From Fonticella tunisiensis (GTDB taxonomy: Bacteria > Bacillota > Clostridia > Clostridiales > Caloramatoraceae): a stretch of DNA of 64,000 nucleotides. This document shows, piece after piece, positions 1 to 64,000 of the stretch. How positions within the stretch are numbered: position 1 is the first letter of the stretch; each line of letters opens with the position of its first letter. Made by a program: the position numbers and the translations under genes. The notes below the pieces were generated by a model that did no database searches, was not told the DNA's origin, and saw only the letters and a list, made by a program, of their open reading frames with translations. The stretch lies in the NCBI RefSeq assembly GCF_004364155.1, contig NZ_SOAZ01000013.1:1-64000 (forward strand), in the 5' to 3' direction.

Positions 1-99
1 TCTTTCTTTGTTTAAAACTCACTGTCTAAATTCCTGTTTTTTTAAAGAAGGCTAATTTTTCAGCTAAAATTTTAATGAGTTTTGCAATTGCCTATATTT

Positions 100-1662
100 T
101 TAATTAATACTTTCAAATCCCAGAGCATTCATAAACCTATTAAAGGCTTTAATTCCCCTATCATCAGTTTTGAAAACTCCACAGGTTAATAAAACTTCAA
201 GAAATTTTCTTCCCACTTCTTCCTTTAGTACATTTTCCGCCCTATTTTCATCAAGCTTTGTGCCATACTTGCCTATCAGATATTCAATAAATGGAATATG
301 CTTATATAGTGCGTTCCCCTTATTGTACATTTCTCTAGAAAAGTAAACTTTTCCTTCGAGAATATTTTTAATTTCTTTAAGCTCTGTTTTAAGCCTTGCA
401 GGTAGAACAGCAAGTCCCATAACTTCAATAAGACCTATGTTTTCCTTCTTTATATGATGAAGCTCCCTATGGGGATGGAATATTCCCTCTGGATATTCAT
501 CCGTTGTCCTGTTATTTCTAAGTACAAGGTCTATTTCAAACTCACCCTTTTTATTTTTTCTTACAATGGGAGTGATGGTATTGTGGAGTATTTTCTCTCC
601 ATCCTTATCTGTATATGCCAGAATATCTACACTGACATCGCTATAGCTTCTCCATTTGTTAAGAATATCGGTTGATATTTCAATGAGTTTTTCCTTGTTA
701 TTTCCTGACAGCCTTATAACCGATAGAGGCCATTTAACAATGCCTACTGTAATTTCCTCATAATTTCTGTGCTTATAAAACCTTTGAATTGGTGCCCTCT
801 CCATAGAGAATACATGCCTTCCCCCCTGAAAATGCTCATGGGACAATATCGAACCTCCTACAATCGGAAGGTCAGCGTTTGATCCTATGAAATAATGTGG
901 GAACTTTTCAATAAAATCGAATAGCCTCACAAAGGTCTTTTCAGATATCTTCATGGGCACATGTTTTTCATAGAATAGTATGCAGTGTTCGTTGTAATAA
1001 ACATATGGAGAGTATTGAAAATACCACTGCTCACCTGCTATATTTACAGGAATTACCCTGTGATTCTGCCTTGCAGGGTGATTTATACGTCCTGCATATC
1101 CTACATTTTCAAGGCAGAGAAGGCACTTAGGATAATTTGATTGAGGCACGAGCTTTGCTGCTGCAATTTCTCCAGGGTCCTTTTCAGGTTTTGATAGATT
1201 GATTGTAATTTCCAGCTCTCCAAATTCCGTGATTGTATTCCACCTAATGTTTTTCGAAGTTCTATCCACCCTTATATAGTTTGAAGCAATGGACAGTTTG
1301 TAAAAATCATCGGTTGCCTTTTTAATCCCTTCCCTTTCTGCAGTGTACCAGAAGTTTTTTGCAACCTCAGATTGTCTCGGCATAAGAAGCCCCATGATTT
1401 TTGCATCAAGCAAATCCCTGTATGTAGTGGTATTTTCAGGAATTATGCCTGCTTCGTAGGCATAATCCAGTAAATTCGATAGTATTTCGTTTACATCCTT
1501 CGCTTCTTCCTCATCAATATCTCCGCTGTAGGGCTCCCTTATCTTAAACAAATCCATAAGGGAATTCCTCACGGGTATTTTGTCCATTTCTTCAATCAGA
1601 TTATTTCTGATTCCAAAGTGAAGAAGCCTTTCTATATCCTTTTCTACGCATTTTTGCCGCAC
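100..1662 (-). CDS. galT: UDP-glucose--hexose-1-phosphate uridylyltransferase (class II GalT)
   Basis: Leloir pathway enzyme that exchanges galactose-1-phosphate with UDP-glucose to give UDP-galactose and glucose-1-phosphate in the cytoplasm. The 520-residue length and the overall sequence match the long class II GalT of Firmicutes rather than the 350-residue enterobacterial class. Visible family signatures are the segment around 'CLLCLENVGYAGR' and 'GSILSHEHFQGGRH', with its clustered histidines. I chose the GTG at 1662. The GTG at 1671 lies inside the AAAGGAGGTG ribosome-binding site, while the one at 1662 sits eight bases after it. It lies 80 bases downstream of a LacI-type regulator on the same strand, so the two are probably cotranscribed. 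galK and galE are not in the window. Confidence 0.93.
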   Translation of the reverse strand: MRQKCVEKDIERLLHFGIRNNLIEEMDKIPVRNSLMDLFKIREPYSGDIDEEEAKDVNEILSNLLDYAYEAGIIPENTTTYRDLLDAKIMGLLMPRQSEVAKNFWYTAEREGIKKATDDFYKLSIASNYIRVDRTSKNIRWNTITEFGELEITINLSKPEKDPGEIAAAKLVPQSNYPKCLLCLENVGYAGRINHPARQNHRVIPVNIAGEQWYFQYSPYVYYNEHCILFYEKHVPMKISEKTFVRLFDFIEKFPHYFIGSNADLPIVGGSILSHEHFQGGRHVFSMERAPIQRFYKHRNYEEITVGIVKWPLSVIRLSGNNKEKLIEISTDILNKWRSYSDVSVDILAYTDKDGEKILHNTITPIVRKNKKGEFEIDLVLRNNRTTDEYPEGIFHPHRELHHIKKENIGLIEVMGLAVLPARLKTELKEIKNILEGKVYFSREMYNKGNALYKHIPFIEYLIGKYGTKLDENRAENVLKEEVGRKFLEVLLTCGVFKTDDRGIKAFNRFMNALGFESIN

Positions 1663-1742
1663 AGGGGGCACCTCCTTTAGAAAACCTTTTTTATCCTGTG
1701 TGTTTAAAGGAATGTAACTGCGCAGGGCTAGCTGAAATAATT

Positions 1743-2762
1743 TTATATTATGCAGTTTGAACTGCTTTCCCTTACAATAAGACTGGTGTTTAATATTATC
1801 TTCTTACCCATCTTAGCCCGGTTTTCTATTATGTCTATTAACTCCAGCGCAGCTATTTTTCCAATACTTTTAATATTAAGATCCACCGATGTAAGCCTTG
1901 GATGAGCTATATTTGCAATGAGTGTATTATCAAAACCAACAACGGAAATGTTTTCTGGTATTTTAATGCCAAGTTTGCTGCATGCCTTTAAAACACCAAC
2001 TGCCATCAAGTCGTTACATGCAAATATTGCCGTCGGCCGCTCTTCTTCAAAAAGCAGTTTTTCAATTTGCATCTGTGATTTTTCTACTACCTCTATACTG
2101 TTTCCCATTCCAACGTTTAAAACCTTCTCGTATTCTAATCCCTTGCTACGGATAAATTCCCTATATATTCCTTCCTTAATGTCATAGGACAAGCTTCTGT
2201 CGCCCCTTACAAAGGCTATCCTTTTATGTCCAAGCTCAAACAGATATTGGAGAACTTCCCTAGCTCCTGCCTCCTCATCGTAGCACACAAAACTACATCT
2301 ATGGCCATATGGTAAGCCGTTAATGATTAAAATGGGTATTTTTTTAGAAATTTCATCATAATATCCCTTCTTTAAATTTTCATGGGCAGGGTCTATCACT
2401 ATCAAACCATCAACCTGTCTGATCAACATCTCCTCAACCCTATTCCTTTCCTCCACTTCATCCCCTTTGGTATCACTCAGGGAAATGCTGTAACCCTTAT
2501 TTTTTGTATATTCCTCAATTGTTTCAACTATAGTTGGGAAGAAAAGATTTGTTATTCCTGGAACTATAACGCCTATCATTGATGTCTTTCTTGTTATGAG
2601 GCTTCTTGCAACGATATTTGGTTTATAGTTGAGCTTTTCAATGGCCCTTTCTATCTTCTCCCTTGTTTCTTTTTTTACAGGATAGTTGTTGTTAAGTACT
2701 CTTGACACTGTGGATATGGAAACTCCAGCCTCCCTTGCCACATCGCTAATATTCACAGCCAT
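1743..2762 (-). CDS. LacI/GalR-family transcriptional regulator
   Basis: DNA-binding repressor of 339 residues. Residues 3-50 form the LacI helix-turn-helix and hinge ('ISDVAREAGVSISTVSRVLN'), and residues 60-335 form a periplasmic-binding-protein-like sugar-sensing domain with the usual closing motif 'VVGFDNTLIANIAHPRLTSV'. It is first in a two-gene unit with galT, so a galactose-related effector is likely, but the ligand cannot be read from the sequence. A perfect 16-base palindrome lies 56 bases upstream and probably mediates autoregulation and control of galT. Confidence 0.9.
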   Translation of the reverse strand: MAVNISDVAREAGVSISTVSRVLNNNYPVKKETREKIERAIEKLNYKPNIVARSLITRKTSMIGVIVPGITNLFFPTIVETIEEYTKNKGYSISLSDTKGDEVEERNRVEEMLIRQVDGLIVIDPAHENLKKGYYDEISKKIPILIINGLPYGHRCSFVCYDEEAGAREVLQYLFELGHKRIAFVRGDRSLSYDIKEGIYREFIRSKGLEYEKVLNVGMGNSIEVVEKSQMQIEKLLFEEERPTAIFACNDLMAVGVLKACSKLGIKIPENISVVGFDNTLIANIAHPRLTSVDLNIKSIGKIAALELIDIIENRAKMGKKIILNTSLIVRESSSNCII

Positions 2763-2817
2763 ATCCGGGCTAACCTCCCTGGACTATTTCATATTTCAAA
2801 TATAAAAGACATGATCT

Positions 2818-2833
2818 TAGAAAACGTTTTCTA
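2818..2833. promoter_or_regulatory. Palindromic operator upstream of the GalR-like gene
   Basis: TAGAAAACGTTTTCTA is a perfect 16-base palindrome with the central CG typical of LacI/GalR operators. It sits just upstream of the LacI-family gene that precedes galT. Assignment to that regulator is inferred from position and symmetry. Confidence 0.6.
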
Positions 2834-2913
2834 TAATTTTATTATATTGCAATTTTTGCCATATGTCTATAAGTCATAAACAGATTTTTATAACTTACAA
2901 AATTCTCTCCAAA

Positions 2914-2949
2914 CAAAAAGCCACCTCACCCAACAACAGGACGAGGTGG
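2914..2949 (-). terminator. Rho-independent terminator of the COG3581 gene
   Basis: On the minus strand CCACCTC (2943-2949) pairs with GAGGTGG (2921-2927), followed by CTTTTTG. It lies just after the stop of the gene at 2968. Confidence 0.8.
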
Positions 2950-2967
2950 TTTACTGTTGCGTCCATT

Positions 2968-4053
2968 TTAGTTTTTTTCTCTTCTCCTTTCAAGTAAATC
3001 CACAAATGCTTCTATCCTTGTAACATATCCTGCTTCTCCTGTCATTTCATCAACCACAAGCGTCATTATTGGAAAGTCCTTATCCCGTGAAACAGATGAC
3101 AATATGGATTTTGAAACTATTTCAGGCATACATCCCATGGGAAAAATCTGAATAGCTCCATCAAGTCCCTCTTGCTTTGAAATAACAGCTTCACCAATAC
3201 ATTCCTTTGCATGCCCTCCAATGCCTATGGGCAGATATTCCATTGCAGCCTTATTTATATCCCTTGAATTTAACTTCAATGGAAATAATGCCAGATTTTT
3301 TATCCACCAGCTTGGAGTAAGCCTTCTTTTAGTTGAAACTCCATAGTCCATCAGCTTATCTTCTATATAAAGATTTGCAAAGGGCTCGATTACCGTGTAT
3401 ATTTCTCCTATAATGGCAATTTTAATGGGATTCTTTTCATGATTTATTTCAACTTTATCCAACTTATTGCTATATTCTTTTAAAACTTCAATCATATCTT
3501 TTGAGTTGTTGGTTTTAAGGGCATCCGCTTTGCATTTATTCAATATTCTTTTACATTCGCCTTTATTCATCTCGTATCCTGCTAGATATCGTGCCTTTGC
3601 TTCTATATCATCAATGAGCTTCATTACTTTTATTGCATCACCTAATGCTTTCACCTTCTGAAGTTTATTCTTACTGCTGCTGCCTGATATTTTACCTATC
3701 CTTCTTAACAGTTCACGGATTCCAATATCCGTTGGCACATCTAACACAATAAAGTCAACATTATATCCCAGCCTTCGTAAAATATTAATCTGAAGTTCAC
3801 AATACTCTCCAAATCTGCATGGACCACAGCTTCCTGTAATTAAAACGGTATCTGCTCCATGTTCTATGCTGTGAATGTAGTTGCCTATGTTTATTTTAAA
3901 TGGAAGGCATATTTCCTCCGGTGAATATAATGATCCAATTTCAATTGCATCTTTGTTGCTTAAAGGAGGTATTACATATTGAACCCCCAGACTATCAAAA
4001 AGAGCTTTAACTGCAATATAGACATTACCCATATGTGGAAAGGTAACAACCAT
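2968..4053 (-). CDS. COG3581 / CoA-dehydratase-activase-related protein
   Basis: Protein of 361 residues related to the C-terminal half of the 2-hydroxyacyl-CoA dehydratase activase (BadF/HgdC) superfamily. It has conserved cysteines in 'SPEEICLPFKINIGNYI' and 'GSCGPCRFGEYCELQ', which in related proteins are suspected to bind an iron-sulfur cluster. Clostridial genomes often carry it next to a COG3580 partner with the ATPase domain. No partner is adjacent here and the gene looks monocistronic between terminators. The upstream ATG at 4074 encodes the ribosome-binding site AAAGGAG itself, so I place the start at 4053. The physiological substrate is unknown. Confidence 0.75.
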   Translation of the reverse strand: MVVTFPHMGNVYIAVKALFDSLGVQYVIPPLSNKDAIEIGSLYSPEEICLPFKINIGNYIHSIEHGADTVLITGSCGPCRFGEYCELQINILRRLGYNVDFIVLDVPTDIGIRELLRRIGKISGSSSKNKLQKVKALGDAIKVMKLIDDIEAKARYLAGYEMNKGECKRILNKCKADALKTNNSKDMIEVLKEYSNKLDKVEINHEKNPIKIAIIGEIYTVIEPFANLYIEDKLMDYGVSTKRRLTPSWWIKNLALFPLKLNSRDINKAAMEYLPIGIGGHAKECIGEAVISKQEGLDGAIQIFPMGCMPEIVSKSILSSVSRDKDFPIMTLVVDEMTGEAGYVTRIEAFVDLLERRREKN

Positions 4054-4213
4054 CTTAACATCTCCTTTCAGCATATCCTCAAATACTTGTCAAAAAGCAT
4101 CAAAAAATGGATTGAACTTATAAAAAATAATCCTTTATGTATCCCTATTCTTCCCTATAATGCTGTCTCCATTTTTGTATTTTTGCCAACTAAAATGAAC
4201 AATATTCGTATTA

Positions 4214-4247
4214 AAGGCCAGACTATTATTTTAGCCTGGCCTTTTTT
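4214..4247 (-). terminator. Terminator of the tetrapyrrole operon
   Basis: An inverted repeat AGGCCAGNCT / AGNCTGGCCT lies directly after the hemL stop. It has T-rich flanks on both sides, TTTAAT on the minus strand and CTTTTTTC on the plus strand. Confidence 0.75.
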
Positions 4248-4259
4248 CTTCTAAAATAT

Positions 4260-5567
4260 TTACCTTTTAAATGCCACTTTTAATGCCACTTTTAATGCTT
4301 CCCTGCATGCCTTAAGCGTTTCTTCAATATCTTCGTCGCTATGTTCAGCTGACAGGAACCAAGCTTCAAACTGGGAAGGTGGAATAAGTATTCCTCTCTC
4401 AAGCATTTCCCTGAAGAACGCTGAATACTTTTCTGTGTCGCATTTCATAACATCGTTATAATTTTCAAAGGGGCCCTTACCAAGGAATAAACAGAACATT
4501 CCCTTGACTCTGCTTACATGGGCATCTATGTTTAATTCTTTTATTATATTATTTATTCCTTCTTCAAGCCTTTTGGCTTTGTTTTCAAGCTCAATATAAA
4601 TCTCCCTGTTGTCTTTTAAAATCTTCAAGTTTCTATATCCTATAGTCATTGCCAGTGGGTTGCCCGAAAGGGTTCCCGCCTGATATACCGGGCCAACTGG
4701 GGAAACAAGCTCCATTATCTCTCTTTTACCACCGTATGCCCCAACGGGGAGACCCCCACCTATTATCTTTCCAAGGCAGGTGATGTCAGGCTTTATATTA
4801 TAAACTTCCTGTGCCCCTCCGTAGGATAATCTGAATCCTGTTATAACTTCATCAAATATTAGTACTGAACCGTACTCATCGCATATGCTTCTTAATCCTT
4901 CAAGGAAGCCCTCCTTAGGTGCAACAACTCCCATGTTTCCGGCAACGGGCTCAACTATTATACATGCAATATCCTTTCCCTCCTTTTCAAAGACCCTTTT
5001 TACCGATTCTAAATCGTTATATGTACAGATGATTGTATGTCTTGTTGTATCTTCAGGAACTCCAGGGCTCGTAGGAACACCAAAGGTTATTGCCCCTGAA
5101 CCTGCCTTAACAAGGAGGGAATCGGAATGGCCGTGGTAGCAGCCTTCAAACTTTATTATCTTGCTTCTTCCAGTATAGGCCCTTGCAAGCCTTATGGCAC
5201 TCATGGTGGCCTCAGTTCCTGAATTTACCATTCTAACCATGTCAACGGATATTAAAGCCTCAGTAATCATTTTAGCAACTTCAACTTCAACGGGTGAAGG
5301 TACCCCATAGCTTGTACCCCTTGCAATAGCCTCCTCTATTCCTTCAAGGACATCTTTATTGCTATGTCCAAGTATAAGGGGGCCCCATGAGCATATATAA
5401 TCTATGTAGGAGTTGCCATCGACATCATATATTCTGCTTCCCTCTGCCCTTTCGATAAATATTGGATCGAGTCCAACGGACCTGAAGGCCCTTACAGGGC
5501 TGTTCACTCCTCCGGGTATATATTTTTTAGCTTCTTCAAATATCTCTCCTGATCTTTTGTGATTCAC
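4260..5567 (-). CDS. hemL: Glutamate-1-semialdehyde 2,1-aminomutase
   Basis: PLP enzyme that converts glutamate-1-semialdehyde to 5-aminolevulinate, the second step of the C5 pathway. The 435 residues carry the class III aminotransferase hallmarks: '[15 protein letters not shown]', 'YHGHSD', 'FDEVITGFR' and the PLP lysine in '[16 protein letters not shown]' near residue 265. The GTG start follows the hemB stop by a few bases and uses a ribosome-binding site inside the end of hemB. It is last in the seven-gene operon. The C-terminus carries a short internal repeat ([11 protein letters not shown]). Confidence 0.97.
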
Positions 5568-6545
5568 TTACCGCCCCTCCTTAAGCATTCTCGCTATGTC
5601 CTTTGCAAAGTAGGTTATTATGATATCTGCTCCTGCCCTTTTAATTGATGTTGTGGTTTCCAGTATTATATCCTCTTTAAATAGCCCGTTCTGTAGTGCA
5701 AGCTTGAGCATTGAATATTCACCGCTTACACTGTAGGCTGCTATGGGCACATTGAAGCTATCCTTAAACCTTCTTATAACATCAAGGTAGGCAAGGGCAG
5801 GCTTTACCATAAGTATATCTGCCCCCTCCTTAATATCAAGCTCCGCCTCAATAAGCGCCTCCCTGCTGTTTGCAGGGTCCATCTGGTAAGCCTTTCTATC
5901 TCCAAAGGAAGGTGCCGAATGGGCAGCCTCCCTGAAGGGCCCATAGTATGCCGATACATATTTTGCTGAATATGACATTATGGGTGTGTTCACATATCCT
6001 GCTTCATCGAGAGTTCTTCTAATATAGCCTATTCTTCCATCCATCATATCGGAGGGTGCAACCATGTCAGCCCCTGCCTCAACATGGCTTATGGCAATTT
6101 TCCCTAAATACTTAAGGGTCTCATCGTTGTCAACATATCCGTTTTCACAGAGTATCCCGCAATGCCCATGCTCCGTATACTGACACATGCATATGTCGGT
6201 TATTATATATATATCATCAAACACTTCCTTTATCCTTTTAATTGCTCTCTGTACGACTCCATTGCTGCTGTAGGCCTCTGAACCAAATGCATCTTTGTTT
6301 TCAGGAATACCAAAGAGCATAACGTATTTTATACCCAGATCATGCAGCTCCCCTATCTCTTCATTTACCCTGTCAACGGAATAGTGATAGTTCCCCGGAA
6401 GGGATTTAATCTCCTTCTTAACATTTGTGCCTTCTACTACAAATAGAGGATATATGAGGTTTTCTACATCCAATCTTGTTTCTTTCACAAGATTTCTTAT
6501 AAGCTCTCCATTTCTTAAACGCCTCGGTCTCCTAATTAAATCCAT
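5568..6545 (-). CDS. hemB: Porphobilinogen synthase (delta-aminolevulinic acid dehydratase)
   Basis: Condenses two 5-aminolevulinate molecules to porphobilinogen. The protein has 325 residues with both active-site lysines visible, in '[16 protein letters not shown]' and the Schiff-base lysine in '[12 protein letters not shown]'. The cysteine-rich loop '[16 protein letters not shown]' marks the zinc-dependent type. It lies two bases from the upstream cobA-hemD stop and abuts hemL, so translation is probably coupled. Confidence 0.97.
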
Positions 6546-6547
6546 TT

Positions 6548-8056
6548 TTATCCCTCCTGTACATCTTCAATGATGCATTGAACAATACCGTCTATTGTGT
6601 GCTCCCTTGCTTCTCTGTATACATTTAAGCTGTGTTTTCTTATGGCTTCTGAAGTAATTGGCCCTATGGATATAATTTTTATATTTCTTAAAGTCCCTAT
6701 ATTTTGGGCTCCAGCCATTGAAATAAAGTTTTCAACGGTAGAGGAGCTTGTAAAGGTTATATAATCGATGTTTCCATCATTTATAAGATCTAAAAGCCTA
6801 TCCTTTTCACTTTCATCCTTTAGAGTCTCATAGGTTTTAACCTCTGTAACGCTGCAGATTTTTGAAAGCTCATCCACGAGAAAACTTCTAGCTCCCTTAG
6901 ATCTTGGTATAAGTATCCTGTCTCTTTTATTTATGATATCCTTTAACTCCTCAAAGATACCCTCTCCAACGAATTTTTTGGGAACTATATCGGCCTTTAT
7001 TCCATATCTGTTTAATTCCTTTGCAGTTCCTTTTCCGACAGCTACAATCCTGGAGTTATGTAATATCCTTGAATCATAACCCATATCAAAGAGCTTTTCA
7101 AAGAATATATTTACTCCGTTTGCGGATGTGAATATTATGTAACTATATTCCTTAATATGATTAATTGCATCCTCCAGCATATCGTTAGGTTCTATCTTTC
7201 TAATTTCTATTGTGGGAATTTCAATGGCGTTTCCTCCGAATTCTTCTATTTTTTCAACAAGTGTGCTGCTCTGGACCCTTGATCTTGTAACAACTATGTT
7301 TTTTCCAAAAAGTAGCTTTTTCTCAAAATAATTAAGTTTGTCGCGAAGATTCACAACATCCCCAACAACTATTATAGCAGGTGACTCAATGCCTTCTCTG
7401 TGAACTTTGTCATATATATCCTCCAAAGTTCCTGTTACAACCCTCTGGCTTTTCCACGTGGCCCTGTTAATAACAGCCGCAGGTGTGCTGCCTTGCTTTC
7501 CGTGTTTTATAAGGTTTTGGACTATGCTCTTTAGCCTTGAGAGGCCCATCAAAAATATTAGGGTTCCCCTTAAATTAGCTACAGTCTTCCAGTCAATCTC
7601 TTCATCATCGTCTTTTAAATGGCCTGTTATAACGTGAAAGGATGAAGCATAATCCCTGTGAGTAACGGGAATACCTGCATAGCAGAGACCTCCTATTGCA
7701 GATGTTATACCTGGAATTACTTCAAAATCAATTTCCTCCTTGTATAAAAACTCCCCTTCTTCTCCACCTCTGCCAAAAACGTATGGATCTCCCCCCTTTA
7801 GCCTTGTAACTATTTTACCTTCCTTTGCCTTATTCACAAGAAGCCTGTTTATATCCTTCTGGGGCATCGTATGATTTGAGCTTGCCTTACCCACATATAT
7901 AAATTCGCAGCCCTTTTTAGCTTCCTTTAAAAGTCTATCGTTTGCAAGCCTGTCATATACTATAACATCAGCTTTTCTTATGGCTTCAAGGCCCTTAAGG
8001 GTTATAAGCTTGTAATCCCCTGGGCCCGCACCAACCAGGTATACTTTACCCTTCAA
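6548..8056 (-). CDS. cobA-hemD: Uroporphyrinogen-III C-methyltransferase / uroporphyrinogen-III synthase fusion
   Basis: Bifunctional protein of 502 residues. Residues 1-240 are the SAM-dependent methyltransferase CobA/SUMT ('[18 protein letters not shown]', '[15 protein letters not shown]', 'VIPGITSA'), which makes precorrin-2. Residues 250-500 are HemD ('[23 protein letters not shown]', '[12 protein letters not shown]'), which cyclises hydroxymethylbilane to uroporphyrinogen III. The fusion sends uroporphyrinogen III directly toward corrinoid and siroheme synthesis. It overlaps hemC by 11 bases. Confidence 0.96.
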
Positions 8057-8951
8057 GTTTCTTCATCTCCTTAAGCAGTTCCTCTGCAAGTCTTTTTCCA
8101 AGTAATTCTTCTTCTCCAACTTTTCCTGCCGCAGTTTTTCTAATAAGCCTTTCTCCATTTTCACTTCCAAGTAAACCATAAAGAATTATATCGTCCCCGT
8201 TAACATCACAGAGTGCCCCTACAGGTATATGGCAGCTGCCATTTAAGCTGTTTAAAAGTGCTCTTTCAGCCCTTACCTGTATTTCCGTCTCCCTGTGGGC
8301 AATCTTTGATATCATGTCCTCTATTTTTTTATCGTTTTCTCTTATCTCGATGGCTAGAGCTCCCTGAGCAGGGGCTGGAAGAAATTCATCCTTTTCTAAA
8401 TAACTCGTTATTCTGTCTTCTAATCCAAGCCTTTTTAGTCCTGCCGCTGAAAGTACAATGCCATGGAGATTCATTTCTTCTATCTTTCCAATTCTGGTGT
8501 CTATATTTCCCCTTATTGGAACAATATCAAGATCGGGCCTTATTTTTAGAAGTTGATATTTTCTTCTCTTGCTTCCTGTACCTATTCTCCCTCCACGCGG
8601 TAGATCGCTTAAGCTTTTAAAATCATCCCTGAGTATAAGCACATCCCTGTAGTCCTCCCTTTCCGGCACTGCAGCAAGCTTTAAACCCTTTGGAATGTTC
8701 GATGGCATATCCTTCATACTGTGTACTGCAATGTCTATCTCACCGTTTAAAAGTTCGGTTTCAATTTCCTTTACGAAAATCCCCTTATCCCCTATCTTAT
8801 CCAGGGCCACATCCGTAATTTTATCCCCCTTTGTTTTTATGATTCTTATTTCAAATTCAACCTCAGGATTTTCATTTCTCAATTTTTCTATAACCCATTG
8901 GGTTTGGGTTAAAGCCAGTTTACTCCCCCTTGATCCAACTGCAATTTTCAT
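8046..8951 (-). CDS. hemC: Hydroxymethylbilane synthase (porphobilinogen deaminase)
   Basis: Polymerises four porphobilinogens into hydroxymethylbilane. The 301 residues include the dipyrromethane-cofactor cysteine at residue 240 in 'NGSCHIPVGAL' and the catalytic 'AVHSMKDMPS' aspartate region. The start overlaps the end of the upstream precorrin-2 dehydrogenase gene by 32 bases, an unusually long overlap that suggests coupled translation. Confidence 0.97.
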   Translation of the reverse strand: MKIAVGSRGSKLALTQTQWVIEKLRNENPEVEFEIRIIKTKGDKITDVALDKIGDKGIFVKEIETELLNGEIDIAVHSMKDMPSNIPKGLKLAAVPEREDYRDVLILRDDFKSLSDLPRGGRIGTGSKRRKYQLLKIRPDLDIVPIRGNIDTRIGKIEEMNLHGIVLSAAGLKRLGLEDRITSYLEKDEFLPAPAQGALAIEIRENDKKIEDMISKIAHRETEIQVRAERALLNSLNGSCHIPVGALCDVNGDDIILYGLLGSENGERLIRKTAAGKVGEEELLGKRLAEELLKEMKKLEG

Positions 8952-9531
8952 ACTCAGCCCTCCTTTTTATTAGCTCATCCGGGCTTAAATATATAAGCTC
9001 CTTAAGTATTTTGCTTCTCAACTTATTATCAGGGCATCTTTTTAAAAGTATGTCCCTGATATCTCCCAATACTTCAATGTACTTTGCATATTCATCCCCA
9101 TACTGCTTCTCAATTTCTCTCTTTATTTTAGCTGCCAGGGAGGGGCTTTTCCCGGATGTAGACACCGAAATGACAAGATCACCTCTTTTAAAACTTGAAG
9201 GTACAATAAAATCCGAAGCATCAGGATTGTCAGCCAGGTTTACAAGTATTTTATTATCTCTACAGTACTGAGCTATCTTCCCGTTTACCTCTTTAGATGA
9301 TGTCGCTGCAATAACCAGAAATGAATCCTTTATAAGTTCGTCTCTATAGGGTTCATTTATCAACTCAAGCTTATCGCTTAATTCATTAAATTTATCTAAA
9401 AAAAAAGTGCTTATAACCCTTATGTCCGGGCAGTATTCCAGGAGAGTCAGCGCCTTTCTGTAGGCAACCTCTCCTCCTCCAACTATTGAAATCCTTTTAT
9501 TTTTCAAATTAAGCATGGCAGGATAGAACAA
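8920..9531 (-). CDS. Precorrin-2 dehydrogenase / sirohydrochlorin ferrochelatase-like (SirC/Met8 type)
   Basis: NAD-dependent oxidation of precorrin-2 to sirohydrochlorin. The N-terminal Rossmann fold 'ISIVGGGEVAYRKALTLLEY' and 'SVSTSGKSPSLAAKIKREIE' match the CysG N-terminal domain as a stand-alone protein of 203 residues. It has a TTG start immediately after the hemA stop; an internal ATG at 9516 is an alternative. Between cobA-hemD and cbiK in the same operon, it supplies the substrate for metal insertion. Confidence 0.93.
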   Translation of the reverse strand: MFYPAMLNLKNKRISIVGGGEVAYRKALTLLEYCPDIRVISTFFLDKFNELSDKLELINEPYRDELIKDSFLVIAATSSKEVNGKIAQYCRDNKILVNLADNPDASDFIVPSSFKRGDLVISVSTSGKSPSLAAKIKREIEKQYGDEYAKYIEVLGDIRDILLKRCPDNKLRSKILKELIYLSPDELIKRRAEYENCSWIKGE

Positions 9532-10785
9532 TCAATCACCCCATTTAAGATCAAAAAGTTCCTCTAAAACCTTAATATAGGCTTCTCTTTTCTTTGGATC
9601 TTCCATTTCCTTAAGCTTTATTATAGGTTCCCTTACAAGCCTTTTAAGTGCGGAGCTTACCATCTTTTCAATGATTTTCTTGTCCTTTCCCTCAAGGTCC
9701 GCCTTTCTAAATATATATTCTAAAGTATCCTTTTCTATCTTACTGCACTTTTCCTTTAAAGATTTAATAACGGGGTCAACCCTTACAGTTGAAAGCCATG
9801 ATTTAAAATCCAGAGCATCTGATTTTACTATTTCTCTTGCTCTTTTTGAAAGCTCTTCCCTTCTTTTTTCATTGAAGCTTGATATATTCTTTAAATCGTC
9901 TATGTTAAAAAGATAAACTCCACTGAGTCTTCCCGCATCAATGTCAACATCCCTCGGCATGGCAAGATCCATAATATAAAGTTCCTTTTCCCTTTTTCCT
10001 ATTTTGTCAGCTTTTATTACAATGTGGGGCGAGGCAGTGGCAGTAATTAAAAGGTCTATGTCCTTGAGTATGTTATATCTTTCTTCGTAATCCAAAGCAA
10101 TGATTTCAGGATGCTCCCTTGTAATCTCTAAAAGCTTCTCCCTGCTTCTGTTAGCCATGTAAATATTTTTTACATCCTCTTCAAGAATGTACTTTAATGC
10201 AAGCTTTCCCATTTTTCCAAGTCCTATTATCAAAACATTTTTGCCCTTAAGGCCTCCCATTTTTTCTTTTATGAACTTAACTCCTATATAGCTGATTGAA
10301 AGAGGCTGTTCTGATATTTTAAGAGTGGTTTTTATTCTCTTTGAGGTTGAAACTGCTTCCCTGAAAAGCTTGTTCAATATCTTTTTGCTGCTTCCGATAT
10401 CCATTGCAAGTTCATGTGCGTCCTTAACCTGACCAAGTATCTGATCTTCTCCAAGAACTATTGAATCAAGGCCCGCTGCCACATAATATATATGATATAT
10501 AGCCTCTTCACCCTTCTTAGCATAAAGATATTTTTCTATCTCAGGTATACCGGAGAAGTTATTATAAAACTCTTTAACCGTCTTTATGCATTCATCTATA
10601 TCTCTTTTGTATGAAGCAAAATATATCTCGCTTCTATTGCATGTTGAAAGTATAACTGCTTCATCGATTCCATTGTCTAAAAGATAATTGGCTGCCTCTA
10701 TTTTTTCACTGTCCATAAAGGCTGCTTCCTCCCTTATTTTAGTAGAGGCAGTATTGTGATTGAGTCCGACTACAGCTATTTCCAT
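9532..10785 (-). CDS. hemA: Glutamyl-tRNA reductase
   Basis: First committed enzyme of C5-pathway tetrapyrrole synthesis; it reduces glutamyl-tRNA(Glu) to glutamate-1-semialdehyde. The 417 residues include the nucleophile Cys49 in 'LSTCNRSEIYF', the Rossmann motif 'NVLIIGLGKMGKLALKYI' and a C-terminal helical dimerisation region. It overlaps cbiK upstream by 10 bases. As the entry enzyme placed near the front of the operon, it is a likely control point, but I see no riboswitch in front of it. Confidence 0.97.
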   Translation of the reverse strand: MEIAVVGLNHNTASTKIREEAAFMDSEKIEAANYLLDNGIDEAVILSTCNRSEIYFASYKRDIDECIKTVKEFYNNFSGIPEIEKYLYAKKGEEAIYHIYYVAAGLDSIVLGEDQILGQVKDAHELAMDIGSSKKILNKLFREAVSTSKRIKTTLKISEQPLSISYIGVKFIKEKMGGLKGKNVLIIGLGKMGKLALKYILEEDVKNIYMANRSREKLLEITREHPEIIALDYEERYNILKDIDLLITATASPHIVIKADKIGKREKELYIMDLAMPRDVDIDAGRLSGVYLFNIDDLKNISSFNEKRREELSKRAREIVKSDALDFKSWLSTVRVDPVIKSLKEKCSKIEKDTLEYIFRKADLEGKDKKIIEKMVSSALKRLVREPIIKLKEMEDPKKREAYIKVLEELFDLKWGD

Positions 10786-11576
10786 GACAATCCTCCTGCT
10801 TCTATGGCTTCCCTTACACGTTTCACAAATATATCCTGATAATATGGGTTGCTGCCAAGTCCATTTAAATAGGTGTCTACAGTAAAACCTGACCCTTCAA
10901 GTATTGACTTCCATGAATTCTCCTTACTCGAGGCCATATCCTTTATAGCATGATATCCCGCGGTAATCATAAACGGCATTAAAATAACCCTATTAATATT
11001 TTTCTTTTTTAGCGCTTTTATTATATCCCCAATTTGTGGATAGCCGCGTATAGTTCCTAAAAAAACGTTAGCCCCCTCATTTTCCATGTGCCTTTGAAGA
11101 TTATAATAGTATTTTTGGGCCTCATGGTCAGTTCCATGCCCCATTAATACAACCGCTTCATGCTCCTTAAGTTCAGGAATCTGATGCTTAAGCCCTTCAA
11201 GGGCAACACCATAATCATCTTCATCACATAATACAGGTTTCCCAAAGGTGAGCTTTTTAAAATGCTTTTTATAGGGGGCTAAACTTTCAATAATCCTGTT
11301 GTATTCCCTGCCAGGAATAATATATAGGAGCTGAACAATTACCTCCTCAAACCCTTCCTTCATCATATTTTCTATAGCTTCTAAAGGTGTGCATATATGC
11401 ATACCACTTCTCGCTTTTAATTTGTTAATGATTTTATGGGATGCAAAGGCACTTTTAATATCATAATCAGGAAAGGAAATTGCAATTTTATTTTCAATTG
11501 TTTTTATACTTGATTTTATACTGTCTTCATTGCTTGTGCCGGAGCTAATTACCAAAATACCCTTTTTGTTCTGCAT
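10776..11576 (-). CDS. cbiK: Sirohydrochlorin cobaltochelatase, anaerobic type
   Basis: Inserts cobalt into sirohydrochlorin, the first dedicated step of anaerobic vitamin B12 synthesis. The 266 residues match CbiK: 'GILVISSGTSNEDSI' at the N-terminus, 'VVLMGHGTDHEAQKYY' and 'VILMPFMITAGYHAIKDMA' with the metal-handling histidines. The upstream GTG at 11591 lies before the AAGGAGG ribosome-binding site, so I place the start at ATG 11576. It is first in the operon and so determines that pathway flux is destined for corrinoid. It could also serve iron or nickel insertion in vivo. Confidence 0.92.
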   Translation of the reverse strand: MQNKKGILVISSGTSNEDSIKSSIKTIENKIAISFPDYDIKSAFASHKIINKLKARSGMHICTPLEAIENMMKEGFEEVIVQLLYIIPGREYNRIIESLAPYKKHFKKLTFGKPVLCDEDDYGVALEGLKHQIPELKEHEAVVLMGHGTDHEAQKYYYNLQRHMENEGANVFLGTIRGYPQIGDIIKALKKKNINRVILMPFMITAGYHAIKDMASSKENSWKSILEGSGFTVDTYLNGLGSNPYYQDIFVKRVREAIEAGGLSWK

Positions 11577-11767
11577 AAAATCCTCCTTCACAGCTTTATA
11601 TGAAAAAATTCATCATTACCATGATATATTACAGCTGCTCCAGGTTATTTGTCATCGCCCTGCAAAATTTATTATAGCACTTTAAGTAGATAGTTTAAAT
11701 TGATAGAAAATCATTATTACGTAATAAATTAATCCATTGTGCTAATCTAAAAAGCATTGGAATAAAA

Positions 11768-11804
11768 GCAGAAAATATCTACAGACCGTTGCTGCGATGA
11801 AAAA
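11768..11804. repeat. Dispersed intergenic repeat, copy A
   Basis: The segment beginning GCAGAAAATATCTACAGACC and ending GCTGCGATGAAAAA is repeated almost exactly at 26625-26660. Part of its 3' end (GCTGCGA...AAAA) recurs at 51640-51660. Confidence 0.6.
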
Positions 11805-11807
11805 GCA

Positions 11808-11846
11808 AGGAACACCATCAAGATATTTTGATAGTGTTCCTTAGGC
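11808..11846 (-). terminator. Terminator of the amino-acid ABC transporter operon
   Basis: A long stem AAGGAACAC-ATCAA / TTGAT-GTGTTCCTT with a short loop is followed on the minus strand by GCTTTTTC. It lies about 76 bases after the ATPase stop codon. Confidence 0.75.
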
Positions 11847-11921
11847 TTTACTAAACTAATTATTTGAGGTTATAGTGGTAGAGCCCTGCTTCTGCCTAAA
11901 ATAGATAACCAACCTACACTT

Positions 11922-12644
11922 TTATAGGACTTTTCCAAGGAAATCCCTGGTTCTTGAATGTTTGGGATTTACAAAAATTTCTTCTGGCGTTCCTTCTTCG
12001 ATTATTTCCCCATCGCTCATAAATATAATCCTATCTCCAACTTCCCTTGCAAATCCCATTTCGTGGGTTACAACAACCATAGTCATTCCATCTGCTGCAA
12101 GCTCTTTCATAACATCTAAAACCTCTCCAACCATCTCAGGGTCCAAAGCTGAGGTAGGTTCATCAAAGAGCATTACATCGGGTTCCATAGCCAGAGCCCT
12201 CGCAATTGCAACCCTCTGCTTCTGCCCTCCTGAAAGTTTGGAAGGGTAGCTGTCGGCTTTATCCTCAAGACCAACTCTTCTAAGAAGTCTCATGGCAGTT
12301 CTTTCAGCCTCTTCCTTTGGAACCTTTTTAACTCTGACAGGAGCAAGGGTTATATTTTCAAGAACTGTCATATGAGGGAATAGATTAAACTGCTGAAACA
12401 CCATTCCCATCTTTTGTCTATGAAGGTCTATATTAACTTTACTGTCGGTTATTGGAGTACCCTCAAAAATAATCTTACCCTTCGTAGGCACCTCAAGGAG
12501 ATTAAGACATCTTAAGAAAGTGCTTTTTCCCGAACCACTTGGTCCAATAACAACTACGACTTCTCCTTTTTTAATGTTTACGTTTATATTTTTTAACACA
12601 GTGTTTTTACCAAATTTTTTCTCAAGAGCGATTACATCAATCAC
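11922..12644 (-). CDS. Polar amino-acid ABC transporter ATP-binding protein (GlnQ family)
   Basis: ATPase subunit of 240 residues that powers amino-acid import. It shows Walker A 'GPSGSGKST', Q-loop '[18 protein letters not shown]', signature '[16 protein letters not shown]', Walker B '[14 protein letters not shown]' and the H-loop '[10 protein letters not shown]', which is characteristic of the polar amino-acid group (GlnQ/HisP/ArtP). It overlaps the upstream permease gene by eight bases. No binding-protein gene is present in the operon. Confidence 0.93.
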
Positions 12645-13284
12645 CTGCTCTCATCCTCCTTTCAACCCTTCCAACGACTTTAGACAGGGTAAAGGTTAAT
12701 ACAAAGTAAATAAAGGCTGCTACTATGAGCGGTGCAAAAGGCATGAATGTGTTTCCCCTTACAGTATCAGCGTTATACATAAGCTCCGGTATGCCTATTA
12801 CAGAAACGATTGATGATTCCTTAATTACTGTTATAAATTCATTTCCAAGTGCAGGCAGTATGTTTTTAAAGGCCTGTGGAATTATTATATAGCGCATTGC
12901 CATTTTATGAGACATACCAAGTGATCTTGCTGCCTCCATCTGACCTTTATCTACTGCCTGAATTCCTGCTCGAATAATTTCAGCTACATAGGCGGAGCTG
13001 TTTATGGATAACGTTACAATTCCTGCAACATAATCCGGAAGCCCAAGGTTCATTCCGTAATATATAATAAACATCTGAACCATAACCGGCGTTCCCCTTA
13101 TGAACTCAATATAGGACGATGCTATAGATTTAAGTATTTTATTCTTTGACAGTTTCATAAGAGCAAGAAAAGTACCAAGTATTACTCCAATAAGCACCGT
13201 AAATATGGAAATGATAATTGTGTTTTTAGTTCCATTTATAAAAAACATATAATATTTATTTAAAAAGGTAAAATCGATATTCAA
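12637..13284 (-). CDS. Polar amino-acid ABC transporter permease (HisM/GlnP family)
   Basis: Membrane subunit of 215 residues with about five transmembrane helices and the coupling-loop motif around '[39 protein letters not shown]'. A TTG start follows GAGGAGG by nine bases. The N-terminal membrane segment '[21 protein letters not shown]' is typical. The substrate-binding protein expected upstream is missing; only a short coding remnant and a strong promoter stand there. Confidence 0.92.
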
Positions 13285-13309
13285 AGCTCAACCTCCTCAC
13301 TCAAATCAC

Positions 13310-13378
13310 TATTTATTTGTCTCCCAGGGAACCTCTAGCCTCCAAAAATTTTCACCGATTATTATTCCATTTTCAACT
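13310..13378 (-). pseudogene. Possible remnant of a deleted substrate-binding-protein gene
   Basis: Between the promoter and the permease there is a ribosome-binding site GGGAGGAG with a TTG/ATG codon that stops after a few codons. Another frame lacking a start codon ends in ENFWRLEVPWETNK-stop just before the permease. This layout is what an internal deletion of a binding-protein gene would leave, with a 5' start and a 3' tail. The alternative is a leader peptide. No homology can be confirmed from so few residues. Confidence 0.3.
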
Positions 13379-13386
13379 CCTCCCGA

Positions 13387-13420
13387 TTAATTATACATGT
13401 ACGTGTATAATTAATCAATG
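13387..13420 (-). promoter_or_regulatory. Promoter with embedded 28-base palindrome for the amino-acid transporter
   Basis: On the minus strand TTGATT, a 17-base spacer and TATAAT form a good sigma-A promoter. The spacer and -10 are covered by a palindrome with 14-base arms (one mismatch per arm) at 13387-13414, reading TTAATTATAC on its outer side. An operator that would block RNA polymerase is the natural reading. The cognate regulator is unknown. Confidence 0.6.
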
Positions 13421-13462
13421 CTTTTATTAAAAATTTATTCAACTAAATTATTCCTCATCACT

Positions 13463-13506
13463 AAAAAATCCTCCATTTTCATATAATTGAAAATGGAGGA
13501 TTTTTT
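13463..13506. terminator. Bidirectional terminator after rubrerythrin
   Basis: Perfect 19-base stem AAAAAATCCTCCATTTTCA with a six-base loop and A/T tracts on both sides, 16 bases after the rubrerythrin stop. Confidence 0.9.
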
Positions 13507-13522
13507 AAGCTCTATTTAATTA

Positions 13523-14074
13523 TTAGGCATTTGGAAAGTATCTCTTAAGAAGTCCTCTAAATGCCTGTCCGTGTCTTGCTTCATCTTTACACATTTCGTG
13601 TACTGTATCGTGTATTGCATCGTAATTTAACTGCTTAGCCCTTACTGCAAGATCCTTCTTGCCCTTGCATGCCCCATATTCAGCTTCAACTCTCATTTCA
13701 AGATTTCTCTTAGTATCTGCAACTACAACCTCTCCTAAAAGTTCAGCAAACTTTGCAGCATGTTCTGCTTCTTCAAAGGCTATTCTCTTATAAGCCTCAG
13801 CTATTTCAGGGTATCCTTCTCTATCAGCCTGACGGCTCATAGCAAGATACATTCCAACTTCAGTACACTCCCCTATAAAGTTTGCCCTTAGTCCTTCTAT
13901 AACTTCAGGATCTATATCCTTCGCAACTCCTATTCTGTGCTCATCTGCCCACTGAAGCTCATCCTCTTTCTTTTCAATAAACTTTTCAGCTGGCGCATTG
14001 CAAACAGGGCACTTATCCGGTGCAGCATCTCCCTCATGCACATATCCACAAATTGAACAAACAAACTTTTTCAT
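13523..14074 (-). CDS. Reverse rubrerythrin (rubredoxin-like domain at the N-terminus)
   Basis: Non-haem diiron peroxidase that removes hydrogen peroxide in anaerobes. The 183 residues begin with a rubredoxin-like Fe(Cys)4 site ('[20 protein letters not shown]', residues 5-24), followed by a four-helix diiron domain with repeated ExxH motifs ('[10 protein letters not shown]', '[15 protein letters not shown]'). The domain order is the reverse of classical rubrerythrin, as in the clostridial oxidative-stress proteins. It is monocistronic. Inverted repeats upstream could be regulatory (see separate entry). In related clostridia such genes answer to PerR, but no perR is in this window. Confidence 0.93.
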
Positions 14075-14117
14075 TTTATATACCTCCCTTAATTATATTT
14101 AACACTTGTACTATTGT

Positions 14118-14228
14118 GGAAACATATCCAAATTCCTAATAATGTTTCCTTCATTTTCTATAATAACACAATAAAGATATATTGACAATAATTATTTGTA
14201 GATAATTTTTATTTGTAATTGTAAATAA
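14118..14228. promoter_or_regulatory. Inverted repeats upstream of reverse rubrerythrin
   Basis: GGAAACAT (14118-14125) and ATGTTTCC (14142-14149) form an eight-base inverted repeat in the 5' region. Further upstream TTATTTGTAATTGTAAATAA (14209-14228) is a partly symmetric AT-rich site of the size of a Fur/PerR-family box. Both are candidates only. Confidence 0.3.
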
Positions 14229-14293
14229 TTTGTTAATAACTTTCAGTAATCAGTAAGGCATTTTAGACATGAATTATAAAAGTATGAACATCC

Positions 14294-14328
14294 TAAAAAA
14301 AGAAGCGAGGATCAATTAAGCTCGCTTC
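14294..14328 (-). terminator. Terminator of the phosphofructokinase gene
   Basis: On the minus strand GAAGCGAG pairs with CTCGCTTC around an 11-base loop, followed by seven T residues. Confidence 0.85.
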
Positions 14329-14363
14329 CACACCTTTTATATATTTGTTTCTCTTAGCTCAAA

Positions 14364-14414
14364 TTATTTATATTCAATCAACTCTATTATCTCATCATCG
14401 AAATACGTTTTCAT
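14364..14414 (-). CDS. Possible 16-residue peptide coupled to pfp
   Basis: An ATG overlaps the pfp stop codon in the ATGA arrangement and opens a reading frame MKTYFDDEIIELIEYK-stop, still upstream of the terminator. The AAAAGGA just before the ATG is too close for normal initiation, so only re-initiation after pfp would translate it. The peptide is acidic with no recognised family, and it may simply be chance. Confidence 0.2.
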   Translation of the reverse strand: MKTYFDDEIIELIEYK

Positions 14415-15628
14415 TCCTTTTTTAAAATCTTTGGAACCTTTGGTGCCCTAAGCCTGTCAGCAGATGGCATATCAGTTCCAAGGAGGGGTCTCGCATAAAA
14501 TTTAAATGCATCTGTAACGTTATTCCCTTCTCTGTTTATAAATTCATCCGGCATTATCTTCGTTTTTCCAGCTACTTCATGGAGGTTTGTAAGCCTGTAA
14601 TCAACAGAATAATATCCTGTTCTGTGTATTGTAATCGATCCGTCCAGGTTGTGCCATATTGCAAACTGAGCAGCCTTTTCTCCTACCTCCCTTGCTTCAT
14701 GCTGGTCAACATCAGAAACGCAGCCAATGAAGGATCTTTGAAGATATCCAAAGGTGTCAGACCTTACTCTTTTTATGTTTAATTTTTCTTTAACATGGTC
14801 GGCTAACAGCTGCCCAAGGCTTCCACCGGACAGGTTTACATTTCCATGTGCATCCTTTTCAATATGCTTCATAAGCTTTACCGCAATGGGAGTACCTGTT
14901 TCATCCGCTATTCCTTCTGATACAGCAACAATACATCTTCCGTACCTGTCATAAACTTTTTTTACATCCTGTATAAACTTTTCAAGGCTGAATGGCCTTT
15001 CTGGAAGATAGATAAGATGTGGACCATCATCAGGATATTTTTGGGCAAGGGATGAGGCTGCTGTCAAAAAACCTGCATGCCTTCCCATAACTATTCCTAT
15101 ATAGATGCCGGGAAGTGCCCTGACATCTAGATTTATCCCTATAAATGCCTGTGATACAAATTTTGCTGCGGAGCCATATCCAGGTGTATGATCGTTTACC
15201 GTAAGGTCATTGTCTATCGTTTTCGGTATATGTATTGCCCTGAATTCATATCCCGAAATCTCTGCATATTCGTTTACAATTCTTACGGTATCCGCAGAGT
15301 CATTCCCTCCTATATAAAAGAAATATCTTATATCATGTGCCCTCATAACGTCGAACATTTCCTTGCAGTACTTTTCATCTGGTTTATCCCTTGTTGAGAA
15401 AAGAGCAGATGAGGGTGTCTTTGCCACCTGCTCAAGATTATGTGTAGTTTCCTGCGTAAGATCAATGAAATCTTCATTGATTATTCCAGCAACTCCATTA
15501 ATAGCCCCATAAACCTTCGTTACCTGCTGAAATTTTCTAGATTCCAGTACTGCACCTACAAGGGATTGGTTAATAACTGCAGTTGGCCCTCCTCCCTGTG
15601 CAACTAAAACTTTTCCTTCCAGCTTCAT
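14411..15628 (-). CDS. pfp: Diphosphate-type phosphofructokinase
   Basis: Phosphorylates fructose-6-phosphate, probably with pyrophosphate rather than ATP, reversibly in glycolysis. The 405 residues include 'GGNDSADT', where aspartate 110 occupies the place of the glycine of the GGDGS motif in ATP enzymes. 'PKTIDNDL' supplies the lysine (136) that in PPi enzymes contacts the phosphate. Both are taken as PPi signatures in the PfkA superfamily. The gene is single, with its own terminator, and faces the divergent cortex-lytic gene. Confidence 0.9.
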   Translation of the reverse strand: MKLEGKVLVAQGGGPTAVINQSLVGAVLESRKFQQVTKVYGAINGVAGIINEDFIDLTQETTHNLEQVAKTPSSALFSTRDKPDEKYCKEMFDVMRAHDIRYFFYIGGNDSADTVRIVNEYAEISGYEFRAIHIPKTIDNDLTVNDHTPGYGSAAKFVSQAFIGINLDVRALPGIYIGIVMGRHAGFLTAASSLAQKYPDDGPHLIYLPERPFSLEKFIQDVKKVYDRYGRCIVAVSEGIADETGTPIAVKLMKHIEKDAHGNVNLSGGSLGQLLADHVKEKLNIKRVRSDTFGYLQRSFIGCVSDVDQHEAREVGEKAAQFAIWHNLDGSITIHRTGYYSVDYRLTNLHEVAGKTKIMPDEFINREGNNVTDAFKFYARPLLGTDMPSADRLRAPKVPKILKKE

Positions 15629-15748
15629 TCAAATCCTCCCTTTCCTAAATAAATACAGCCGAACACAACCGTCCATCCTCAATATGATTTTACAACATAT
15701 TCCATAATATTTACAATTATGTATTTATAAAAAATTATTCTAATTGGT

Positions 15749-15776
15749 AACCAGACTTTTATTTCTTACATATATT
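15749..15776 (+). promoter_or_regulatory. Candidate sporulation (sigma-K/E type) promoter of the LysM-GH18 gene
   Basis: AC (15750-15751), a 17-base spacer and CATATATT (15769-15776) match the AC-N17-CATANNNT pattern of mother-cell promoters, about 30 bases before the start codon. AT-rich sequence yields such matches by chance, so this is tentative. Confidence 0.35.
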
Positions 15777-15808
15777 AATACAGAGTATTATTAAAGGTGT
15801 GATTGTAT

Positions 15809-17089
15809 TTGATAATCCATGTTGTAAAACCAGGCGACAGCATATACAAAATTGCACGCAGATATGGTGTATCTCCCTCAAAAATTATTTCTGATAACGA
15901 GCTTTCAAATCCTGATAGACTTGTGGTAGGCCAGACCATAGTGGTTATGGAGGGAGAAAGAGTGCATATCGTGGCTCCTGGGGAGTCCCTCTATTCAATA
16001 TCAAGGAACTACAACATCCCGATTGAAGACATACTTGAAGCTAACCCACAAATAATAAATCCTGCAGCCATTTCTGCAGGACAGGTTATTACTATTCCTG
16101 CACGTACCAGGGCCCTTGGCACAATAGAGGTAAATGGTTATGCTTTCCCAGATATTAATATGGAGGTTTTAAGAAAGACTCTTCCATACCTTACTTATCT
16201 CAGCATCTTCTCGCATGAGGTAAACCCTGATGGAACATTAAGGGATATTAATGACGAACCGCTAATAAGAGCCGCAAGGGCAGCTGGTGTTGCTCCACTT
16301 CTTGTTATAACAAATATTGAAGCTGGTGCAAGCTTTAGCAGTGATTTGGCCAGGGCTATTCTTTCAAATGAACAGGTTCAGGATAGGCTGATTGATAACG
16401 TACTTAGAACATTAAGGGTCAAAAACTATTATGGTCTTGACATTGACTTTGAATATATATACCCAGCTGATAGAGAAAGATACAATGCATTTTTAAGAAA
16501 GGTTGTTGAAAGGCTGAGACCACAGGGCTACACTGTAACAACGGCCCTTGCCCCTAAAAACAGCGCTGATCAGCCCGGGCTTTTATACGAAGCCCACGAC
16601 TACCCTGTTCACGGCCAGTTAGCCAACCATGTTATACTCATGACCTATGAATGGGGTTATACCTACGGACCTCCAATGGCCGTATCCCCTATAAACGAAG
16701 TCAGAAAGGTGCTAAACTACGCGGTAACTGCAATCCCAAGGCAGAAGATATTAATGGGCATTCCAAACTATGGATATGACTGGACTCTACCATACCGCAG
16801 AGGAAGCGTAGCAAGAACCCTTTCAAACACCGGCGCCGTAGAGCTCGCTTTACGTGAAAACGCTGCCATTCAGTACGATGTTGAATCCCAGGCTCCATTC
16901 TTCAGGTACTATGACGACAATAGAAGGCTCCATGAGGTATGGTTTGAGGATGCGCGAAGCATAAACACAAAACTCAGGCTTGTTGATCAATACAATATCG
17001 GAGGAGTGAGCTACTGGACTATAGGTAGTTTCTTCCCACAGAACTGGCTGGTTTTAAGGTCGCTGTATGACGTAAGGAAAGTATTGTAA
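15809..17089 (+). CDS. LysM-GH18 spore cortex-lytic enzyme (SleL/YaaH type)
   Basis: N-acetylglucosaminidase-type enzyme expected to act on cortex peptidoglycan fragments during spore germination. Two LysM repeats (about residues 2-46 and 51-96, 'IIHVVKPGDSIYKIARRYGVS', 'VHIVAPGESLYSISRNY') precede a GH18 barrel. Its catalytic motif 'GLDIDFEY' carries the acid glutamate near residue 215. There is no signal peptide, which is normal for SleL proteins packed into spores. The ribosome-binding site AAAGGTG favours the TTG at 15809 over that at 15803. It is followed by a perfect terminator. Confidence 0.9.
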   Translation: MIIHVVKPGDSIYKIARRYGVSPSKIISDNELSNPDRLVVGQTIVVMEGERVHIVAPGESLYSISRNYNIPIEDILEANPQIINPAAISAGQVITIPARTRALGTIEVNGYAFPDINMEVLRKTLPYLTYLSIFSHEVNPDGTLRDINDEPLIRAARAAGVAPLLVITNIEAGASFSSDLARAILSNEQVQDRLIDNVLRTLRVKNYYGLDIDFEYIYPADRERYNAFLRKVVERLRPQGYTVTTALAPKNSADQPGLLYEAHDYPVHGQLANHVILMTYEWGYTYGPPMAVSPINEVRKVLNYAVTAIPRQKILMGIPNYGYDWTLPYRRGSVARTLSNTGAVELALRENAAIQYDVESQAPFFRYYDDNRRLHEVWFEDARSINTKLRLVDQYNIGGVSYWTIGSFFPQNWLVLRSLYDVRKVL

Positions 17090-17128
17090 AAAACAAGTAC
17101 TCTGCCTTAAGGCAGAGTACTTGTTTTT
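17089..17128 (+). terminator. Terminator after the LysM-GH18 gene
   Basis: Perfect 18-base stem ending GTACTCTGCC with a TTAA loop and a trailing T run; it overlaps the stop codon region. Confidence 0.92.
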
Positions 17129-17220
17129 ATGAAGCAAAAGAAAGTTGGAATTAAAAAATCCTTTTTTATATATAATATAGTGGCCAGACTATATTAAAAT
17201 ATTTGATTTAGGTGGTACAT

Positions 17221-18177
17221 ATGCGGGATTTCATTTTTGGTATTATGGGGGGAACTGCCCTCCTTATGTATGGAGTTAATATGATGGGAAGTGGCCTTGA
17301 AAGGGCATCTGGAAGGGTAATGAAAAAAATTCTCTCAATATTCACAGGAAGGGTATGGAGTGCCTTTATGGCAGGAACATTTCTAACTGCCCTGGTCCAA
17401 AGCAGTACTGCAGTGACGGTGCTTACTGTTGGCTTTGTAAATGCCGGACTTATGAAACTTCCACAGGCAGTAGGAATCATATATGGTGCCAACATTGGAA
17501 CCACCATTACAGCTCAGCTAATGTCAGCCAGCTACAGCTTCAACCTTACCGATTATGCACTTCCGGTTCTTTCTGTAGGATTTATCATAAACCTTACCTT
17601 CAAAAATAAAACTATAAAAAGCTTTGGAGAAGCACTCATGGGGTTTGGAATGATGTTTCTGGGACTTAAAATATTAAACCTTGGAGTTCCATTCATGAGC
17701 AAAAGTGATACCCTTAAATATTTTTTTAGAACCTATGCATCAATACCAACTATCGGGATTTTTCTTGGGGCTTTGGCAACGGCGCTTGTACATAGCAGCA
17801 GTGCAACGGTTGGCCTTGTTATGGTGCTTGGGGAGGCAGGGCTTATAGATCTGACTTCAGCAGTATGTATTATGCTTGGTGACAACATAGGGACCTGCAT
17901 AACAGCTCAGCTTGCAAGCCTGACAGGAAACATAAATGCTAGAAGAACAGCATGGGCACACACTCTTTACAATATGATTGGGGTAATTATAGTTGCCTTT
18001 ATACTTCCCTGGTTTGTTAATATGATACAAGGTGCAACCCTACATTTTAGTAAATCAACTGATATAAGCGTTCAGATCGCAAATTCACATACAATATTCA
18101 ATGTACTCAGCGCCGTAATATTTCTACCAATAACGAAATATTATGTAAAGTTCATCGAGTTTGTTGTACCAAATTAA
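17221..18177 (+). CDS. Na/Pi-cotransporter family protein
   Basis: Membrane protein of 318 residues with two inverted repeats, each bearing the family signature: 'ALVQSSTAVTVL' with 'GANIGTTITAQL' in the first and 'ALVHSSSATVGLV' with 'GDNIGTCITAQL' in the second. It probably imports phosphate or a related anion with sodium. It lacks the C-terminal PhoU-like domain that many bacterial members carry, and the second QSS motif has His for Gln. The ATG at 17221 follows AGGTGG by five bases; the upstream GTG lies within that site. Confidence 0.88.
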   Translation: MRDFIFGIMGGTALLMYGVNMMGSGLERASGRVMKKILSIFTGRVWSAFMAGTFLTALVQSSTAVTVLTVGFVNAGLMKLPQAVGIIYGANIGTTITAQLMSASYSFNLTDYALPVLSVGFIINLTFKNKTIKSFGEALMGFGMMFLGLKILNLGVPFMSKSDTLKYFFRTYASIPTIGIFLGALATALVHSSSATVGLVMVLGEAGLIDLTSAVCIMLGDNIGTCITAQLASLTGNINARRTAWAHTLYNMIGVIIVAFILPWFVNMIQGATLHFSKSTDISVQIANSHTIFNVLSAVIFLPITKYYVKFIEFVVPN

Positions 18178-18187
18178 ACATTTATGA

Positions 18188-18214
18188 ACCTAATAAGCTT
18201 CTATATCATAGTAT
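18188..18214 (+). promoter_or_regulatory. Candidate sporulation promoter of the amidase-domain gene
   Basis: AC (18188-18189), a 17-base spacer and CATAGTAT (18207-18214) repeat the AC-N17-CATANNNT layout seen before the LysM-GH18 gene, 30 bases ahead of the start codon. Confidence 0.35.
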
Positions 18215-18243
18215 ATTAAGGATTAATTTTTGCAGGTAGACCT

Positions 18244-18786
18244 ATGAACTATATTATAAATTCCTTTAGAAGTTCCAATCAATATATGAGGGAAAACGCT
18301 GTTAAATACGCCATTAAATACGCTTTAAACCCTAATCCTGCATATAGATTCCTCGGCTTTCATGGAGATGGAGGTGGCGATTGTTCCAATTTCATATCGC
18401 AATGCCTGAGGGCCGGAGGTGCACCTATGGCATATGACTCCATAGGGCCCTGGTGGTATAAAGGCAATGGGGGCAAAAATGATAGATGGTCAGTCTCCTG
18501 GGCTGTTGCCCATTCCCTGTACTGGACACTTAAAATCAGGGGATACAAAAATCTTCCAGGTCTTAAGGGGATTGAAGTACCCGACATTGATATTCTTGAG
18601 CTTGGAGATTTAATACAGTACGAAAATGCAGGGGGAAGGATATATCATTCAACAATTATAACGGGTTTTACAGTTCAAAAAGGCATAAAGGAGCCCCTTA
18701 TTAGCCAGCACTCATTTAATGGGCTTAACATATATTATATAAAGCCTGCAGCTTCCAGGATGCACTTTATGAAAATAAAAATATAA
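18244..18786 (+). CDS. Amidase-domain protein (amidase_6, PF12671-like)
   Basis: Small protein of 180 residues matching the clostridial/bacillar putative amidase domain. It has a Cys-His arrangement with cysteine in 'GDCSNFISQCLRAGG' and histidine in 'GRIYHSTIITG', a papain-like peptidase or amidase fold. No signal peptide is seen, so it may be deposited in the spore or mother cell. Its position beside a cortex-lytic enzyme and a possible sporulation promoter suggests a spore-wall role; the substrate is unknown. Confidence 0.78.
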   Translation: MNYIINSFRSSNQYMRENAVKYAIKYALNPNPAYRFLGFHGDGGGDCSNFISQCLRAGGAPMAYDSIGPWWYKGNGGKNDRWSVSWAVAHSLYWTLKIRGYKNLPGLKGIEVPDIDILELGDLIQYENAGGRIYHSTIITGFTVQKGIKEPLISQHSFNGLNIYYIKPAASRMHFMKIKI

Positions 18787-18808
18787 ACCTGCTGAAGTAT
18801 CAACAGGT
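18787..18808. terminator. Convergent terminator between the amidase gene and psuG
   Basis: CCTGCTGA and TCAACAGG form an eight-base stem with an AGTA loop between the converging genes. The minus-strand side is followed by TATATTTTTATTTT. Confidence 0.6.
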
Positions 18809-18815
18809 TCTATTG

Positions 18816-19736
18816 TTACTTCTCAAGCTTTGCAAGTTCAATGGCAAGCTGCGCTCCAAGCTTTGCGTTGTTGTATACAAGCTGGACATTTGATTCGAGG
18901 CTTTCTCCTCCCGTAATATCCTTAACCTTTGCAAGAAGAAATGGAGTGCTTTCCTTTCCCCTGATTCCCTTTTCCTCAGCATCCTTTAAAGCCTCTTCAA
19001 TTGCTTTAGTTATCTTCTCATAATCCATCTGATATTCCTCAGGAATGGGGTTTGCAATAACAATTCCTCCACTAAGCCCTAGATCCCATTTTGCCTTTAT
19101 AACTTCTGCAAGCTCCTTTGGAGAGTCCACTCTATAATCAACCTTAAAACCACTTCTTCTTGTATAGAAGGCCGGAAGTTCCTCGGTTCCAAATCCTACA
19201 ACAGGAACTCCAAAGGTTTCAAGGTATTCAAGGGTAAGCCCTAAATCCAGTATGGATTTAGCACCTGCACAAACCACTGCAACGTTTGTGTGTGCTAGCT
19301 CCTGAAGGTCTGCAGATATGTCAAAGGTCTCCTGTGCACCTCTATGTACCCCTCCGATACCTCCCGTTGCAAACACTTTGATTCCTGCCAGAGCCGCAAT
19401 TATCATAGTAGATGCAACTGTTGTTGCTCCATCAAGCTTTTTTGCAACTATAAAAGGTATATCCCTTCTGCTTGTTTTAATTACATTTTTGCTTTTTCCA
19501 AGGTGTTCTATTTCTTCGGCGGTTAATCCAACCTTTAGTTTTCCATTAAGTATTGCTATAGTAGCAGGGACTGCTCCATTTTCCCTTACAATTTTTTCAA
19601 CATTTAAAGCCGTTTCAACATTTTTATGATAGGGCATTCCGTGGGAAATAATCGTCGATTCAAGTGCCACCACCGGCATGCCCTCCTTCAAGGCTTCTAA
19701 AACTTCCTTTTTAATATCAAAATACTTCTCTAGCAT
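18816..19736 (-). CDS. psuG: Pseudouridine-5'-phosphate glycosidase
   Basis: Splits pseudouridine-5'-phosphate into uracil and ribose-5-phosphate. The 306 residues match PsuG throughout: 'VALESTIISHGMPY', 'KTSRRDIPFIVAKKLDGATTVASTM', 'FATGGIGGVHRGA' and 'VVCAGAKSILD'. It overlaps the upstream kinase gene by seven bases, so the phosphorylating and cleaving steps are produced together. Confidence 0.96.
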   Translation of the reverse strand: MLEKYFDIKKEVLEALKEGMPVVALESTIISHGMPYHKNVETALNVEKIVRENGAVPATIAILNGKLKVGLTAEEIEHLGKSKNVIKTSRRDIPFIVAKKLDGATTVASTMIIAALAGIKVFATGGIGGVHRGAQETFDISADLQELAHTNVAVVCAGAKSILDLGLTLEYLETFGVPVVGFGTEELPAFYTRRSGFKVDYRVDSPKELAEVIKAKWDLGLSGGIVIANPIPEEYQMDYEKITKAIEEALKDAEEKGIRGKESTPFLLAKVKDITGGESLESNVQLVYNNAKLGAQLAIELAKLEK

Positions 19737-20824
19737 AATCCTATCTCCTTCATTTTTTTATTTATGTTTTCTATTGACATATTTGGATTTATAGTATTTT
19801 CATGTGACAGGGCAAGTATCGAAGCTGCCATTGCAAAGCGTGCACTTAAGTCCGTATCAAATTCATTGATGTATCCATATACAAGCCCTGCAACAAATGC
19901 ATCACCTGCTCCTGTTGCATTAATAACTTTTATTTTAGGAGGTTTTATATGTCCTGAGCTCACTCCATCATTATAATATACTCCATCCTCCCCAAGGCTT
20001 ATAAAAACCCTCTTTACTCCCTTATAAAGCAATATTTTTGCAGCATCTTCAAGGCTTTTTTCATCTATTATCTTTTTACCGGTAAGCATTTCAGCCTCAA
20101 TTTTGTTAGGCTTTACGGCATGAAAATAGCCAATAAAGTCTTTAACCTTTTTTGCTTTAGCTGCTGAAACGGTATCAAGGAAAAAAATTGTATTTCTACA
20201 GCCTGTTACAAGATACTCGATTACCTCCTTAGGGATATTGGTATCAATTACGCAGAGCCTTGAATTTTCGACAACGTACTTCTTATTCTTAATAAATTCT
20301 ACGGTCATATTGTCATATATATCCATATGGGATATGGCTGCTGTCATATCACCTTTCTCATTTAAAATGGAAAGGTAGGTGGAAGTTGCATGTCCCTTAA
20401 TCACAAGGGAGTCATCCATATTAAGGCCTATAAGCTTTGCCTCTTCAAGTATCCTGTTTCCATAGAGATCATCTCCAACAATGCTTATAAGTCTTGTTTC
20501 AATTCCAAGCTTTACAAGATTTTCCCCAATGTTTCTTCCTACTCCCCCAAGGGATACCTTAACCTCTCCCGGATTTGAATCACTTAACATAAGCTTTTTC
20601 CTTGGAAAGCCCTGTATGTCTATATTTGCACCTCCAACTATTGATACATAGTCACCCTCTTTAACTATGTACCCTTTTCCCAATATATATCCTTTTTTTG
20701 TCATATTTGTAATGTGAACTGCCACGGAAGAACGTGTGATTCCCAGTATTTTTGATATCTCACCCTGAGATATCAATGGGTTCTTTTTTATCAATTCTAA
20801 TATTTCCCTTTCTCTTCCTGTCAT
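19730..20824 (-). CDS. psuK: HTH-PfkB fusion: pseudouridine kinase with DNA-binding domain
   Basis: The 364 residues combine a winged helix-turn-helix (residues 1-60, 'REREILELIKKNPLISQGEISKILGITRSSVAVHI') with a PfkB-family kinase whose C-terminal motif 'NATGAGDAFVAGLVYGYI' carries the catalytic base. With psuG next to it, the substrate is almost certainly pseudouridine. The DNA-binding domain suggests it also controls its own operon. A 17-base palindrome lies 18 bases upstream of the start. Confidence 0.9.
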   Translation of the reverse strand: MTGREREILELIKKNPLISQGEISKILGITRSSVAVHITNMTKKGYILGKGYIVKEGDYVSIVGGANIDIQGFPRKKLMLSDSNPGEVKVSLGGVGRNIGENLVKLGIETRLISIVGDDLYGNRILEEAKLIGLNMDDSLVIKGHATSTYLSILNEKGDMTAAISHMDIYDNMTVEFIKNKKYVVENSRLCVIDTNIPKEVIEYLVTGCRNTIFFLDTVSAAKAKKVKDFIGYFHAVKPNKIEAEMLTGKKIIDEKSLEDAAKILLYKGVKRVFISLGEDGVYYNDGVSSGHIKPPKIKVINATGAGDAFVAGLVYGYINEFDTDLSARFAMAASILALSHENTINPNMSIENINKKMKEIGLC

Positions 20825-20842
20825 AGAAAACTCCTTAATTAT

Positions 20843-20859
20843 TGCTTATTTAATAAGCA
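20843..20859. promoter_or_regulatory. 17-base palindrome upstream of psuK-psuG
   Basis: TGCTTATTTAATAAGCA is symmetric around a central T and lies directly before the gene for the HTH-containing kinase. It is a natural candidate for that protein's operator. Confidence 0.45.
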
Positions 20860-21034
20860 TTAGCTTAATTTAATATTACCATAAACGACTATAGCTTTCA
20901 ACTTAAGTATTCCCTAATTGAAATAAAATAGTACATACCTAAATAAATAGCATAATTCTATATTTACATATCATATAACTTATCAGGAATATATTTTATA
21001 AATTTCCAGGTATGCCCTCGAAAGGAGTACGAAA

Positions 21035-23971
21035 ATGAATGATAGGCGTATTGCTCTTACAGCTTTATTTTCACTGTTTCTTATATTAATTCTGGCACTC
21101 CTCCTTGAAAACTCTATAAAAATCAACACTAATTTCCCTGCAGGCATTACAATAAACGAGTTTATGATATCCAACAAATCCACCGTTACCGATGAGGACG
21201 GTGACTACTCTGACTGGATAGAGCTTTTTAACTCCGGTCCATCCCCTGTGAACCTGAAAGAATTTGAACTATCCGATAACAGCCAGGATCCTGGTAAATG
21301 GAAGCTCCCTGATTATATTCTAAATTCAGGGCAATATATAGTTATATTTGCTTCTGGAAAGGACAAGCAACCTGCCGATAATGGATTTTTTCATACTTCC
21401 TTTAAACTCAGCAGCGATGATGACGCTGTACTATTAAGCAGGAATGGGAACGTCATTGAAGAAATTAAAATTTCAAAGTGTGATCCGGATGTTTCCTATG
21501 GAAGGGATATTAAAAACAATGGGCAGTGGTCCATTCTAAAAAATCCAACACCAGGATATCCAAACACCGATAGTGGTTATGATGATTTTTTAAGCAGCAG
21601 AAAGCTTAAAGATTCATTAGTTATTATAAACGAGGTTATGCCATCCAACAGAACAACATTAAGAGATGAGGACTGGGATTATTCAGATTGGATTGAAATC
21701 TATAACTTAGGTGACAGGCAGATAGATCTATCAGGTTACGGCTTATCTGATGATGCTTCAGACTTGCATAAATGGAAATTTCCCAAGATTATCCTTGAAC
21801 CTAAAAACTACCTTGTGATATTCGCATCGGGAAAGGATAAAAAGGAAAAAAGCAGTAATTATTACCACACAAATTTTAGGTTAAATCCATCCAGTGAAAA
21901 ATTAATATTTTCCACTCCTCAGGGTAAAATCATTGACGTAATAAACTTAAGTGGCCTTTCACCCGACATATCATATGGAAGAGATACAGAAAACATTAAT
22001 AGATGGATATATTTCAAACGCCCCACCCCTGGATATGAGAATAACGGAAACGGGTATAATGCATTTTTAGGAAGTATGGAAACAGATTCAAGTTTAATCA
22101 TCTCTGAGGCAGCGCCTTATAATCAGTTTTTAAAGGATGAAGATGGTGAATATTCTGATTGGATAGAAATACACAATAAAAAGGACGTTCCCATAAACCT
22201 TTCTGAATACCGGCTGACGGATAATATAAATTATCCTGAAAAGTGGATATTCCCATCCAAAACCATAAATCCGGACCAGAGTTTGGTGGTCTTTTTATCT
22301 GGAAAAAATAAGAATAATGCTTCCTCCAAATTTCTTCATACTAATTTTAAGCTGGACAGAAATTCGGAGGCTATATTCCTTATGGACAAATCAGGCAGGT
22401 TAGTAGATAAACTGGTTCTTGAAGGTACTCCTGTATATGCCTCCTGCGGAAAAGGGCCAAACTATGAAGGATATTATTTTTTCAATAATCCTACACCAGG
22501 AGGTAAAAATGTAAATGGATACGAGGATATTGCAGATGCTCCCGTATTTTCAAACCCTGGAGGATTTTACAACGATAAGGTATCTCTTAAACTTTCTTCT
22601 AATCTTTCCAGAGCAATAATACGCTACACCACCGATGGTTCAATTCCAGATATAAACTCTACCGCCTATTTAGCTCCAATATCAATAACTAAAACTACCG
22701 TTATAAGAGCGAGGTGTTTTGTAAATGGATTTCTCCCCGGACCCATTGTTACCAATACTTTTTTCATTAATTCAGACAGGAACCTTACCACCGTTTCTAT
22801 TTCTACAGACCCCTCTAATCTATGGGACGAAGATGATGGCATATACGTTAAAGGAAAAGGAGCATCGCCGAATTTTCCATATTTAGGTGCTAATTTCTGG
22901 AAAGACATAGAAAAACCTATTCATATCGAGCTTTATGAGCCCGATGGAAGTGCAGGCTTCAGCATAGACGCTGGAATAAAAATATACGGGTCCTACAGCA
23001 GGGCGATGGATCAAAAATCCTTTGCAGTATATGCAAGAGAGAAATATGGTAAAGACTTTATAGACTATCAGATATTTAAAGATAAGCCCATTAATAAGTT
23101 TAAATCAATAGTGCTCAGGACATCTGGACAGGATGCAAACCTCTCTAAAATAAGGGACATTTTAATGACGGGTCTTGCGGGAGACATGGGGCTTGACGTT
23201 CAAGCCTACAGGCAGGCTGTACTCTATATTAACGGGGAATACTGGGGGATATACAACATCCGTGAAAAGATAAACGAGGATTTTATTGCTTCAAATCACA
23301 ACATAAGCAATCCTAATAATATAGACCTTCTTGTGGCAAACGGAAAACCCCTTTCCGGAGATGCAAATCATTATAAAGCACTTTTAGATTTTGTATCAAA
23401 TAACGATATGGCACAGAAAAGAAACTATGAATACGTTAAAACCCAGATGGACGTTGAAAACTACATGGACTATATAATTGCTGAAATGTATTTTGCAAAC
23501 ACTGATACAGGCAACATAAAATTCTGGAGGGAGAAAATTCCTGATGGAAAATGGAGGTGGATTGTATACGATACCGACTGGGGATTTTTCAACGTTAAAC
23601 ACAACAGCATAGCCTTTAACCTTGATCCTGAAGGTACAGGTGTAAACAAATATTTTTCAACCCTCTTAATTAGAAAACTTCTTGAAAACCCGGAATTTAA
23701 AAAGGTATTTCTTCAAAGGTTTGGAAGGCATATGAATACTACATTTAAGCCTAAAAGGGTTATTGCAAAAATAGATGAACTCTCTAAAAATATTGAAGAT
23801 GAAATGCCTAAGCAGATAAAAAGATGGGGAAGCTCCATGGTCAGGTGGAGAAGCCAGATAAATTTTCTAAAAAGCTTTGCAAAGGAGAGGCCTTCATATA
23901 TATACAAATACGTTCAGGAATATTTTCATTTAAGCGAGCAGGATATGGCAGGTTTAGGGTTTTATAAATAA
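21035..23971 (+). CDS. CotH-kinase-family surface protein with three lamin-tail domains
   Basis: Protein of 978 residues with a membrane signal or anchor at residues 6-27. Then come three lamin-tail (LTD) domains at about 38-180, 198-345 and 353-485, each starting with 'INEFM', 'INEVM' or 'ISEAA' followed by 'DEDG/W-YSDWIEL/I'. A chitobiase-C-like beta domain follows at about 500-580 ('IRYTTDGSIPD'). The C-terminal CotH domain (about 600-945) includes 'WRWIVYDTDWGF', the presumed metal-binding site of this atypical kinase family. It leads an operon with a VTC-type polyphosphate polymerase and a DUF4956 membrane protein. Its target is not known. Confidence 0.85.
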   Translation: MNDRRIALTALFSLFLILILALLLENSIKINTNFPAGITINEFMISNKSTVTDEDGDYSDWIELFNSGPSPVNLKEFELSDNSQDPGKWKLPDYILNSGQYIVIFASGKDKQPADNGFFHTSFKLSSDDDAVLLSRNGNVIEEIKISKCDPDVSYGRDIKNNGQWSILKNPTPGYPNTDSGYDDFLSSRKLKDSLVIINEVMPSNRTTLRDEDWDYSDWIEIYNLGDRQIDLSGYGLSDDASDLHKWKFPKIILEPKNYLVIFASGKDKKEKSSNYYHTNFRLNPSSEKLIFSTPQGKIIDVINLSGLSPDISYGRDTENINRWIYFKRPTPGYENNGNGYNAFLGSMETDSSLIISEAAPYNQFLKDEDGEYSDWIEIHNKKDVPINLSEYRLTDNINYPEKWIFPSKTINPDQSLVVFLSGKNKNNASSKFLHTNFKLDRNSEAIFLMDKSGRLVDKLVLEGTPVYASCGKGPNYEGYYFFNNPTPGGKNVNGYEDIADAPVFSNPGGFYNDKVSLKLSSNLSRAIIRYTTDGSIPDINSTAYLAPISITKTTVIRARCFVNGFLPGPIVTNTFFINSDRNLTTVSISTDPSNLWDEDDGIYVKGKGASPNFPYLGANFWKDIEKPIHIELYEPDGSAGFSIDAGIKIYGSYSRAMDQKSFAVYAREKYGKDFIDYQIFKDKPINKFKSIVLRTSGQDANLSKIRDILMTGLAGDMGLDVQAYRQAVLYINGEYWGIYNIREKINEDFIASNHNISNPNNIDLLVANGKPLSGDANHYKALLDFVSNNDMAQKRNYEYVKTQMDVENYMDYIIAEMYFANTDTGNIKFWREKIPDGKWRWIVYDTDWGFFNVKHNSIAFNLDPEGTGVNKYFSTLLIRKLLENPEFKKVFLQRFGRHMNTTFKPKRVIAKIDELSKNIEDEMPKQIKRWGSSMVRWRSQINFLKSFAKERPSYIYKYVQEYFHLSEQDMAGLGFYK

Positions 23972-23990
23972 TGCTCATCAGGAGGATGAT

Positions 23991-24707
23991 ATGGGAGATG
24001 AAATAACACTTTTTAGAAATGAGCTTAAATATATGATAAGCTTATCAGATTACATAATTATGAAAAACAGACTGAGGCATTTCCTTAAAGCTGACAGGTT
24101 TGGAGGGCAGAACAATGAATATCATGTCAGGAGCCTTTACTTTGATGATGTATATGACAGCTGCCTGTTCGAAAAACTTTCAGGAGTTTATTCCAGGGAG
24201 AAATTTAGAATAAGGATTTACAATCTTTCAGACAGGATAATCAAATTTGAAAGAAAATACAAGGAAGGGCAGTTCGTTTTAAAGAAATCTACAGCCATAA
24301 CCCGGGACGAATGTAACGCAATTATAGAAGGCAAAATCGATTTAATAAAAAATGCTCAAAGCAGTCCTCTTCAAAAATTCTACATTAAATCAAGAAATAG
24401 TGTGTATAAACCTGCTGTAGTCGTTGACTATGTTAGGGAAGCTTATACCCATTCTGTGGAAAACATAAGAATAACCTTTGATAAAAAACTAAAGACATGT
24501 TTTAAAAAAACTGATATTTTTAACCCGGACCTTCCTACCTTTCCTGCTATTAACACAAACTCAATAATACTTGAAATTAAGTTTAACAGATTTCTTCCTG
24601 ATTACATAAAGAATATAATCTCAATTTCTTCCCTTCAAAGGCTTTCAATATCCAAATACCTTCTCTGCAGGGAAGTCAATATTAAAAATATAGAGGTGGG
24701 CTATTAA
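23991..24707 (+). CDS. VTC-domain protein (putative polyphosphate polymerase)
   Basis: Cytoplasmic protein of 238 residues matching the VTC triphosphate-tunnel domain, which in yeast Vtc4 makes polyphosphate from ATP. Typical features are the N-terminal 'RNELKYMISLSDY', the basic beta strands 'KFRIRIYNL' and 'IKFERKYKEGQFVLKKS', and the acidic strand 'SIILEIKFNRFLP'. It lies 19 bases after the CotH gene and overlaps the start of the DUF4956 gene by one base, a tight three-gene operon. Activity is inferred from the family. Confidence 0.85.
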   Translation: MGDEITLFRNELKYMISLSDYIIMKNRLRHFLKADRFGGQNNEYHVRSLYFDDVYDSCLFEKLSGVYSREKFRIRIYNLSDRIIKFERKYKEGQFVLKKSTAITRDECNAIIEGKIDLIKNAQSSPLQKFYIKSRNSVYKPAVVVDYVREAYTHSVENIRITFDKKLKTCFKKTDIFNPDLPTFPAINTNSIILEIKFNRFLPDYIKNIISISSLQRLSISKYLLCREVNIKNIEVGY

Positions 24708-25396
24708 TGAATGGGGTAATAAAGTTTAGCGATATTATAAAAAAACGTTTCCTTGAGGATATGATGATAGGTGGAAACCTTACTATAACGAGGGTTGTAA
24801 TAACTCTCCTTCTGACCTTTTTAGCTACCCTTTTTGTATATTATATTTACAGAAAAACCTTCAGCGGCACCCTCTACAGCAGAAGCTTCAATATATCCCT
24901 TATAATGCTTTCTCTCGTTACTGCTCTTATAATCATGCCAATAACTTCAAACCTTACTTTATCCCTTGGAATGGTTGGTGCCCTTAGTATCGTCAGGTTC
25001 AGGACAGCACTTAAGGATCCAAACGACATTACATATATGTTCTGGGCAATTGCTGTAGGCCTTACCATGGGAGCAGGATTTTATTCCGCCGCTGCAGCAG
25101 GCACCTTTGTAATAGGAATGATACTGCTGATACTTCATTTTATAAAGCCCGGAGGTTTTTCTTCATACCTTTTAATCCTCCACTTTTCCCATGAAAGTTC
25201 TGAGGCTGTTAATGAGAGCTTGAGGAAACTTCCCCATCGGCACCTTAAATCTAAAACTGTAACAGGAGATGGGGTTGAACTTATAATGGAGGTTAAAATA
25301 AAAGGAAGCAATACAAACTTCGTAAACGATTTTTTAGATATTAAAGGAGTACGTGATGCTGCACTTGCAAGCAGCAGTGGAGACTATATTTCATGA
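24707..25396 (+). CDS. DUF4956 membrane protein
   Basis: Integral membrane protein of 229 residues with about four or five helices, including the conserved stretch 'SLGMVGALSIVRFRTALKDPNDITYMFWAIAVGL' and a small C-terminal soluble domain. This family is repeatedly found beside VTC and CotH genes, as here, where its ATG overlaps the VTC stop (TAATG). Anchoring the polymerase or exporting its product are possible roles; neither is established here. Confidence 0.82.
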   Translation: MNGVIKFSDIIKKRFLEDMMIGGNLTITRVVITLLLTFLATLFVYYIYRKTFSGTLYSRSFNISLIMLSLVTALIIMPITSNLTLSLGMVGALSIVRFRTALKDPNDITYMFWAIAVGLTMGAGFYSAAAAGTFVIGMILLILHFIKPGGFSSYLLILHFSHESSEAVNESLRKLPHRHLKSKTVTGDGVELIMEVKIKGSNTNFVNDFLDIKGVRDAALASSSGDYIS

Positions 25397-25398
25397 GA

Positions 25399-25434
25399 TA
25401 TGGGGTGCATAAAATTTTGCACCCTATATTTTTC
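25399..25434 (+). terminator. Terminator of the CotH-VTC-DUF4956 operon
   Basis: GGGTGCA / TGCACCC stem followed by TATATTTTTC just after the DUF4956 stop. The stop codon of the opposing DUF2249 gene lies in the 3' arm. Confidence 0.85.
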
Positions 25435-25657
25435 TTATTGTAATTCTCCACACATCGGGCCCTTCTGAAAGATATCCCCATTCAAACTGTCCAGATCTAT
25501 CCGTCATAAGCTTTATATAAAGGTGTACCGGATCATGATCGTTTATAAGCTCCATTTGCTGTCCTGGCTCTAAGACATCAAAGGTAGAATATATTGCTCC
25601 CACCACGTCTTCCTACTCATGCTCCCTAACATCCACTTTTGCATTGAACACTTCCAA
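25424..25657 (-). pseudogene. DUF2249-domain protein interrupted by an in-frame TAG
   Basis: The conserved C-terminal two thirds of a DUF2249 domain are intact: 'VLEPGQQMELINDHDPVHLY', 'FEWGYLSEGPDVWRITIRK'. Reading upstream in the same frame gives MEVFNAKVDVREHE, TAG (25613-25615), EDVVGAIYS. That peptide begins at a TTG (25657) behind a strong AGGGAGGG ribosome-binding site. The codon after residue 14 has therefore become an amber stop. A 60-residue fragment could still start at GTG 25606, so this may be a recent mutation, a sequencing error or a re-initiated short form. Such proteins often accompany hemerythrin/Ric nitric-oxide response genes, and ric lies nearby. Confidence 0.65.
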
Positions 25658-25797
25658 AACTATTCCCTCCCTATAAACGATCATTTTTATGTTAACCCGC
25701 ATATTCAGGTTTTATCCCATATGTTTTTGTCCTTTTATGTTAGTAAAGAATACTATATATTAACAAAGTATATTTCTGCCCAAAGGGGGTGAACCCT

Positions 25798-26442
25798 TTG
25801 TTAGTCTATACTGCCCTTGGCGATTCAATTTCATGGGGACTCGGAGCCCCATTATTCTACGGATACGCTTACTATATCAGAGATATCTTAAAATTCTACT
25901 ACCCTGATACTAGATTTAAAAACTTTTCCAGGCCTGCAGCTACAAGTAAATATATGCTTTATCAGCTGAGGATCAATTCAAAGATAAGAAATGCTATAAG
26001 CAATTCTTCCCTTATAACCATCAGTATAGGCGGAAACAATCTCCTGAAAGGTGCCAAGAACTTTTACAGAATTGTGGATGAGTATGCCGTGCAGAAGTGG
26101 ATTATTCAGTTTGCCCGGGACTGGCCTGAAATTCTAAAGGAAATAAGATTCAATATATGCTATCCAGGACCTATCTATATAATGACCATATATAACCCGT
26201 GCAGAACTGATGATATCAGATATGCAGTTTTCGATAAATATATAGATGAGTTAAATAGCATAATTTCAGATTCTTTTCTTATAAGCAGCTATAGTTATGA
26301 AATTGTAGATGTTTATACCCATTTTGAAGGTAACCTTGGAAAGTACTGGACGCATTTCTACGACGGAAGGCATAATCCCCATCCAAACGCCGAGGGTCAC
26401 AGACAGATTGCACTGCTTCACAGGATGTCGATGGGAATATAA
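25798..26442 (+). CDS. SGNH/GDSL-family hydrolase, LipC-like
   Basis: Esterase of 214 residues with the SGNH blocks in order: 'YTALGDSISWG' (nucleophile serine), 'SIGGNNLL' and 'DGRHNPHPNAEGHRQIA' (catalytic Asp-His). No signal peptide is visible, as in spore-associated lipases such as Bacillus LipC. The GTG at 25789 is part of the AAGGGGGTG ribosome-binding site, so the TTG at 25798 is the likely start. The natural substrate is unknown. Confidence 0.82.
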   Translation: MLVYTALGDSISWGLGAPLFYGYAYYIRDILKFYYPDTRFKNFSRPAATSKYMLYQLRINSKIRNAISNSSLITISIGGNNLLKGAKNFYRIVDEYAVQKWIIQFARDWPEILKEIRFNICYPGPIYIMTIYNPCRTDDIRYAVFDKYIDELNSIISDSFLISSYSYEIVDVYTHFEGNLGKYWTHFYDGRHNPHPNAEGHRQIALLHRMSMGI

Positions 26443-26459
26443 ATGTATATATCCCTTCA

Positions 26460-26660
26460 CCATTCCGGCAAGGATATTCTGTAACGCTGGCTTTGTTTAA
26501 ATCTCCTGTCCGGATGGATAAGACGGAATATTCCTTGCCTCCATTTATTAGCCTATAATAGCAACTGCTGCCATTTATAAAATCAGTACTCCGCTGCTGC
26601 TCTGAAAATCCCATTGAAGTAGAAGCAGATAATATCTACAGACCGACGCTGCGATAAAAA
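26460..26660. repeat. Dispersed intergenic repeat, copy B
   Basis: Contains GGCAAGGATATTC (26467-26479) facing GGAATATTCCTTGCC (26525-26539) as an inverted repeat, with similar blocks at 51506-51600. It also holds the GCAGATAATATCTACAGACC block (26625 on) shared with 11768-11804. 'TTCACCATTC' at its left edge recurs at 28187 and 51499. Confidence 0.55.
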
Positions 26661-26840
26661 ATATATTTCATTCACCAGTGCGCTTGGCAAAGAAGTTCCT
26701 GGCAAGTGGGCAGCTAAGAAGACCAAGTAGAGCTAATGGTGTTTGAGCAAAGCAAGTTTTAAAAGCCTACTTGGCCTGTCATCTGCCCAGAGCCTTAGAA
26801 CCTCTGTGTCCAAGATTAGTTGTGAGCACAATATATTTTT
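26657..26840 (+). ncRNA. Rod-like structured RNA candidate, 6S RNA-like architecture
   Basis: A 184-base segment folds into one continuous nested rod. AAAAATATATT (26657) pairs with AATATATTTTT (26830); then TTCAC/GTGAG, CTTGG/CCAAG, GTTC/GAAC, GGC/GCC, TGGGCAG/CTGCCCA and CCAAGTAG (26723)/CTACTTGG (26767) pair in strict order, separated by small, nearly equal internal loops and topped by a 36-base loop. Length, closing stem, a 9/8 internal bubble about 57 bases in and the GTTC...GCAAGTGGGC segment resemble 6S RNA. The plus strand ends in a U tract. A decayed long palindrome of mobile origin is the main alternative. The transcribed strand is uncertain because the structure is self-complementary. 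Confidence 0.45.
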
Positions 26841-26888
26841 CTCACAACGTCTTTTGAAAATAAAACTGGCACAACGCGTTAATTTACA

Positions 26889-27593
26889 TTATTTTGCCCT
26901 TACTGACGGAAAAAGTATATTGTTTTCAAGATGAATATGCTGGAAAAGATCCGATTCAAGCTCCTTTAGCTTATCATAGGTTAACCTAAATGTTGTGCAA
27001 CCGTCGGCGGGAACAGTAAATCCATCCGTAATCCTCCTAAGCTCCTTAATTATATTTCCAGCCCCATCGTGTTCATCTTCTGTTTCATCAATAACTTTTA
27101 TAATTCTTTCTTTAAGTTCAATCTCTCCGCTCTCTTCATATTTCTTAATCATTGGGAACAGCATCTCCTCTTCCTTTATAAGATGCTGTTCAAGATCCGC
27201 CTTAAGGCTGTGGAAAAGTTTATGAACCCTTGTGAGAACCTCGCCATGGTTTACTCCATGAGCCCTTAAAATTTTGGTAACCAACTGGCTTAACTTCGGA
27301 AGCTCCGAATTAAGATATGCATGATGAGTATTTACTACGTGGTCAATGAGCTCGCTCCAGGATGCCTTTGTCCAGTCAACATCCTTGTCTTCCTTATTGA
27401 TGTATTCCTCGTATAGACTATTTAACTCTCCAAGAATTTTTCCTTCGCTAAGCCTCTGCTCATTTATAGCTTCTATCAACGGCCTGTTTCCTCCACAGCA
27501 AAAATCTATATTATACCTTTTAAAAACGTCGCTTGCCTTTGGAAATCTTGCAACTATATCTCCTATTTTTTCTACACTACTAAAGTATTTCAT
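26889..27593 (-). CDS. ric: Iron-sulfur cluster repair di-iron protein (Ric/ScdA/YtfE)
   Basis: Repairs iron-sulfur centres damaged by nitric oxide or oxidants. Residues 1-60 form the ScdA_N/DUF542 domain with the signature 'YNIDFCCGG'. Residues 80-230 form a hemerythrin-like four-helix diiron domain with the ligand set 'HHAYL', 'HLIKEEEMLFP', 'EHDGAG' and 'HIHLENNILFP'. It is 234 residues long, monocistronic, and preceded by a CRP/FNR-type box correctly placed for activation. Confidence 0.95.
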   Translation of the reverse strand: MKYFSSVEKIGDIVARFPKASDVFKRYNIDFCCGGNRPLIEAINEQRLSEGKILGELNSLYEEYINKEDKDVDWTKASWSELIDHVVNTHHAYLNSELPKLSQLVTKILRAHGVNHGEVLTRVHKLFHSLKADLEQHLIKEEEMLFPMIKKYEESGEIELKERIIKVIDETEDEHDGAGNIIKELRRITDGFTVPADGCTTFRLTYDKLKELESDLFQHIHLENNILFPSVRAK

Positions 27594-27652
27594 TAAAATC
27601 CCTCCAAAATCTTATTTTTGAATATATTATATAATCCTGAATAAATAAACTC

Positions 27653-27668
27653 TTTGATTGCAATCAAA
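27653..27668 (-). promoter_or_regulatory. CRP/FNR-type box controlling ric
   Basis: TTTGATTGCAATCAAA is a perfect palindrome containing TTGAT-N4-ATCAA, the FNR consensus. On the minus strand a TATAAT follows so that the box centre falls at about -41.5, the classic class II activator position. Confidence 0.7.
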
Positions 27669-27672
27669 TTAT

Positions 27673-27708
27673 AAAAAATGAGGGCATCATCTTTATGGCT
27701 ACCCTCAT
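27673..27708 (-). terminator. Terminator of the ssb-like gene
   Basis: On the minus strand ATGAGGG pairs with CCCTCAT, followed by TTTTTTAT, about 20 bases after the ssb-like stop. Confidence 0.8.
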
Positions 27709-27728
27709 CTTAATCTACAGTAAAATTA

Positions 27729-28073
27729 TTATTGCTCTGCTGCCCCGCCATCCTTTCGGCTGCTAAGAAATTTTATCTCGTCGGCTAAAATTTCAGTTAC
27801 ATATTTTTTCCCGCCTTCTCGCCCTTCAAAGGACCTTACCCTTATCCTTCCAGAAACGCTTATCATTCTTCCCTTCGTTAAATACTGCTTGAGCTTCTCT
27901 GCTGATTTGTGCCAATATACGATTGGTATAAAATCAGACTCCCTTTCACTTTTGGAGTTTATATAGTCCCTCTGCACAGCCATTGTAAAATTAAGAACGC
28001 TTTTCCCGTCGTCTCCAACATTTTTCACTTCAGCATCCTTTACAAGTCTGCCTATTAAAACAACCTTATTCAT
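27729..28073 (-). CDS. Single-stranded DNA-binding protein, short form
   Basis: OB-fold protein of 114 residues with typical Ssb segments 'MNKVVLIGRLVKDAEV', 'FTMAVQRDY', 'FIPIVYWHKSAEKLKQYLTKGRMISVSGRI'. The C-terminus ends 'GGAAEQ' and lacks the acidic DDDIPF-like tail that recruits replication partners, so this is likely an accessory Ssb rather than the main replicative copy. The TTG at 28088 overlaps the GGAGG site, so the ATG at 28073 is used. Confidence 0.9.
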   Translation of the reverse strand: MNKVVLIGRLVKDAEVKNVGDDGKSVLNFTMAVQRDYINSKSERESDFIPIVYWHKSAEKLKQYLTKGRMISVSGRIRVRSFEGREGGKKYVTEILADEIKFLSSRKDGGAAEQ

Positions 28074-28179
28074 AACAAGAGCCTCCAAAGATTTTTTTAA
28101 TAATTATATCCAATTGGAGGTTTTATAAACATCAATATCGTATTTATAAAAATAAATTTGTTGTGATGACTCTTAACTT

Positions 28180-28283
28180 CCCCCTTCACCATTCTGGCTT
28201 ATAATAGCAGAGCCATTAATCTAAACCATCTTCTTTTACCCCAAAAAAGCGAAGATAAAATAATATATAGAATGAACATTTAA
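28180..28283. repeat. Dispersed intergenic repeat, copy C (short)
   Basis: Left edge CTTCACCATTCTGGC and right edge GATAAAATAATATATAGAAT plus GAACATTT match the edges of the copy at 51488-51690, but the interior is shorter, suggesting internal deletion. Confidence 0.5.
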
Positions 28284-28297
28284 AAAATTCTATTCGT

Positions 28298-28726
28298 CTA
28301 TTTTTGTGATATGAAAATTATACCTATTATGCTCAACACAATGCCAACAACATTCTTCAATGAAAGATGTTCCTTAAAGAAAAATATACCTATTGGAATT
28401 AGAAGAAGAGATACTACAACCTGTGCAATCAAGGCCGCAAGGCTTACATTCCATCCAGACCTATATGCAAGGAGAAATCCCATCTCCAGTGCCACAATAG
28501 AAAAGCCAAGGGTGTAGCTTGCCCAGTTTACCTCTTTAAAGGATTGGAAGCGTCCTCCATCCGATGGAAATATAAATAAAATGGCAAGGGATAGAAATAA
28601 AGCTGTAGAATATGTTGCTATAAGAGGTACTATCGGATTTACCTTTGCTGGAATAGATTTTGAAGATAAATGATACAAAATATTCGATAGTATTATCATA
28701 ACCATTGAAATATAATATAAGTTCAT
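28298..28726 (-). CDS. EamA/DMT-type small membrane transporter
   Basis: Membrane protein of 142 residues with about five helices and the half-repeat of the drug/metabolite transporter superfamily ('ALIAQVVVSLLLIPIGIFFFKEHLSLKNVVGIVLSIIGIIFI'). A half-length EamA protein normally dimerises to form the transporter. The substrate is unknown. Confidence 0.75.
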   Translation of the reverse strand: MNLYYISMVMIILSNILYHLSSKSIPAKVNPIVPLIATYSTALFLSLAILFIFPSDGGRFQSFKEVNWASYTLGFSIVALEMGFLLAYRSGWNVSLAALIAQVVVSLLLIPIGIFFFKEHLSLKNVVGIVLSIIGIIFISQK

Positions 28727-28887
28727 AAACGTTCTCCTTTACCGTGTACAATTGTCATAATAATTATCTTATCAACTCTGTGAAATAATATACAAGTTTA
28801 AATTCATACCAATATTTTAACATTTTGATTACAAACTAGATATCATATAAAGTTTTAAACATAATATATTAATGAGAACGTGGTATA

Positions 28888-29286
28888 TTGCTTCAGGAAT
28901 TGGATTTGCTTAAAGCCCAAAAGGCTGCAGCATTAGTTTTGATTTTAGGATATATAATTCTTATCGTTTCATCTGAACAATCTGAAATAGTTGAACTCCT
29001 TAGGCTTGAAGGTAAAACTATATCTTCAGATGTTATAGATCCTTCAAAAACTTCTTCCCTATCAAGCAAGGTGCGCATTATAGGACTTTTAATTTTGGCA
29101 TTAATTGCATCTACAAGGCTCAAACAGAGGATAGTAGAATTCCAATCTGGAAGCCTTAAGAGCCCTTTAACACCTAATCTATTCATAACAGCCGGAGCCT
29201 GTATAGGAGTAATAGGTATAGTACTCGTTGCAATAGGAGCACAACAAAGAGCTGCAGAATCGGGTATACGATTAGGCTTAGTTTGA
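28888..29286 (+). CDS. Hypothetical membrane protein
   Basis: Protein of 132 residues with three predicted membrane helices (about 12-29, 65-79 and 104-122) and no family I recognise. The TTG start has only a weak ribosome-binding site; another TTG at 28900 follows AGGA. Upstream, ATA-N17-CATAATAT could be a sporulation-type promoter, but this is a frequent chance pattern in AT-rich DNA. The opposite strand also carries an open frame (28893-29186), which I regard as a shadow. Confidence 0.5.
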   Translation: MLQELDLLKAQKAAALVLILGYIILIVSSEQSEIVELLRLEGKTISSDVIDPSKTSSLSSKVRIIGLLILALIASTRLKQRIVEFQSGSLKSPLTPNLFITAGACIGVIGIVLVAIGAQQRAAESGIRLGLV

Positions 29287-29356
29287 TGTCTCTATTGTGT
29301 CTAAAAAGGAAAATGTTAAGAGGGTGAGAATCGTGATAATAATTAAAAAGTCAATT

Positions 29357-29387
29357 AGAAGGAGTACAGAAAAACTGTACTCCTTCT
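29357..29387. terminator. Convergent terminator hairpin
   Basis: Perfect 13-base stem AGAAGGAGTACAG / CTGTACTCCTTCT with an AAAAA loop, placed between the plus-strand hypothetical gene and the minus-strand GGCT gene. T tracts are weak on both sides. Confidence 0.6.
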
Positions 29388-29391
29388 AAAA

Positions 29392-29835
29392 TCATGCTAA
29401 TATTTTATTTTTCCTTTCCATATATCTTTTCCAACTGCCACCTTCTATATATACTGCATTATCTTCACTTAGAATCTCTCTATCCACAAATATATATCCA
29501 TAAATTAACTCTTTTTTCCCATCTTTAAAATATACCTCCAGGCCTTTCCTCACAAAAGCAATTCTATCAGGGCTTCCATTAAAATGTTTCTCCAGCTCAT
29601 CAATCTGCTTTAAGACAGTGAAATTATCATCATCCAACAGGGTTATAACCTCCCCGTATACCTTATCAAAACCCTCAACAAGTGCCGGACACTCCTTATC
29701 CTTCAGATGATACAGGGTTCCATATACATAGGCTTCTTCAATACTTTTTACATATTTTTTTAAATAAATATCATAGTTTTGAAAATCCTTCATGAGAGTC
29801 CCATAGGTAAAAAGCTTTATTTCCTTCATCAGCAA
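29392..29835 (-). CDS. Gamma-glutamylcyclotransferase-like protein (AIG2/GGCT fold)
   Basis: Enzyme of 147 residues expected to release 5-oxoproline from gamma-glutamyl amines or peptides. It carries the substrate-binding loop 'LFTYGTLM' (Y-G-T-L) and the downstream 'VYGEVITLLDDDNFTVLKQIDELE' with the conserved glutamate region of the fold. The start is either TTG 29835 behind AGAGGG or ATG 29829 overlapping the pcp stop as TGATG. Its place after pcp ties it to pyroglutamate metabolism. Confidence 0.85.
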   Translation of the reverse strand: MLMKEIKLFTYGTLMKDFQNYDIYLKKYVKSIEEAYVYGTLYHLKDKECPALVEGFDKVYGEVITLLDDDNFTVLKQIDELEKHFNGSPDRIAFVRKGLEVYFKDGKKELIYGYIFVDREILSEDNAVYIEGGSWKRYMERKNKILA

Positions 29836-30470
29836 ATCGTTCCCTCTGCCCTTTTTATATCATCTTCCGTTCTGGCTATAACCTCCACCGCCTTCTCTAT
29901 TGCATTCACCATAGTATCAAGGGCCATAGAAGGCGTATTAGGCTTTGTAACAACCTGTTCTGGAAGGAAAGGAATATGAATAAAACCTGCTCTAATATCC
30001 AATTTATTTTTATAAATATAGTTTAATATTCCATAGAGAACATGGTTGCATACGAAGGTTCCAGCAGTGTTTGAAACGCTGGCTGGAATACCGCTTTCTC
30101 TAATTTCCTGAACTATTGCCTTAACAGGAATAGTTGCAAAATGGGCTGGTAGACCCTCTGGATCAATTGGTTCATCCACAGGCTGATTTCCTTCATTATC
30201 GGCAATTCTCGCATCATCAACGTTTATTCCAACCCTCTCAACTGTTATATCAAACCTTCCTCCTGCCTGTCCAATCATTAAAACCACATCAGGTTTAACT
30301 TCATCTATTTTATCCGTAATTGTTTTTATTGATTTATGAAAAACAGTTGGTATTTGAAGCTTTATAACTTCAGCATCCCCTATTTTCTCCCTTAGCTTTT
30401 TTATAACCTCAAAAGCAGGGTTTATGCTTTCCCCTCCAAATGGATCAAATCCTGTAACAAGTATCTTCAT
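29829..30470 (-). CDS. pcp: Pyroglutamyl-peptidase I (pyrrolidone-carboxylate peptidase)
   Basis: Cysteine peptidase that removes N-terminal pyroglutamate from peptides. The 213 residues contain the three catalytic regions: 'GFDPFGGESINPAFEV', the glutamate in 'ITVERVGINVDDARI', 'NTAGTFVCNHVLYGIL' with the nucleophile cysteine, and 'AGFIHIPFLPEQ' with the histidine. The ATG at 30470 has better spacing from AGGAG than the upstream TTG. It is cotranscribed with DUF969/DUF979 permease genes and GGCT. Confidence 0.95.
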   Translation of the reverse strand: MKILVTGFDPFGGESINPAFEVIKKLREKIGDAEVIKLQIPTVFHKSIKTITDKIDEVKPDVVLMIGQAGGRFDITVERVGINVDDARIADNEGNQPVDEPIDPEGLPAHFATIPVKAIVQEIRESGIPASVSNTAGTFVCNHVLYGILNYIYKNKLDIRAGFIHIPFLPEQVVTKPNTPSMALDTMVNAIEKAVEVIARTEDDIKRAEGTIC

Positions 30471-30530
30471 TTTCAATCACTCCTCATATTTAAAATTATT
30501 AAGGGATACAAAGATGCCATTTGGACCCTT

Positions 30531-31487
30531 TTAAAATGCCCAGTAATACATTAAGACTATATGCAGTATAAGCATTACGACCGCTACAGGTGCCTGATAT
30601 TTTATAACCCCATATTTCTTATCCTTCATTTCAAGTATTGCGGTTGGTACTATATTAAAGTTTGCTGCCATAGGTGTTAAAAGCGTTCCGCAGTATCCTG
30701 CCGTAAGTGCAAGAATTGATGCTATAGCAGGATTAGCCCCCTGTGATAGTACAAATGGAACACCTATTCCTGCAGTTATAACTGAAAAGGCTGCAAATGC
30801 ATTTCCCATTATCATTGTAAATAGTGCCATACCTACACAGTATGCAATAACTCCAAGTAAAATATTTCCCTGAGGTATTACATTGCTTATTCCGCTTGCT
30901 ATTACCTTTCCAACCCCTGCTGCAGTAAACACTGATCCAAGGGCTGCAAGCAGCTGTGGAAGTATATTTACAGGCCCCACAACTTCAAGAAGCCTTCTTC
31001 CATCCTCTGCCATCTCAAGAGTACTGCCGCCTGTATACATTAACGCAAGTATTCCCGCTGCAACTGTTGCTATTCCAAGAGGCACAAGTGTTCCAAGCTG
31101 CTTATTCCAGATTTGTGCTACGACAAAGGCAATAATTGCAAGTGCCAGTGCAGGTATGAATATCTTATTTCCTATCCTTTCTGACGCTTTCTTTTTAAAA
31201 TCTAAAGTTGATTCATTGAACTTATTAAATTTAACAAGCTTCAAAGCTGAAAGAACAGCCATAATAAGAACCATATAGCCTACATAAACATCCTTTATGA
31301 ATATGTTTTTGTTTCCCCAAAGCATTCCGACTCTACTGAAGGCAAAGATTATACCTAATATTGTCCAGAAAAGAGCCGTTGGTATTCTTGACGGATGCTG
31401 CTTATCCTTCAAAGTTTTAAATGCTGCGTAAAATGCTACAAGTCCGCATAAAACATATAAGTATTCGGTTAATATATCCTTTAACAT
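30531..31487 (-). CDS. DUF979 membrane protein (predicted 5-oxoproline permease subunit)
   Basis: Membrane protein of 318 residues with about eight helices ('CGLVAFYAAFKTLKDKQHPSRIPTALFWTILGIIFAFSR', 'LTAGYCGTLLTPMAANFNIVPTAILEMKD'). DUF979 is almost always paired with DUF969, and the pair is commonly found beside pcp or 5-oxoprolinase genes. A 5-oxoproline transport role is inferred from that association, not from known biochemistry here. Confidence 0.82.
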   Translation of the reverse strand: MLKDILTEYLYVLCGLVAFYAAFKTLKDKQHPSRIPTALFWTILGIIFAFSRVGMLWGNKNIFIKDVYVGYMVLIMAVLSALKLVKFNKFNESTLDFKKKASERIGNKIFIPALALAIIAFVVAQIWNKQLGTLVPLGIATVAAGILALMYTGGSTLEMAEDGRRLLEVVGPVNILPQLLAALGSVFTAAGVGKVIASGISNVIPQGNILLGVIAYCVGMALFTMIMGNAFAAFSVITAGIGVPFVLSQGANPAIASILALTAGYCGTLLTPMAANFNIVPTAILEMKDKKYGVIKYQAPVAVVMLILHIVLMYYWAF

Positions 31488-31509
31488 ACTTTCACCTCCA
31501 GTTTTATTA

Positions 31510-32208
31510 TCATGCCTTATAACTTGTTTGATTTCTAGTTATTTTATTCCCATACTTCCTATCAAATTTCTTGTCAAAGTACAGAAATTGAATTGTTCCT
31601 ACGAGCATTGCAAGTATTGCCACCGGAAGAGAGGCTTTTGCAACGCTTAATGCATCAACGTTATACTTTAGTTCCTTTAAAACTCCAACAACAAGAAGTA
31701 CACCACCTGATGCAACGAAAAAGTTTTGCCCATAAAAGTTTCCATAATTTTCAACTGCTGCCGTTAGTCCCTTTATTGCTTCCTTATCCTTTTCCTCGAG
31801 CTCCCTATATCTTGCTTCTGCTGCTCCCTGAGCCATTGGGAGTATCAGGGGTCTTATAAACTGAACATGTCCACCAATTCTCAAGCTAAACATTGCAGCC
31901 AGAGTTCTTATTATGAGGTAAAGCGCTGTTAGCCTACCAAAGGTCGCTGATTTAAGTTTACCTATTAAGTATGCAGCCCTTTCCCTGAGACCATACCTTT
32001 CAAGTATTCCTATAACCGGGAGAGATATTATAAATATTGACATCAACCTATTATTCACAAAAGCTTTGCCCAGAATGTCCATTATTTCATTAAATGAAAG
32101 TCCCGAAACAAATCCTGTTATTATTCCCGCGCCAACTACTACAGCTATTGTATCGAGCTTTAGAATAAATCCTACAACTATGATTGCAATACCGATTAAT
32201 TTGATCAT
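31510..32208 (-). CDS. DUF969 membrane protein (partner of DUF979)
   Basis: Membrane protein of 232 residues with six or so helices and the family segments 'IISLPVIGILERYGLRERA' and 'FSLRIGGHVQFIRPLILPMAQGAAE'. It is first gene of the pyroglutamate operon, 22 bases before DUF979. Two half-transporter-like proteins encoded together suggest a heteromeric permease. Confidence 0.82.
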   Translation of the reverse strand: MIKLIGIAIIVVGFILKLDTIAVVVGAGIITGFVSGLSFNEIMDILGKAFVNNRLMSIFIISLPVIGILERYGLRERAAYLIGKLKSATFGRLTALYLIIRTLAAMFSLRIGGHVQFIRPLILPMAQGAAEARYRELEEKDKEAIKGLTAAVENYGNFYGQNFFVASGGVLLVVGVLKELKYNVDALSVAKASLPVAILAMLVGTIQFLYFDKKFDRKYGNKITRNQTSYKA

Positions 32209-32446
32209 TTACGAACCTCCTTTATTTTTCCTGTTGCTTTTATTTTCATATTTTATTATATATTTTTCATTTTTGCAAGTTTTATTATTGAAAATTTCAT
32301 ATATATAAATTTTATCCACAACTGAATTTTATTGTACAGTGTGGATGCATTATGTAAATGTTCCTTATAGTTTATGAGTTTATACTGCATATGGTGAGAA
32401 ACTAATAAAGAGAGTTTTTATTTTATAATCCATGGGAGTGATATAA

Positions 32447-33202
32447 ATGAAAAGATTTATGCTGATATCCATAACATGTGCTTCAGTATTTGCCTTTATA
32501 ATTGCTAAGGATAGAGCATCAATAGGAAATAATATTCACCTTAGGACACAAATCAATAAACTTGATGTATTCGTATCATCTGAGGAAATCAATGTGGAAA
32601 ATAAATATATTAAAGTTAATATTAAATATCCTGTGATACAGGAAGTAAACGACAAGTCCATTCAGAATAGATTAAATGAAAAGTTCAAAAAAGATGTTCT
32701 ATACTTTAAAAGCGAAATAGAAAAACAAGCATTTGAAGCCTATAACTATTCAAAAAATAAGGGTTTTCCTTTTATGACTTATGAGGTTTTTATTGATTTT
32801 AAGGTCACTTTTAATAAAAATAACATCTTAAGCATTCCCGCTTCATACTATAGCTATACTGGAGGTGCTCATGGCTTTACTATCATAAGACCGTATAATA
32901 TTAACCTTACAGCTGGAAAGGAAATTAAATTAAAGGATATTTTTAAGGAAGGAACAGATTATAAAACCATAATCAAAAATGAAATTATAAGGCAGATGAA
33001 GGAAAATCCCGATGAGTATTTTCCTGAAGCTCTAAACAAAATAAAATCGATTTCCGATGACCAGAACTTTTATTTAGAAGATGGAAATATTATAATCTAC
33101 TATGGCCTTTATGACATTGCACCCTATGCATCAGGTATAAAGGAATTTAAAATACCCTTTTCAATGTTTAATACAGCTGTTAAACCTGAGTTTAACCATT
33201 AA
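32447..33202 (+). CDS. DUF4163/DUF3298 domain protein, exported
   Basis: Protein of 251 residues with an N-terminal membrane or signal segment (residues 3-20). A DUF4163 domain follows (about 50-135, 'IKVNIKYPVIQEVNDKSIQNRLNEKF'), then a DUF3298 domain (about 140-240, 'SYYSYTGGAHGFTIIRPYNINLTAGKEIKLKDIF'). The same pair occurs in the anti-sigma factor RsiV and the deacetylase PdaC, where it acts outside the cell. Here it stands alone without sigma-factor or deacetylase modules, so the ligand is unknown. Confidence 0.85.
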   Translation: MKRFMLISITCASVFAFIIAKDRASIGNNIHLRTQINKLDVFVSSEEINVENKYIKVNIKYPVIQEVNDKSIQNRLNEKFKKDVLYFKSEIEKQAFEAYNYSKNKGFPFMTYEVFIDFKVTFNKNNILSIPASYYSYTGGAHGFTIIRPYNINLTAGKEIKLKDIFKEGTDYKTIIKNEIIRQMKENPDEYFPEALNKIKSISDDQNFYLEDGNIIIYYGLYDIAPYASGIKEFKIPFSMFNTAVKPEFNH

Positions 33203-33349
33203 ATCAATTTTATTTTAAGTTTTAAAAGGGTTTTAAAATTTCATATAGAATATAAAATATAGATTTATTTGAAACTCATATTTTTTTACTGCAAGTCATT
33301 ACAGTCAGGAGTGGAAACTTGATACTACAAGGCAAAAGGGGGATATCTA

Positions 33350-34324
33350 ATGAAAAGGCCAAAAGTGTTTATTGCAAAACCAATTCCTGTTGAAGTAGAA
33401 AATTACATTGCCAGGCACTGCGATTATAAAAAATGGGAACATGAGAAAGAGATCCCCAGGGAAATTCTTTTAAAGGAAGTAGCAGACTGCGATGGGATCC
33501 TGTTAACAGGGCATAAAATAGACGAAGAGCTCTTATCAAATGCTCCCAATCTTAAAATAGTAAGTAATATTTCTGTTGGATATAATAATTTTGATATAGC
33601 TGCAATGAAAAAACACAACGTTATGGGAACACATACTCCATATGTACTTGATGAGACCGTTGCAGATCTAGTATTTGGATTAATACTAGCATCAGCAAGA
33701 AGAATTTCAGAACTTGACCGTTTTGTAAAGGAGGGTAAATGGGAAGCTGGGGATGATAAAATATTCTTTGGAGTAGATGTTCATCATGCTACCATAGGTA
33801 TCATAGGCATGGGCCGAATCGGCGAAGCTATTGCAAAGCGCGCAAAGTTAGGATTTGATATGAATGTCCTATACTATAACAGGACTAGAAAAACTGCCTT
33901 TGAGGAAAAAATGGGAGTTAAATATCGCGACCTTGAGGCTCTTCTTAAAGAATCGGATTTTATAGTGCTTATGACTCCACTTACAAAGGAAACATATCAT
34001 CTTATCGATTATAAGGAATTCAATCTTATGAAAAAGTCAGCCATATTTATTAATGCATCTAGAGGTCAGACAGTAAATGAGGAGGCTTTAATAGATGCAC
34101 TTCAGAATAAAAAAATACTGGGTGCAGGGCTTGATGTATTTGACAAAGAACCAATTGACCCCGATAATCCCCTTTTAAAGATGAATAATGTAGTAACTCT
34201 CCCCCATATAGGTTCAGCTACTGCAAAAACTCGTTTTGATATGGCCATGCTTGCTGCTAAAAATCTTGTCAAAGGAGTACTTGGAGAAGTACCACCAAAT
34301 CTTGTACCGGAGCTTAGAAAATAG
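33350..34324 (+). CDS. D-isomer-specific 2-hydroxyacid dehydrogenase (glyoxylate/hydroxypyruvate reductase type)
   Basis: NAD(P)-dependent dehydrogenase of 324 residues. The coenzyme fold shows 'ATIGIIGMGRIGEAIAKRAK', and the catalytic triad is in place: Arg in 'NASRGQTVNEEAL', Glu in 'DVFDKEPI' and His in 'LPHIGSAT'. The closest types are GhrB/GyaR-like glyoxylate, hydroxypyruvate or 2-ketogluconate reductases. It stands alone, convergent with the end of the inositol operon. A role in that pathway is possible but not indicated by transcription direction. Confidence 0.88.
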   Translation: MKRPKVFIAKPIPVEVENYIARHCDYKKWEHEKEIPREILLKEVADCDGILLTGHKIDEELLSNAPNLKIVSNISVGYNNFDIAAMKKHNVMGTHTPYVLDETVADLVFGLILASARRISELDRFVKEGKWEAGDDKIFFGVDVHHATIGIIGMGRIGEAIAKRAKLGFDMNVLYYNRTRKTAFEEKMGVKYRDLEALLKESDFIVLMTPLTKETYHLIDYKEFNLMKKSAIFINASRGQTVNEEALIDALQNKKILGAGLDVFDKEPIDPDNPLLKMNNVVTLPHIGSATAKTRFDMAMLAAKNLVKGVLGEVPPNLVPELRK

Positions 34325-34382
34325 GTTTATCAATATAAACGTTTCCTTTAAGTTGATTACTTACTTGTTTCTAAAGTGCAAA

Positions 34383-34412
34383 GACTACCTTTAATTCAGG
34401 TAGCCTTTTTTA
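34383..34412. terminator. Bidirectional terminator between the hydroxyacid dehydrogenase and larA
   Basis: GNCTACCT and AGGTAGNC form a stem with six T residues on the plus side and TTTGC after the minus side, serving the plus-strand dehydrogenase and the end of the inositol operon. Confidence 0.75.
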
Positions 34413-34466
34413 TTGCAGCACTAGGCAAAATAAATTATATATCCTAAATACATTTAGAAATTTAAA

Positions 34467-35717
34467 TTATCTTTCTAAAACTGGTAGTGCCGATCCTCCA
34501 ACAGGCATCAATAGTACCTTTGAATCACTTCCAAGTTCCTCATAAGCCCTATCTAAGGCAGACTGTACATCAGAGAAAGGTTCCATAAAAATACTTTTAA
34601 CAAAGTCATGTTCTAAATCCGAAACCAAGTATATTTTTGCATTTTGAAGAACCATAGCTATTGCTGCTGCTTTATGTCCTCCAAGCCTGAAGTTTTTCTT
34701 TATCCTTTCAATTAATTTCCCCGGCTCCTTTGCCTCAAGTATCCACTCTTCAAATACCTTTTCCCCTAGGCCTTCCTTGCAGGATGCCACAAGTATAATT
34801 ATTCCACCTTTTCTTACTGCGTTCTTGGCATTATCAAGGGCTTTTTGAGCCTGATATAAGTTTAAGTCTTTAGGATATCCTCCTGCAGAAGCTATAACTA
34901 TATCAGCCTTTTCCTTAATATTTATCTTGTAAAAGGTATCTAAAAACCTGCACCCTTCCCTGTGTGCATCTATGTAATGTCCTGCAACAGCCTTTATTAT
35001 TTCCTTCTTTTCATTAAGTACTACGTTAACTATGAAATCTATTGGAACAAAATTTTCTACTGCGTCAATGTCTATCCTAACGGGATTTGTTGTAATATTT
35101 CCTGCTCTGGCTTCATCCTCAACCATTCTGCTGTGATTCGCCTGTATTGCCTGCCTTGTTGAAACTCCCGGCATTATAGCCTTTGCTCCTCCGCTATATC
35201 CTGCAAAATAATGGTATTCTATGTTTCCAAGACAAATGCGCCTGTCTGCTTCCACTACAGGCCTGAATATATCTACCGGAGTTCCGTTTTTGGTATATCC
35301 AAGATGAATATAGTCCTTTGAATCGCTATCTATACAAGATATTTTATTGTATATTTCCTCACCAACGAGATATTTTTTTTCCTCTTCAGTGTGGAACCTG
35401 TGACTTCCAAGGGCAAAAACAATCGTAATATCCTTGTCAGATACTCCAGCCCAATAAAGTTCCTCCAGTACAATTGGAAGGACTAGTTTGCTTGGCATGG
35501 GTCTTGTAATGTCGCTTGTTATAATTACCACCTTTTCCCCAGGCTTTACTATATCCCTGAGCCTTTTTGAGTTTATTGGATTTTCTATTGCTCTTTTAAC
35601 TTCTTCAACACCGGTTAACCCAATTTCTACTTTATTGGGTAAAAGTTCGCCTAAAAAATTTTTACTATCTATATTAAAAGTCATCCTGGTTTTTCCGAAT
35701 CCAATACTATATTCCAT
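34467..35717 (-). CDS. larA: LarA-family nickel-pincer 2-hydroxyacid racemase
   Basis: Protein of 416 residues of the LarA superfamily, which epimerises alpha-hydroxy acids with a nickel-pincer nucleotide cofactor. The cofactor and catalytic residues are in place: histidines 106/109 in 'FALGSHRFHTEEE', His169 in 'EYHYFAGYSGGAKAIMPG', the cofactor-tethering Lys179 and His195 in 'ANHSRM'. It is last in the inositol operon, 72 bases after iolG. Members acting on malate as well as lactate are known in this superfamily; the context here favours malate. The cofactor genes larB, larC and larE are not in the window. Confidence 0.88.
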   Translation of the reverse strand: MEYSIGFGKTRMTFNIDSKNFLGELLPNKVEIGLTGVEEVKRAIENPINSKRLRDIVKPGEKVVIITSDITRPMPSKLVLPIVLEELYWAGVSDKDITIVFALGSHRFHTEEEKKYLVGEEIYNKISCIDSDSKDYIHLGYTKNGTPVDIFRPVVEADRRICLGNIEYHYFAGYSGGAKAIMPGVSTRQAIQANHSRMVEDEARAGNITTNPVRIDIDAVENFVPIDFIVNVVLNEKKEIIKAVAGHYIDAHREGCRFLDTFYKINIKEKADIVIASAGGYPKDLNLYQAQKALDNAKNAVRKGGIIILVASCKEGLGEKVFEEWILEAKEPGKLIERIKKNFRLGGHKAAAIAMVLQNAKIYLVSDLEHDFVKSIFMEPFSDVQSALDRAYEELGSDSKVLLMPVGGSALPVLER

Positions 35718-35745
35718 TCTATCACCTCAACGATTGCTATTGATA

Positions 35746-35781
35746 AATGGACAGCGAACATAATAATGTCCCCTGTCCATT
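35746..35781 (-). other. Intercistronic hairpin between iolG and larA
   Basis: AATGGACAG and CTGTCCATT form a nine-base stem with an 18-base loop and no U tract. It may tune mRNA decay or expression of the last gene. Confidence 0.45.
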
Positions 35782-35789
35782 ATTAAAAT

Positions 35790-36809
35790 TTATGCCTCTA
35801 TTTCTTCAACTCTAACAGGTCTTCCTTCTTCATAGGATTTCCTTGCAGCAAGTCCAATAAGAACAGGCTTTAATCCATCCATACCAGTTACCGGTGTTTC
35901 TGTATCATTTTCTATAGCGTTGAAGAAATCCCTGAGTTCTGCAACAAAGGAATCCTTATATCTTTCAAGGAAAAAATATTTTGGCTTTTCACTAATCACT
36001 CCATCTTCAGTGCTTAAAACGGCTGAAGAATCAGTATCGTTTGAAACTGTTACAGATCCCTTTGAACCAAATACCTCAACCCTCTGATCATAGCCATATG
36101 CAGCCCTTCTACTGTTGTCAATTACTCCAAGGGCTCCGTTTTTAAACTTGAGGCTTATAATAGCTGTATCAACATCTCCTGCTTCACCTATTGCAGGGTC
36201 AACAAGTACTGCTGCGTGGGTGAATACCTCTTCCACTTCGCTTCCAGATAAGTATCTTACCATATCAAAATCATGTATAGTCATATCAAGGAATATGCCG
36301 CCTGAGACCTTAACATATTCTATTGGAGGTGCCTGCGGATCCCTTGAGGTAACCTTTATTATATGTGGTTCTCCAACTTTTCCTTCCTTAACTAGATCAT
36401 GAACCTTTTTAAAGTTATGGTCAAAACGTCTGTTAAACCCAATCTGAAATTTTACCCCTGCCTTTTCTACAGCAGATAGCGCTTCCTTGATTTTATTAAC
36501 ATCGAAATCAATCGGCTTTTCACAGAAGATGTGTTTTCCCGCATTTGCAGCCTCGATAGTGAACTGTGCGTGGGTATTGGTTGATGAGCAAATTAAAACT
36601 GCTTCTATTTCAGGATCGTTTAGTATTTCTCTATGGTTGCTATATACATTTTCTATTCCAATACTGTTAGCCCAATCCTTAATTTTATCAGCAAATACAT
36701 CGGCAATAGCCTTTATTTCTACATTCTTAAAGTTGTTAACGATGTTTTCAGCATGAAGTTTTCCTATTCTTCCTGCTCCAATAATACCAACTTTTATTTT
36801 TCTTGTCAT
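35790..36809 (-). CDS. iolG: myo-Inositol 2-dehydrogenase
   Basis: Gfo/Idh/MocA oxidoreductase of 339 residues that oxidises myo-inositol to scyllo-inosose with NAD. The N-terminal Rossmann motif 'VGIIGAGRIGKLHAENI', the 'EKPIDF' lysine and 'GGIFLDMTIHDFDMVRYL' with the catalytic Asp-His are present. The TTG at 36824 lies in the GGAGGTG ribosome-binding site, so the ATG at 36809 is the start. It follows iolE directly in the operon. Confidence 0.93.
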   Translation of the reverse strand: MTRKIKVGIIGAGRIGKLHAENIVNNFKNVEIKAIADVFADKIKDWANSIGIENVYSNHREILNDPEIEAVLICSSTNTHAQFTIEAANAGKHIFCEKPIDFDVNKIKEALSAVEKAGVKFQIGFNRRFDHNFKKVHDLVKEGKVGEPHIIKVTSRDPQAPPIEYVKVSGGIFLDMTIHDFDMVRYLSGSEVEEVFTHAAVLVDPAIGEAGDVDTAIISLKFKNGALGVIDNSRRAAYGYDQRVEVFGSKGSVTVSNDTDSSAVLSTEDGVISEKPKYFFLERYKDSFVAELRDFFNAIENDTETPVTGMDGLKPVLIGLAARKSYEEGRPVRVEEIEA

Positions 36810-36824
36810 TTCAAACACCTCCAA

Positions 36825-37721
36825 TTATAGTCCTGTTTTTTCATTAATATATTTTCTAGCCTTAATTGCATATTCAAGGGGGTTTGCCTTTGCTGGATCC
36901 TGCTCAGCCTCAACAATAAACCAACCTTCATAGTTATTTTCATCGAGTATCTTAAATAAAGGCTCGAAATCGATCATACCATCTCCAGGTACTGTGAACA
37001 CTCCCTCTTTGACAGCGTTGAGGAAGCTCATCTTTTCTTTCTTAACCCTCTCAAACACATCCTTTCTTACATCTTTTAAGTGTACATGCTTTATTCTGTT
37101 TACATATTTTCTTAGTATCTTTTCGGGATTTTCACCTGAGAAGGTTAAATGCCCTGTATCAAATAATAGGTATACTAAATCTGGATCTGTCATCTCCATA
37201 AGCCTGTCGATTTCCTCTGTTGTTTGTACTCCTGTTCCCATGTGATGGTGGTAAACTATTTTCATCTCCTTTTCTGAAGCAAGCCTTCCAAGTTTCTCTA
37301 GTCCTCTTGCTAGTTTTTCCCATTCTTCCGTAGTAAACACAGGCTTTGCATCAAATATCGGAAGATCCATCTTACCCTGTATACTGTGCCCCTGTTCTGA
37401 GACAACTATAACCTTTGCCCCCATCTCATATAAAAAATCTCTGTGCTTTATAAATTCATTAACGGTTTCTTCAAGGGGTTTAGTCGTTAAAAATGCACTG
37501 AACCATGCACTTGCAATCTGAAGATTTCGAAGCTCTAAAGCTTTCTTTAAAACCTTTGTATCCCTTGGATACTTGTTTCCAACTTCACTTCCTGTAAAGC
37601 CTGCAAGGGCCATTTCACTTATACATTGCTCAAATGTATTTTCCCCTCCAAGCTCTGGCATATCGTCATTTGTCCAAGCTATTGGTGCAATGCCAAGCTT
37701 TACAGCGTCTTTTTTAAACAT
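36825..37721 (-). CDS. iolE: myo-Inosose-2 dehydratase
   Basis: TIM-barrel dehydratase of 298 residues that converts scyllo-inosose to 3D-(3,5/4)-trihydroxycyclohexane-1,2-dione. It matches IolE from the N-terminus ('[44 protein letters not shown]') through the metal-site segments '[12 protein letters not shown]', '[13 protein letters not shown]' and '[11 protein letters not shown]'. It lies between iolD and iolG. Confidence 0.96.
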
Positions 37722-37750
37722 TTTAATCTCCCCCTTTGTTCCAGTTTATA

Positions 37751-39613
37751 TTAGAACTTCCTTGCCTTTTTAATTTCCTCTTCCATCTTCTTATGGGCTT
37801 CAAGTACTGTTTCTCTTTCAGCAACTTCAGGAACTCCAACTCTCCACCATGATTCATACCCATCTGTCATCGTCTTTGGAAGTACCTTTATATCAATTAA
37901 GGTTGAAACATTATCATGTTTAACCTTTTCAAGTGCATCCTTTAACTCTTCAATAGTTCTAACTGTATAAGCCTTTGCTCCATATGCCTTTGCATTTGCA
38001 GCAAAGTCAATAGGCATGTATTCTCCTGTTAATCTTCCCGTTTCTTTATCACGGAACCTGAACTCTGTTCCGAATGTAGGAATCCCCTGTGAGTTCTGCA
38101 AGTTTCTAATGCATTGGAATCCACTATTATCAAAAAGCAATACGTTTATTTTATATCCTTCCTGAATACTTGTTACAAGTTCTGAATGAAGCATTAGGTA
38201 GCTTCCATCCCCAACCATTGCATAAACCTCTTTGTCAGGTTCAGCCATCTTAACACCAAGGGCTCCTGTAACTTCATATCCCATGCACGAAAATCCGTAT
38301 TCCATGTGATACGTCTTAGGCTTTACAGGTCTCCAGAGCCTCTGAAGATCTCCTGGAAGGCTTCCTGAAGAACCTACTATTATTGAATCTTCACCTATTG
38401 CTTTATTTATTTCTCCAAGAACTCTTGTCTGTGATAATCCCTCTTCAAGTTCTATTGAATAAAGCCTATCTACCTCATTAACCCATTCTTCCTTAACTTT
38501 CTTTATTTCATCCCTGTACTCCGATTTATATCCTATTTTTTCAAGTTCTTCTCCTAACATTTTTAAAGTTTCCTTGGCATCTGCAACTATAAGTTTTGCA
38601 TTTAACTTTGATGCATCAAAGCCATTAACGTTTATGGTTAGAAATTCTGCCTCAGGGTTCTGAAACGCCCATTTTGATGTTGTAGTAAAGTCCGAAAACC
38701 TTGTTCCAACACCAATAATAAGGTCAGCTTCCCTTGCGATCCTGTTTGCAGCAAGGGTTCCTGTAACGCCCATTCCACCGAGGTTTAACGGGTGGTTCCA
38801 TGCAACTTCGCCCTTTCCTGCCTGGGTTTCACCAAAGGGTATATTGAACTTTTCAGCAAAGATCCTAAGTTCATTACCCGCTTCAGAATATCGAACTCCA
38901 CCACCACATATAATCATTGGCTTCTTCTTATTCTTTATTAGTTCAACTGCCCTTTCTATTTCACCTTTAGTTGGCAGTCTTCTTTCTATATGATGTACTC
39001 TCTTTTCAAAGAACTCTACAGGGTAGTCATAGGCCTCGGCCTGAACGTCCTGTGGAAGGCATATGGTAACCGTTCCAGTTTCTGCGGGATCTGTTAACAC
39101 CCTCATAGCGTTTATCATAGCGCTCATAAGCTGCTCTGGACGTTCAATTCTATCCCAGTACCTTGATACAGGTTTGAAAGCGTCATTTGCAGTTATTGAT
39201 ATGCTTGAAGGATTTTCAACCTGTTGAAGAACCGGGTCTGGCTGCCTGCAGGCAAATGTATCACCCGGGAATAATAGAAGAGGTATTCTGTTGACTGTTG
39301 CAGTACCTGCAGCTGTAACCATGTTAAGAGCTCCAGGCCCTATTGAGGATGTACATGCTATAATTTTCCTTCTATTCTTTTGCTTTGCATATGCAATTGC
39401 AGCATGGGCCATACCCTGTTCGTTTTTTCCCTGATAAAGGACTAGAGCCCCCTTATGCTCCTCAAGTGCCTGTCCAAGCCCTACAACGCATCCATGTCCA
39501 AATATTCCAAATATTCCTTTTACAAATTTATTTTCCTTTCCGTCAAATTCTACATACTGATTATCAAGGAACTTTACAAGGGCCTGTGCCATTGTTAGCC
39601 TTATGGTTTTCAT
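37751..39613 (-). CDS. iolD: 3D-(3,5/4)-trihydroxycyclohexane-1,2-dione acylhydrolase
   Basis: Thiamine-diphosphate enzyme of 620 residues that opens the cyclitol ring to 5-deoxy-D-glucuronate. The pyrimidine-binding glutamate domain ('[18 protein letters not shown]', '[18 protein letters not shown]') comes first, and the ThDP motif '[30 protein letters not shown]' lies near residue 470. It is in order with iolB, iolE and iolG. Confidence 0.97.
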
Positions 39614-39633
39614 ATTTTCATCCCCCCTACAAT

Positions 39634-40428
39634 TTATTTATCTGGCCAAATCTTTGCATCCTTATCTGTTACCCATAAATGTTCCGGTTCAAATATCGGG
39701 GTTATATATGGATTTCCATCTATATGTCTTATAACCCACAAATAATACATAGCATATCCTGGTGCCGTTGTTTGAGGGTGTGAAAGATCATCAACTATTT
39801 TTACTGTATCATTATTTTTGACCTGAACAACATCCTCACCTAACTGACAGAATCCATATCCGTTCTCGGGATAGAACTTATAAAAGTATATCTCAGGCTG
39901 TGGATGATGATGTGGAGGATAACTTGACCATTTTCCGGGGAAATCTATAACTTCCCCTAAAACCAGGTTAGAATACTTCGCATTTGAATAATCAAATACT
40001 GTCCTAACAATTCTTGTCGAAGTTTCTTTCATGGTTCCTTTTCCACGTTCTTCGCTTGCGCATTCCTTATCGGTGTAGAGCTTTGACTCAAACACAGTAT
40101 CATTTATGGTCTTTGTTACACAAATTTCCGAATCTTCTCCAACCCCTGTAATTTTCACTTCTACTCCCTGGGGTACATGAAGCACCCATGGGGCTTCATC
40201 AAAGCATGAATTTCTTTTAATGGTTTCCCTTTTTCCTTCCCATTCAAAGGTTATCTCACCTTGAACAAGCAAGAATGCTCTTTCCTTTTTCTCTGAGTCG
40301 ACTTCTGTCTGTCCCTTTCCAATCCTTAATATTCCAAAGTCCATCATTGTATTCTTTTCTTTATCATCAATAGTTGTTATTGGATTGTAACCATATTCAA
40401 ATGGCTTACCCTGTCTTATTCTATACAT
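39634..40428 (-). CDS. iolB: 5-Deoxy-glucuronate isomerase
   Basis: Bicupin metal isomerase of 264 residues that converts 5-deoxy-glucuronate to 2-deoxy-5-keto-D-gluconate. The histidine cluster '[18 protein letters not shown]' and the C-terminal '[16 protein letters not shown]' are characteristic. This is the last classical inositol enzyme encoded here; the kinase and aldolase that normally follow are absent. Confidence 0.96.
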
Positions 40429-40443
40429 CCCTTCACCCTCTTT

Positions 40444-41409
40444 CTATTTTCTAGCTATAACCTTTTTAACCTTTTCCATAATATCACTAGCTGTTAAGTT
40501 AAATCTTTCCCTCAGGTAGCTTTCAGGCCCAACTTCACCAAATCTGTCAAATACACCTACCCTTTCCATAGGAACAGGTCTATTCTCAACAAGCACCTCC
40601 GCTACAGCAGAACCAAGGCCGTTTATCACATTGTGGTTTTCGGCAGTAACTATTGCACCGGTCTCTTCTGCAGACTTTATTATAGTTTCCTTATCTATAG
40701 GCTTTAAAGTAAACATGTTAAGTACCCTTGCTGATATTCCATCCACTTCAAGGGCCTCCGCAGCCTTCAGGGCCTCATCCACCATAATTCCTGTAGCAAT
40801 TATAGTTACGTCCTTTCCATCCCTGAGCTGTACTCCTTTACCTATTTCAAAGGTTGAACCTTCTTCATATATTTTGACAGCATTTTTTCTAAGAAGCCTT
40901 GTGTAAAATACTCCATAAAGGTTTGCTGTTTGTTTTATTAAATCCCTAAGCATTACAGAATCGACGGGTTCAAGTATTGTTATATCAGGTATGTTTCTCA
41001 TTATCCCCATGTCCTCAAAGGGCATATGGGTTCCACCATTATACGAAGCAGTAACTCCAGGGTCGCTTCCTGTAATCCTTACGTTTAACCTCGAATAACC
41101 ACAGGATAGGAATATCTGATCAAAACATCTTCTTGTTGCAAATGGTCCAAAGCTGTGTGCAAAGGGAATTTTTCCTGTCGCAGATAGCCCTGCTGCAACG
41201 CCTATCATATTGGCTTCCTGTATTCCAACGTTGAAGGTTCTTTCTGGATAAGCCTTTAAAAATGGTTTCATCCCCATCGAACTCATAAGATCCGCGTCAA
41301 GTACAACAATTCTTTCATCCTTTTCTGCAAGCTCCATTAGTGTCTCACAATACGCATTTCTCATTTCCTTATCTTCTCTAATTCTATTTTTCGCTAATAT
41401 GGCGCTCAT
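40444..41409 (-). CDS. Transketolase, C-terminal subunit
   Basis: Pyrimidine-binding and C-terminal domains of a split transketolase, 321 residues. Typical segments are 'RIVVLDADLMSSMGMKPF', 'RTFNVGIQEANMIGVAAGLSATGKIPFAHSF' with the ThDP-activating glutamate, and the C-terminal 'GAIVTAENHNVINGLGSAVAEVL'. The ATG overlaps the stop of the N-terminal subunit gene (ATGA), so the two are made together. The inositol-operon setting suggests an unphosphorylated anionic ketose as donor rather than routine pentose-phosphate work. Confidence 0.92.
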   Translation of the reverse strand: MSAILAKNRIREDKEMRNAYCETLMELAEKDERIVVLDADLMSSMGMKPFLKAYPERTFNVGIQEANMIGVAAGLSATGKIPFAHSFGPFATRRCFDQIFLSCGYSRLNVRITGSDPGVTASYNGGTHMPFEDMGIMRNIPDITILEPVDSVMLRDLIKQTANLYGVFYTRLLRKNAVKIYEEGSTFEIGKGVQLRDGKDVTIIATGIMVDEALKAAEALEVDGISARVLNMFTLKPIDKETIIKSAEETGAIVTAENHNVINGLGSAVAEVLVENRPVPMERVGVFDRFGEVGPESYLRERFNLTASDIMEKVKKVIARK

Positions 41410-42254
41410 CTTGTCACCGCCTTTTCAAGTTTTTTATAAAGCTCATCAAGTGCTTCTTCCATCTGTTCCTTACTTACTGTCATATGATGGTTTGAAGCGG
41501 TGTTTTCTGCAAAGCTCCATCCTTTACCTTTTATAGTGTGAAGTACAATTACTGAAGGTTTTCCTTTAACTTCCTTTGCTCTTTCAATTGCTTCGTATAT
41601 TTCCTTTACGTTTGAGCCATCTACTTCTTGTCCATGCCATCCAAAGCTTTCAAACTTTGCTTTAATGTCTCCTAAGTCATTTATTTCCTTTGTAAATCCA
41701 TCAAGCTGTTTTTTGTTGTAATCTATAAAAGCAATCAAATTATCAAGTTTTTGCTGTGCAGCGTACAATGCTGCCTCCCATACCTGTCCCTCCTGGATTT
41801 CACCGTCACCAAGTATTAAATATGTATAATTCTCTCTTCCATCAAGCCTGTTTCCAAGGGCAACCCCAACTGCAAGTGATGAACCCTGTCCAAGGGAACC
41901 TGTTGTCATATCTACACCTATTGTTAGATTTCTGTCACAGTGGCTTGGAAGATGCGTTCCGGGTTTATTGAGTGTCATTAACTCCTCAAGTGGAAAATAT
42001 CCTCTAAGTGCAAGTGCTGCATAAACTGCAGGGCCCGCATGTCCCTTTGAGCAAATAAGCCAGTCCCTGTCATCCCATCTCGGATTTTTAGGATCTACAT
42101 TCATTACTCCACCATAGAGTACTGCAAGGGCATCGGCTATTGAAAGGGCTCCACCAACATGCCCAAACCCCAGGTTTCCAATTGCTTTCATGGCTTCTAT
42201 TCTTATCTTCAATGCGAATATTTCAAATTCTTTAATCTTTTCAGCACCTAACAT
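41406..42254 (-). CDS. Transketolase, N-terminal subunit
   Basis: ThDP-binding half of 282 residues. It shows 'GNLGFGHVGGALSIADALAVLYGGVMNVDPKNP', 'SKGHAGPAVYAALA', 'TGSLGQGSSLAVGVALG' and the ThDP/Mg motif 'LGDGEIQEGQVWEA' at residues 148-161. Split transketolases occur in dedicated catabolic clusters such as those for apiose or sulfosugars, as well as in general metabolism. A 33-base hairpin lies between it and the upstream PGK-like gene. Confidence 0.93.
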   Translation of the reverse strand: MLGAEKIKEFEIFALKIRIEAMKAIGNLGFGHVGGALSIADALAVLYGGVMNVDPKNPRWDDRDWLICSKGHAGPAVYAALALRGYFPLEELMTLNKPGTHLPSHCDRNLTIGVDMTTGSLGQGSSLAVGVALGNRLDGRENYTYLILGDGEIQEGQVWEAALYAAQQKLDNLIAFIDYNKKQLDGFTKEINDLGDIKAKFESFGWHGQEVDGSNVKEIYEAIERAKEVKGKPSVIVLHTIKGKGWSFAENTASNHHMTVSKEQMEEALDELYKKLEKAVTR

Positions 42255-42291
42255 TTTGCACCTCCATCACATGAGATATTCCAAATGGTTA

Positions 42292-42324
42292 GAATAGTGG
42301 AGGATATTTCTCCCCCTACTATTC
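42292..42324 (-). other. Intercistronic hairpin between the PGK-like and transketolase genes
   Basis: GAATAGT/ACTATTC and GGAG/CTCC pair around a seven-base loop in the 79-base gap, without a T run; possible mRNA processing or stability element. Confidence 0.4.
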
Positions 42325-42333
42325 CCTCTCCAG

Positions 42334-43596
42334 TTAGAACTTTTTATTGTATGCATTTTTCATGGCCTCAATAAGAGGCATTTTAACTCCTGATAGGAAT
42401 CTAACCATTGCTCCTCCTGCAGTACATACATAGTTTATATTGCTAGTATCTATAAAACGCTGAGCAGCTGATACAGTATCCCCTCCACCTATTACAGAGT
42501 AACCTTCAGCTTCCGCTATGGCATTCCATATCGCCTTTGTTCCATTTTCAAATAGCTTGTTTTCATATACTCCTGCAGGGCCGTTAACAAAGATGGTTCC
42601 AGCCTTTGCTATTTCTTCCTTGAAAATTTCTATCGTCCTGCTTCCAATATCCATGCAAAGTTCATCTGTTGGTAAATCCTCAATTGATATTTCCCGCCTT
42701 ACTCCATCCTTTTCAAAGGCAAGGTCAACGGGAACTACTATTTTTTCAGGATAATCTGAAAGGTATTCCTTTGCAGGTTTTATAAATACATCAAGGGACC
42801 TGTCTTTTATAAATTTCTCATTTTTTGAGCCAAGATCATACCCTTTAGCCATGAGCATAATATGTCCCGTTACACCACATGCAAGAATCTTATCTGCAGC
42901 ACCATTCTGGAGAACCTGCTTCATCATACCAAAGGCATCAGAAATCTTAAGTCCTCCAAGTACAAATACCGCAGGCCTGTCAGGAGATTCCATAACCTTG
43001 GTGAGAGCTTCTATTTCCTTCATCATGAGCATTCCACCTGCCGAAGGAAGTACTTCCTGAAAAGCTACCATTGAAGGAGCATTTCTATGTGCTGCTGCAA
43101 AGGCATCGTTAATATAGTAATCTACAAGTGGTGCCAGGCTTCTAACAAGATAGGTATTAAGCATTTCAGATGGCCTAAGCTTTACAACGTCTTCAAAGGT
43201 TGAAATCTCCTCTGTTAAGTATCTTAAGTTTCCAAGGAGAATTATTTCTCCCGTTTTTAGGTTTTTAATTGCTTCCTGGGCAGCTGGGCCGCATACATCG
43301 TCTATATACTTAACCTCTACGCCAAGCTTTTGTGACAGCTTTTCGGCATGCTCATTCATTGGAATCAGGTTATGATAATCCAGTGTATCTCCCTGATGAG
43401 CAATCATAGCAATTTTAGCACCTTTTTCTATAAGGTATTTTATTGTTGGTATGCTCATATTTATTCTGTTTTCGTTTACAATCTTTTTAGTTTCGTGATC
43501 AAGAGGTGAGTTAATATCTACTCTGAGTAATACGGTTTTACCGGTATAATTAAATTCTTCCATTGATCTTATTCCAGTTATTACTTTTCCATCCAT
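42334..43596 (-). CDS. Divergent archaeal-type phosphoglycerate kinase homologue
   Basis: Kinase of 420 residues closer to archaeal PGK ('TVLLRVDINSPLD', 'YYINDAFAAAHRNAPSM', 'GGGDTVSAAQRF', 'CTAGGAMVRFLSGVKMP') than to the usual bacterial enzyme. Asp27, Asn29, Arg44, His67, Arg125 and Arg171 of the acyl-phosphate site are kept. The basic-patch arginine of HxGR (HQSRPG in archaeal enzymes) is Asp70 in 'AHQGDTLD'. Loss of that arginine, which helps hold the 3-phosphate of 1,3-bisphosphoglycerate, suggests a different acyl phosphate. It overlaps the GAPDH-like gene by 16 bases. The proposed substrate, malyl phosphate, is inferred. Confidence 0.85.
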   Translation of the reverse strand: MDGKVITGIRSMEEFNYTGKTVLLRVDINSPLDHETKKIVNENRINMSIPTIKYLIEKGAKIAMIAHQGDTLDYHNLIPMNEHAEKLSQKLGVEVKYIDDVCGPAAQEAIKNLKTGEIILLGNLRYLTEEISTFEDVVKLRPSEMLNTYLVRSLAPLVDYYINDAFAAAHRNAPSMVAFQEVLPSAGGMLMMKEIEALTKVMESPDRPAVFVLGGLKISDAFGMMKQVLQNGAADKILACGVTGHIMLMAKGYDLGSKNEKFIKDRSLDVFIKPAKEYLSDYPEKIVVPVDLAFEKDGVRREISIEDLPTDELCMDIGSRTIEIFKEEIAKAGTIFVNGPAGVYENKLFENGTKAIWNAIAEAEGYSVIGGGDTVSAAQRFIDTSNINYVCTAGGAMVRFLSGVKMPLIEAMKNAYNKKF

Positions 43597-44609
43597 TTTC
43601 CCATCCCCAAATATTTATTTGTTAAAGCAACTGCTTCAAGTCTATCTGTCTGCATTTCCATTGCAGCTCTTATTGCATCCATATTTTCAGGAATAACAAC
43701 AGCTTCCTGAGGAATATTTATTGCAAACATTATATCCTTTCCAGAGTTTACTATTGTCTCTTCAAAGACTGCAATCTCATACATGTCTCCCCTTGGATTT
43801 CCAAGGTCTCTCGCATATCTAAAGAGTGAAGCATTACCTAAGAAGCCATCAGCAAGTCTTACCACTCGAATTCTTGGATGTTGATTGAAGTATTTTAATA
43901 CTTCTTCCTTACCTATTTCTCTTTTTGGTGTTGCAACAACTGTAATTATATGTCCATGGGTTACTGGTGTGTGAACAAGTATTCCTGTTGCATCAACATG
44001 AGGCATAATTGTCATAAGGTCAACTGCTTGATGATTTGGCGCCTTGTCAACCTGAAGCGCATTTGTAAGTCCTCTATGATAATCACCTGGGTCAGCAACA
44101 CGTCTTATAATTGTTATTGCTACCTTTTCAATTCCAACCTCCCTGTCAAGGCAGTCAACTGCTCTAATAAGACCTGTTGTATTGCAGGAAGTAAGCTTTA
44201 AAAATTGCTTTCCTAACCCTTTCTCATAATTTGCGTATCCATGGAAGAATACATCTGCAACATCGTTTTTCTCTCCACCCTGGAATATTGCTTTCTTATT
44301 ATATTTCTTGTATAATTCCTTGTTTCTGGCTCCAACTCCAGCACTTGTTGCATCAAGTATTACATCTACCTTTTGAACAAGGTCCTCAAGGGTTCCAGAA
44401 ACAGGGATTCCTGCCTTATCAAATAACTCTTTGTTTTCTGGTACTGCAATGTATAAGTCATAGGGCATTCCTTTTTCCTTTAACGCCCTAACTGCTAGGG
44501 TTGGAGATACATCTGCAACTCCAACAAGCTCCATATCTTCCTGAAGAGCAACTCCATCGGCCAATCTCTGTCCAATGACACCATAACCAACAACTCCAAC
44601 TTTTACCAT
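43581..44609 (-). CDS. Divergent archaeal-type (type II) glyceraldehyde-3-phosphate dehydrogenase homologue
   Basis: Aldehyde dehydrogenase of 342 residues of the archaeal GAPDH family: Rossmann start 'VKVGVVGYGVIGQRLADGV', nucleophile Cys142 in 'LTSCNTTGLIRA', and the C-terminal 'VIPENMDAIRAAMEMQ'. Archaeal enzymes carry a GP(V/I)NAI...SHHGPDV stretch near the substrate. Here it reads 'RGLTNALQVDKAPNHQAVDL', so the phosphate-side residues differ. The oxidising and phosphorylating chemistry is probably kept while the substrate changes. The ATG at 44609 follows AAGGAGG; the TTG at 44615 is too close. It is coupled to the PGK-like gene. Confidence 0.85.
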   Translation of the reverse strand: MVKVGVVGYGVIGQRLADGVALQEDMELVGVADVSPTLAVRALKEKGMPYDLYIAVPENKELFDKAGIPVSGTLEDLVQKVDVILDATSAGVGARNKELYKKYNKKAIFQGGEKNDVADVFFHGYANYEKGLGKQFLKLTSCNTTGLIRAVDCLDREVGIEKVAITIIRRVADPGDYHRGLTNALQVDKAPNHQAVDLMTIMPHVDATGILVHTPVTHGHIITVVATPKREIGKEEVLKYFNQHPRIRVVRLADGFLGNASLFRYARDLGNPRGDMYEIAVFEETIVNSGKDIMFAINIPQEAVVIPENMDAIRAAMEMQTDRLEAVALTNKYLGMGKWMEK

Positions 44610-44628
44610 AAGCAAATACCTCCTTAAA

Positions 44629-45864
44629 TTATTTGTTAATAGCTTCCAAAAGATTTAATGTATGTTCAGCTACCCACTCAGGAGTAACATCGGTTCTCCT
44701 TGCAACGCCTGTATCAATAGCCGCCTTTGCTACATAGGCTGCAACCTTTGGTGCAATCCTTAAATCAAAGGCCTTTGGGATTATGTATTCTTCATTAAGT
44801 TCATCTTCTGAAATTATTTCTGCTATCGCCTTTGCAGCTGCTATTTTCATTTCATCGTTTATTTCCCTTGCTCTAACATCTAAGGCACCTCTAAATATTC
44901 CAGGGAAAGCTAAAACGTTATTTATTTGATTTGGAAAATCGGATCTTCCAGTTCCAATGATCCTTGCTCCACCTTCTTTTGCTTCATCCGGGAATATTTC
45001 CGGCACTGGATTTGCCATTGCAAATATTATTGCATCCTTATTCATCGTTTTAACCATTTCTGAAGTTAGAACTCCAGGGGCTGAAACACCTATGAACACA
45101 TCTGCTCCTTTAATTACATCTCCTAAACTTCCCTTTAAATTTTCAGGGTTAGTAATATGAGCAAGTTTTTCTTTAGCAGAATCTGAATATTTTATATCCC
45201 TATGTATTGCACCCTTTCTATCACATACTATAATGTTTTTAGTTTCCATAGATAATAGAAGCTTTGTAATAGCTGCTCCTGCAGCCCCGGCACCACTTAC
45301 AACAACCTTTAAATCTTCAAATCTCTTATCCACAATTTTCAATGCATTAATAAGGCCTGCAAGGGTTACAACTGCCGTTCCATGCTGATCGTCATGGAAT
45401 ACTGGAATATTGCATACTTCTTTAAGCCTTTCTTCTATTTCAAAACATTCCGGTGCTTTAATATCCTCTAAATTAATTCCTCCAAATCCTGGCTCCATGA
45501 GTTTTACTGTTTCAACAATTTTGTTCACATCCTTTGTGTTAAGGCATATAGGAAATGCATCAACTCCAGCAAAGGATTTAAATAAAACTGCCTTTCCCTC
45601 CATTACAGGAAGCCCCGCACCTGCACCAATATCTCCAAGACCTAAAACTGCTGTACCATTGGTTACTACAGCCACCCAGTTCCCCTTTGAGGTATATTCG
45701 TAAATTTTTTCAGGGTCATCTTTAATAACAAGGCATGGCTCTGCAACCCCCGGTGTGTATGCTAAGGTTAAATCTTCCTTAGTTTTGACCTGAACCTTTG
45801 AATGAAGTGCTATCTTTCCTTCATTATCTTTGTGAAATTTTAAGGCTCTTTCCTTTAAATCCAT
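44629..45864 (-). CDS. NAD(P)-dependent malic enzyme
   Basis: Oxidatively decarboxylates (S)-malate to pyruvate. The 411 residues include 'AYTPGVAEPCLVI', 'VTNGTAVLGLGDIGAGAGLPVMEGKAVLFK' and 'HDDQHGTAVVTLAGLINALK', plus the Rossmann segment 'KVVVSGAGAAGAAITKLLL'. It is the short bacterial type without a C-terminal phosphotransacetylase domain. The TTG at 45879 falls in the GGGAGG site, so the ATG at 45864 is used. Its place inside an inositol operon is unusual and supports malate as a pathway intermediate. Confidence 0.93.
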   Translation of the reverse strand: MDLKERALKFHKDNEGKIALHSKVQVKTKEDLTLAYTPGVAEPCLVIKDDPEKIYEYTSKGNWVAVVTNGTAVLGLGDIGAGAGLPVMEGKAVLFKSFAGVDAFPICLNTKDVNKIVETVKLMEPGFGGINLEDIKAPECFEIEERLKEVCNIPVFHDDQHGTAVVTLAGLINALKIVDKRFEDLKVVVSGAGAAGAAITKLLLSMETKNIIVCDRKGAIHRDIKYSDSAKEKLAHITNPENLKGSLGDVIKGADVFIGVSAPGVLTSEMVKTMNKDAIIFAMANPVPEIFPDEAKEGGARIIGTGRSDFPNQINNVLAFPGIFRGALDVRAREINDEMKIAAAKAIAEIISEDELNEEYIIPKAFDLRIAPKVAAYVAKAAIDTGVARRTDVTPEWVAEHTLNLLEAINK

Positions 45865-45922
45865 TAAATTACCTCCCAACTACATCAGTCCCTTTCTTAA
45901 GCACTTGATATGAATAAATTAT

Positions 45923-46942
45923 TTATTCATTTAAGAAAACTAACTTATTTTTCTCAAAGGATTCTTTACATGCATAGGCTATTTCAGTGGATTTTACTCC
46001 ATCATCAACCACAACCCCTGGTTTTCTATTTTCAAGGATACAATTTACAAATTCCTGCACCTCTGCAACATATGCCTGTTCAAATCTTTCAAGAAATCCG
46101 GAAACACATTCCTGAACTGCTCCCTTTTCATCAAAAATAGTTACCAGGTTTTTCTGTGGTACCGTTCCTATTCTAAGAGAACCTTCTGTTCCTATAATTT
46201 CGGTTTCTATGTGATAACCATGAGCACATGTTCTTCCTGCATAAAACATCCCGATTGCATCGTTTTGAAACTGAATTAATGCAGCACCGTTGTCTGCATC
46301 GTTATACTTTTTAAATTCTGGATATGCATAGCAGCTCCCAACAGCATATACGCTTTTTGCTTCTGATCCAAGGTACCATCTTGCTAGGTCTATGTCATGT
46401 ATTGCCATATCAAGGAATAGTCCTCCACTTTTTTCTGAGAAGGCTATTGCTCCTTTAACTGCTTTTACAGGATCAAGTCCATAGCATCTAATAAGGAATG
46501 GCTTTCCAATTGCTCCTTCTTCAATTTTCTTCTTTGCGTATGCATAGGATGCATCATACCTTCTCATAAATCCCAGCATGAAAACTTTATCTTGATGCTG
46601 CTCAACTATTTCCTTTGCCCTAATAACCTCTTCCATATTTACACCCAAGGGCTTTTCACTAAATACATGATATCCTGCCTTAAGTGCCTCTTCTATCTGC
46701 CTGCAGTGCTCTGTTGAGGAAGATGCTATGAAAATTGCATCCAGTTCATCATTTTTAAGCATTTCTGAAAAGTCTGTGTAACCGTATTTTATTCCCCAGT
46801 TCCTTTGAACATCTTCCACTTCTTCCTTAACAATGCTGCATGCTGCTACAAGTTCAGCATTTGGAATTCTAAATGCAATGTTTTCAGCATGCTTTTTGCC
46901 AAGCCTTCCAAGGCCAACAATACCTATCCTAACCTTTTTCAT
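45923..46942 (-). CDS. Second Gfo/Idh/MocA dehydrogenase, IolX-like inositol dehydrogenase
   Basis: Oxidoreductase of 339 residues with 'RIGIVGLGRLGKKHAENI', 'SEKPLGVNMEEV' and 'GGLFLDMAIHDIDLARWYLG'. It is distinct from the IolG at the other end of the operon. Together with iolI next door, a role on scyllo- or D-chiro-inositol is likely, feeding other inositol isomers into the common inosose pool. The exact stereoisomer cannot be read from the sequence. Confidence 0.83.
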   Translation of the reverse strand: MKKVRIGIVGLGRLGKKHAENIAFRIPNAELVAACSIVKEEVEDVQRNWGIKYGYTDFSEMLKNDELDAIFIASSSTEHCRQIEEALKAGYHVFSEKPLGVNMEEVIRAKEIVEQHQDKVFMLGFMRRYDASYAYAKKKIEEGAIGKPFLIRCYGLDPVKAVKGAIAFSEKSGGLFLDMAIHDIDLARWYLGSEAKSVYAVGSCYAYPEFKKYNDADNGAALIQFQNDAIGMFYAGRTCAHGYHIETEIIGTEGSLRIGTVPQKNLVTIFDEKGAVQECVSGFLERFEQAYVAEVQEFVNCILENRKPGVVVDDGVKSTEIAYACKESFEKNKLVFLNE

Positions 46943-46967
46943 TCTTCACCTCATAAAAATTAATTTA

Positions 46968-47804
46968 TTATTCTATTTCAAAATATTTTCCTACAGCTTC
47001 TTCAGTTTTTTCTTTGCCTACTTTTATTGTCTTTTCAGCATCCCACTCCCAGTATTCCGGCCTGAAAAGTTCTACAGACGCCATTTCACTATATCCTATT
47101 TCCTTAAGTGTACTTAATATTGAATCTAAATCTACAACACCTTCACCAGGCCAGAGTCTTTTATCATCTCTTAAGGCCCCAACTGGCAGATCCTCACTAT
47201 CATCGATATGGAAAATAAATATTTTTTCAGGATCAGCCTTCTGTAAATCTTCTATCCTTGATCCCATAGCATGGAAGTGGAAACAATCCAGTACCATTCC
47301 AACGCTGTCCCTATCTAATGTCTTTACAATATCATATGCTTGTCCAAAGGTATTTACTGAACAGTTTGGGTAACCTACAAACTCATAGGCAAGTTTTACT
47401 CCATACTCATCTGCTATATCAGCCAGCTCATTTAATCTTTTTATTGACTCTTCCTTAATTTCAGCTTTTGTACGACTCCCAACATCAAATGTAGGAACTA
47501 CAACGATTTTTTTACAGTTAATCTTTTCACCAACTTCACATAAAAATTTCAAATCATCTTTTATTTCCTGATATCCTGCTTCATCTCTGAAGGTAATAAA
47601 TTCTAATGCATTGAAGGCATAGGGTTTTATTCTACTATTTTTGAAAAAGTTCACAAGATCATCAACGGTATGGGTTTCAAGATATTCCTTGAGCTTATCT
47701 AATCTTATTTCTATAAACTCATATCCGTGCTTCTCACACAGCTCAAGGTCCTTTTCTAATGTAGAGTTTTTAAGGGTTGTAGCTTCATTAAAACAGATTT
47801 TCAT
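46968..47804 (-). CDS. iolI: Inosose isomerase
   Basis: TIM-barrel isomerase of 278 residues that interconverts 2-keto-myo-inositol and 1-keto-D-chiro-inositol. It resembles Bacillus IolI closely along its length ('MKICFNEATTLKNS', 'DLELCEKHGYEFIEIR', 'LDCFHFHAMGS', 'FIFHIDDSEDLPVGALRDDKRLWPGEG', 'SVELFRPEYWEW'). The ATG at 47804 follows GAGGTGG by four bases and starts the conserved sequence; the longer frame to 47861 is upstream noise. It lies between the ABC permease and the IolX-like gene. Confidence 0.94.
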   Translation of the reverse strand: MKICFNEATTLKNSTLEKDLELCEKHGYEFIEIRLDKLKEYLETHTVDDLVNFFKNSRIKPYAFNALEFITFRDEAGYQEIKDDLKFLCEVGEKINCKKIVVVPTFDVGSRTKAEIKEESIKRLNELADIADEYGVKLAYEFVGYPNCSVNTFGQAYDIVKTLDRDSVGMVLDCFHFHAMGSRIEDLQKADPEKIFIFHIDDSEDLPVGALRDDKRLWPGEGVVDLDSILSTLKEIGYSEMASVELFRPEYWEWDAEKTIKVGKEKTEEAVGKYFEIE

Positions 47805-47823
47805 AATACCACCTCTATATAAA

Positions 47824-48822
47824 TTATCTATTTTTTTTCTTATCCAATAGAACAGCACCAACTATGATTGCACCCTTTAAAACCTGCTGCCAGTATGCTG
47901 ATACCTGAAGAAGGTCAAGTCCATTGTTTAAAACTCCCATTATAAGGGCCCCAATTATTGTTCCTGGTATTGTACCTACTCCTCCCGAAAGGCTTGTACC
48001 CCCGATAACCGCTGAGGCAATAGCATCAAGCTCATAACTAACACCTGCTGTTGGCTGACCGGCACTAAGCCTTGAAGCTAACACTATACCTGCAAGACCT
48101 GATAGAAGTCCTGCATATGTATAAACAAGAACTAAATACTTTCTAACATTTATACCTGATACAACCGCTGCCTGTGCATTTCCTCCTATAGCATATATAT
48201 ATCTTCCGAACTTAGTATGTTTTAATAAAATGTGGGAAATTACTGCCGTTAATAACATTACGTATATGGGGAAAGGTACCCCTAAGAAATATCCCCCACC
48301 TATAAATTCAAATGATTCTGATAGATTTGTGATTGGACGACCATCGCTGAAGATTAATGCAAAGCCCCTTGCTGCGATCATCATACCAAGTGTAGGTATA
48401 AAGGCAGGTATTTCTCCGAAGGCTGTAAACGCTCCATTTATACTACCTGCTATTGCACCTACTAATAAACCTACAATAATAGAAACTATTAATGGATATT
48501 GGTTTGGATGTGCAAAGCTTGTGGCGATAACTCCTGCTAAAGCTAATACTGAACCCGATGATAGATCTATTCCTGTAGTTATGATAACCATAGTTACTCC
48601 AAAACCAATTATGGCAATAACTGATATCTGTCTAACAACATTCATCAGGTTTCTTGTTGTTAAAAATGCTGGAGATAAGACCGTCATTAAAACAACCATT
48701 GCCAGCAGCACAAGGGCCATTCCATGACGTCGAAATAAAATTTTTATTTTATCCTTTTTATTTATTTCATGTTTATTATTTTTTATTGAAGTTTTATTTG
48801 CCAGGTTGTTCATTTTTTTCAC
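47824..48822 (-). CDS. Sugar/inositol ABC transporter permease (RbsC family)
   Basis: Integral membrane subunit of 332 residues with eight to ten helices and the family segments '[25 protein letters not shown]', '[21 protein letters not shown]' and '[30 protein letters not shown]'. It is encoded directly after its ATPase. With no other sugar cluster nearby, inositol is the likely substrate, in place of the IolT-type symporter of bacilli. Confidence 0.92.
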
Positions 48823-48844
48823 TCCTTTTCATTATAGTTAAGTA

Positions 48845-50344
48845 CTAGCTTGCCGCTCCTGTTGCATAAGACATTATTTTTTCCTGGGTAGCTTCCTTTC
48901 TAGTTAATTCGCCAGTAATTTTTCCTTCATGCATAACAACAATTCTATCACTCATTCCAAGTATTTCAGGAAGTTCTGAAGAAATCATTATTATTGCCTT
49001 TCCTTGTTTCGCCAACTTACTCATTAATCTATGTATTTCGGCTTTTGCCCCTACATCAATACCTCTAGTTGGCTCATCCAAAATTAGTATGTCCGGATCT
49101 GTTAATAACCATCTGGCAATTAAAACTTTTTGCTGGTTACCACCGCTTAAGTTGTTAACAATCTGATCCAGTCCCGGTGTTTTAATATTTAACAGTTTTA
49201 CCTCTTCCTCACAATCCTTATTTACTTTTTTGCTATTAATAAACAACTTTTCAATGTAATTATTAATACTTGAGATATACATGTTATCCTTAACCGAAAG
49301 TGGAAGAAATAAACCTGAAATTTTTCTATCCTCTGTTAAAAATGCTAATTTATGTTTTATAGCATCGGCAGGTGAATTTATATGTACTTGCTTTCCTTTA
49401 ATATAAATTTCCCCTTTATCCGCTTTTACAACTCCAAACAGGCTTTCCATAATTTCAGAGCGACCCGATCCCATTAGACCTGCCAAGCCTAATATCTCAC
49501 CCTTACGTACCTTTAGATTAATATCATAAAATTTACCTGCTCTTGTGAAATTCTTTATTTCTAATAAAACTTTTCCAATTTCAGCTTCTTCTTTAGGGAA
49601 TAACTGAGTTATCTCCCTTCCAACCATCATTTCAATCAACTTTTCTTTTGTTATATTTTTAACCGAGCACGTATCAACATAACTTCCATCTCTAAATACC
49701 GTTATCTCATCAGCAATTTTAAATATTTCATCCATTTTATGGGATATGTAGATGATAGATACGCCTTTTTTCTTTAACCACTCAATAATTTTAAACAAAT
49801 GTTCTACTTCTCTTTCTGTTATGGCTGATGTAGGTTCATCCATAATAATAAGCTCCGAATTATAGGAAATAGCCTTTGCTATTTCAACCATTTGTGTATA
49901 AGCTGTAGAAAGTTCCTTCATCTTCATCTTTGGATTAAGGGATATTTCCAGCTGTTTGAGAAGCTCTTCCGTCTTTCTTTCCATTTCCCTATCATTTACC
50001 CAGAATGTCTTTTTATAAAGGGATTCCCTTCCTAAAAAAATATTTTCTGCAATTGTCATGTAGGGTACAGGGCTCAATTCCTGATGAATCATTGAAATTC
50101 CAGCCTGCAGCGCGTCGTGCGTGGATTTAAACTTTACTTCTTTGCCTTTAAACTTTATAGTTCCGCCATCTGGTCGATACATACCAATTAATATTTTCAT
50201 TAAAGTAGATTTTCCCGCACCATTTTCCCCCATCAAAGCATGGACGGTACCCTTTTTAACCTTCAGTTGAACGTTGTTCAGTGCTCGAACTCCAGGAAAT
50301 GTTTTTGATATATTCTTCATTTCAAGTACATATTCAGCATGCAC
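48845..50344 (-). CDS. Sugar/inositol ABC transporter ATP-binding protein (RbsA/MglA family)
   Basis: Tandem ATPase of 499 residues. Domain 1 has Walker A '[16 protein letters not shown]' and '[11 protein letters not shown]'. Domain 2 has the degenerate A-site '[18 protein letters not shown]' with '[16 protein letters not shown]' and '[16 protein letters not shown]', as usual for the CUT2 class. The frame is open up to 50380, but AGAGGTG precedes a GTG at 50344, which I take as the start. A 17-base-pair hairpin separates it from the binding-protein gene. Confidence 0.92.
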
Positions 50345-50365
50345 CAAAATCACCTCTTTCATTTC

Positions 50366-50403
50366 AATAATGAATACCAATCTTTTGATTGGTATTCATT
50401 ATT
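50366..50403 (-). other. Strong hairpin between the binding-protein and ATPase genes
   Basis: Perfect 17-base arms (AATAATGAATACCAATC and its complement) with a four-base loop and no U tract. Such structures commonly protect the upstream binding-protein mRNA so that this subunit is made in excess. Confidence 0.75.
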
Positions 50404-50422
50404 GATATTTTAGGAATTATCT

Positions 50423-51409
50423 TTATTTGTAACGTTTTGCGTATTCTTCAACCTTATCCTTTGTTACCAATTCAAATGGAATTATATATTCCTTGTCAAC
50501 CTTCTCGCCATTTACAACCCTTGCAGCGACTTCAATTGATTTTCTCCCCTGTCCCTTAGCATCCTGGAATACAGTATAGTTCTCTTTTCCAGCCTTTACA
50601 TATTCAAGAGCTTCTGGTGTAGCATCAATACCTGAAACAACTACCTTACCAAGTAAACCTGCATCTTCAAGAGCCTTGATTGCACCAAGTGCCATCTCAT
50701 CGTTGTTAGCAAGTATTCCGTCTATCTTAATCTTTGACTGAATCCAGTTTTCAACTAATTTCATGGCCTTATCTCTGTACCAGTCACCTGTATTTTTAAC
50801 AACTATCTTCATGTCAGGATATTTCTTTAAAATGTTTTCATATCCCTGTCCTCTTCTTATTTGTGGTTCATGTCCGTATGTTCCATCTAAAACAGCTATA
50901 TTGCCCTTCCCGTTAAGTAACTTAGCCATCTGCTCTGCCTGAATTTCTCCGGCATTAATATCATCTGAACCAACATATGCTACCCCCTTCGATTCATCTG
51001 GTAGTTTTCTGTTTACTGCAATGATTGGAATACCCGCCTTATTTATTTCTTCAATCATTGACTTGCCTGCTTCTCTGTCAACTACGAATAAAACTATAGC
51101 ATCTACCTTCTGAGCAATTAAGTTTTCTGCCTGTGACATTTGCTTCTGAGGGTCATATTTAGCATCCATATACACTACATCAATGTTTTGAAGCTTGCTT
51201 GCTGCTTCCTTCATTCCGTCCATAACATAAACCTGGAACTGGTCACTGAAGTCTGCCATTAAAACGCCTATTGTCTTTTTCTTTCCGTCTTTATTCTGAT
51301 CTCCACCAGCTTGTCCAGAATTTGCAGGCTTGCCTGTGCATCCTGCAAGTAAAGTTACGCTAAAAAGCACTGTCAATAAGATTGAGATTAGTTTTTTCGG
51401 ATTCCCCAC
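50423..51409 (-). CDS. Sugar/inositol ABC transporter substrate-binding lipoprotein (RbsB family)
   Basis: Extracellular lipoprotein of 328 residues with a signal peptide ending in the lipobox 'LLAGC' (Cys24). A type I periplasmic-binding fold follows ('KKTIGVLMADFSDQFQVYVMDGMKEAA', 'GIPIIAVNRKL', 'GILANNDEMALGAIKALEDAG'). The GTG start lies seven bases after AAGGGGG. It is the first structural gene of the operon; the ligand is inferred to be inositol from the downstream genes. Confidence 0.92.
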   Translation of the reverse strand: MGNPKKLISILLTVLFSVTLLAGCTGKPANSGQAGGDQNKDGKKKTIGVLMADFSDQFQVYVMDGMKEAASKLQNIDVVYMDAKYDPQKQMSQAENLIAQKVDAIVLFVVDREAGKSMIEEINKAGIPIIAVNRKLPDESKGVAYVGSDDINAGEIQAEQMAKLLNGKGNIAVLDGTYGHEPQIRRGQGYENILKKYPDMKIVVKNTGDWYRDKAMKLVENWIQSKIKIDGILANNDEMALGAIKALEDAGLLGKVVVSGIDATPEALEYVKAGKENYTVFQDAKGQGRKSIEVAARVVNGEKVDKEYIIPFELVTKDKVEEYAKRYK

Positions 51410-51433
51410 ACAAAAACCCCCTTATATTTATTT

Positions 51434-51471
51434 AATTATAAAATTTCATAATTATTTGAAATTTTATAATT
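51434..51471. other. Inverted repeat in the 5' leader of the binding-protein gene
   Basis: AATTATAAAATTTCA and TGAAATTTTATAATT are perfect 15-base arms around an eight-base loop, just upstream of the AAGGGGG site. It may be an mRNA 5' stabiliser or an operator. Confidence 0.55.
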
Positions 51472-51487
51472 TATCATAATTAAGAAG

Positions 51488-51690
51488 TTTTATCTCCATT
51501 CACCATTCTGACAAGGATATTGCTTGTGTCAATTTTTTCCGTTCCTCAAGCAACATTCCATGTTTCCATCAGTAATATTCCTTACCTCCATTCTGGTTCG
51601 CCAAAAAGTTGCAAAGAAATTAATCTTTCGTACCATCCCTTTGCTGCGAAAAAGTGGAGATAAAATAATACATGGAATGAACATTTTGTG
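51488..51690. repeat. Dispersed intergenic repeat, copy D, with terminal inverted repeats
   Basis: TTTTATCTCCA at the left and TGGAGATAAAA at the right (51655-51665) form perfect 11-base terminal inverted repeats. Interior blocks such as ACAAGGATATT, AATATTCCTTACCTCCATT and GATAAAATAATACATGGAAT match copies at 26.5 and 28.2 kb. No open reading frame is inside. It has the look of a miniature mobile element. Confidence 0.6.
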
Positions 51691-51884
51691 AGGTTTAGAG
51701 CTTCCTTGCCCAAGGGTATTAGAGAATGGAATATATTTTTATCGTTCTTTAATGCCAAAACCAGTACAATAAGTTAATTTTAATTGTTAATAAACGGCTC
51801 TTGAATTTTGAATGATGATTATTACGTAAAGATAAGTCCATTGTTATAAATACTTCAATATATGAGAATGGATAGAGTGTATTA

Positions 51885-51898
51885 TGCAAACGTGTACA
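51885..51898. promoter_or_regulatory. Operator-like site upstream of the inositol operon
   Basis: TGCAAACGTGTACA shares its right half and central CG with the two palindromes upstream of the LacI-type gene (52979 and 53074), placing one site in front of the structural genes. Confidence 0.55.
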
Positions 51899-51911
51899 AT
51901 ACTATGCATAT

Positions 51912-52958
51912 TTATTTTATTTGCTTAGTCGATTCTCTTACTACCAATCGCGTTTGAAGAACTATATTTATTTTATTTTTTATTTTCTTACCATTTATCA
52001 TTTCTACAATCCTCTTACAACCCAGTAACGCTATCTCTTCCCGTGGTTGATGTATAGTAGTTAAAGCTGGTTTAAAATCTTCAGCTAGCTCTATATCATC
52101 ATATCCTACAATGGAAACATCGTCAGGCACTTTAATGTTAAATTCTTTTAATGCCTCCATTGCTCCTATTGCCATAAGATCTGTATGTGCAAAAATGGCT
52201 GTAACACCTTTGTCAGTAATACTCTTGATGTTGTCTCTTACTAAATTGTATCCAGAAGCAATATCACGATAACCAAATAATATTAAATTTTCATCTACTG
52301 GTATATTGTTTTGATTAAGAGCTGCTTTATATCCATTTAACCTCTGCTCAAATTCATATGAATTTCCTACAGATGTTATGCACATAATTTTTTTATGACC
52401 AAGCTTTATCAAATAATCTGTAGCATTATAGCCTCCATAGAAATGATCAGTATAAATTGAATCTGCTAAATTTTCTTCATAGAAGCTAGAATAGTGGTGT
52501 AGAAATATATATGGTATTTTTGATAATTCCATAAAATTTATAATCTGTCCGTCAATTTTCTCTAGTCTAGGATGAATAATTATAATCCCATCAACTTTTT
52601 TGCTTATAATTAACCTTTTAATATTACTTTCTCCTGTTTTTGAGCTCTTCGGGAATGACACTATAAGATCAATTCCTTCCTCCTCCAGGCTTGTTCTTAG
52701 TTGATTTAACAATGAAATGTAGTATAGACTCGCTCCAAATTCTCCGAATTTTTGTGGGAAGATAGCACATACCGTACCAGTTTTATTGGTACTTAGGCTT
52801 CTTGCATTAGCATTAAACTCAAACCCTAGATTATCAGCCAATTCTTTTATTCTCTTCTTAGTTTTCTCTGCCACCAAAGGACTATCATTTAAACTTCGTG
52901 ATACGGTAGCATGGCTTACTCCGGCAATTTTAGCAATATCTTTAATTGTAACTGTCAT
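51912..52958 (-). CDS. LacI-family regulator of the inositol operon
   Basis: Repressor of 348 residues with an N-terminal LacI helix-turn-helix ('TIKDIAKIAGVSHATVSRSLN', residues 4-24) and a sugar-binding domain ending 'VSIVGYDDIELAEDFKPALTTIHQPREEIA'. It precedes the ABC transporter and inositol genes on the same strand, with matching palindromic sites before itself and before the operon. Bacillus uses the DeoR-type IolR instead, so this is a different control protein. The inducer is presumably inositol or an early intermediate. Confidence 0.88.
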   Translation of the reverse strand: MTVTIKDIAKIAGVSHATVSRSLNDSPLVAEKTKKRIKELADNLGFEFNANARSLSTNKTGTVCAIFPQKFGEFGASLYYISLLNQLRTSLEEEGIDLIVSFPKSSKTGESNIKRLIISKKVDGIIIIHPRLEKIDGQIINFMELSKIPYIFLHHYSSFYEENLADSIYTDHFYGGYNATDYLIKLGHKKIMCITSVGNSYEFEQRLNGYKAALNQNNIPVDENLILFGYRDIASGYNLVRDNIKSITDKGVTAIFAHTDLMAIGAMEALKEFNIKVPDDVSIVGYDDIELAEDFKPALTTIHQPREEIALLGCKRIVEMINGKKIKNKINIVLQTRLVVRESTKQIK

Positions 52959-52978
52959 TTAAATCACCACAAAATATT

Positions 52979-52992
52979 TGTATACGTGTACA
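52979..52992. promoter_or_regulatory. LacI-type operator 1 before the inositol regulator
   Basis: TGTATACGTGTACA, a near-perfect palindrome centred on CG, 20 bases before the regulator start codon. Confidence 0.6.
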
Positions 52993-53073
52993 ATATTCTA
53001 AATTTTTATAATATTGTCTATATTCTTATTATAAACCAGCGCAAATGATAAGTAAAGTGGCAAATCAAAAATT

Positions 53074-53087
53074 TGTACACGTGTACA
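53074..53087. promoter_or_regulatory. LacI-type operator 2 before the inositol regulator
   Basis: TGTACACGTGTACA is a perfect 14-base palindrome, 95 bases upstream of the first site. The spacing of nine helical turns would allow looping. Confidence 0.65.
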
Positions 53088-53100
53088 GAGATATTCATTA

Positions 53101-53452
53101 ATTTCAATATATATTTATTAATCATACAAATTTGATATTCATAAATAATTGATATAAATAGATTGACATTCCCACTTATCCATATAAAAGTGGAGATTTA
53201 GTCCTTCATGCATTAAAAATTAATCAAGTCTTGAGAGGTCAAGGATATAACTGAAATCAACTCAAAATAATGTCTTGATAAAATACTGTATTACACTTGA
53301 TTGCAGGATTCGATGTAAAAACAGTGAGAGAAAACAATTGCCATTTACAGAGATTCAAGAACGACTAAGCATTCAATCAAAGCAAAAAATTTTAGGGAGC
53401 TGCGCCCCCTATTTAATATCAATTGGTATATATTTATACATCATAACATTAA
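53101..53452. other. Gap between the inositol regulator and the PTS operon
   Basis: No intact gene. It contains a terminator hairpin and, at 53291-53330, a short plus-strand frame reading LIAGFDVKTVRE, which resembles the C-terminal region of tyrosine recombinases but is followed by unrelated codons and a stop. It may be a decayed integrase fragment, at low confidence. Confidence 0.3.
53385..53414 (-). terminator. Terminator of the PTS operon
   Basis: On the minus strand AGGGGGC pairs with GCTCCCT (one G-U pair) around GCA, followed by AAAATTTTTT, about 40 bases after the EIIC stop. Confidence 0.65.
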
Positions 53453-54769
53453 TTAAAAATCAAGATCCAATTCTTTCAAAATTTCTTGCTCAACTGTATT
53501 TTCCTCTTTCTCCTGAGCTAGCACGCTCTTTTCATACATTTTAAAGAAAGGATAATACATCAATACACCTAGTGCAACAATAATAAAGGACAATATAATT
53601 GCTTTCCAATCTAATGTCACTAAATATTGTGCTACTGGAGTTGGCATACCTCCTATACTTGCAATCGGTGCCCTGACAATACCGAGTTTAAATATGTAAT
53701 AAGAAAATAATCCTAAAATTGGAGTTCCAAATACAAATGGTATAAACAGGTATGGATTATACACAACCGGGAAACCATATACAACTGGTTCAGAAATATT
53801 GAAAATTGCTGGTACAATTGCTGCTTTTCCTGCTGCTTTCAGCTCTTTTGATTTGCTAAATAACCCAAGTATTGCAATAGCACCTGTTATACCAGAACCA
53901 GTACAAGCAAGGAAATATCCCCACCAGTTTTCTGTAAAAATATGTGTAGGTACCTGTCCTGCTGAAAAAGCTGCTGCGTTTTCAGCCAGATACTGAGTCA
54001 TAAATGGTAATGTGAATCCAACTAAAATTGCATATCCATTCAGCCCTAAGAACCAGAAAATCATTTCAGATAGTGAAACTACGAATACAGCAAGTGGAGT
54101 GTCTATACTGTTAACTGCTGGAGCAAACATTACAGTAAATACTTCTGACAGGTTTTTGCCTCCTGACAGGCTCAAAGTTATTTGATTCACAATAACACTT
54201 AGTATAATTATTATAAGTAGCGGTATTATAGCCTCAAATGTCTTACCAATCATATCGGGAAGACCTTTAATTCTTATTGTAACTTGCTTTCTTATTAAGA
54301 ATGCCATGATTTCTACTGCAATTAGTGAAGCAAAAATTGAAATAAATAATCCTCTTGAATCTAAAAAACTAAAATCAAATGCTCCATCTGTATATTTTCC
54401 ATTTAAAATAAGAGTCGCTAAAACACCACCAATTATCGAATGAAGAGGCTGCAATTCAAGTTGTCTTGAATGAGCATAAGAAATCGAAATAGCACAATAG
54501 ATTGATAATAAACCATAGGTAAACATAAATGGTAAATTTAATATGTGATTGTGTGCATCAAAGAAATTTCTAATTAGTGATCCTTCTGGGAAAAAGTTTC
54601 CCAGACCTGTAATAATTAAACTTATAGATCCAACCATTAAAACAGCTAATAAGCTAATCATACCATTTTTAATAGATGCAATATGCCTTTGTTTTTCAAT
54701 TTGTGATGCAATTGGAGCAATATGTTTCTCTAATATAGCAACAAAAGAATCCATTTTTGTTTTAGCCAT
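53453..54769 (-). CDS. PTS lactose/cellobiose-family EIIC permease
   Basis: Membrane permease of 438 residues with about ten helices. It has the family signatures 'SEMIFWFLGLNGYAIL' and 'FNISEPVVYGFPVVYNPYLFIPF', whose glutamate binds sugar, and 'GGMPTPVAQYLVTLDW'. It is last in the operon after EIIB and EIIA. Together they phosphorylate a disaccharide during import. The neighbouring deaminase points to an amino-sugar-containing substrate of the chitobiose type. Confidence 0.93.
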   Translation of the reverse strand: MAKTKMDSFVAILEKHIAPIASQIEKQRHIASIKNGMISLLAVLMVGSISLIITGLGNFFPEGSLIRNFFDAHNHILNLPFMFTYGLLSIYCAISISYAHSRQLELQPLHSIIGGVLATLILNGKYTDGAFDFSFLDSRGLFISIFASLIAVEIMAFLIRKQVTIRIKGLPDMIGKTFEAIIPLLIIIILSVIVNQITLSLSGGKNLSEVFTVMFAPAVNSIDTPLAVFVVSLSEMIFWFLGLNGYAILVGFTLPFMTQYLAENAAAFSAGQVPTHIFTENWWGYFLACTGSGITGAIAILGLFSKSKELKAAGKAAIVPAIFNISEPVVYGFPVVYNPYLFIPFVFGTPILGLFSYYIFKLGIVRAPIASIGGMPTPVAQYLVTLDWKAIILSFIIVALGVLMYYPFFKMYEKSVLAQEKEENTVEQEILKELDLDF

Positions 54770-54782
54770 TTTTTATCCCCCT

Positions 54783-55127
54783 TTATTTTCTTTCACTTTT
54801 AACTTTCAAAACTATTGCTGTCTTTAAAATATTCGCTCCATTAACCATACCATAATCTTTAGTATCAATAACATCGATAGGCTTATTATATTTATCACAT
54901 AGTTCCTTTAATTCAGCGAATCTATGTTTTATTTGAGGTCCTACTAGAACTACGTCGTAATCAGGTAAATATTCTTTAATATCACCTGCAGGACGTGCAT
55001 CTATCTTTATATCTATATTTTTTAGCTTTTCACTATTTGCAGCGACTTCTCTCATTTTAGCAACCATAACCCCTGTAGATGCCCCTAAATTGCATACTAG
55101 TAATATTCTCAGTTTATCAAAATTCAT
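54783..55127 (-). CDS. PTS lactose/cellobiose-family EIIB
   Basis: Cytoplasmic phosphocarrier of 114 residues with the phosphocysteine Cys12 in 'ILLVCNLGASTGVMVAKM'. It relays phosphate from EIIA to the sugar bound by EIIC. It lies 13 bases before EIIC. Confidence 0.93.
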   Translation of the reverse strand: MNFDKLRILLVCNLGASTGVMVAKMREVAANSEKLKNIDIKIDARPAGDIKEYLPDYDVVLVGPQIKHRFAELKELCDKYNKPIDVIDTKDYGMVNGANILKTAIVLKVKSERK

Positions 55128-55141
55128 AACTTTTCCCTCCT

Positions 55142-55444
55142 TTACTTCGCTCGATACATGTCTATCATTTCTTGAATTAATGTTTCAGCTAAAATTGAAT
55201 TCATAAGAGTATCTTGTGCATGTACCATTAAGATTGAATATTCACTCTTTTGTCCCTGTGCTTCAGCAACAAGAAGTTCAGTCTGAACATTGTGAGCCAT
55301 ATTTAATAACTCTTTAGCTTCTTTCATCAACTTTTCCGAAGCGTCAAAGTCACCTCCTTTAGCTTTTCTTAAAGCCTCAACCATTTTAGCAAAGCTATCA
55401 CCGGCATATGAAATAATTTGAAATGAAATTTGTTCTATCCCCAT
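55142..55444 (-). CDS. PTS lactose/cellobiose-family EIIA
   Basis: Three-helix phosphocarrier of 100 residues with the phosphohistidine His75 in 'ILMVHAQDTLMNSI'. The ATG at 55459, overlapping the upstream stop, precedes the GGGGAGA site, so the ATG at 55444 is the better start and gives the usual family length. Confidence 0.92.
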   Translation of the reverse strand: MGIEQISFQIISYAGDSFAKMVEALRKAKGGDFDASEKLMKEAKELLNMAHNVQTELLVAEAQGQKSEYSILMVHAQDTLMNSILAETLIQEMIDMYRAK

Positions 55445-55458
55445 GCTGTATCTCCCCA

Positions 55459-56205
55459 TTATTCATTATTTCTCCCGATACTCTCTAGTCCTTTAGCACT
55501 CTCTTCATCTACAATAAGATAACTATTTCTATGCAACCTGGCTATTGTTGCGGGTATTTCTTCATCGATCTCTCCTTCTACAATACGTTTTACAATATCA
55601 GCTTTTTTACTACCGGATGCAATTAAAATCATTTTTTTAGCTTCTAAAAAATGTTTTAGTCCTAATGTAATTCCCTTATCCAATACTTTTGTTGTTGTAA
55701 AATATTTTTGAGCAATTTTAACCGTTGTTTCATCTAACTTAACAACATGCGAGTACTCGTTAAAACTTGTACCTGGCTCATTCAATCCTAAATGACCGTT
55801 CATTCCTATGCCTAAAACAACCAGATCGAGAGGTCCATATTCTTTAAGGAATTTATCCATTTTTAAACATTCATTAGTTAGGTCTTCTGCCTTAGCATTA
55901 AACTCAACAATTTTATCACTATCAAGGCCTAGAGGTCCGAAAAGATATTTATACATATAATATTGGCAGCTGCCTTCATCCTCTCTGCTCATATTTGCCC
56001 ATTCATCTAAACCTACAAATATAGATTTGTAACTATTTAAATCTTCGTCATCCAATTGTTTTACAATATACTGGTATGCACCTACAGGAGTATCTCCAGA
56101 AGGCAAGCAGATGATTTTCCTTTCTTTTGAACGGATATAGCTTAAAACTTCTTCACCTAAATTTTTTGATAACTCTTCATAATCTTTAACTTTGACTACT
56201 TTCAT
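55459..56205 (-). CDS. Glucosamine-6-phosphate deaminase-like protein (NagB/AgaI family)
   Basis: Isomerase/deaminase of 248 residues that would convert an amino-sugar 6-phosphate to a ketohexose phosphate plus ammonia. It has 'LPSGDTPVGAYQYI', 'VGLDEWANM' and the active-site motif 'LGIGMNGHLGLNEPGTSF'. GlcN-6-P is the usual substrate, but the GD in the first motif and the overall sequence leave galactosamine-6-phosphate possible. No nagA deacetylase is in the operon, which fits a deacetylated amino-sugar disaccharide. Confidence 0.85.
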   Translation of the reverse strand: MKVVKVKDYEELSKNLGEEVLSYIRSKERKIICLPSGDTPVGAYQYIVKQLDDEDLNSYKSIFVGLDEWANMSREDEGSCQYYMYKYLFGPLGLDSDKIVEFNAKAEDLTNECLKMDKFLKEYGPLDLVVLGIGMNGHLGLNEPGTSFNEYSHVVKLDETTVKIAQKYFTTTKVLDKGITLGLKHFLEAKKMILIASGSKKADIVKRIVEGEIDEEIPATIARLHRNSYLIVDEESAKGLESIGRNNE

Positions 56206-56211
56206 GGCTAA

Positions 56212-57588
56212 TTACTTCCAATCCCCTACATATTCACGATACATATTTAAATATTCTTCAACTATAAGTCTGGCTATATTATACGAATTTACAAGTGGAT
56301 GAATCATTAGTGCCTTAATTGCTTTCTCTTTGCTTCTTTCCTTTATAGCCTCAACTGTTAGTCTCTCAAATAACTTGATCGTTTTAATTAATTGTAATTG
56401 TATGCTAGGTATATTATTAACCTTTCTTGGTGACACCTTTCCTCCAATAATATCACATGTAATTTCTACTACGTCATCGTCCCTTAAACCATCGATGCTT
56501 TCATTATTTGGAATTAACAATGTCATAGTTGTTTTTACATTACCATGAAAAGCCCTAATACAGTTAAGTGCAATTCCGGCGTAACCACCTTTATCAGGAG
56601 TATTAACAAATTGTTCAAATGTTGGCAATTGAATATCAAGTCTTTTCACTCCTGACTCGATTGAGAAATAACTTTCTTCTCTTTCAGCTAAATGTCTTAT
56701 ATAAACTTCGAAAGTCTTTTCTGTATTTTCTAAATCAATACCTTTCATCTCATTTAACATTCTTTTATTTATATTTCTAATCAACTCACCGCGGGCAAAA
56801 CCAGTAGATTTAATAGAATTTATAACTTTATCATTATAAAAATAGAAATATAAATATTCATTTGGTAATTCATTGCTTAATATTGATATTAATTGTTTAT
56901 CAAATATTTTCATTTCTGTGTCAGTGAAAAGTTTTTCGTGATTTATTACTATATCCGTTGCATCTTCCCCATTAATCCTTGGTTCTCTAAAGAAAGACAA
57001 ATGATTTAATCCATAGCAAGTTATATCAAAATTTTCTTCAGATATACCTAGCATATTTTCAAGTTGTTTTATAAAATGAAATGGCCCATCACAAATTCCA
57101 TAAACGTTGTTAAAGCCTTCATTTCTAAGGGCCTGCGTTACTAATCCTGATGGATTAGTAAAATTAAATACCAAAACTTCAGGGTTAGCTTTTTCTTGTA
57201 TAAGTTTACAATATTCAATTAAAGTTGGTATTGATCTTAAGGCCATGGCAAATCCGCCTACTCCTGTTGTCTCTTGACCTAAAATACCATACTTTTGAGC
57301 TATTTTTTCATCATTATATCTTCCTTCATCTTGTCCAACTCGTAAAGTTGTAATTACATAGTCTGCAGCATTAACTGCCTCAACAGCATTTGTTGTTAAA
57401 CTAAATTCAACATTAGGATTGATAGCATTAGCAACTTTTTTTGCTAATCCTCCATATATGGTTAATTTTTCTTCATCATTATCCATGAATACTATTTGGT
57501 TAATGTTTAACTCCTTTGCACTATAAACTAGAGATTTTGCCAGGAATGGAGATCTTACTCCACCTCCGCCTAATACTGTCAGTTTCAT
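56212..57588 (-). CDS. Glycoside hydrolase family 4 phospho-glycosidase
   Basis: NAD- and Mn-dependent hydrolase of 458 residues that cleaves the phosphorylated disaccharide delivered by the PTS. Evidence is the Rossmann start 'KLTVLGGGGVRSPFLAKSL', 'FNFTNPSGLVTQAL' and the metal histidine in 'CYGLNHLSFF'. The metal-site motif is 'GICDGPF' (Cys166). GH4 subfamilies are usually typed by this motif (CNxP for 6-phospho-beta-glucosidases, CDMP for 6-phospho-alpha-glucosidases), and CDGP is neither. The linkage specificity therefore stays open. It overlaps the regulator gene by four bases. Confidence 0.9.
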   Translation of the reverse strand: MKLTVLGGGGVRSPFLAKSLVYSAKELNINQIVFMDNDEEKLTIYGGLAKKVANAINPNVEFSLTTNAVEAVNAADYVITTLRVGQDEGRYNDEKIAQKYGILGQETTGVGGFAMALRSIPTLIEYCKLIQEKANPEVLVFNFTNPSGLVTQALRNEGFNNVYGICDGPFHFIKQLENMLGISEENFDITCYGLNHLSFFREPRINGEDATDIVINHEKLFTDTEMKIFDKQLISILSNELPNEYLYFYFYNDKVINSIKSTGFARGELIRNINKRMLNEMKGIDLENTEKTFEVYIRHLAEREESYFSIESGVKRLDIQLPTFEQFVNTPDKGGYAGIALNCIRAFHGNVKTTMTLLIPNNESIDGLRDDDVVEITCDIIGGKVSPRKVNNIPSIQLQLIKTIKLFERLTVEAIKERSKEKAIKALMIHPLVNSYNIARLIVEEYLNMYREYVGDWK

Positions 57589-59711
57589 GATATTCCCTCC
57601 ATAATATTTTTTTTAAGGATTTTAGTTATTTCTTTATTGCTAGTAACTTCTAAAATCTTTTTTACTATTTCAGGGTTTTCCAAAAGTTGCATCATGTCTT
57701 CTAAAAATTTTAAATGCGTATTTTGTTCTTTAATAGCTAATGTAACAATTAATCTGACTGGTACATTAAACCTATCATTAAAATCTACTCCATTTTTCAA
57801 GGTTACTATACTCATGGAATTCTTAAGAACCCCATCTTCTGGTCCAGCATGCGATAGTATTACTCCTGGAACAATAACCATATAAGCTCCATAACTTTCA
57901 ATGTTATGTAATATCTTTTCATGATATCTTTTATCAATACAATTATGTTCAAGTAAAATATCTGTGCCTATTTTAATTGCATCTTTCCAATCCCTTGCAA
58001 TGCATTTTATTTTTACAAACTGTTCTGAAAAATCTAATTTAAAATCTAAAGTTTTAACTAAAGCTACATTGTCACTTTCTTTATTTATAGTTTTTAATAA
58101 ATCATATTGTAATTTATAAATGTCCTTTATTTCACATGACTCTTTAATTGCTTCTATCAATTTATTTACCTTCGAAAAATTGTTGCTATTATAATTATCA
58201 AATCTTACTTCTAATTTTTTCTTAAGATTTTGAAAATCCTCATCGCTAATAACACTATTTACCTTGATAAATTTTTGTGGGTCAACATCAGGTATATCAA
58301 CTGTACTAATTACAAAATCATTTTGATCCATAATGTCCTTTGTTAGTGACCGCACAGATAGTGTTTCAGTAACCTTTACATTAAACATTTTTTCAATTGA
58401 TACTGCTAAAACTTTTGATATAGCTAACCCTTCAGCACAAACAACCAATATCTTAACTTTTTTGCTACTGTATTTATTTAATTTTTCTAATGCTAAAGCA
58501 AAATATAGTACTATATAAGATATTTCTTGGTCGTCCAACTCCACCGACAATTTTTCTTCCAAAATTTTACATGCATTTTTAACATTATAAAATAGCTCGC
58601 TATAATTTTCTAAAACATAGCCAAATAATGGATTTTCTACTGTAAGGTTAAACTTTACTCTATGAATCATTGGTCTAATATGTAGTGCCAAAGAGTTTAA
58701 AAGTTCGTCAAACTGGTTTTTAAACTCAACATTGTATGTTTTTTCAATATAATGAATCATTTCTTTTGCAATATGAGTTATGTTTTCAGTATCTTCATGC
58801 TTCATGATTATACTCTTCGAACCCAATAGTAGAGAAGCCAAATATAAATATTCTTCTTCGCAAACGTCATCTGTCAAATATTCCTTAGACAGCGTTTTTA
58901 TCAGTTTTGTTGCAGTTTTGTATTCCTTTGTACTTCTAATTTTGCTTTGTTCGATTTGCTGTTGGCCAATACCGACGCCATACTGAGATCTTTTCATGAA
59001 TCTAGCAATATATACCATCAATCTCAAATACGAGTTATCGTCAAATACTCTAGCTAAATCATTCTCAGCATCGTTTATTAAACTTTGAATAAGTCTCAAA
59101 TCGCCTAGATCAAATAAATTATTTAAATATAGTTTCCCTCTTTTCGAAAATGCTTGTCCAAAGTTAATATAATTATAAATTTCTCTCATACTTATCGTAC
59201 TTATTAAAAGATTAGCAAACTCATTCATTCTCACTACTTCATTACAAACAACATATATTCCTGCCTTAGGCTTCCTAATCAATTTTATTTCTTTATTTCT
59301 AAGATAATCATCAACTAAACTTATGAAATTAATCACGGTAGTTCTAGATATATATAAAATTTTTTCAAAGTAAGAAATGCTAATAGGTTGATGCCCCAGT
59401 AGTATTTTTAAGATAATAAAGTTTCTTATTTCTTCTTTTGAATAAACATACTCGAAAGGAGTGTTCTCCCTAATAAAGCTATCTATAAATTGCATTGCTT
59501 CTTTATTTTTATTTAGACAAACACCCTTAGTATGATGCCTTTTCAAGCAGTCATAGCCGTGTTTAAGCAGAAAATTATCAATCTTCTGTAAACTATACCT
59601 AATGCTACGTTCACTAGCATTATTAATATTAGCTAAATAACTCACTTTTACAAAATCATCAGATTTATACAGAGTTGATAAAATTGATAGGCATCTTGAG
59701 CTCAAGGCCAT
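57585..59711 (-). CDS. LicR-type PTS-regulated transcriptional activator (HTH-PRD-EIIB-EIIA)
   Basis: Regulator of 708 residues with two N-terminal helix-turn-helix regions (about 1-60 and 85-145) and two PRD domains (about 180-290 and 300-405) with conserved histidines. An EIIB-Gat-like domain follows with cysteine in 'KILVVCAEGLAISKVL' (about 415-495), then a C-terminal mannitol/fructose-type EIIA with 'GVILSHAGPEDGV' (about 555-705). Phosphorylation by the PTS would gate its activity. It is first gene of the operon it presumably activates. Confidence 0.92.
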   Translation of the reverse strand: MALSSRCLSILSTLYKSDDFVKVSYLANINNASERSIRYSLQKIDNFLLKHGYDCLKRHHTKGVCLNKNKEAMQFIDSFIRENTPFEYVYSKEEIRNFIILKILLGHQPISISYFEKILYISRTTVINFISLVDDYLRNKEIKLIRKPKAGIYVVCNEVVRMNEFANLLISTISMREIYNYINFGQAFSKRGKLYLNNLFDLGDLRLIQSLINDAENDLARVFDDNSYLRLMVYIARFMKRSQYGVGIGQQQIEQSKIRSTKEYKTATKLIKTLSKEYLTDDVCEEEYLYLASLLLGSKSIIMKHEDTENITHIAKEMIHYIEKTYNVEFKNQFDELLNSLALHIRPMIHRVKFNLTVENPLFGYVLENYSELFYNVKNACKILEEKLSVELDDQEISYIVLYFALALEKLNKYSSKKVKILVVCAEGLAISKVLAVSIEKMFNVKVTETLSVRSLTKDIMDQNDFVISTVDIPDVDPQKFIKVNSVISDEDFQNLKKKLEVRFDNYNSNNFSKVNKLIEAIKESCEIKDIYKLQYDLLKTINKESDNVALVKTLDFKLDFSEQFVKIKCIARDWKDAIKIGTDILLEHNCIDKRYHEKILHNIESYGAYMVIVPGVILSHAGPEDGVLKNSMSIVTLKNGVDFNDRFNVPVRLIVTLAIKEQNTHLKFLEDMMQLLENPEIVKKILEVTSNKEITKILKKNIMEGIS

Positions 59712-59814
59712 TTAAATCACTCCTCATTTAAATCATAGCATGTATATGAGATGTTTTCTATGAGATGACATAACATATATTGTCGATTAGTTTCGGAAAA
59801 ATAATAGACATAAT

Positions 59815-60535
59815 CATAACCACCCGTAAAACGGGTGGTTTGCTCTAGCCCTATAAGGGCATATTACTGGCTGTGTCTCAAGACACGCTGAATAGTCTGC
59901 CAACCGCATAATTTTTTCAGGCAACCCCTAAAGGGGCTTTATTTTTTGCCTTTATTTACTGGGTCACCCGTAAACGGGTCTATATATTCCTTTAAACTTA
60001 TTTGATCATATGCAATATCCTCTTGAAGTTGATTTTTTATATATTCTTCTATTACCTTTTTATTTCTTCCAACTGTATCTACATAATATCCTTTACACCA
60101 AAATTGTCTATTCCCGTATTTGTATTTTAAATTTGCATGTCTATCAAATATCATCAATGAACTTTTCCCTTTTAAATATCCCATAAATTGTGCAACACTT
60201 AATTTCGGTGGTATACTTACAAGCATATGTATATGATCTTTACATGCATTTGCTTCTATTATTTCTACTCCTTTATATTCGCATAATTTCCTCAATATTT
60301 TCCCTATATCTTCTTTTATTTTTCCATATATTATTTGCCTTCGATATTTTGGTGCAAATACAATATGATATTTGCAATTCCATTTAGTATGTGATAAACT
60401 TTCATTATCCATATGGATTTTCCTCCTTTGATTTGGTTGTGGTTGGCAAACACACTTCCATTCTATCAAAGGAGGTTTATTTTTTCTACTCATAGCTTTA
60501 AGCCTTTTGGAACCACGGGCATAGCCCGTGGTATT
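59815..60535. mobile_element. IS200/IS605-family insertion sequence, tnpA only
   Basis: Subterminal hairpins mark both ends: AACCACCCGT/ACGGGTGGTT with an AAA loop at 59818-59840 and ACCACGGGC/GCCCGTGGT at 60512-60532. They have similar stems, as expected for single-strand transposition by a Y1 transposase. There are no terminal inverted repeats and no tnpB. It sits just past the ptsI terminator, so it probably disrupted nothing. Exact ends are estimates. Confidence 0.85.
59939..60412 (-). CDS. tnpA: IS200-type Y1 transposase TnpA
   Basis: HUH/Y1 transposase of 157 residues. It has the HUH motif in 'DHIHMLVSIPPKLSVAQFMGYLKGKSS', the N-terminal 'KYHIVFAPKYRRQIIYG' and the catalytic tyrosine region 'FWCKGYYVDTVG'. 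The ATG at 60412 follows AAAGGAGG by nine bases; the longer frame to 60538 is read-through of the left-end hairpin. It appears intact. Confidence 0.93.
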   Translation of the reverse strand: MDNESLSHTKWNCKYHIVFAPKYRRQIIYGKIKEDIGKILRKLCEYKGVEIIEANACKDHIHMLVSIPPKLSVAQFMGYLKGKSSLMIFDRHANLKYKYGNRQFWCKGYYVDTVGRNKKVIEEYIKNQLQEDIAYDQISLKEYIDPFTGDPVNKGKK

Positions 60536-60542
60536 CAAAATG

Positions 60543-60578
60543 CAAAAATAAAAGGAATGGAGTATGCTCCATTCCTTT
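60543..60578 (-). terminator. Terminator of ptsI
   Basis: AAAGGAATGGAG / CTCCATTCCTTT 12-base stem with a four-base loop followed on the minus strand by TATTTTTGC; it adjoins the left end of the IS200 element. Confidence 0.9.
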
Positions 60579-60584
60579 AAAACA

Positions 60585-62291
60585 TTACTTTATATTTTCT
60601 TCAACGTATTTTCTTATCTCTTCACCCGTTCCGAGGTTTAAAACTTCATCTGCAACCCTCTTAGCATCTTCAAACTTGAGGTTCCTTATAAGCTTTCTTG
60701 CCCTGAGTATTGATGATGCGCTCATGCTGAACTCATCAAGTCCTAACCCAAGAAGTACAGGTATTGCCTTTGGATCTCCTGCCATCTCGCCGCACATTCC
60801 AACCCATTTTCCTTCCTTGTGGGCGTTGTCTATTACCATCTTTATAAGCCTTAATACTGCAGGATGGAATGGGTCATAAAGATAGGAAATCTTTTCATTC
60901 ATTCTATCTGCTGCAATTGTGTATTGAATAAGGTCATTAGTTCCTATACTAAAGAAATCAACTTCCTTTGCAAGTATATCTGATATTACTGCCGCTGATG
61001 GTATTTCAATCATAATACCTATTTGAACATCATCACTGTATGGGATTCCTTCATTCCTAAGTTCCGCCTTCACTTCTTCAACTATATTCTTTGCCTCCCT
61101 AAGCTCCTGAAGGCTTGAAATCATAGGAAACATGATCTTCATATTACCGTATACAGAAGCTCTAAAGAGCGCTCTTAGCTGTGTCTTGAATATATCCTTT
61201 CTATCAAGACAAAGTCTTATTGCCCTGTATCCAAGGAATGGGTTCATCTCATCTCCTATTGGAAGGTATGGAAGCTTCTTATCTCCACCGATGTCGAGTG
61301 TTCTTATAACAACTGGCCTTCCTTCCATCTTCTCAAGTGCTTCCTTATAAGCATTAAACTGCTGTTCTTCTGTCGGAAGGTTATCGTTGTCCATATAAAG
61401 GAACTCAGTTCTAAAGAGTCCTACCCCTTCTCCTCCGTTATGCATAACGTTTTCTGCATTCTGTGGTGTACCAATATTACCTGCAAGTTCAACTTTTCTT
61501 CCATCGAGTGTTATAGTCTCAACATTCTTTAGCTGCATTAATTCCTTCTTAAGCTCAGCAAGCTCCTGCTGCTTTGCTCTATACTTTTTAAGCTGCTCTT
61601 CATCAGGATTTATTATAACAATTCCTTCATCTCCATCAAGTACAAGCATATCTCCCTGATTTATTTCTTCTATTGTTGAGCCGATACCAACAACTGCTGG
61701 AATTTCAAGAGATCTTGCCATAATAGCTGAGTGTGAAGTTCTTCCACCTATTTCCGTTGCAAAGGCAAGTACCTTTTCCTTATCCATCTGAGCTGTATCT
61801 GAAGGAGTTAAGTCCTTTGTAACTACTATACATTCCTCATCAAGTTCTGCAAGTGAAGGACTTTCAATTCCAAGGAGTATGTTAGTTATTCTTCCACCAA
61901 CGTCCTTAACGTCAGCTGCTCTTTCCCTCATGTATTCGTTATCCATCTGTTCAAAAATGCTTACGAACATATTTACTGTTTCTGTAAGGGCGTATTCAGC
62001 GTTTACTTTTTCACTTTCTATCTTTGACTCAACTGCACCAACAAATTCCGGGTCCTGAAGCATAAAGATATGGGCCTCAAATATTTGTGCTTTATCTTCT
62101 CCCATCTTCCTTGCTGCAGTTTCCTTAATCTTTTCAAGCTGCTTATGGGCAGTCTCTACCGCAGACTTAAACCTTTCCTTTTCTGCCTGGGCATTAGCAA
62201 CTTCTATTCTTTTAATCTCAGGTTTAACTTCTTTAATGACTAGTGCCTTTCCTATAGCAATCCCCTGGGATGCAGCTATACCTTTTAACAT
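60585..62291 (-). CDS. ptsI: Phosphoenolpyruvate-protein phosphotransferase (PTS enzyme I)
   Basis: General PTS protein of 568 residues that passes phosphate from PEP to HPr. The phosphohistidine is His187 in 'GGRTSHSAIMARSLEIPAVVG'. The PEP-binding barrel shows 'GVGLFRTEFLYM', 'GYRAIRLCLD', 'DFFSIGTNDLIQYT' and the active cysteine region 'GMCGEMAGD'. It has its own promoter region (62292-62535) and terminator. The ptsH gene is not seen here. Confidence 0.97.
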   Translation of the reverse strand: MLKGIAASQGIAIGKALVIKEVKPEIKRIEVANAQAEKERFKSAVETAHKQLEKIKETAARKMGEDKAQIFEAHIFMLQDPEFVGAVESKIESEKVNAEYALTETVNMFVSIFEQMDNEYMRERAADVKDVGGRITNILLGIESPSLAELDEECIVVTKDLTPSDTAQMDKEKVLAFATEIGGRTSHSAIMARSLEIPAVVGIGSTIEEINQGDMLVLDGDEGIVIINPDEEQLKKYRAKQQELAELKKELMQLKNVETITLDGRKVELAGNIGTPQNAENVMHNGGEGVGLFRTEFLYMDNDNLPTEEQQFNAYKEALEKMEGRPVVIRTLDIGGDKKLPYLPIGDEMNPFLGYRAIRLCLDRKDIFKTQLRALFRASVYGNMKIMFPMISSLQELREAKNIVEEVKAELRNEGIPYSDDVQIGIMIEIPSAAVISDILAKEVDFFSIGTNDLIQYTIAADRMNEKISYLYDPFHPAVLRLIKMVIDNAHKEGKWVGMCGEMAGDPKAIPVLLGLGLDEFSMSASSILRARKLIRNLKFEDAKRVADEVLNLGTGEEIRKYVEENIK

Positions 62292-62535
62292 TTGTTATTC
62301 CCCCCTGTATCTTTTATCCTTCAGTTATGGGATGAATACACTATGCAGGTTAAACACATAAATTCATTGCAAAGTAAAACCTATGGTGTACTTACCCCAC
62401 AGTGATGTTTTAGTTTCTATATTTAAAACATTGATGTAATGCTAAATATTTTTACATACTTAAATATTATAACAATTAGCCTCAATAAATTCTAGATCAA
62501 TTTAAAATTTCTGTATTTTCCAATTTAATCTATGG

Positions 62536-63015
62536 TTATTTTAAATTTACTGTAAGCACAGTAGTATCCTTATTTACATCACCATAGTTAAAATCAAGTG
62601 ATTCGATCTTATCCATATTGGTGATTATGAGTGGCGTTATGGCTGACTTTGCCTTTTCTTTTATAAGATCTATATTAAATGTTACAAGCTTTTGACCGGC
62701 TTTAACCCTGTCGCCAGCACTTACAAAACTTTCAAAGCCCTCTCCACCCATATTTACAGTATCTACACCAATATGTAATAATATTTCAAGGTCTCCAGTT
62801 GTCTTTATGCCAACTGCGTGTTTTGTTGGGAATATTTGAACTATTTCTCCGTCTACCGGTGCATACAAAACACCTTCAGAAGGTTCGAAAGCTATTCCAT
62901 CTCCCATCATTTTCGATGCAAAAACATCATCAGGAACTTCCGTAATTGGAACTGCTTTTCCTACTATTGGTGATTTTATTTCTATTTTTTTATTTTTTTT
63001 GAAAAAATTAAACAT
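62536..63015 (-). CDS. PTS glucose-type EIIA (Crr-like)
   Basis: Stand-alone glucose-family EIIA of 159 residues: 'SPIVGKAVPITEVPDDVFASKMMGDGIAFEP', stabilising His66 and phosphohistidine His81 in 'LLHIGVDTVNMGGEGFES'. In Firmicutes this domain is often fused to EIICB; a separate protein can serve several permeases. It lies between ptsI and a PRD antiterminator gene. Confidence 0.93.
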   Translation of the reverse strand: MFNFFKKNKKIEIKSPIVGKAVPITEVPDDVFASKMMGDGIAFEPSEGVLYAPVDGEIVQIFPTKHAVGIKTTGDLEILLHIGVDTVNMGGEGFESFVSAGDRVKAGQKLVTFNIDLIKEKAKSAITPLIITNMDKIESLDFNYGDVNKDTTVLTVNLK

Positions 63016-63082
63016 GTTTTATCCTCCTTATACATTAGTAATTAAAGAATTGGCATTTTAAATAAGTGATATATATTTATTG

Positions 63083-63129
63083 TAATTCGCCGGGTCAATA
63101 CTAATATATATTTAAAAACCAGCGAATTA
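63083..63129. promoter_or_regulatory. Inverted repeat upstream of the EIIA gene
   Basis: TAATTCGCCGG (63083-63093) and CCAGCGAATTA (63119-63129) are 11-base arms with one mismatch around a 25-base spacer. They may be an operator pair or an RNA hairpin target. It does not look like a standard RAT site. Confidence 0.4.
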
Positions 63130-63221
63130 AAGGCATTTACTATTATTATATTTTAGTTTATACGAAATAGTCAAAAACTATTATAATTTGCAAAAACTAA
63201 CCTGAATGCAAGTTGGCAATG

Positions 63222-63274
63222 TAAAAAGCATGAGCTAATTCAGAACCACTATTAGTCCCAACTTAGGCTCATGC
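63222..63274 (-). terminator. Terminator after the PRD antiterminator gene
   Basis: On the minus strand GCATGAGCCTAA pairs with TTAGCTCATGC (one bulge) over a 24-base loop, followed by TTTTTAC. Confidence 0.65.
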
Positions 63275-63304
63275 CTGACATAAGCAGCAGCACGCCCTCA
63301 ATTA

Positions 63305-64000
63305 CTACGCATTGTTCTTCAGCCTGTTAAGATGAAGGGCAATATACCCTATCTCATCCTCTGAAACCTCTTTATGAAGCTTTTCAGAAATGTAACAACA
63401 AACCTTTGTCGCCAGTTTATACTCATCCCTAAGACGCCTTTTAACCGATGAGAGAAGTATATTTTTAAGAGTCTTGCCACTTTCTATTCTATATAGAGAA
63501 TATTTCAAGTGTGAAATCAATCTGGCATAGTCAAAGGATTTTTGATTCAAGCTTACGCCTGTTTCTTTTTGTATGAAATCAATCACTTCTTTAACAAGTT
63601 CAGTATATTTAAGGCTGTCTGTAACCCTCTGATTTACTCTTGCAGAATGTATATGGAGAGCTATGAAGCCGATTTCGCTTTCAGGAAGCTTTATATTAAG
63701 CCTCTTATTGATAAGCTCAACGGCAGATTGTGCTATGGAATACTCATCAGGATACATTGCCTTTATTTCAAAAAGAAAGGGATTTACAATATCTATTCCT
63801 TCCTTCAATCTGTTTATGGAAAAGTTTAAATGGTCAGCGAGGGCTACATGTATATGAGAATTGAGCCTCTCTCCGAATCTGTTTATTGCGAGGGCTATGA
63901 TTTCCTCAGATACAGCAATTATATCCTTATCTATATCTTTAAGTATTCTTCTATAATCTTCCCTGTCCTCTCCTTCTATAGCCGCAAACTTCTTTTCAAT
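63305..64000 (-). CDS. BglG/LicT-type transcriptional antiterminator, 5' end cut by the window
   Basis: The open frame runs through the window edge; the 231 residues seen cover the linker after the RNA-binding domain and both PRDs. PRD1 has 'NRFGERLNSHIHVALADHLNF' and 'LIKKRLN-IKLPESEIGFIALHIHSA'-like segments, and PRD2 has 'LISHLKYSLYRIESGK' and 'EVSEDEIGYIALHLNRL'. The histidines are those phosphorylated by the PTS. The RNA-binding domain lies outside the window. Its target is unknown; the EIIA gene next door is one possibility. Confidence 0.88.
   Translation of the reverse strand: MEKKFAAIEGEDREDYRRILKDIDKDIIAVSEEIIALAINRFGERLNSHIHVALADHLNFSINRLKEGIDIVNPFLFEIKAMYPDEYSIAQSAVELINKRLNIKLPESEIGFIALHIHSARVNQRVTDSLKYTELVKEVIDFIQKETGVSLNQKSFDYARLISHLKYSLYRIESGKTLKNILLSSVKRRLRDEYKLATKVCCYISEKLHKEVSEDEIGYIALHLNRLKNNA

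Follow-up and report, generated by a model that had tools for sequence, protein, structure and literature searches.

A LarA-superfamily gene as the predicted malate racemase of a proposed transketolase-dependent inositol operon in Fonticella tunisiensis and other anaerobic bacteria

The window analyzed here is a 64,000-nucleotide stretch of Fonticella tunisiensis DNA (contig NZ_SOAZ01000013.1, positions 1 to 64,000); the source genome measures 3.1 Mb and is 99.5% complete. A run of minus-strand genes leads from an ABC transporter to a LarA-superfamily gene, which starts 72 bp after iolG and closes the iol operon. These genes, preceded by a regulator gene, are listed below in their order on the minus strand.

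51912-52958, minus strand: LacI-family regulator (assigned from translation)
47824-51409, minus strand: sugar ABC transporter, comprising permease, ATPase and substrate-binding protein (assigned from translations)
46968-47861, minus strand: xylose-isomerase-like TIM barrel, IolE/IolI-like (Pfam PF01261)
45923-46942, minus strand: second Gfo/Idh/MocA dehydrogenase (Pfam)
44629-45879, minus strand: malic enzyme (NADP-malic-enzyme families, E = 3e-126)
43581-44615, minus strand: type II (archaeal-type) GAPDH homologue, proposed phosphorylating malate-semialdehyde dehydrogenase (NF003251, 429 bits, cut-off 185)
42334-43596, minus strand: phosphoglycerate-kinase (PGK) homologue with R62D, proposed malyl-phosphate kinase making ATP (best PDB match 2cun)
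41406-42254, minus strand: transketolase N-terminal subunit (NF004559, 260 bits, first half of the profile)
40444-41409, minus strand: transketolase C-terminal subunit, proposed to cleave 2-deoxy-5-keto-D-gluconate (NF004559, 267 bits, second half of the profile)
39634-40428, minus strand: divergent IolB-like 5-deoxyglucuronate isomerase (TIGR04378, 103 bits, below the cut-off of 205)
37751-39613, minus strand: iolD, 3D-(3,5/4)-trihydroxycyclohexane-1,2-dione hydrolase (TIGR04377, 1009 bits, cut-off 715)
36825-37721, minus strand: iolE, myo-inosose-2 dehydratase (TIGR04379, 448 bits, cut-off 290)
35790-36824, minus strand: iolG, inositol 2-dehydrogenase (TIGR04380, 498 bits, cut-off 355)
34467-35717, minus strand: larA, predicted LarA-superfamily malate racemase of the LarAH6/Mar2 type, last gene of the operon (profile, structure match and residues)

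The iolD gene of the operon encodes the sole IolD of the genome. Matching ABC transporter genes adjoin the operons of most relatives, and a LacI-family homologue adjoins some of them. On the opposite strand, larA is adjoined by a gene for a D-isomer-specific 2-hydroxyacid dehydrogenase (33350-34324, plus strand), a family of which a member also adjoins the GAPDH/PGK block of another locus (L064). A scan for promoters and terminators found sites no more numerous than in shuffled sequences.

The larA gene is an intact open reading frame of 416 amino acids that spans exactly positions 34467-35717. Its product matches the Lar_N domain (247 bits) and passes the NCBIfam model NF052593, 'nickel-dependent malate racemase, LarAH6 family' (596 bits, cut-off 500), and it falls below the NCBIfam cut-offs for the LarAH5, lactate and LarAH10 groups. 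The best solved structure was that of Mar2 (LarAH6) from Thermoanaerobacterium thermosaccharolyticum (PDB 6d6z, E = 8.5e-123; also 7s91), which belongs to the same subgroup and is 49% identical. Mar2 racemizes malate and not lactate, with a KM of 0.38 mM for L-malate (PMC7583248); a preliminary description of this DNA had noted that malate-active LarA homologues are known. Malate racemases (MARs) form the largest group of the LarA superfamily and are marked by H/Q-K at LarA positions 358/359 (PMC11770544). The same description had placed at the operon end a LarA-superfamily gene with the cofactor lysine and catalytic histidines intact, and residue comparison confirmed this: the equivalents of D72, R75, H108, H174, K184, H200 and K298 of L. 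plantarum LarA are all kept. The NPN-binding, catalytic and GxHK residues are the same as in Mar2; the malate signature reads G-G-H-K, with H-K at positions 358/359, and Q is found at 297. Three LarA paralogues in the same genome carry Y-S, W-E and Y-A at 358/359 and lack the signature, and one of them is of the lactate type and adjoins a lactate-permease-like gene. One feature speaks against the assignment: the window protein differs from Mar2 in having Phe at the position of Lys173 (Y-F after the second catalytic His versus Y-K in Mar2). This Phe is common to all 42 operon LarAs, at a site that varies among MARs (PMC11770544). A further difference is the location in an inositol operon, which gives the window protein a defined metabolic place; the in vivo role of Mar2 was left open in the 2020 paper (PMC7583248).

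Absence of the nickel-pincer cofactor genes, which had been named beforehand as an argument against such a function, does not apply here, since larB, larC and larE were all identified in the genome. larB and larC are adjacent on contig C32 (18147-18767 and 18805-20040), and larE lies on contig C12 (39413-40192; 369 bits, cut-off 150).

The preliminary description had also proposed that the transketolase step gives the (R) configuration, hence D-malate. We calibrated a script with D-glyceraldehyde, L-lactate and D-fructose; for 2-deoxy-5-keto-D-gluconate, counted from the ketol end, it gave 3S,4R as for D-fructose, the form used by transketolases. By formal derivation, (R)-3-hydroxy-4-oxobutanoate remains once the C2 unit is lost, and its oxidation yields (R)-malate, that is, D-malate. 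The proposed configuration was thus confirmed, provided that the transketolase step itself is right. The substrate of malic enzymes is (S)-malate. The malate-racemase interpretation is supported by the agreement of family assignment, specificity residues, cofactor genes and stereochemistry, and on this sequence evidence the product of 34467-35717 is very probably a malate racemase.

In the pathway that we propose, inositol would be converted by IolG, IolE, IolD and the IolB-like isomerase to 2-deoxy-5-keto-D-gluconate. The split transketolase would then pass the C5-C6 ketol unit of this compound on to a sugar phosphate acceptor, and what remains would be malate semialdehyde, (R)-3-hydroxy-4-oxobutanoate. 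Oxidation and phosphorylation of this aldehyde would fall to the type II GAPDH homologue, and the PGK homologue would form ATP and D-malate. LarA would then invert C2, converting D-malate to L-malate, which malic enzyme would decarboxylate to pyruvate. We show here the gene identities, conservation, cofactor genes, signature residues, the dehydrogenase substitution described below and the formal stereochemistry, and we infer each catalytic step. Judged from the genes, an NPN malate racemase is likely, with fairly high confidence, to provide the D- to L-malate step at the end of a putative kinase- and aldolase-free transketolase route of inositol degradation.

To characterize the occurrence of the operon, we searched 195 genomes and found a type II GAPDH 84-88% identical to the window copy in eight others. 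In each of the eight, genes for PGK, split transketolase and iolB/D/E/G accompany it in the same operon, and seven of these operons close with a larA of 73-76% identity. The eighth, Clostridium ganghwense (G123, L029/L056), has no larA in the operon. In its stead, iolE and iolD flank a gene whose product scores above the cut-off of the tartrate dehydrogenase model TIGR02089 (521 bits against 470) and has a tartrate dehydrogenase/decarboxylase as its best solved relative. A Thermotogae metagenome-assembled genome (L078) likewise lacks larA in the operon and has a TIGR02089-family gene in place (545 bits). The tartrate dehydrogenase family includes D-malate dehydrogenases, which convert D-malate directly to pyruvate. 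In both genomes, the best LarA found outside the operon lacks the malate signature, and the C. ganghwense-type dehydrogenase had no match in the window genome at the threshold used. That two alternative ways of disposing of D-malate occur in the same operon is the strongest evidence that D-malate is an intermediate of the pathway.

A named scan yielded 80 loci, spread over Bacillota, Spirochaetota, Chloroflexota, Thermotogota, Atribacteria, Kiritimatiellota, Poribacteria and further groups, and carriers of the operon include Clostridium, Caloramator, Spirochaetota, Chloroflexota and other anaerobes. Forty clusters had at least two iol genes: 26 contained larA, two a tartrate/D-malate dehydrogenase, one a LeuB-like gene and 11 neither. 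The dehydrogenase of L129 was considered as a D-malate dehydrogenase and rejected, as NCBIfam names it LeuB. Among the 11 clusters with neither, larA is nearby in two (in the same locus in L115 and just past the locus end in L128), in seven the locus extends no more than about 1 kb past the last operon gene, and for one (L101) a signature-bearing LarA is present elsewhere in the genome. The operon of Pelosinus (L122) has neither larA nor dehydrogenase within the flank of about 2.3 kb that was read, and the best LarA of that genome has no signature; so far, this is the sole real exception. In the preliminary description the gene was called a stereochemically required malate racemase, and while the racemase and the stereochemistry hold, 'required' is too strong in view of the part of the Pelosinus operon that was seen. 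The malate signature is kept in all 42 operon or module LarAs compared, some of which are only 30% identical. Among these proteins, a Spirochaete lineage (30-36% identical) forms its own fully supported branch in an unrooted tree. Malic enzyme is absent from the cluster in many loci, which speaks against the proposed route, as does the sub-cut-off score of the IolB-like protein.

Several loci showed additional genes. In Clostridium pascui (L025:16823-18567) and Clostridium sp. BSD9I1 (L128), iolG and larA are separated by two further genes, for an SDR and an IolE-like TIM-barrel protein, which perhaps serve other inositol stereoisomers. In a Spirochaete cluster (L066:12063-13172), GAPDH-II, PGK, malic enzyme, larA and a transketolase made as a single chain are found together with 3-dehydro-scyllo-inosose hydrolase (IolN), the Thermotoga-type inositol enzyme. 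A protein of the Asp/Glu/hydantoin-racemase family is encoded between the PGK and malic enzyme genes in two loci (L064:12290-12949 and L126:11882-12538), and in L064 it stands where larA is missing. A GAPDH-II/PGK/malic enzyme/larA block was also found in four loci with no transketolase or iol genes (L090:8638-14775, L052:8519-13691, L058:1-4134 and L126:9419-15092), and such a block may also handle malate semialdehyde of other origin. The copy in L090 comes immediately after a gene of the GABA-transaminase type, a context that suggests 4-amino-3-hydroxybutyrate as one further source of the semialdehyde. In seven loci of uncultured Clostridia (L100, L102, L104, L107, L110, L114 and L119), the GAPDH-II/PGK pair has other neighbors, with no iol genes or larA; in L100 these are a phosphoesterase, two FAD-dependent proteins and an APH/fructosamine-kinase-like protein.

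In a rival reading, LarA would be a malate racemase that helps the cell to use D- or L-malate from outside in general, and its link to the inositol operon would be loose. Among the 195 genomes, larA of at least 69% identity was present in eight of the nine with the operon GAPDH versus four of the 186 without it (Fisher P = 1e-10, with ancestry ignored). The gene is therefore not exclusive to the operon, and these four relatives with a close larA and no GAPDH operon speak for an external-malate role, as do some non-operon larA genes beside dicarboxylate-transporter-like genes, one of which is then followed by a gene for a malic-enzyme-like protein. However, larA recurs in the operon across several phyla and in two LarA lineages, it is swapped in place for a gene of the D-malate/tartrate dehydrogenase family, and no recognized dicarboxylate transporter was seen in the window operon; we consider this role improbable. 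It is less probable still that the window LarA racemizes or epimerizes another 2-hydroxyacid, such as lactate, glycerate or tartrate. Members of the family are partly promiscuous, and malate racemases also epimerize tartrate weakly (PMC11770544), whereas the malate signature, the LarAH6 score and the separate lactate-type paralogue beside its permease-like gene in the same genome argue against such a specificity.

A different objection concerns the pathway rather than LarA: transketolase, GAPDH and PGK might act on ordinary sugar phosphates while inositol follows the classical kinase-aldolase route, so that D-malate would not be an intermediate. PfkB-family kinases occur in the genome, the best of them matching the IolC model with 189 bits, and C. 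ganghwense has two iolC genes, each near an additional iolD and apart from the transketolase operon, in canonical iol operons with an aldolase-like gene. However, that best match is below the IolC cut-off of 300, and no IolC exceeded it in eight of the nine operon genomes, each of which has IolD; C. ganghwense is the ninth. The window genome also has an ordinary GAPDH and a glycolytic PGK elsewhere, on contig C25. At position 62 (Bacillus numbering) this glycolytic PGK keeps Arg, a residue assigned to 3-phosphoglycerate binding, and 73 of the 75 operon PGKs have Asp (R62D). D21, N23, R36, H59, R118 and R151 are kept in the operon PGKs. P63T accompanies R62D in nearly all operon PGK homologues. 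The operon GAPDHs show many fixed differences from two archaeal enzymes. R62D and the GAPDH differences fit a change of substrate, although they are no proof of it. That the GAPDH-PGK-malic enzyme-larA block also stands apart from any transketolase or iol genes, in one case next to a GABA transaminase, further disfavors ordinary sugar phosphates as substrates. A classical route in which D-malate is no intermediate appears unlikely, and we prefer the transketolase route.

The proposed route shares steps with several known systems. IolG, IolE, IolD and IolB steps are common to the classical iol pathway of Bacillus and Anaerostipes (PMC8355322), which proceeds through IolC and IolJ to malonate semialdehyde, whereas the window route would use transketolase cleavage and give malate as the C4 product. 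Transketolase action on the anionic 2-deoxy-5-keto-D-gluconate has a precedent in the sulfo-TK pathway of sulfoquinovose degradation, in which the transketolase SqwGH cleaves a ketose with an anionic group instead of phosphate (PMC9594981); there, however, the substrate is another one and the C4 aldehyde undergoes a second ketol cleavage, in contrast with the oxidation to malate proposed here. In L-carnitine degradation, malic semialdehyde is oxidized specifically to D-malate, which D-malate dehydrogenase converts to pyruvate (PMC11353897). The common point is the conversion of malic semialdehyde to D-malate, which needs entry to central metabolism; the carnitine route uses an aldehyde dehydrogenase without ATP yield and D-malate dehydrogenase, whereas the window operon would employ enzymes of the GAPDH and PGK types together with a racemase and malic enzyme. 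We found no description of a transketolase or D-malate route of inositol degradation in the open literature; subscription journals lay outside the search, and a prior description is possible. The transketolase branch of inositol breakdown is apparently undescribed, and we rate the route as a new variant of inositol catabolism built around an already known enzyme family.

Taken together, we consider it reasonably probable that these operons represent an anaerobic inositol pathway that is widespread and so far undescribed. In it, transketolase would replace kinase and aldolase, GAPDH and PGK homologues would have been switched to malate semialdehyde and malyl phosphate with a gain of ATP, and either a nickel racemase or a D-malate dehydrogenase would solve the stereochemical problem. 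If true, this would give malate racemases a concrete physiological role and bacteria a second way of inositol degradation, one that gains an additional substrate-level phosphorylation and saves the ATP that IolC consumes. It would also mean that two neofunctionalized glycolytic enzymes are mislabeled by genome annotation, and, given the spread of the operon among anaerobes, flux estimates for inositol and phytate fermentation could change.
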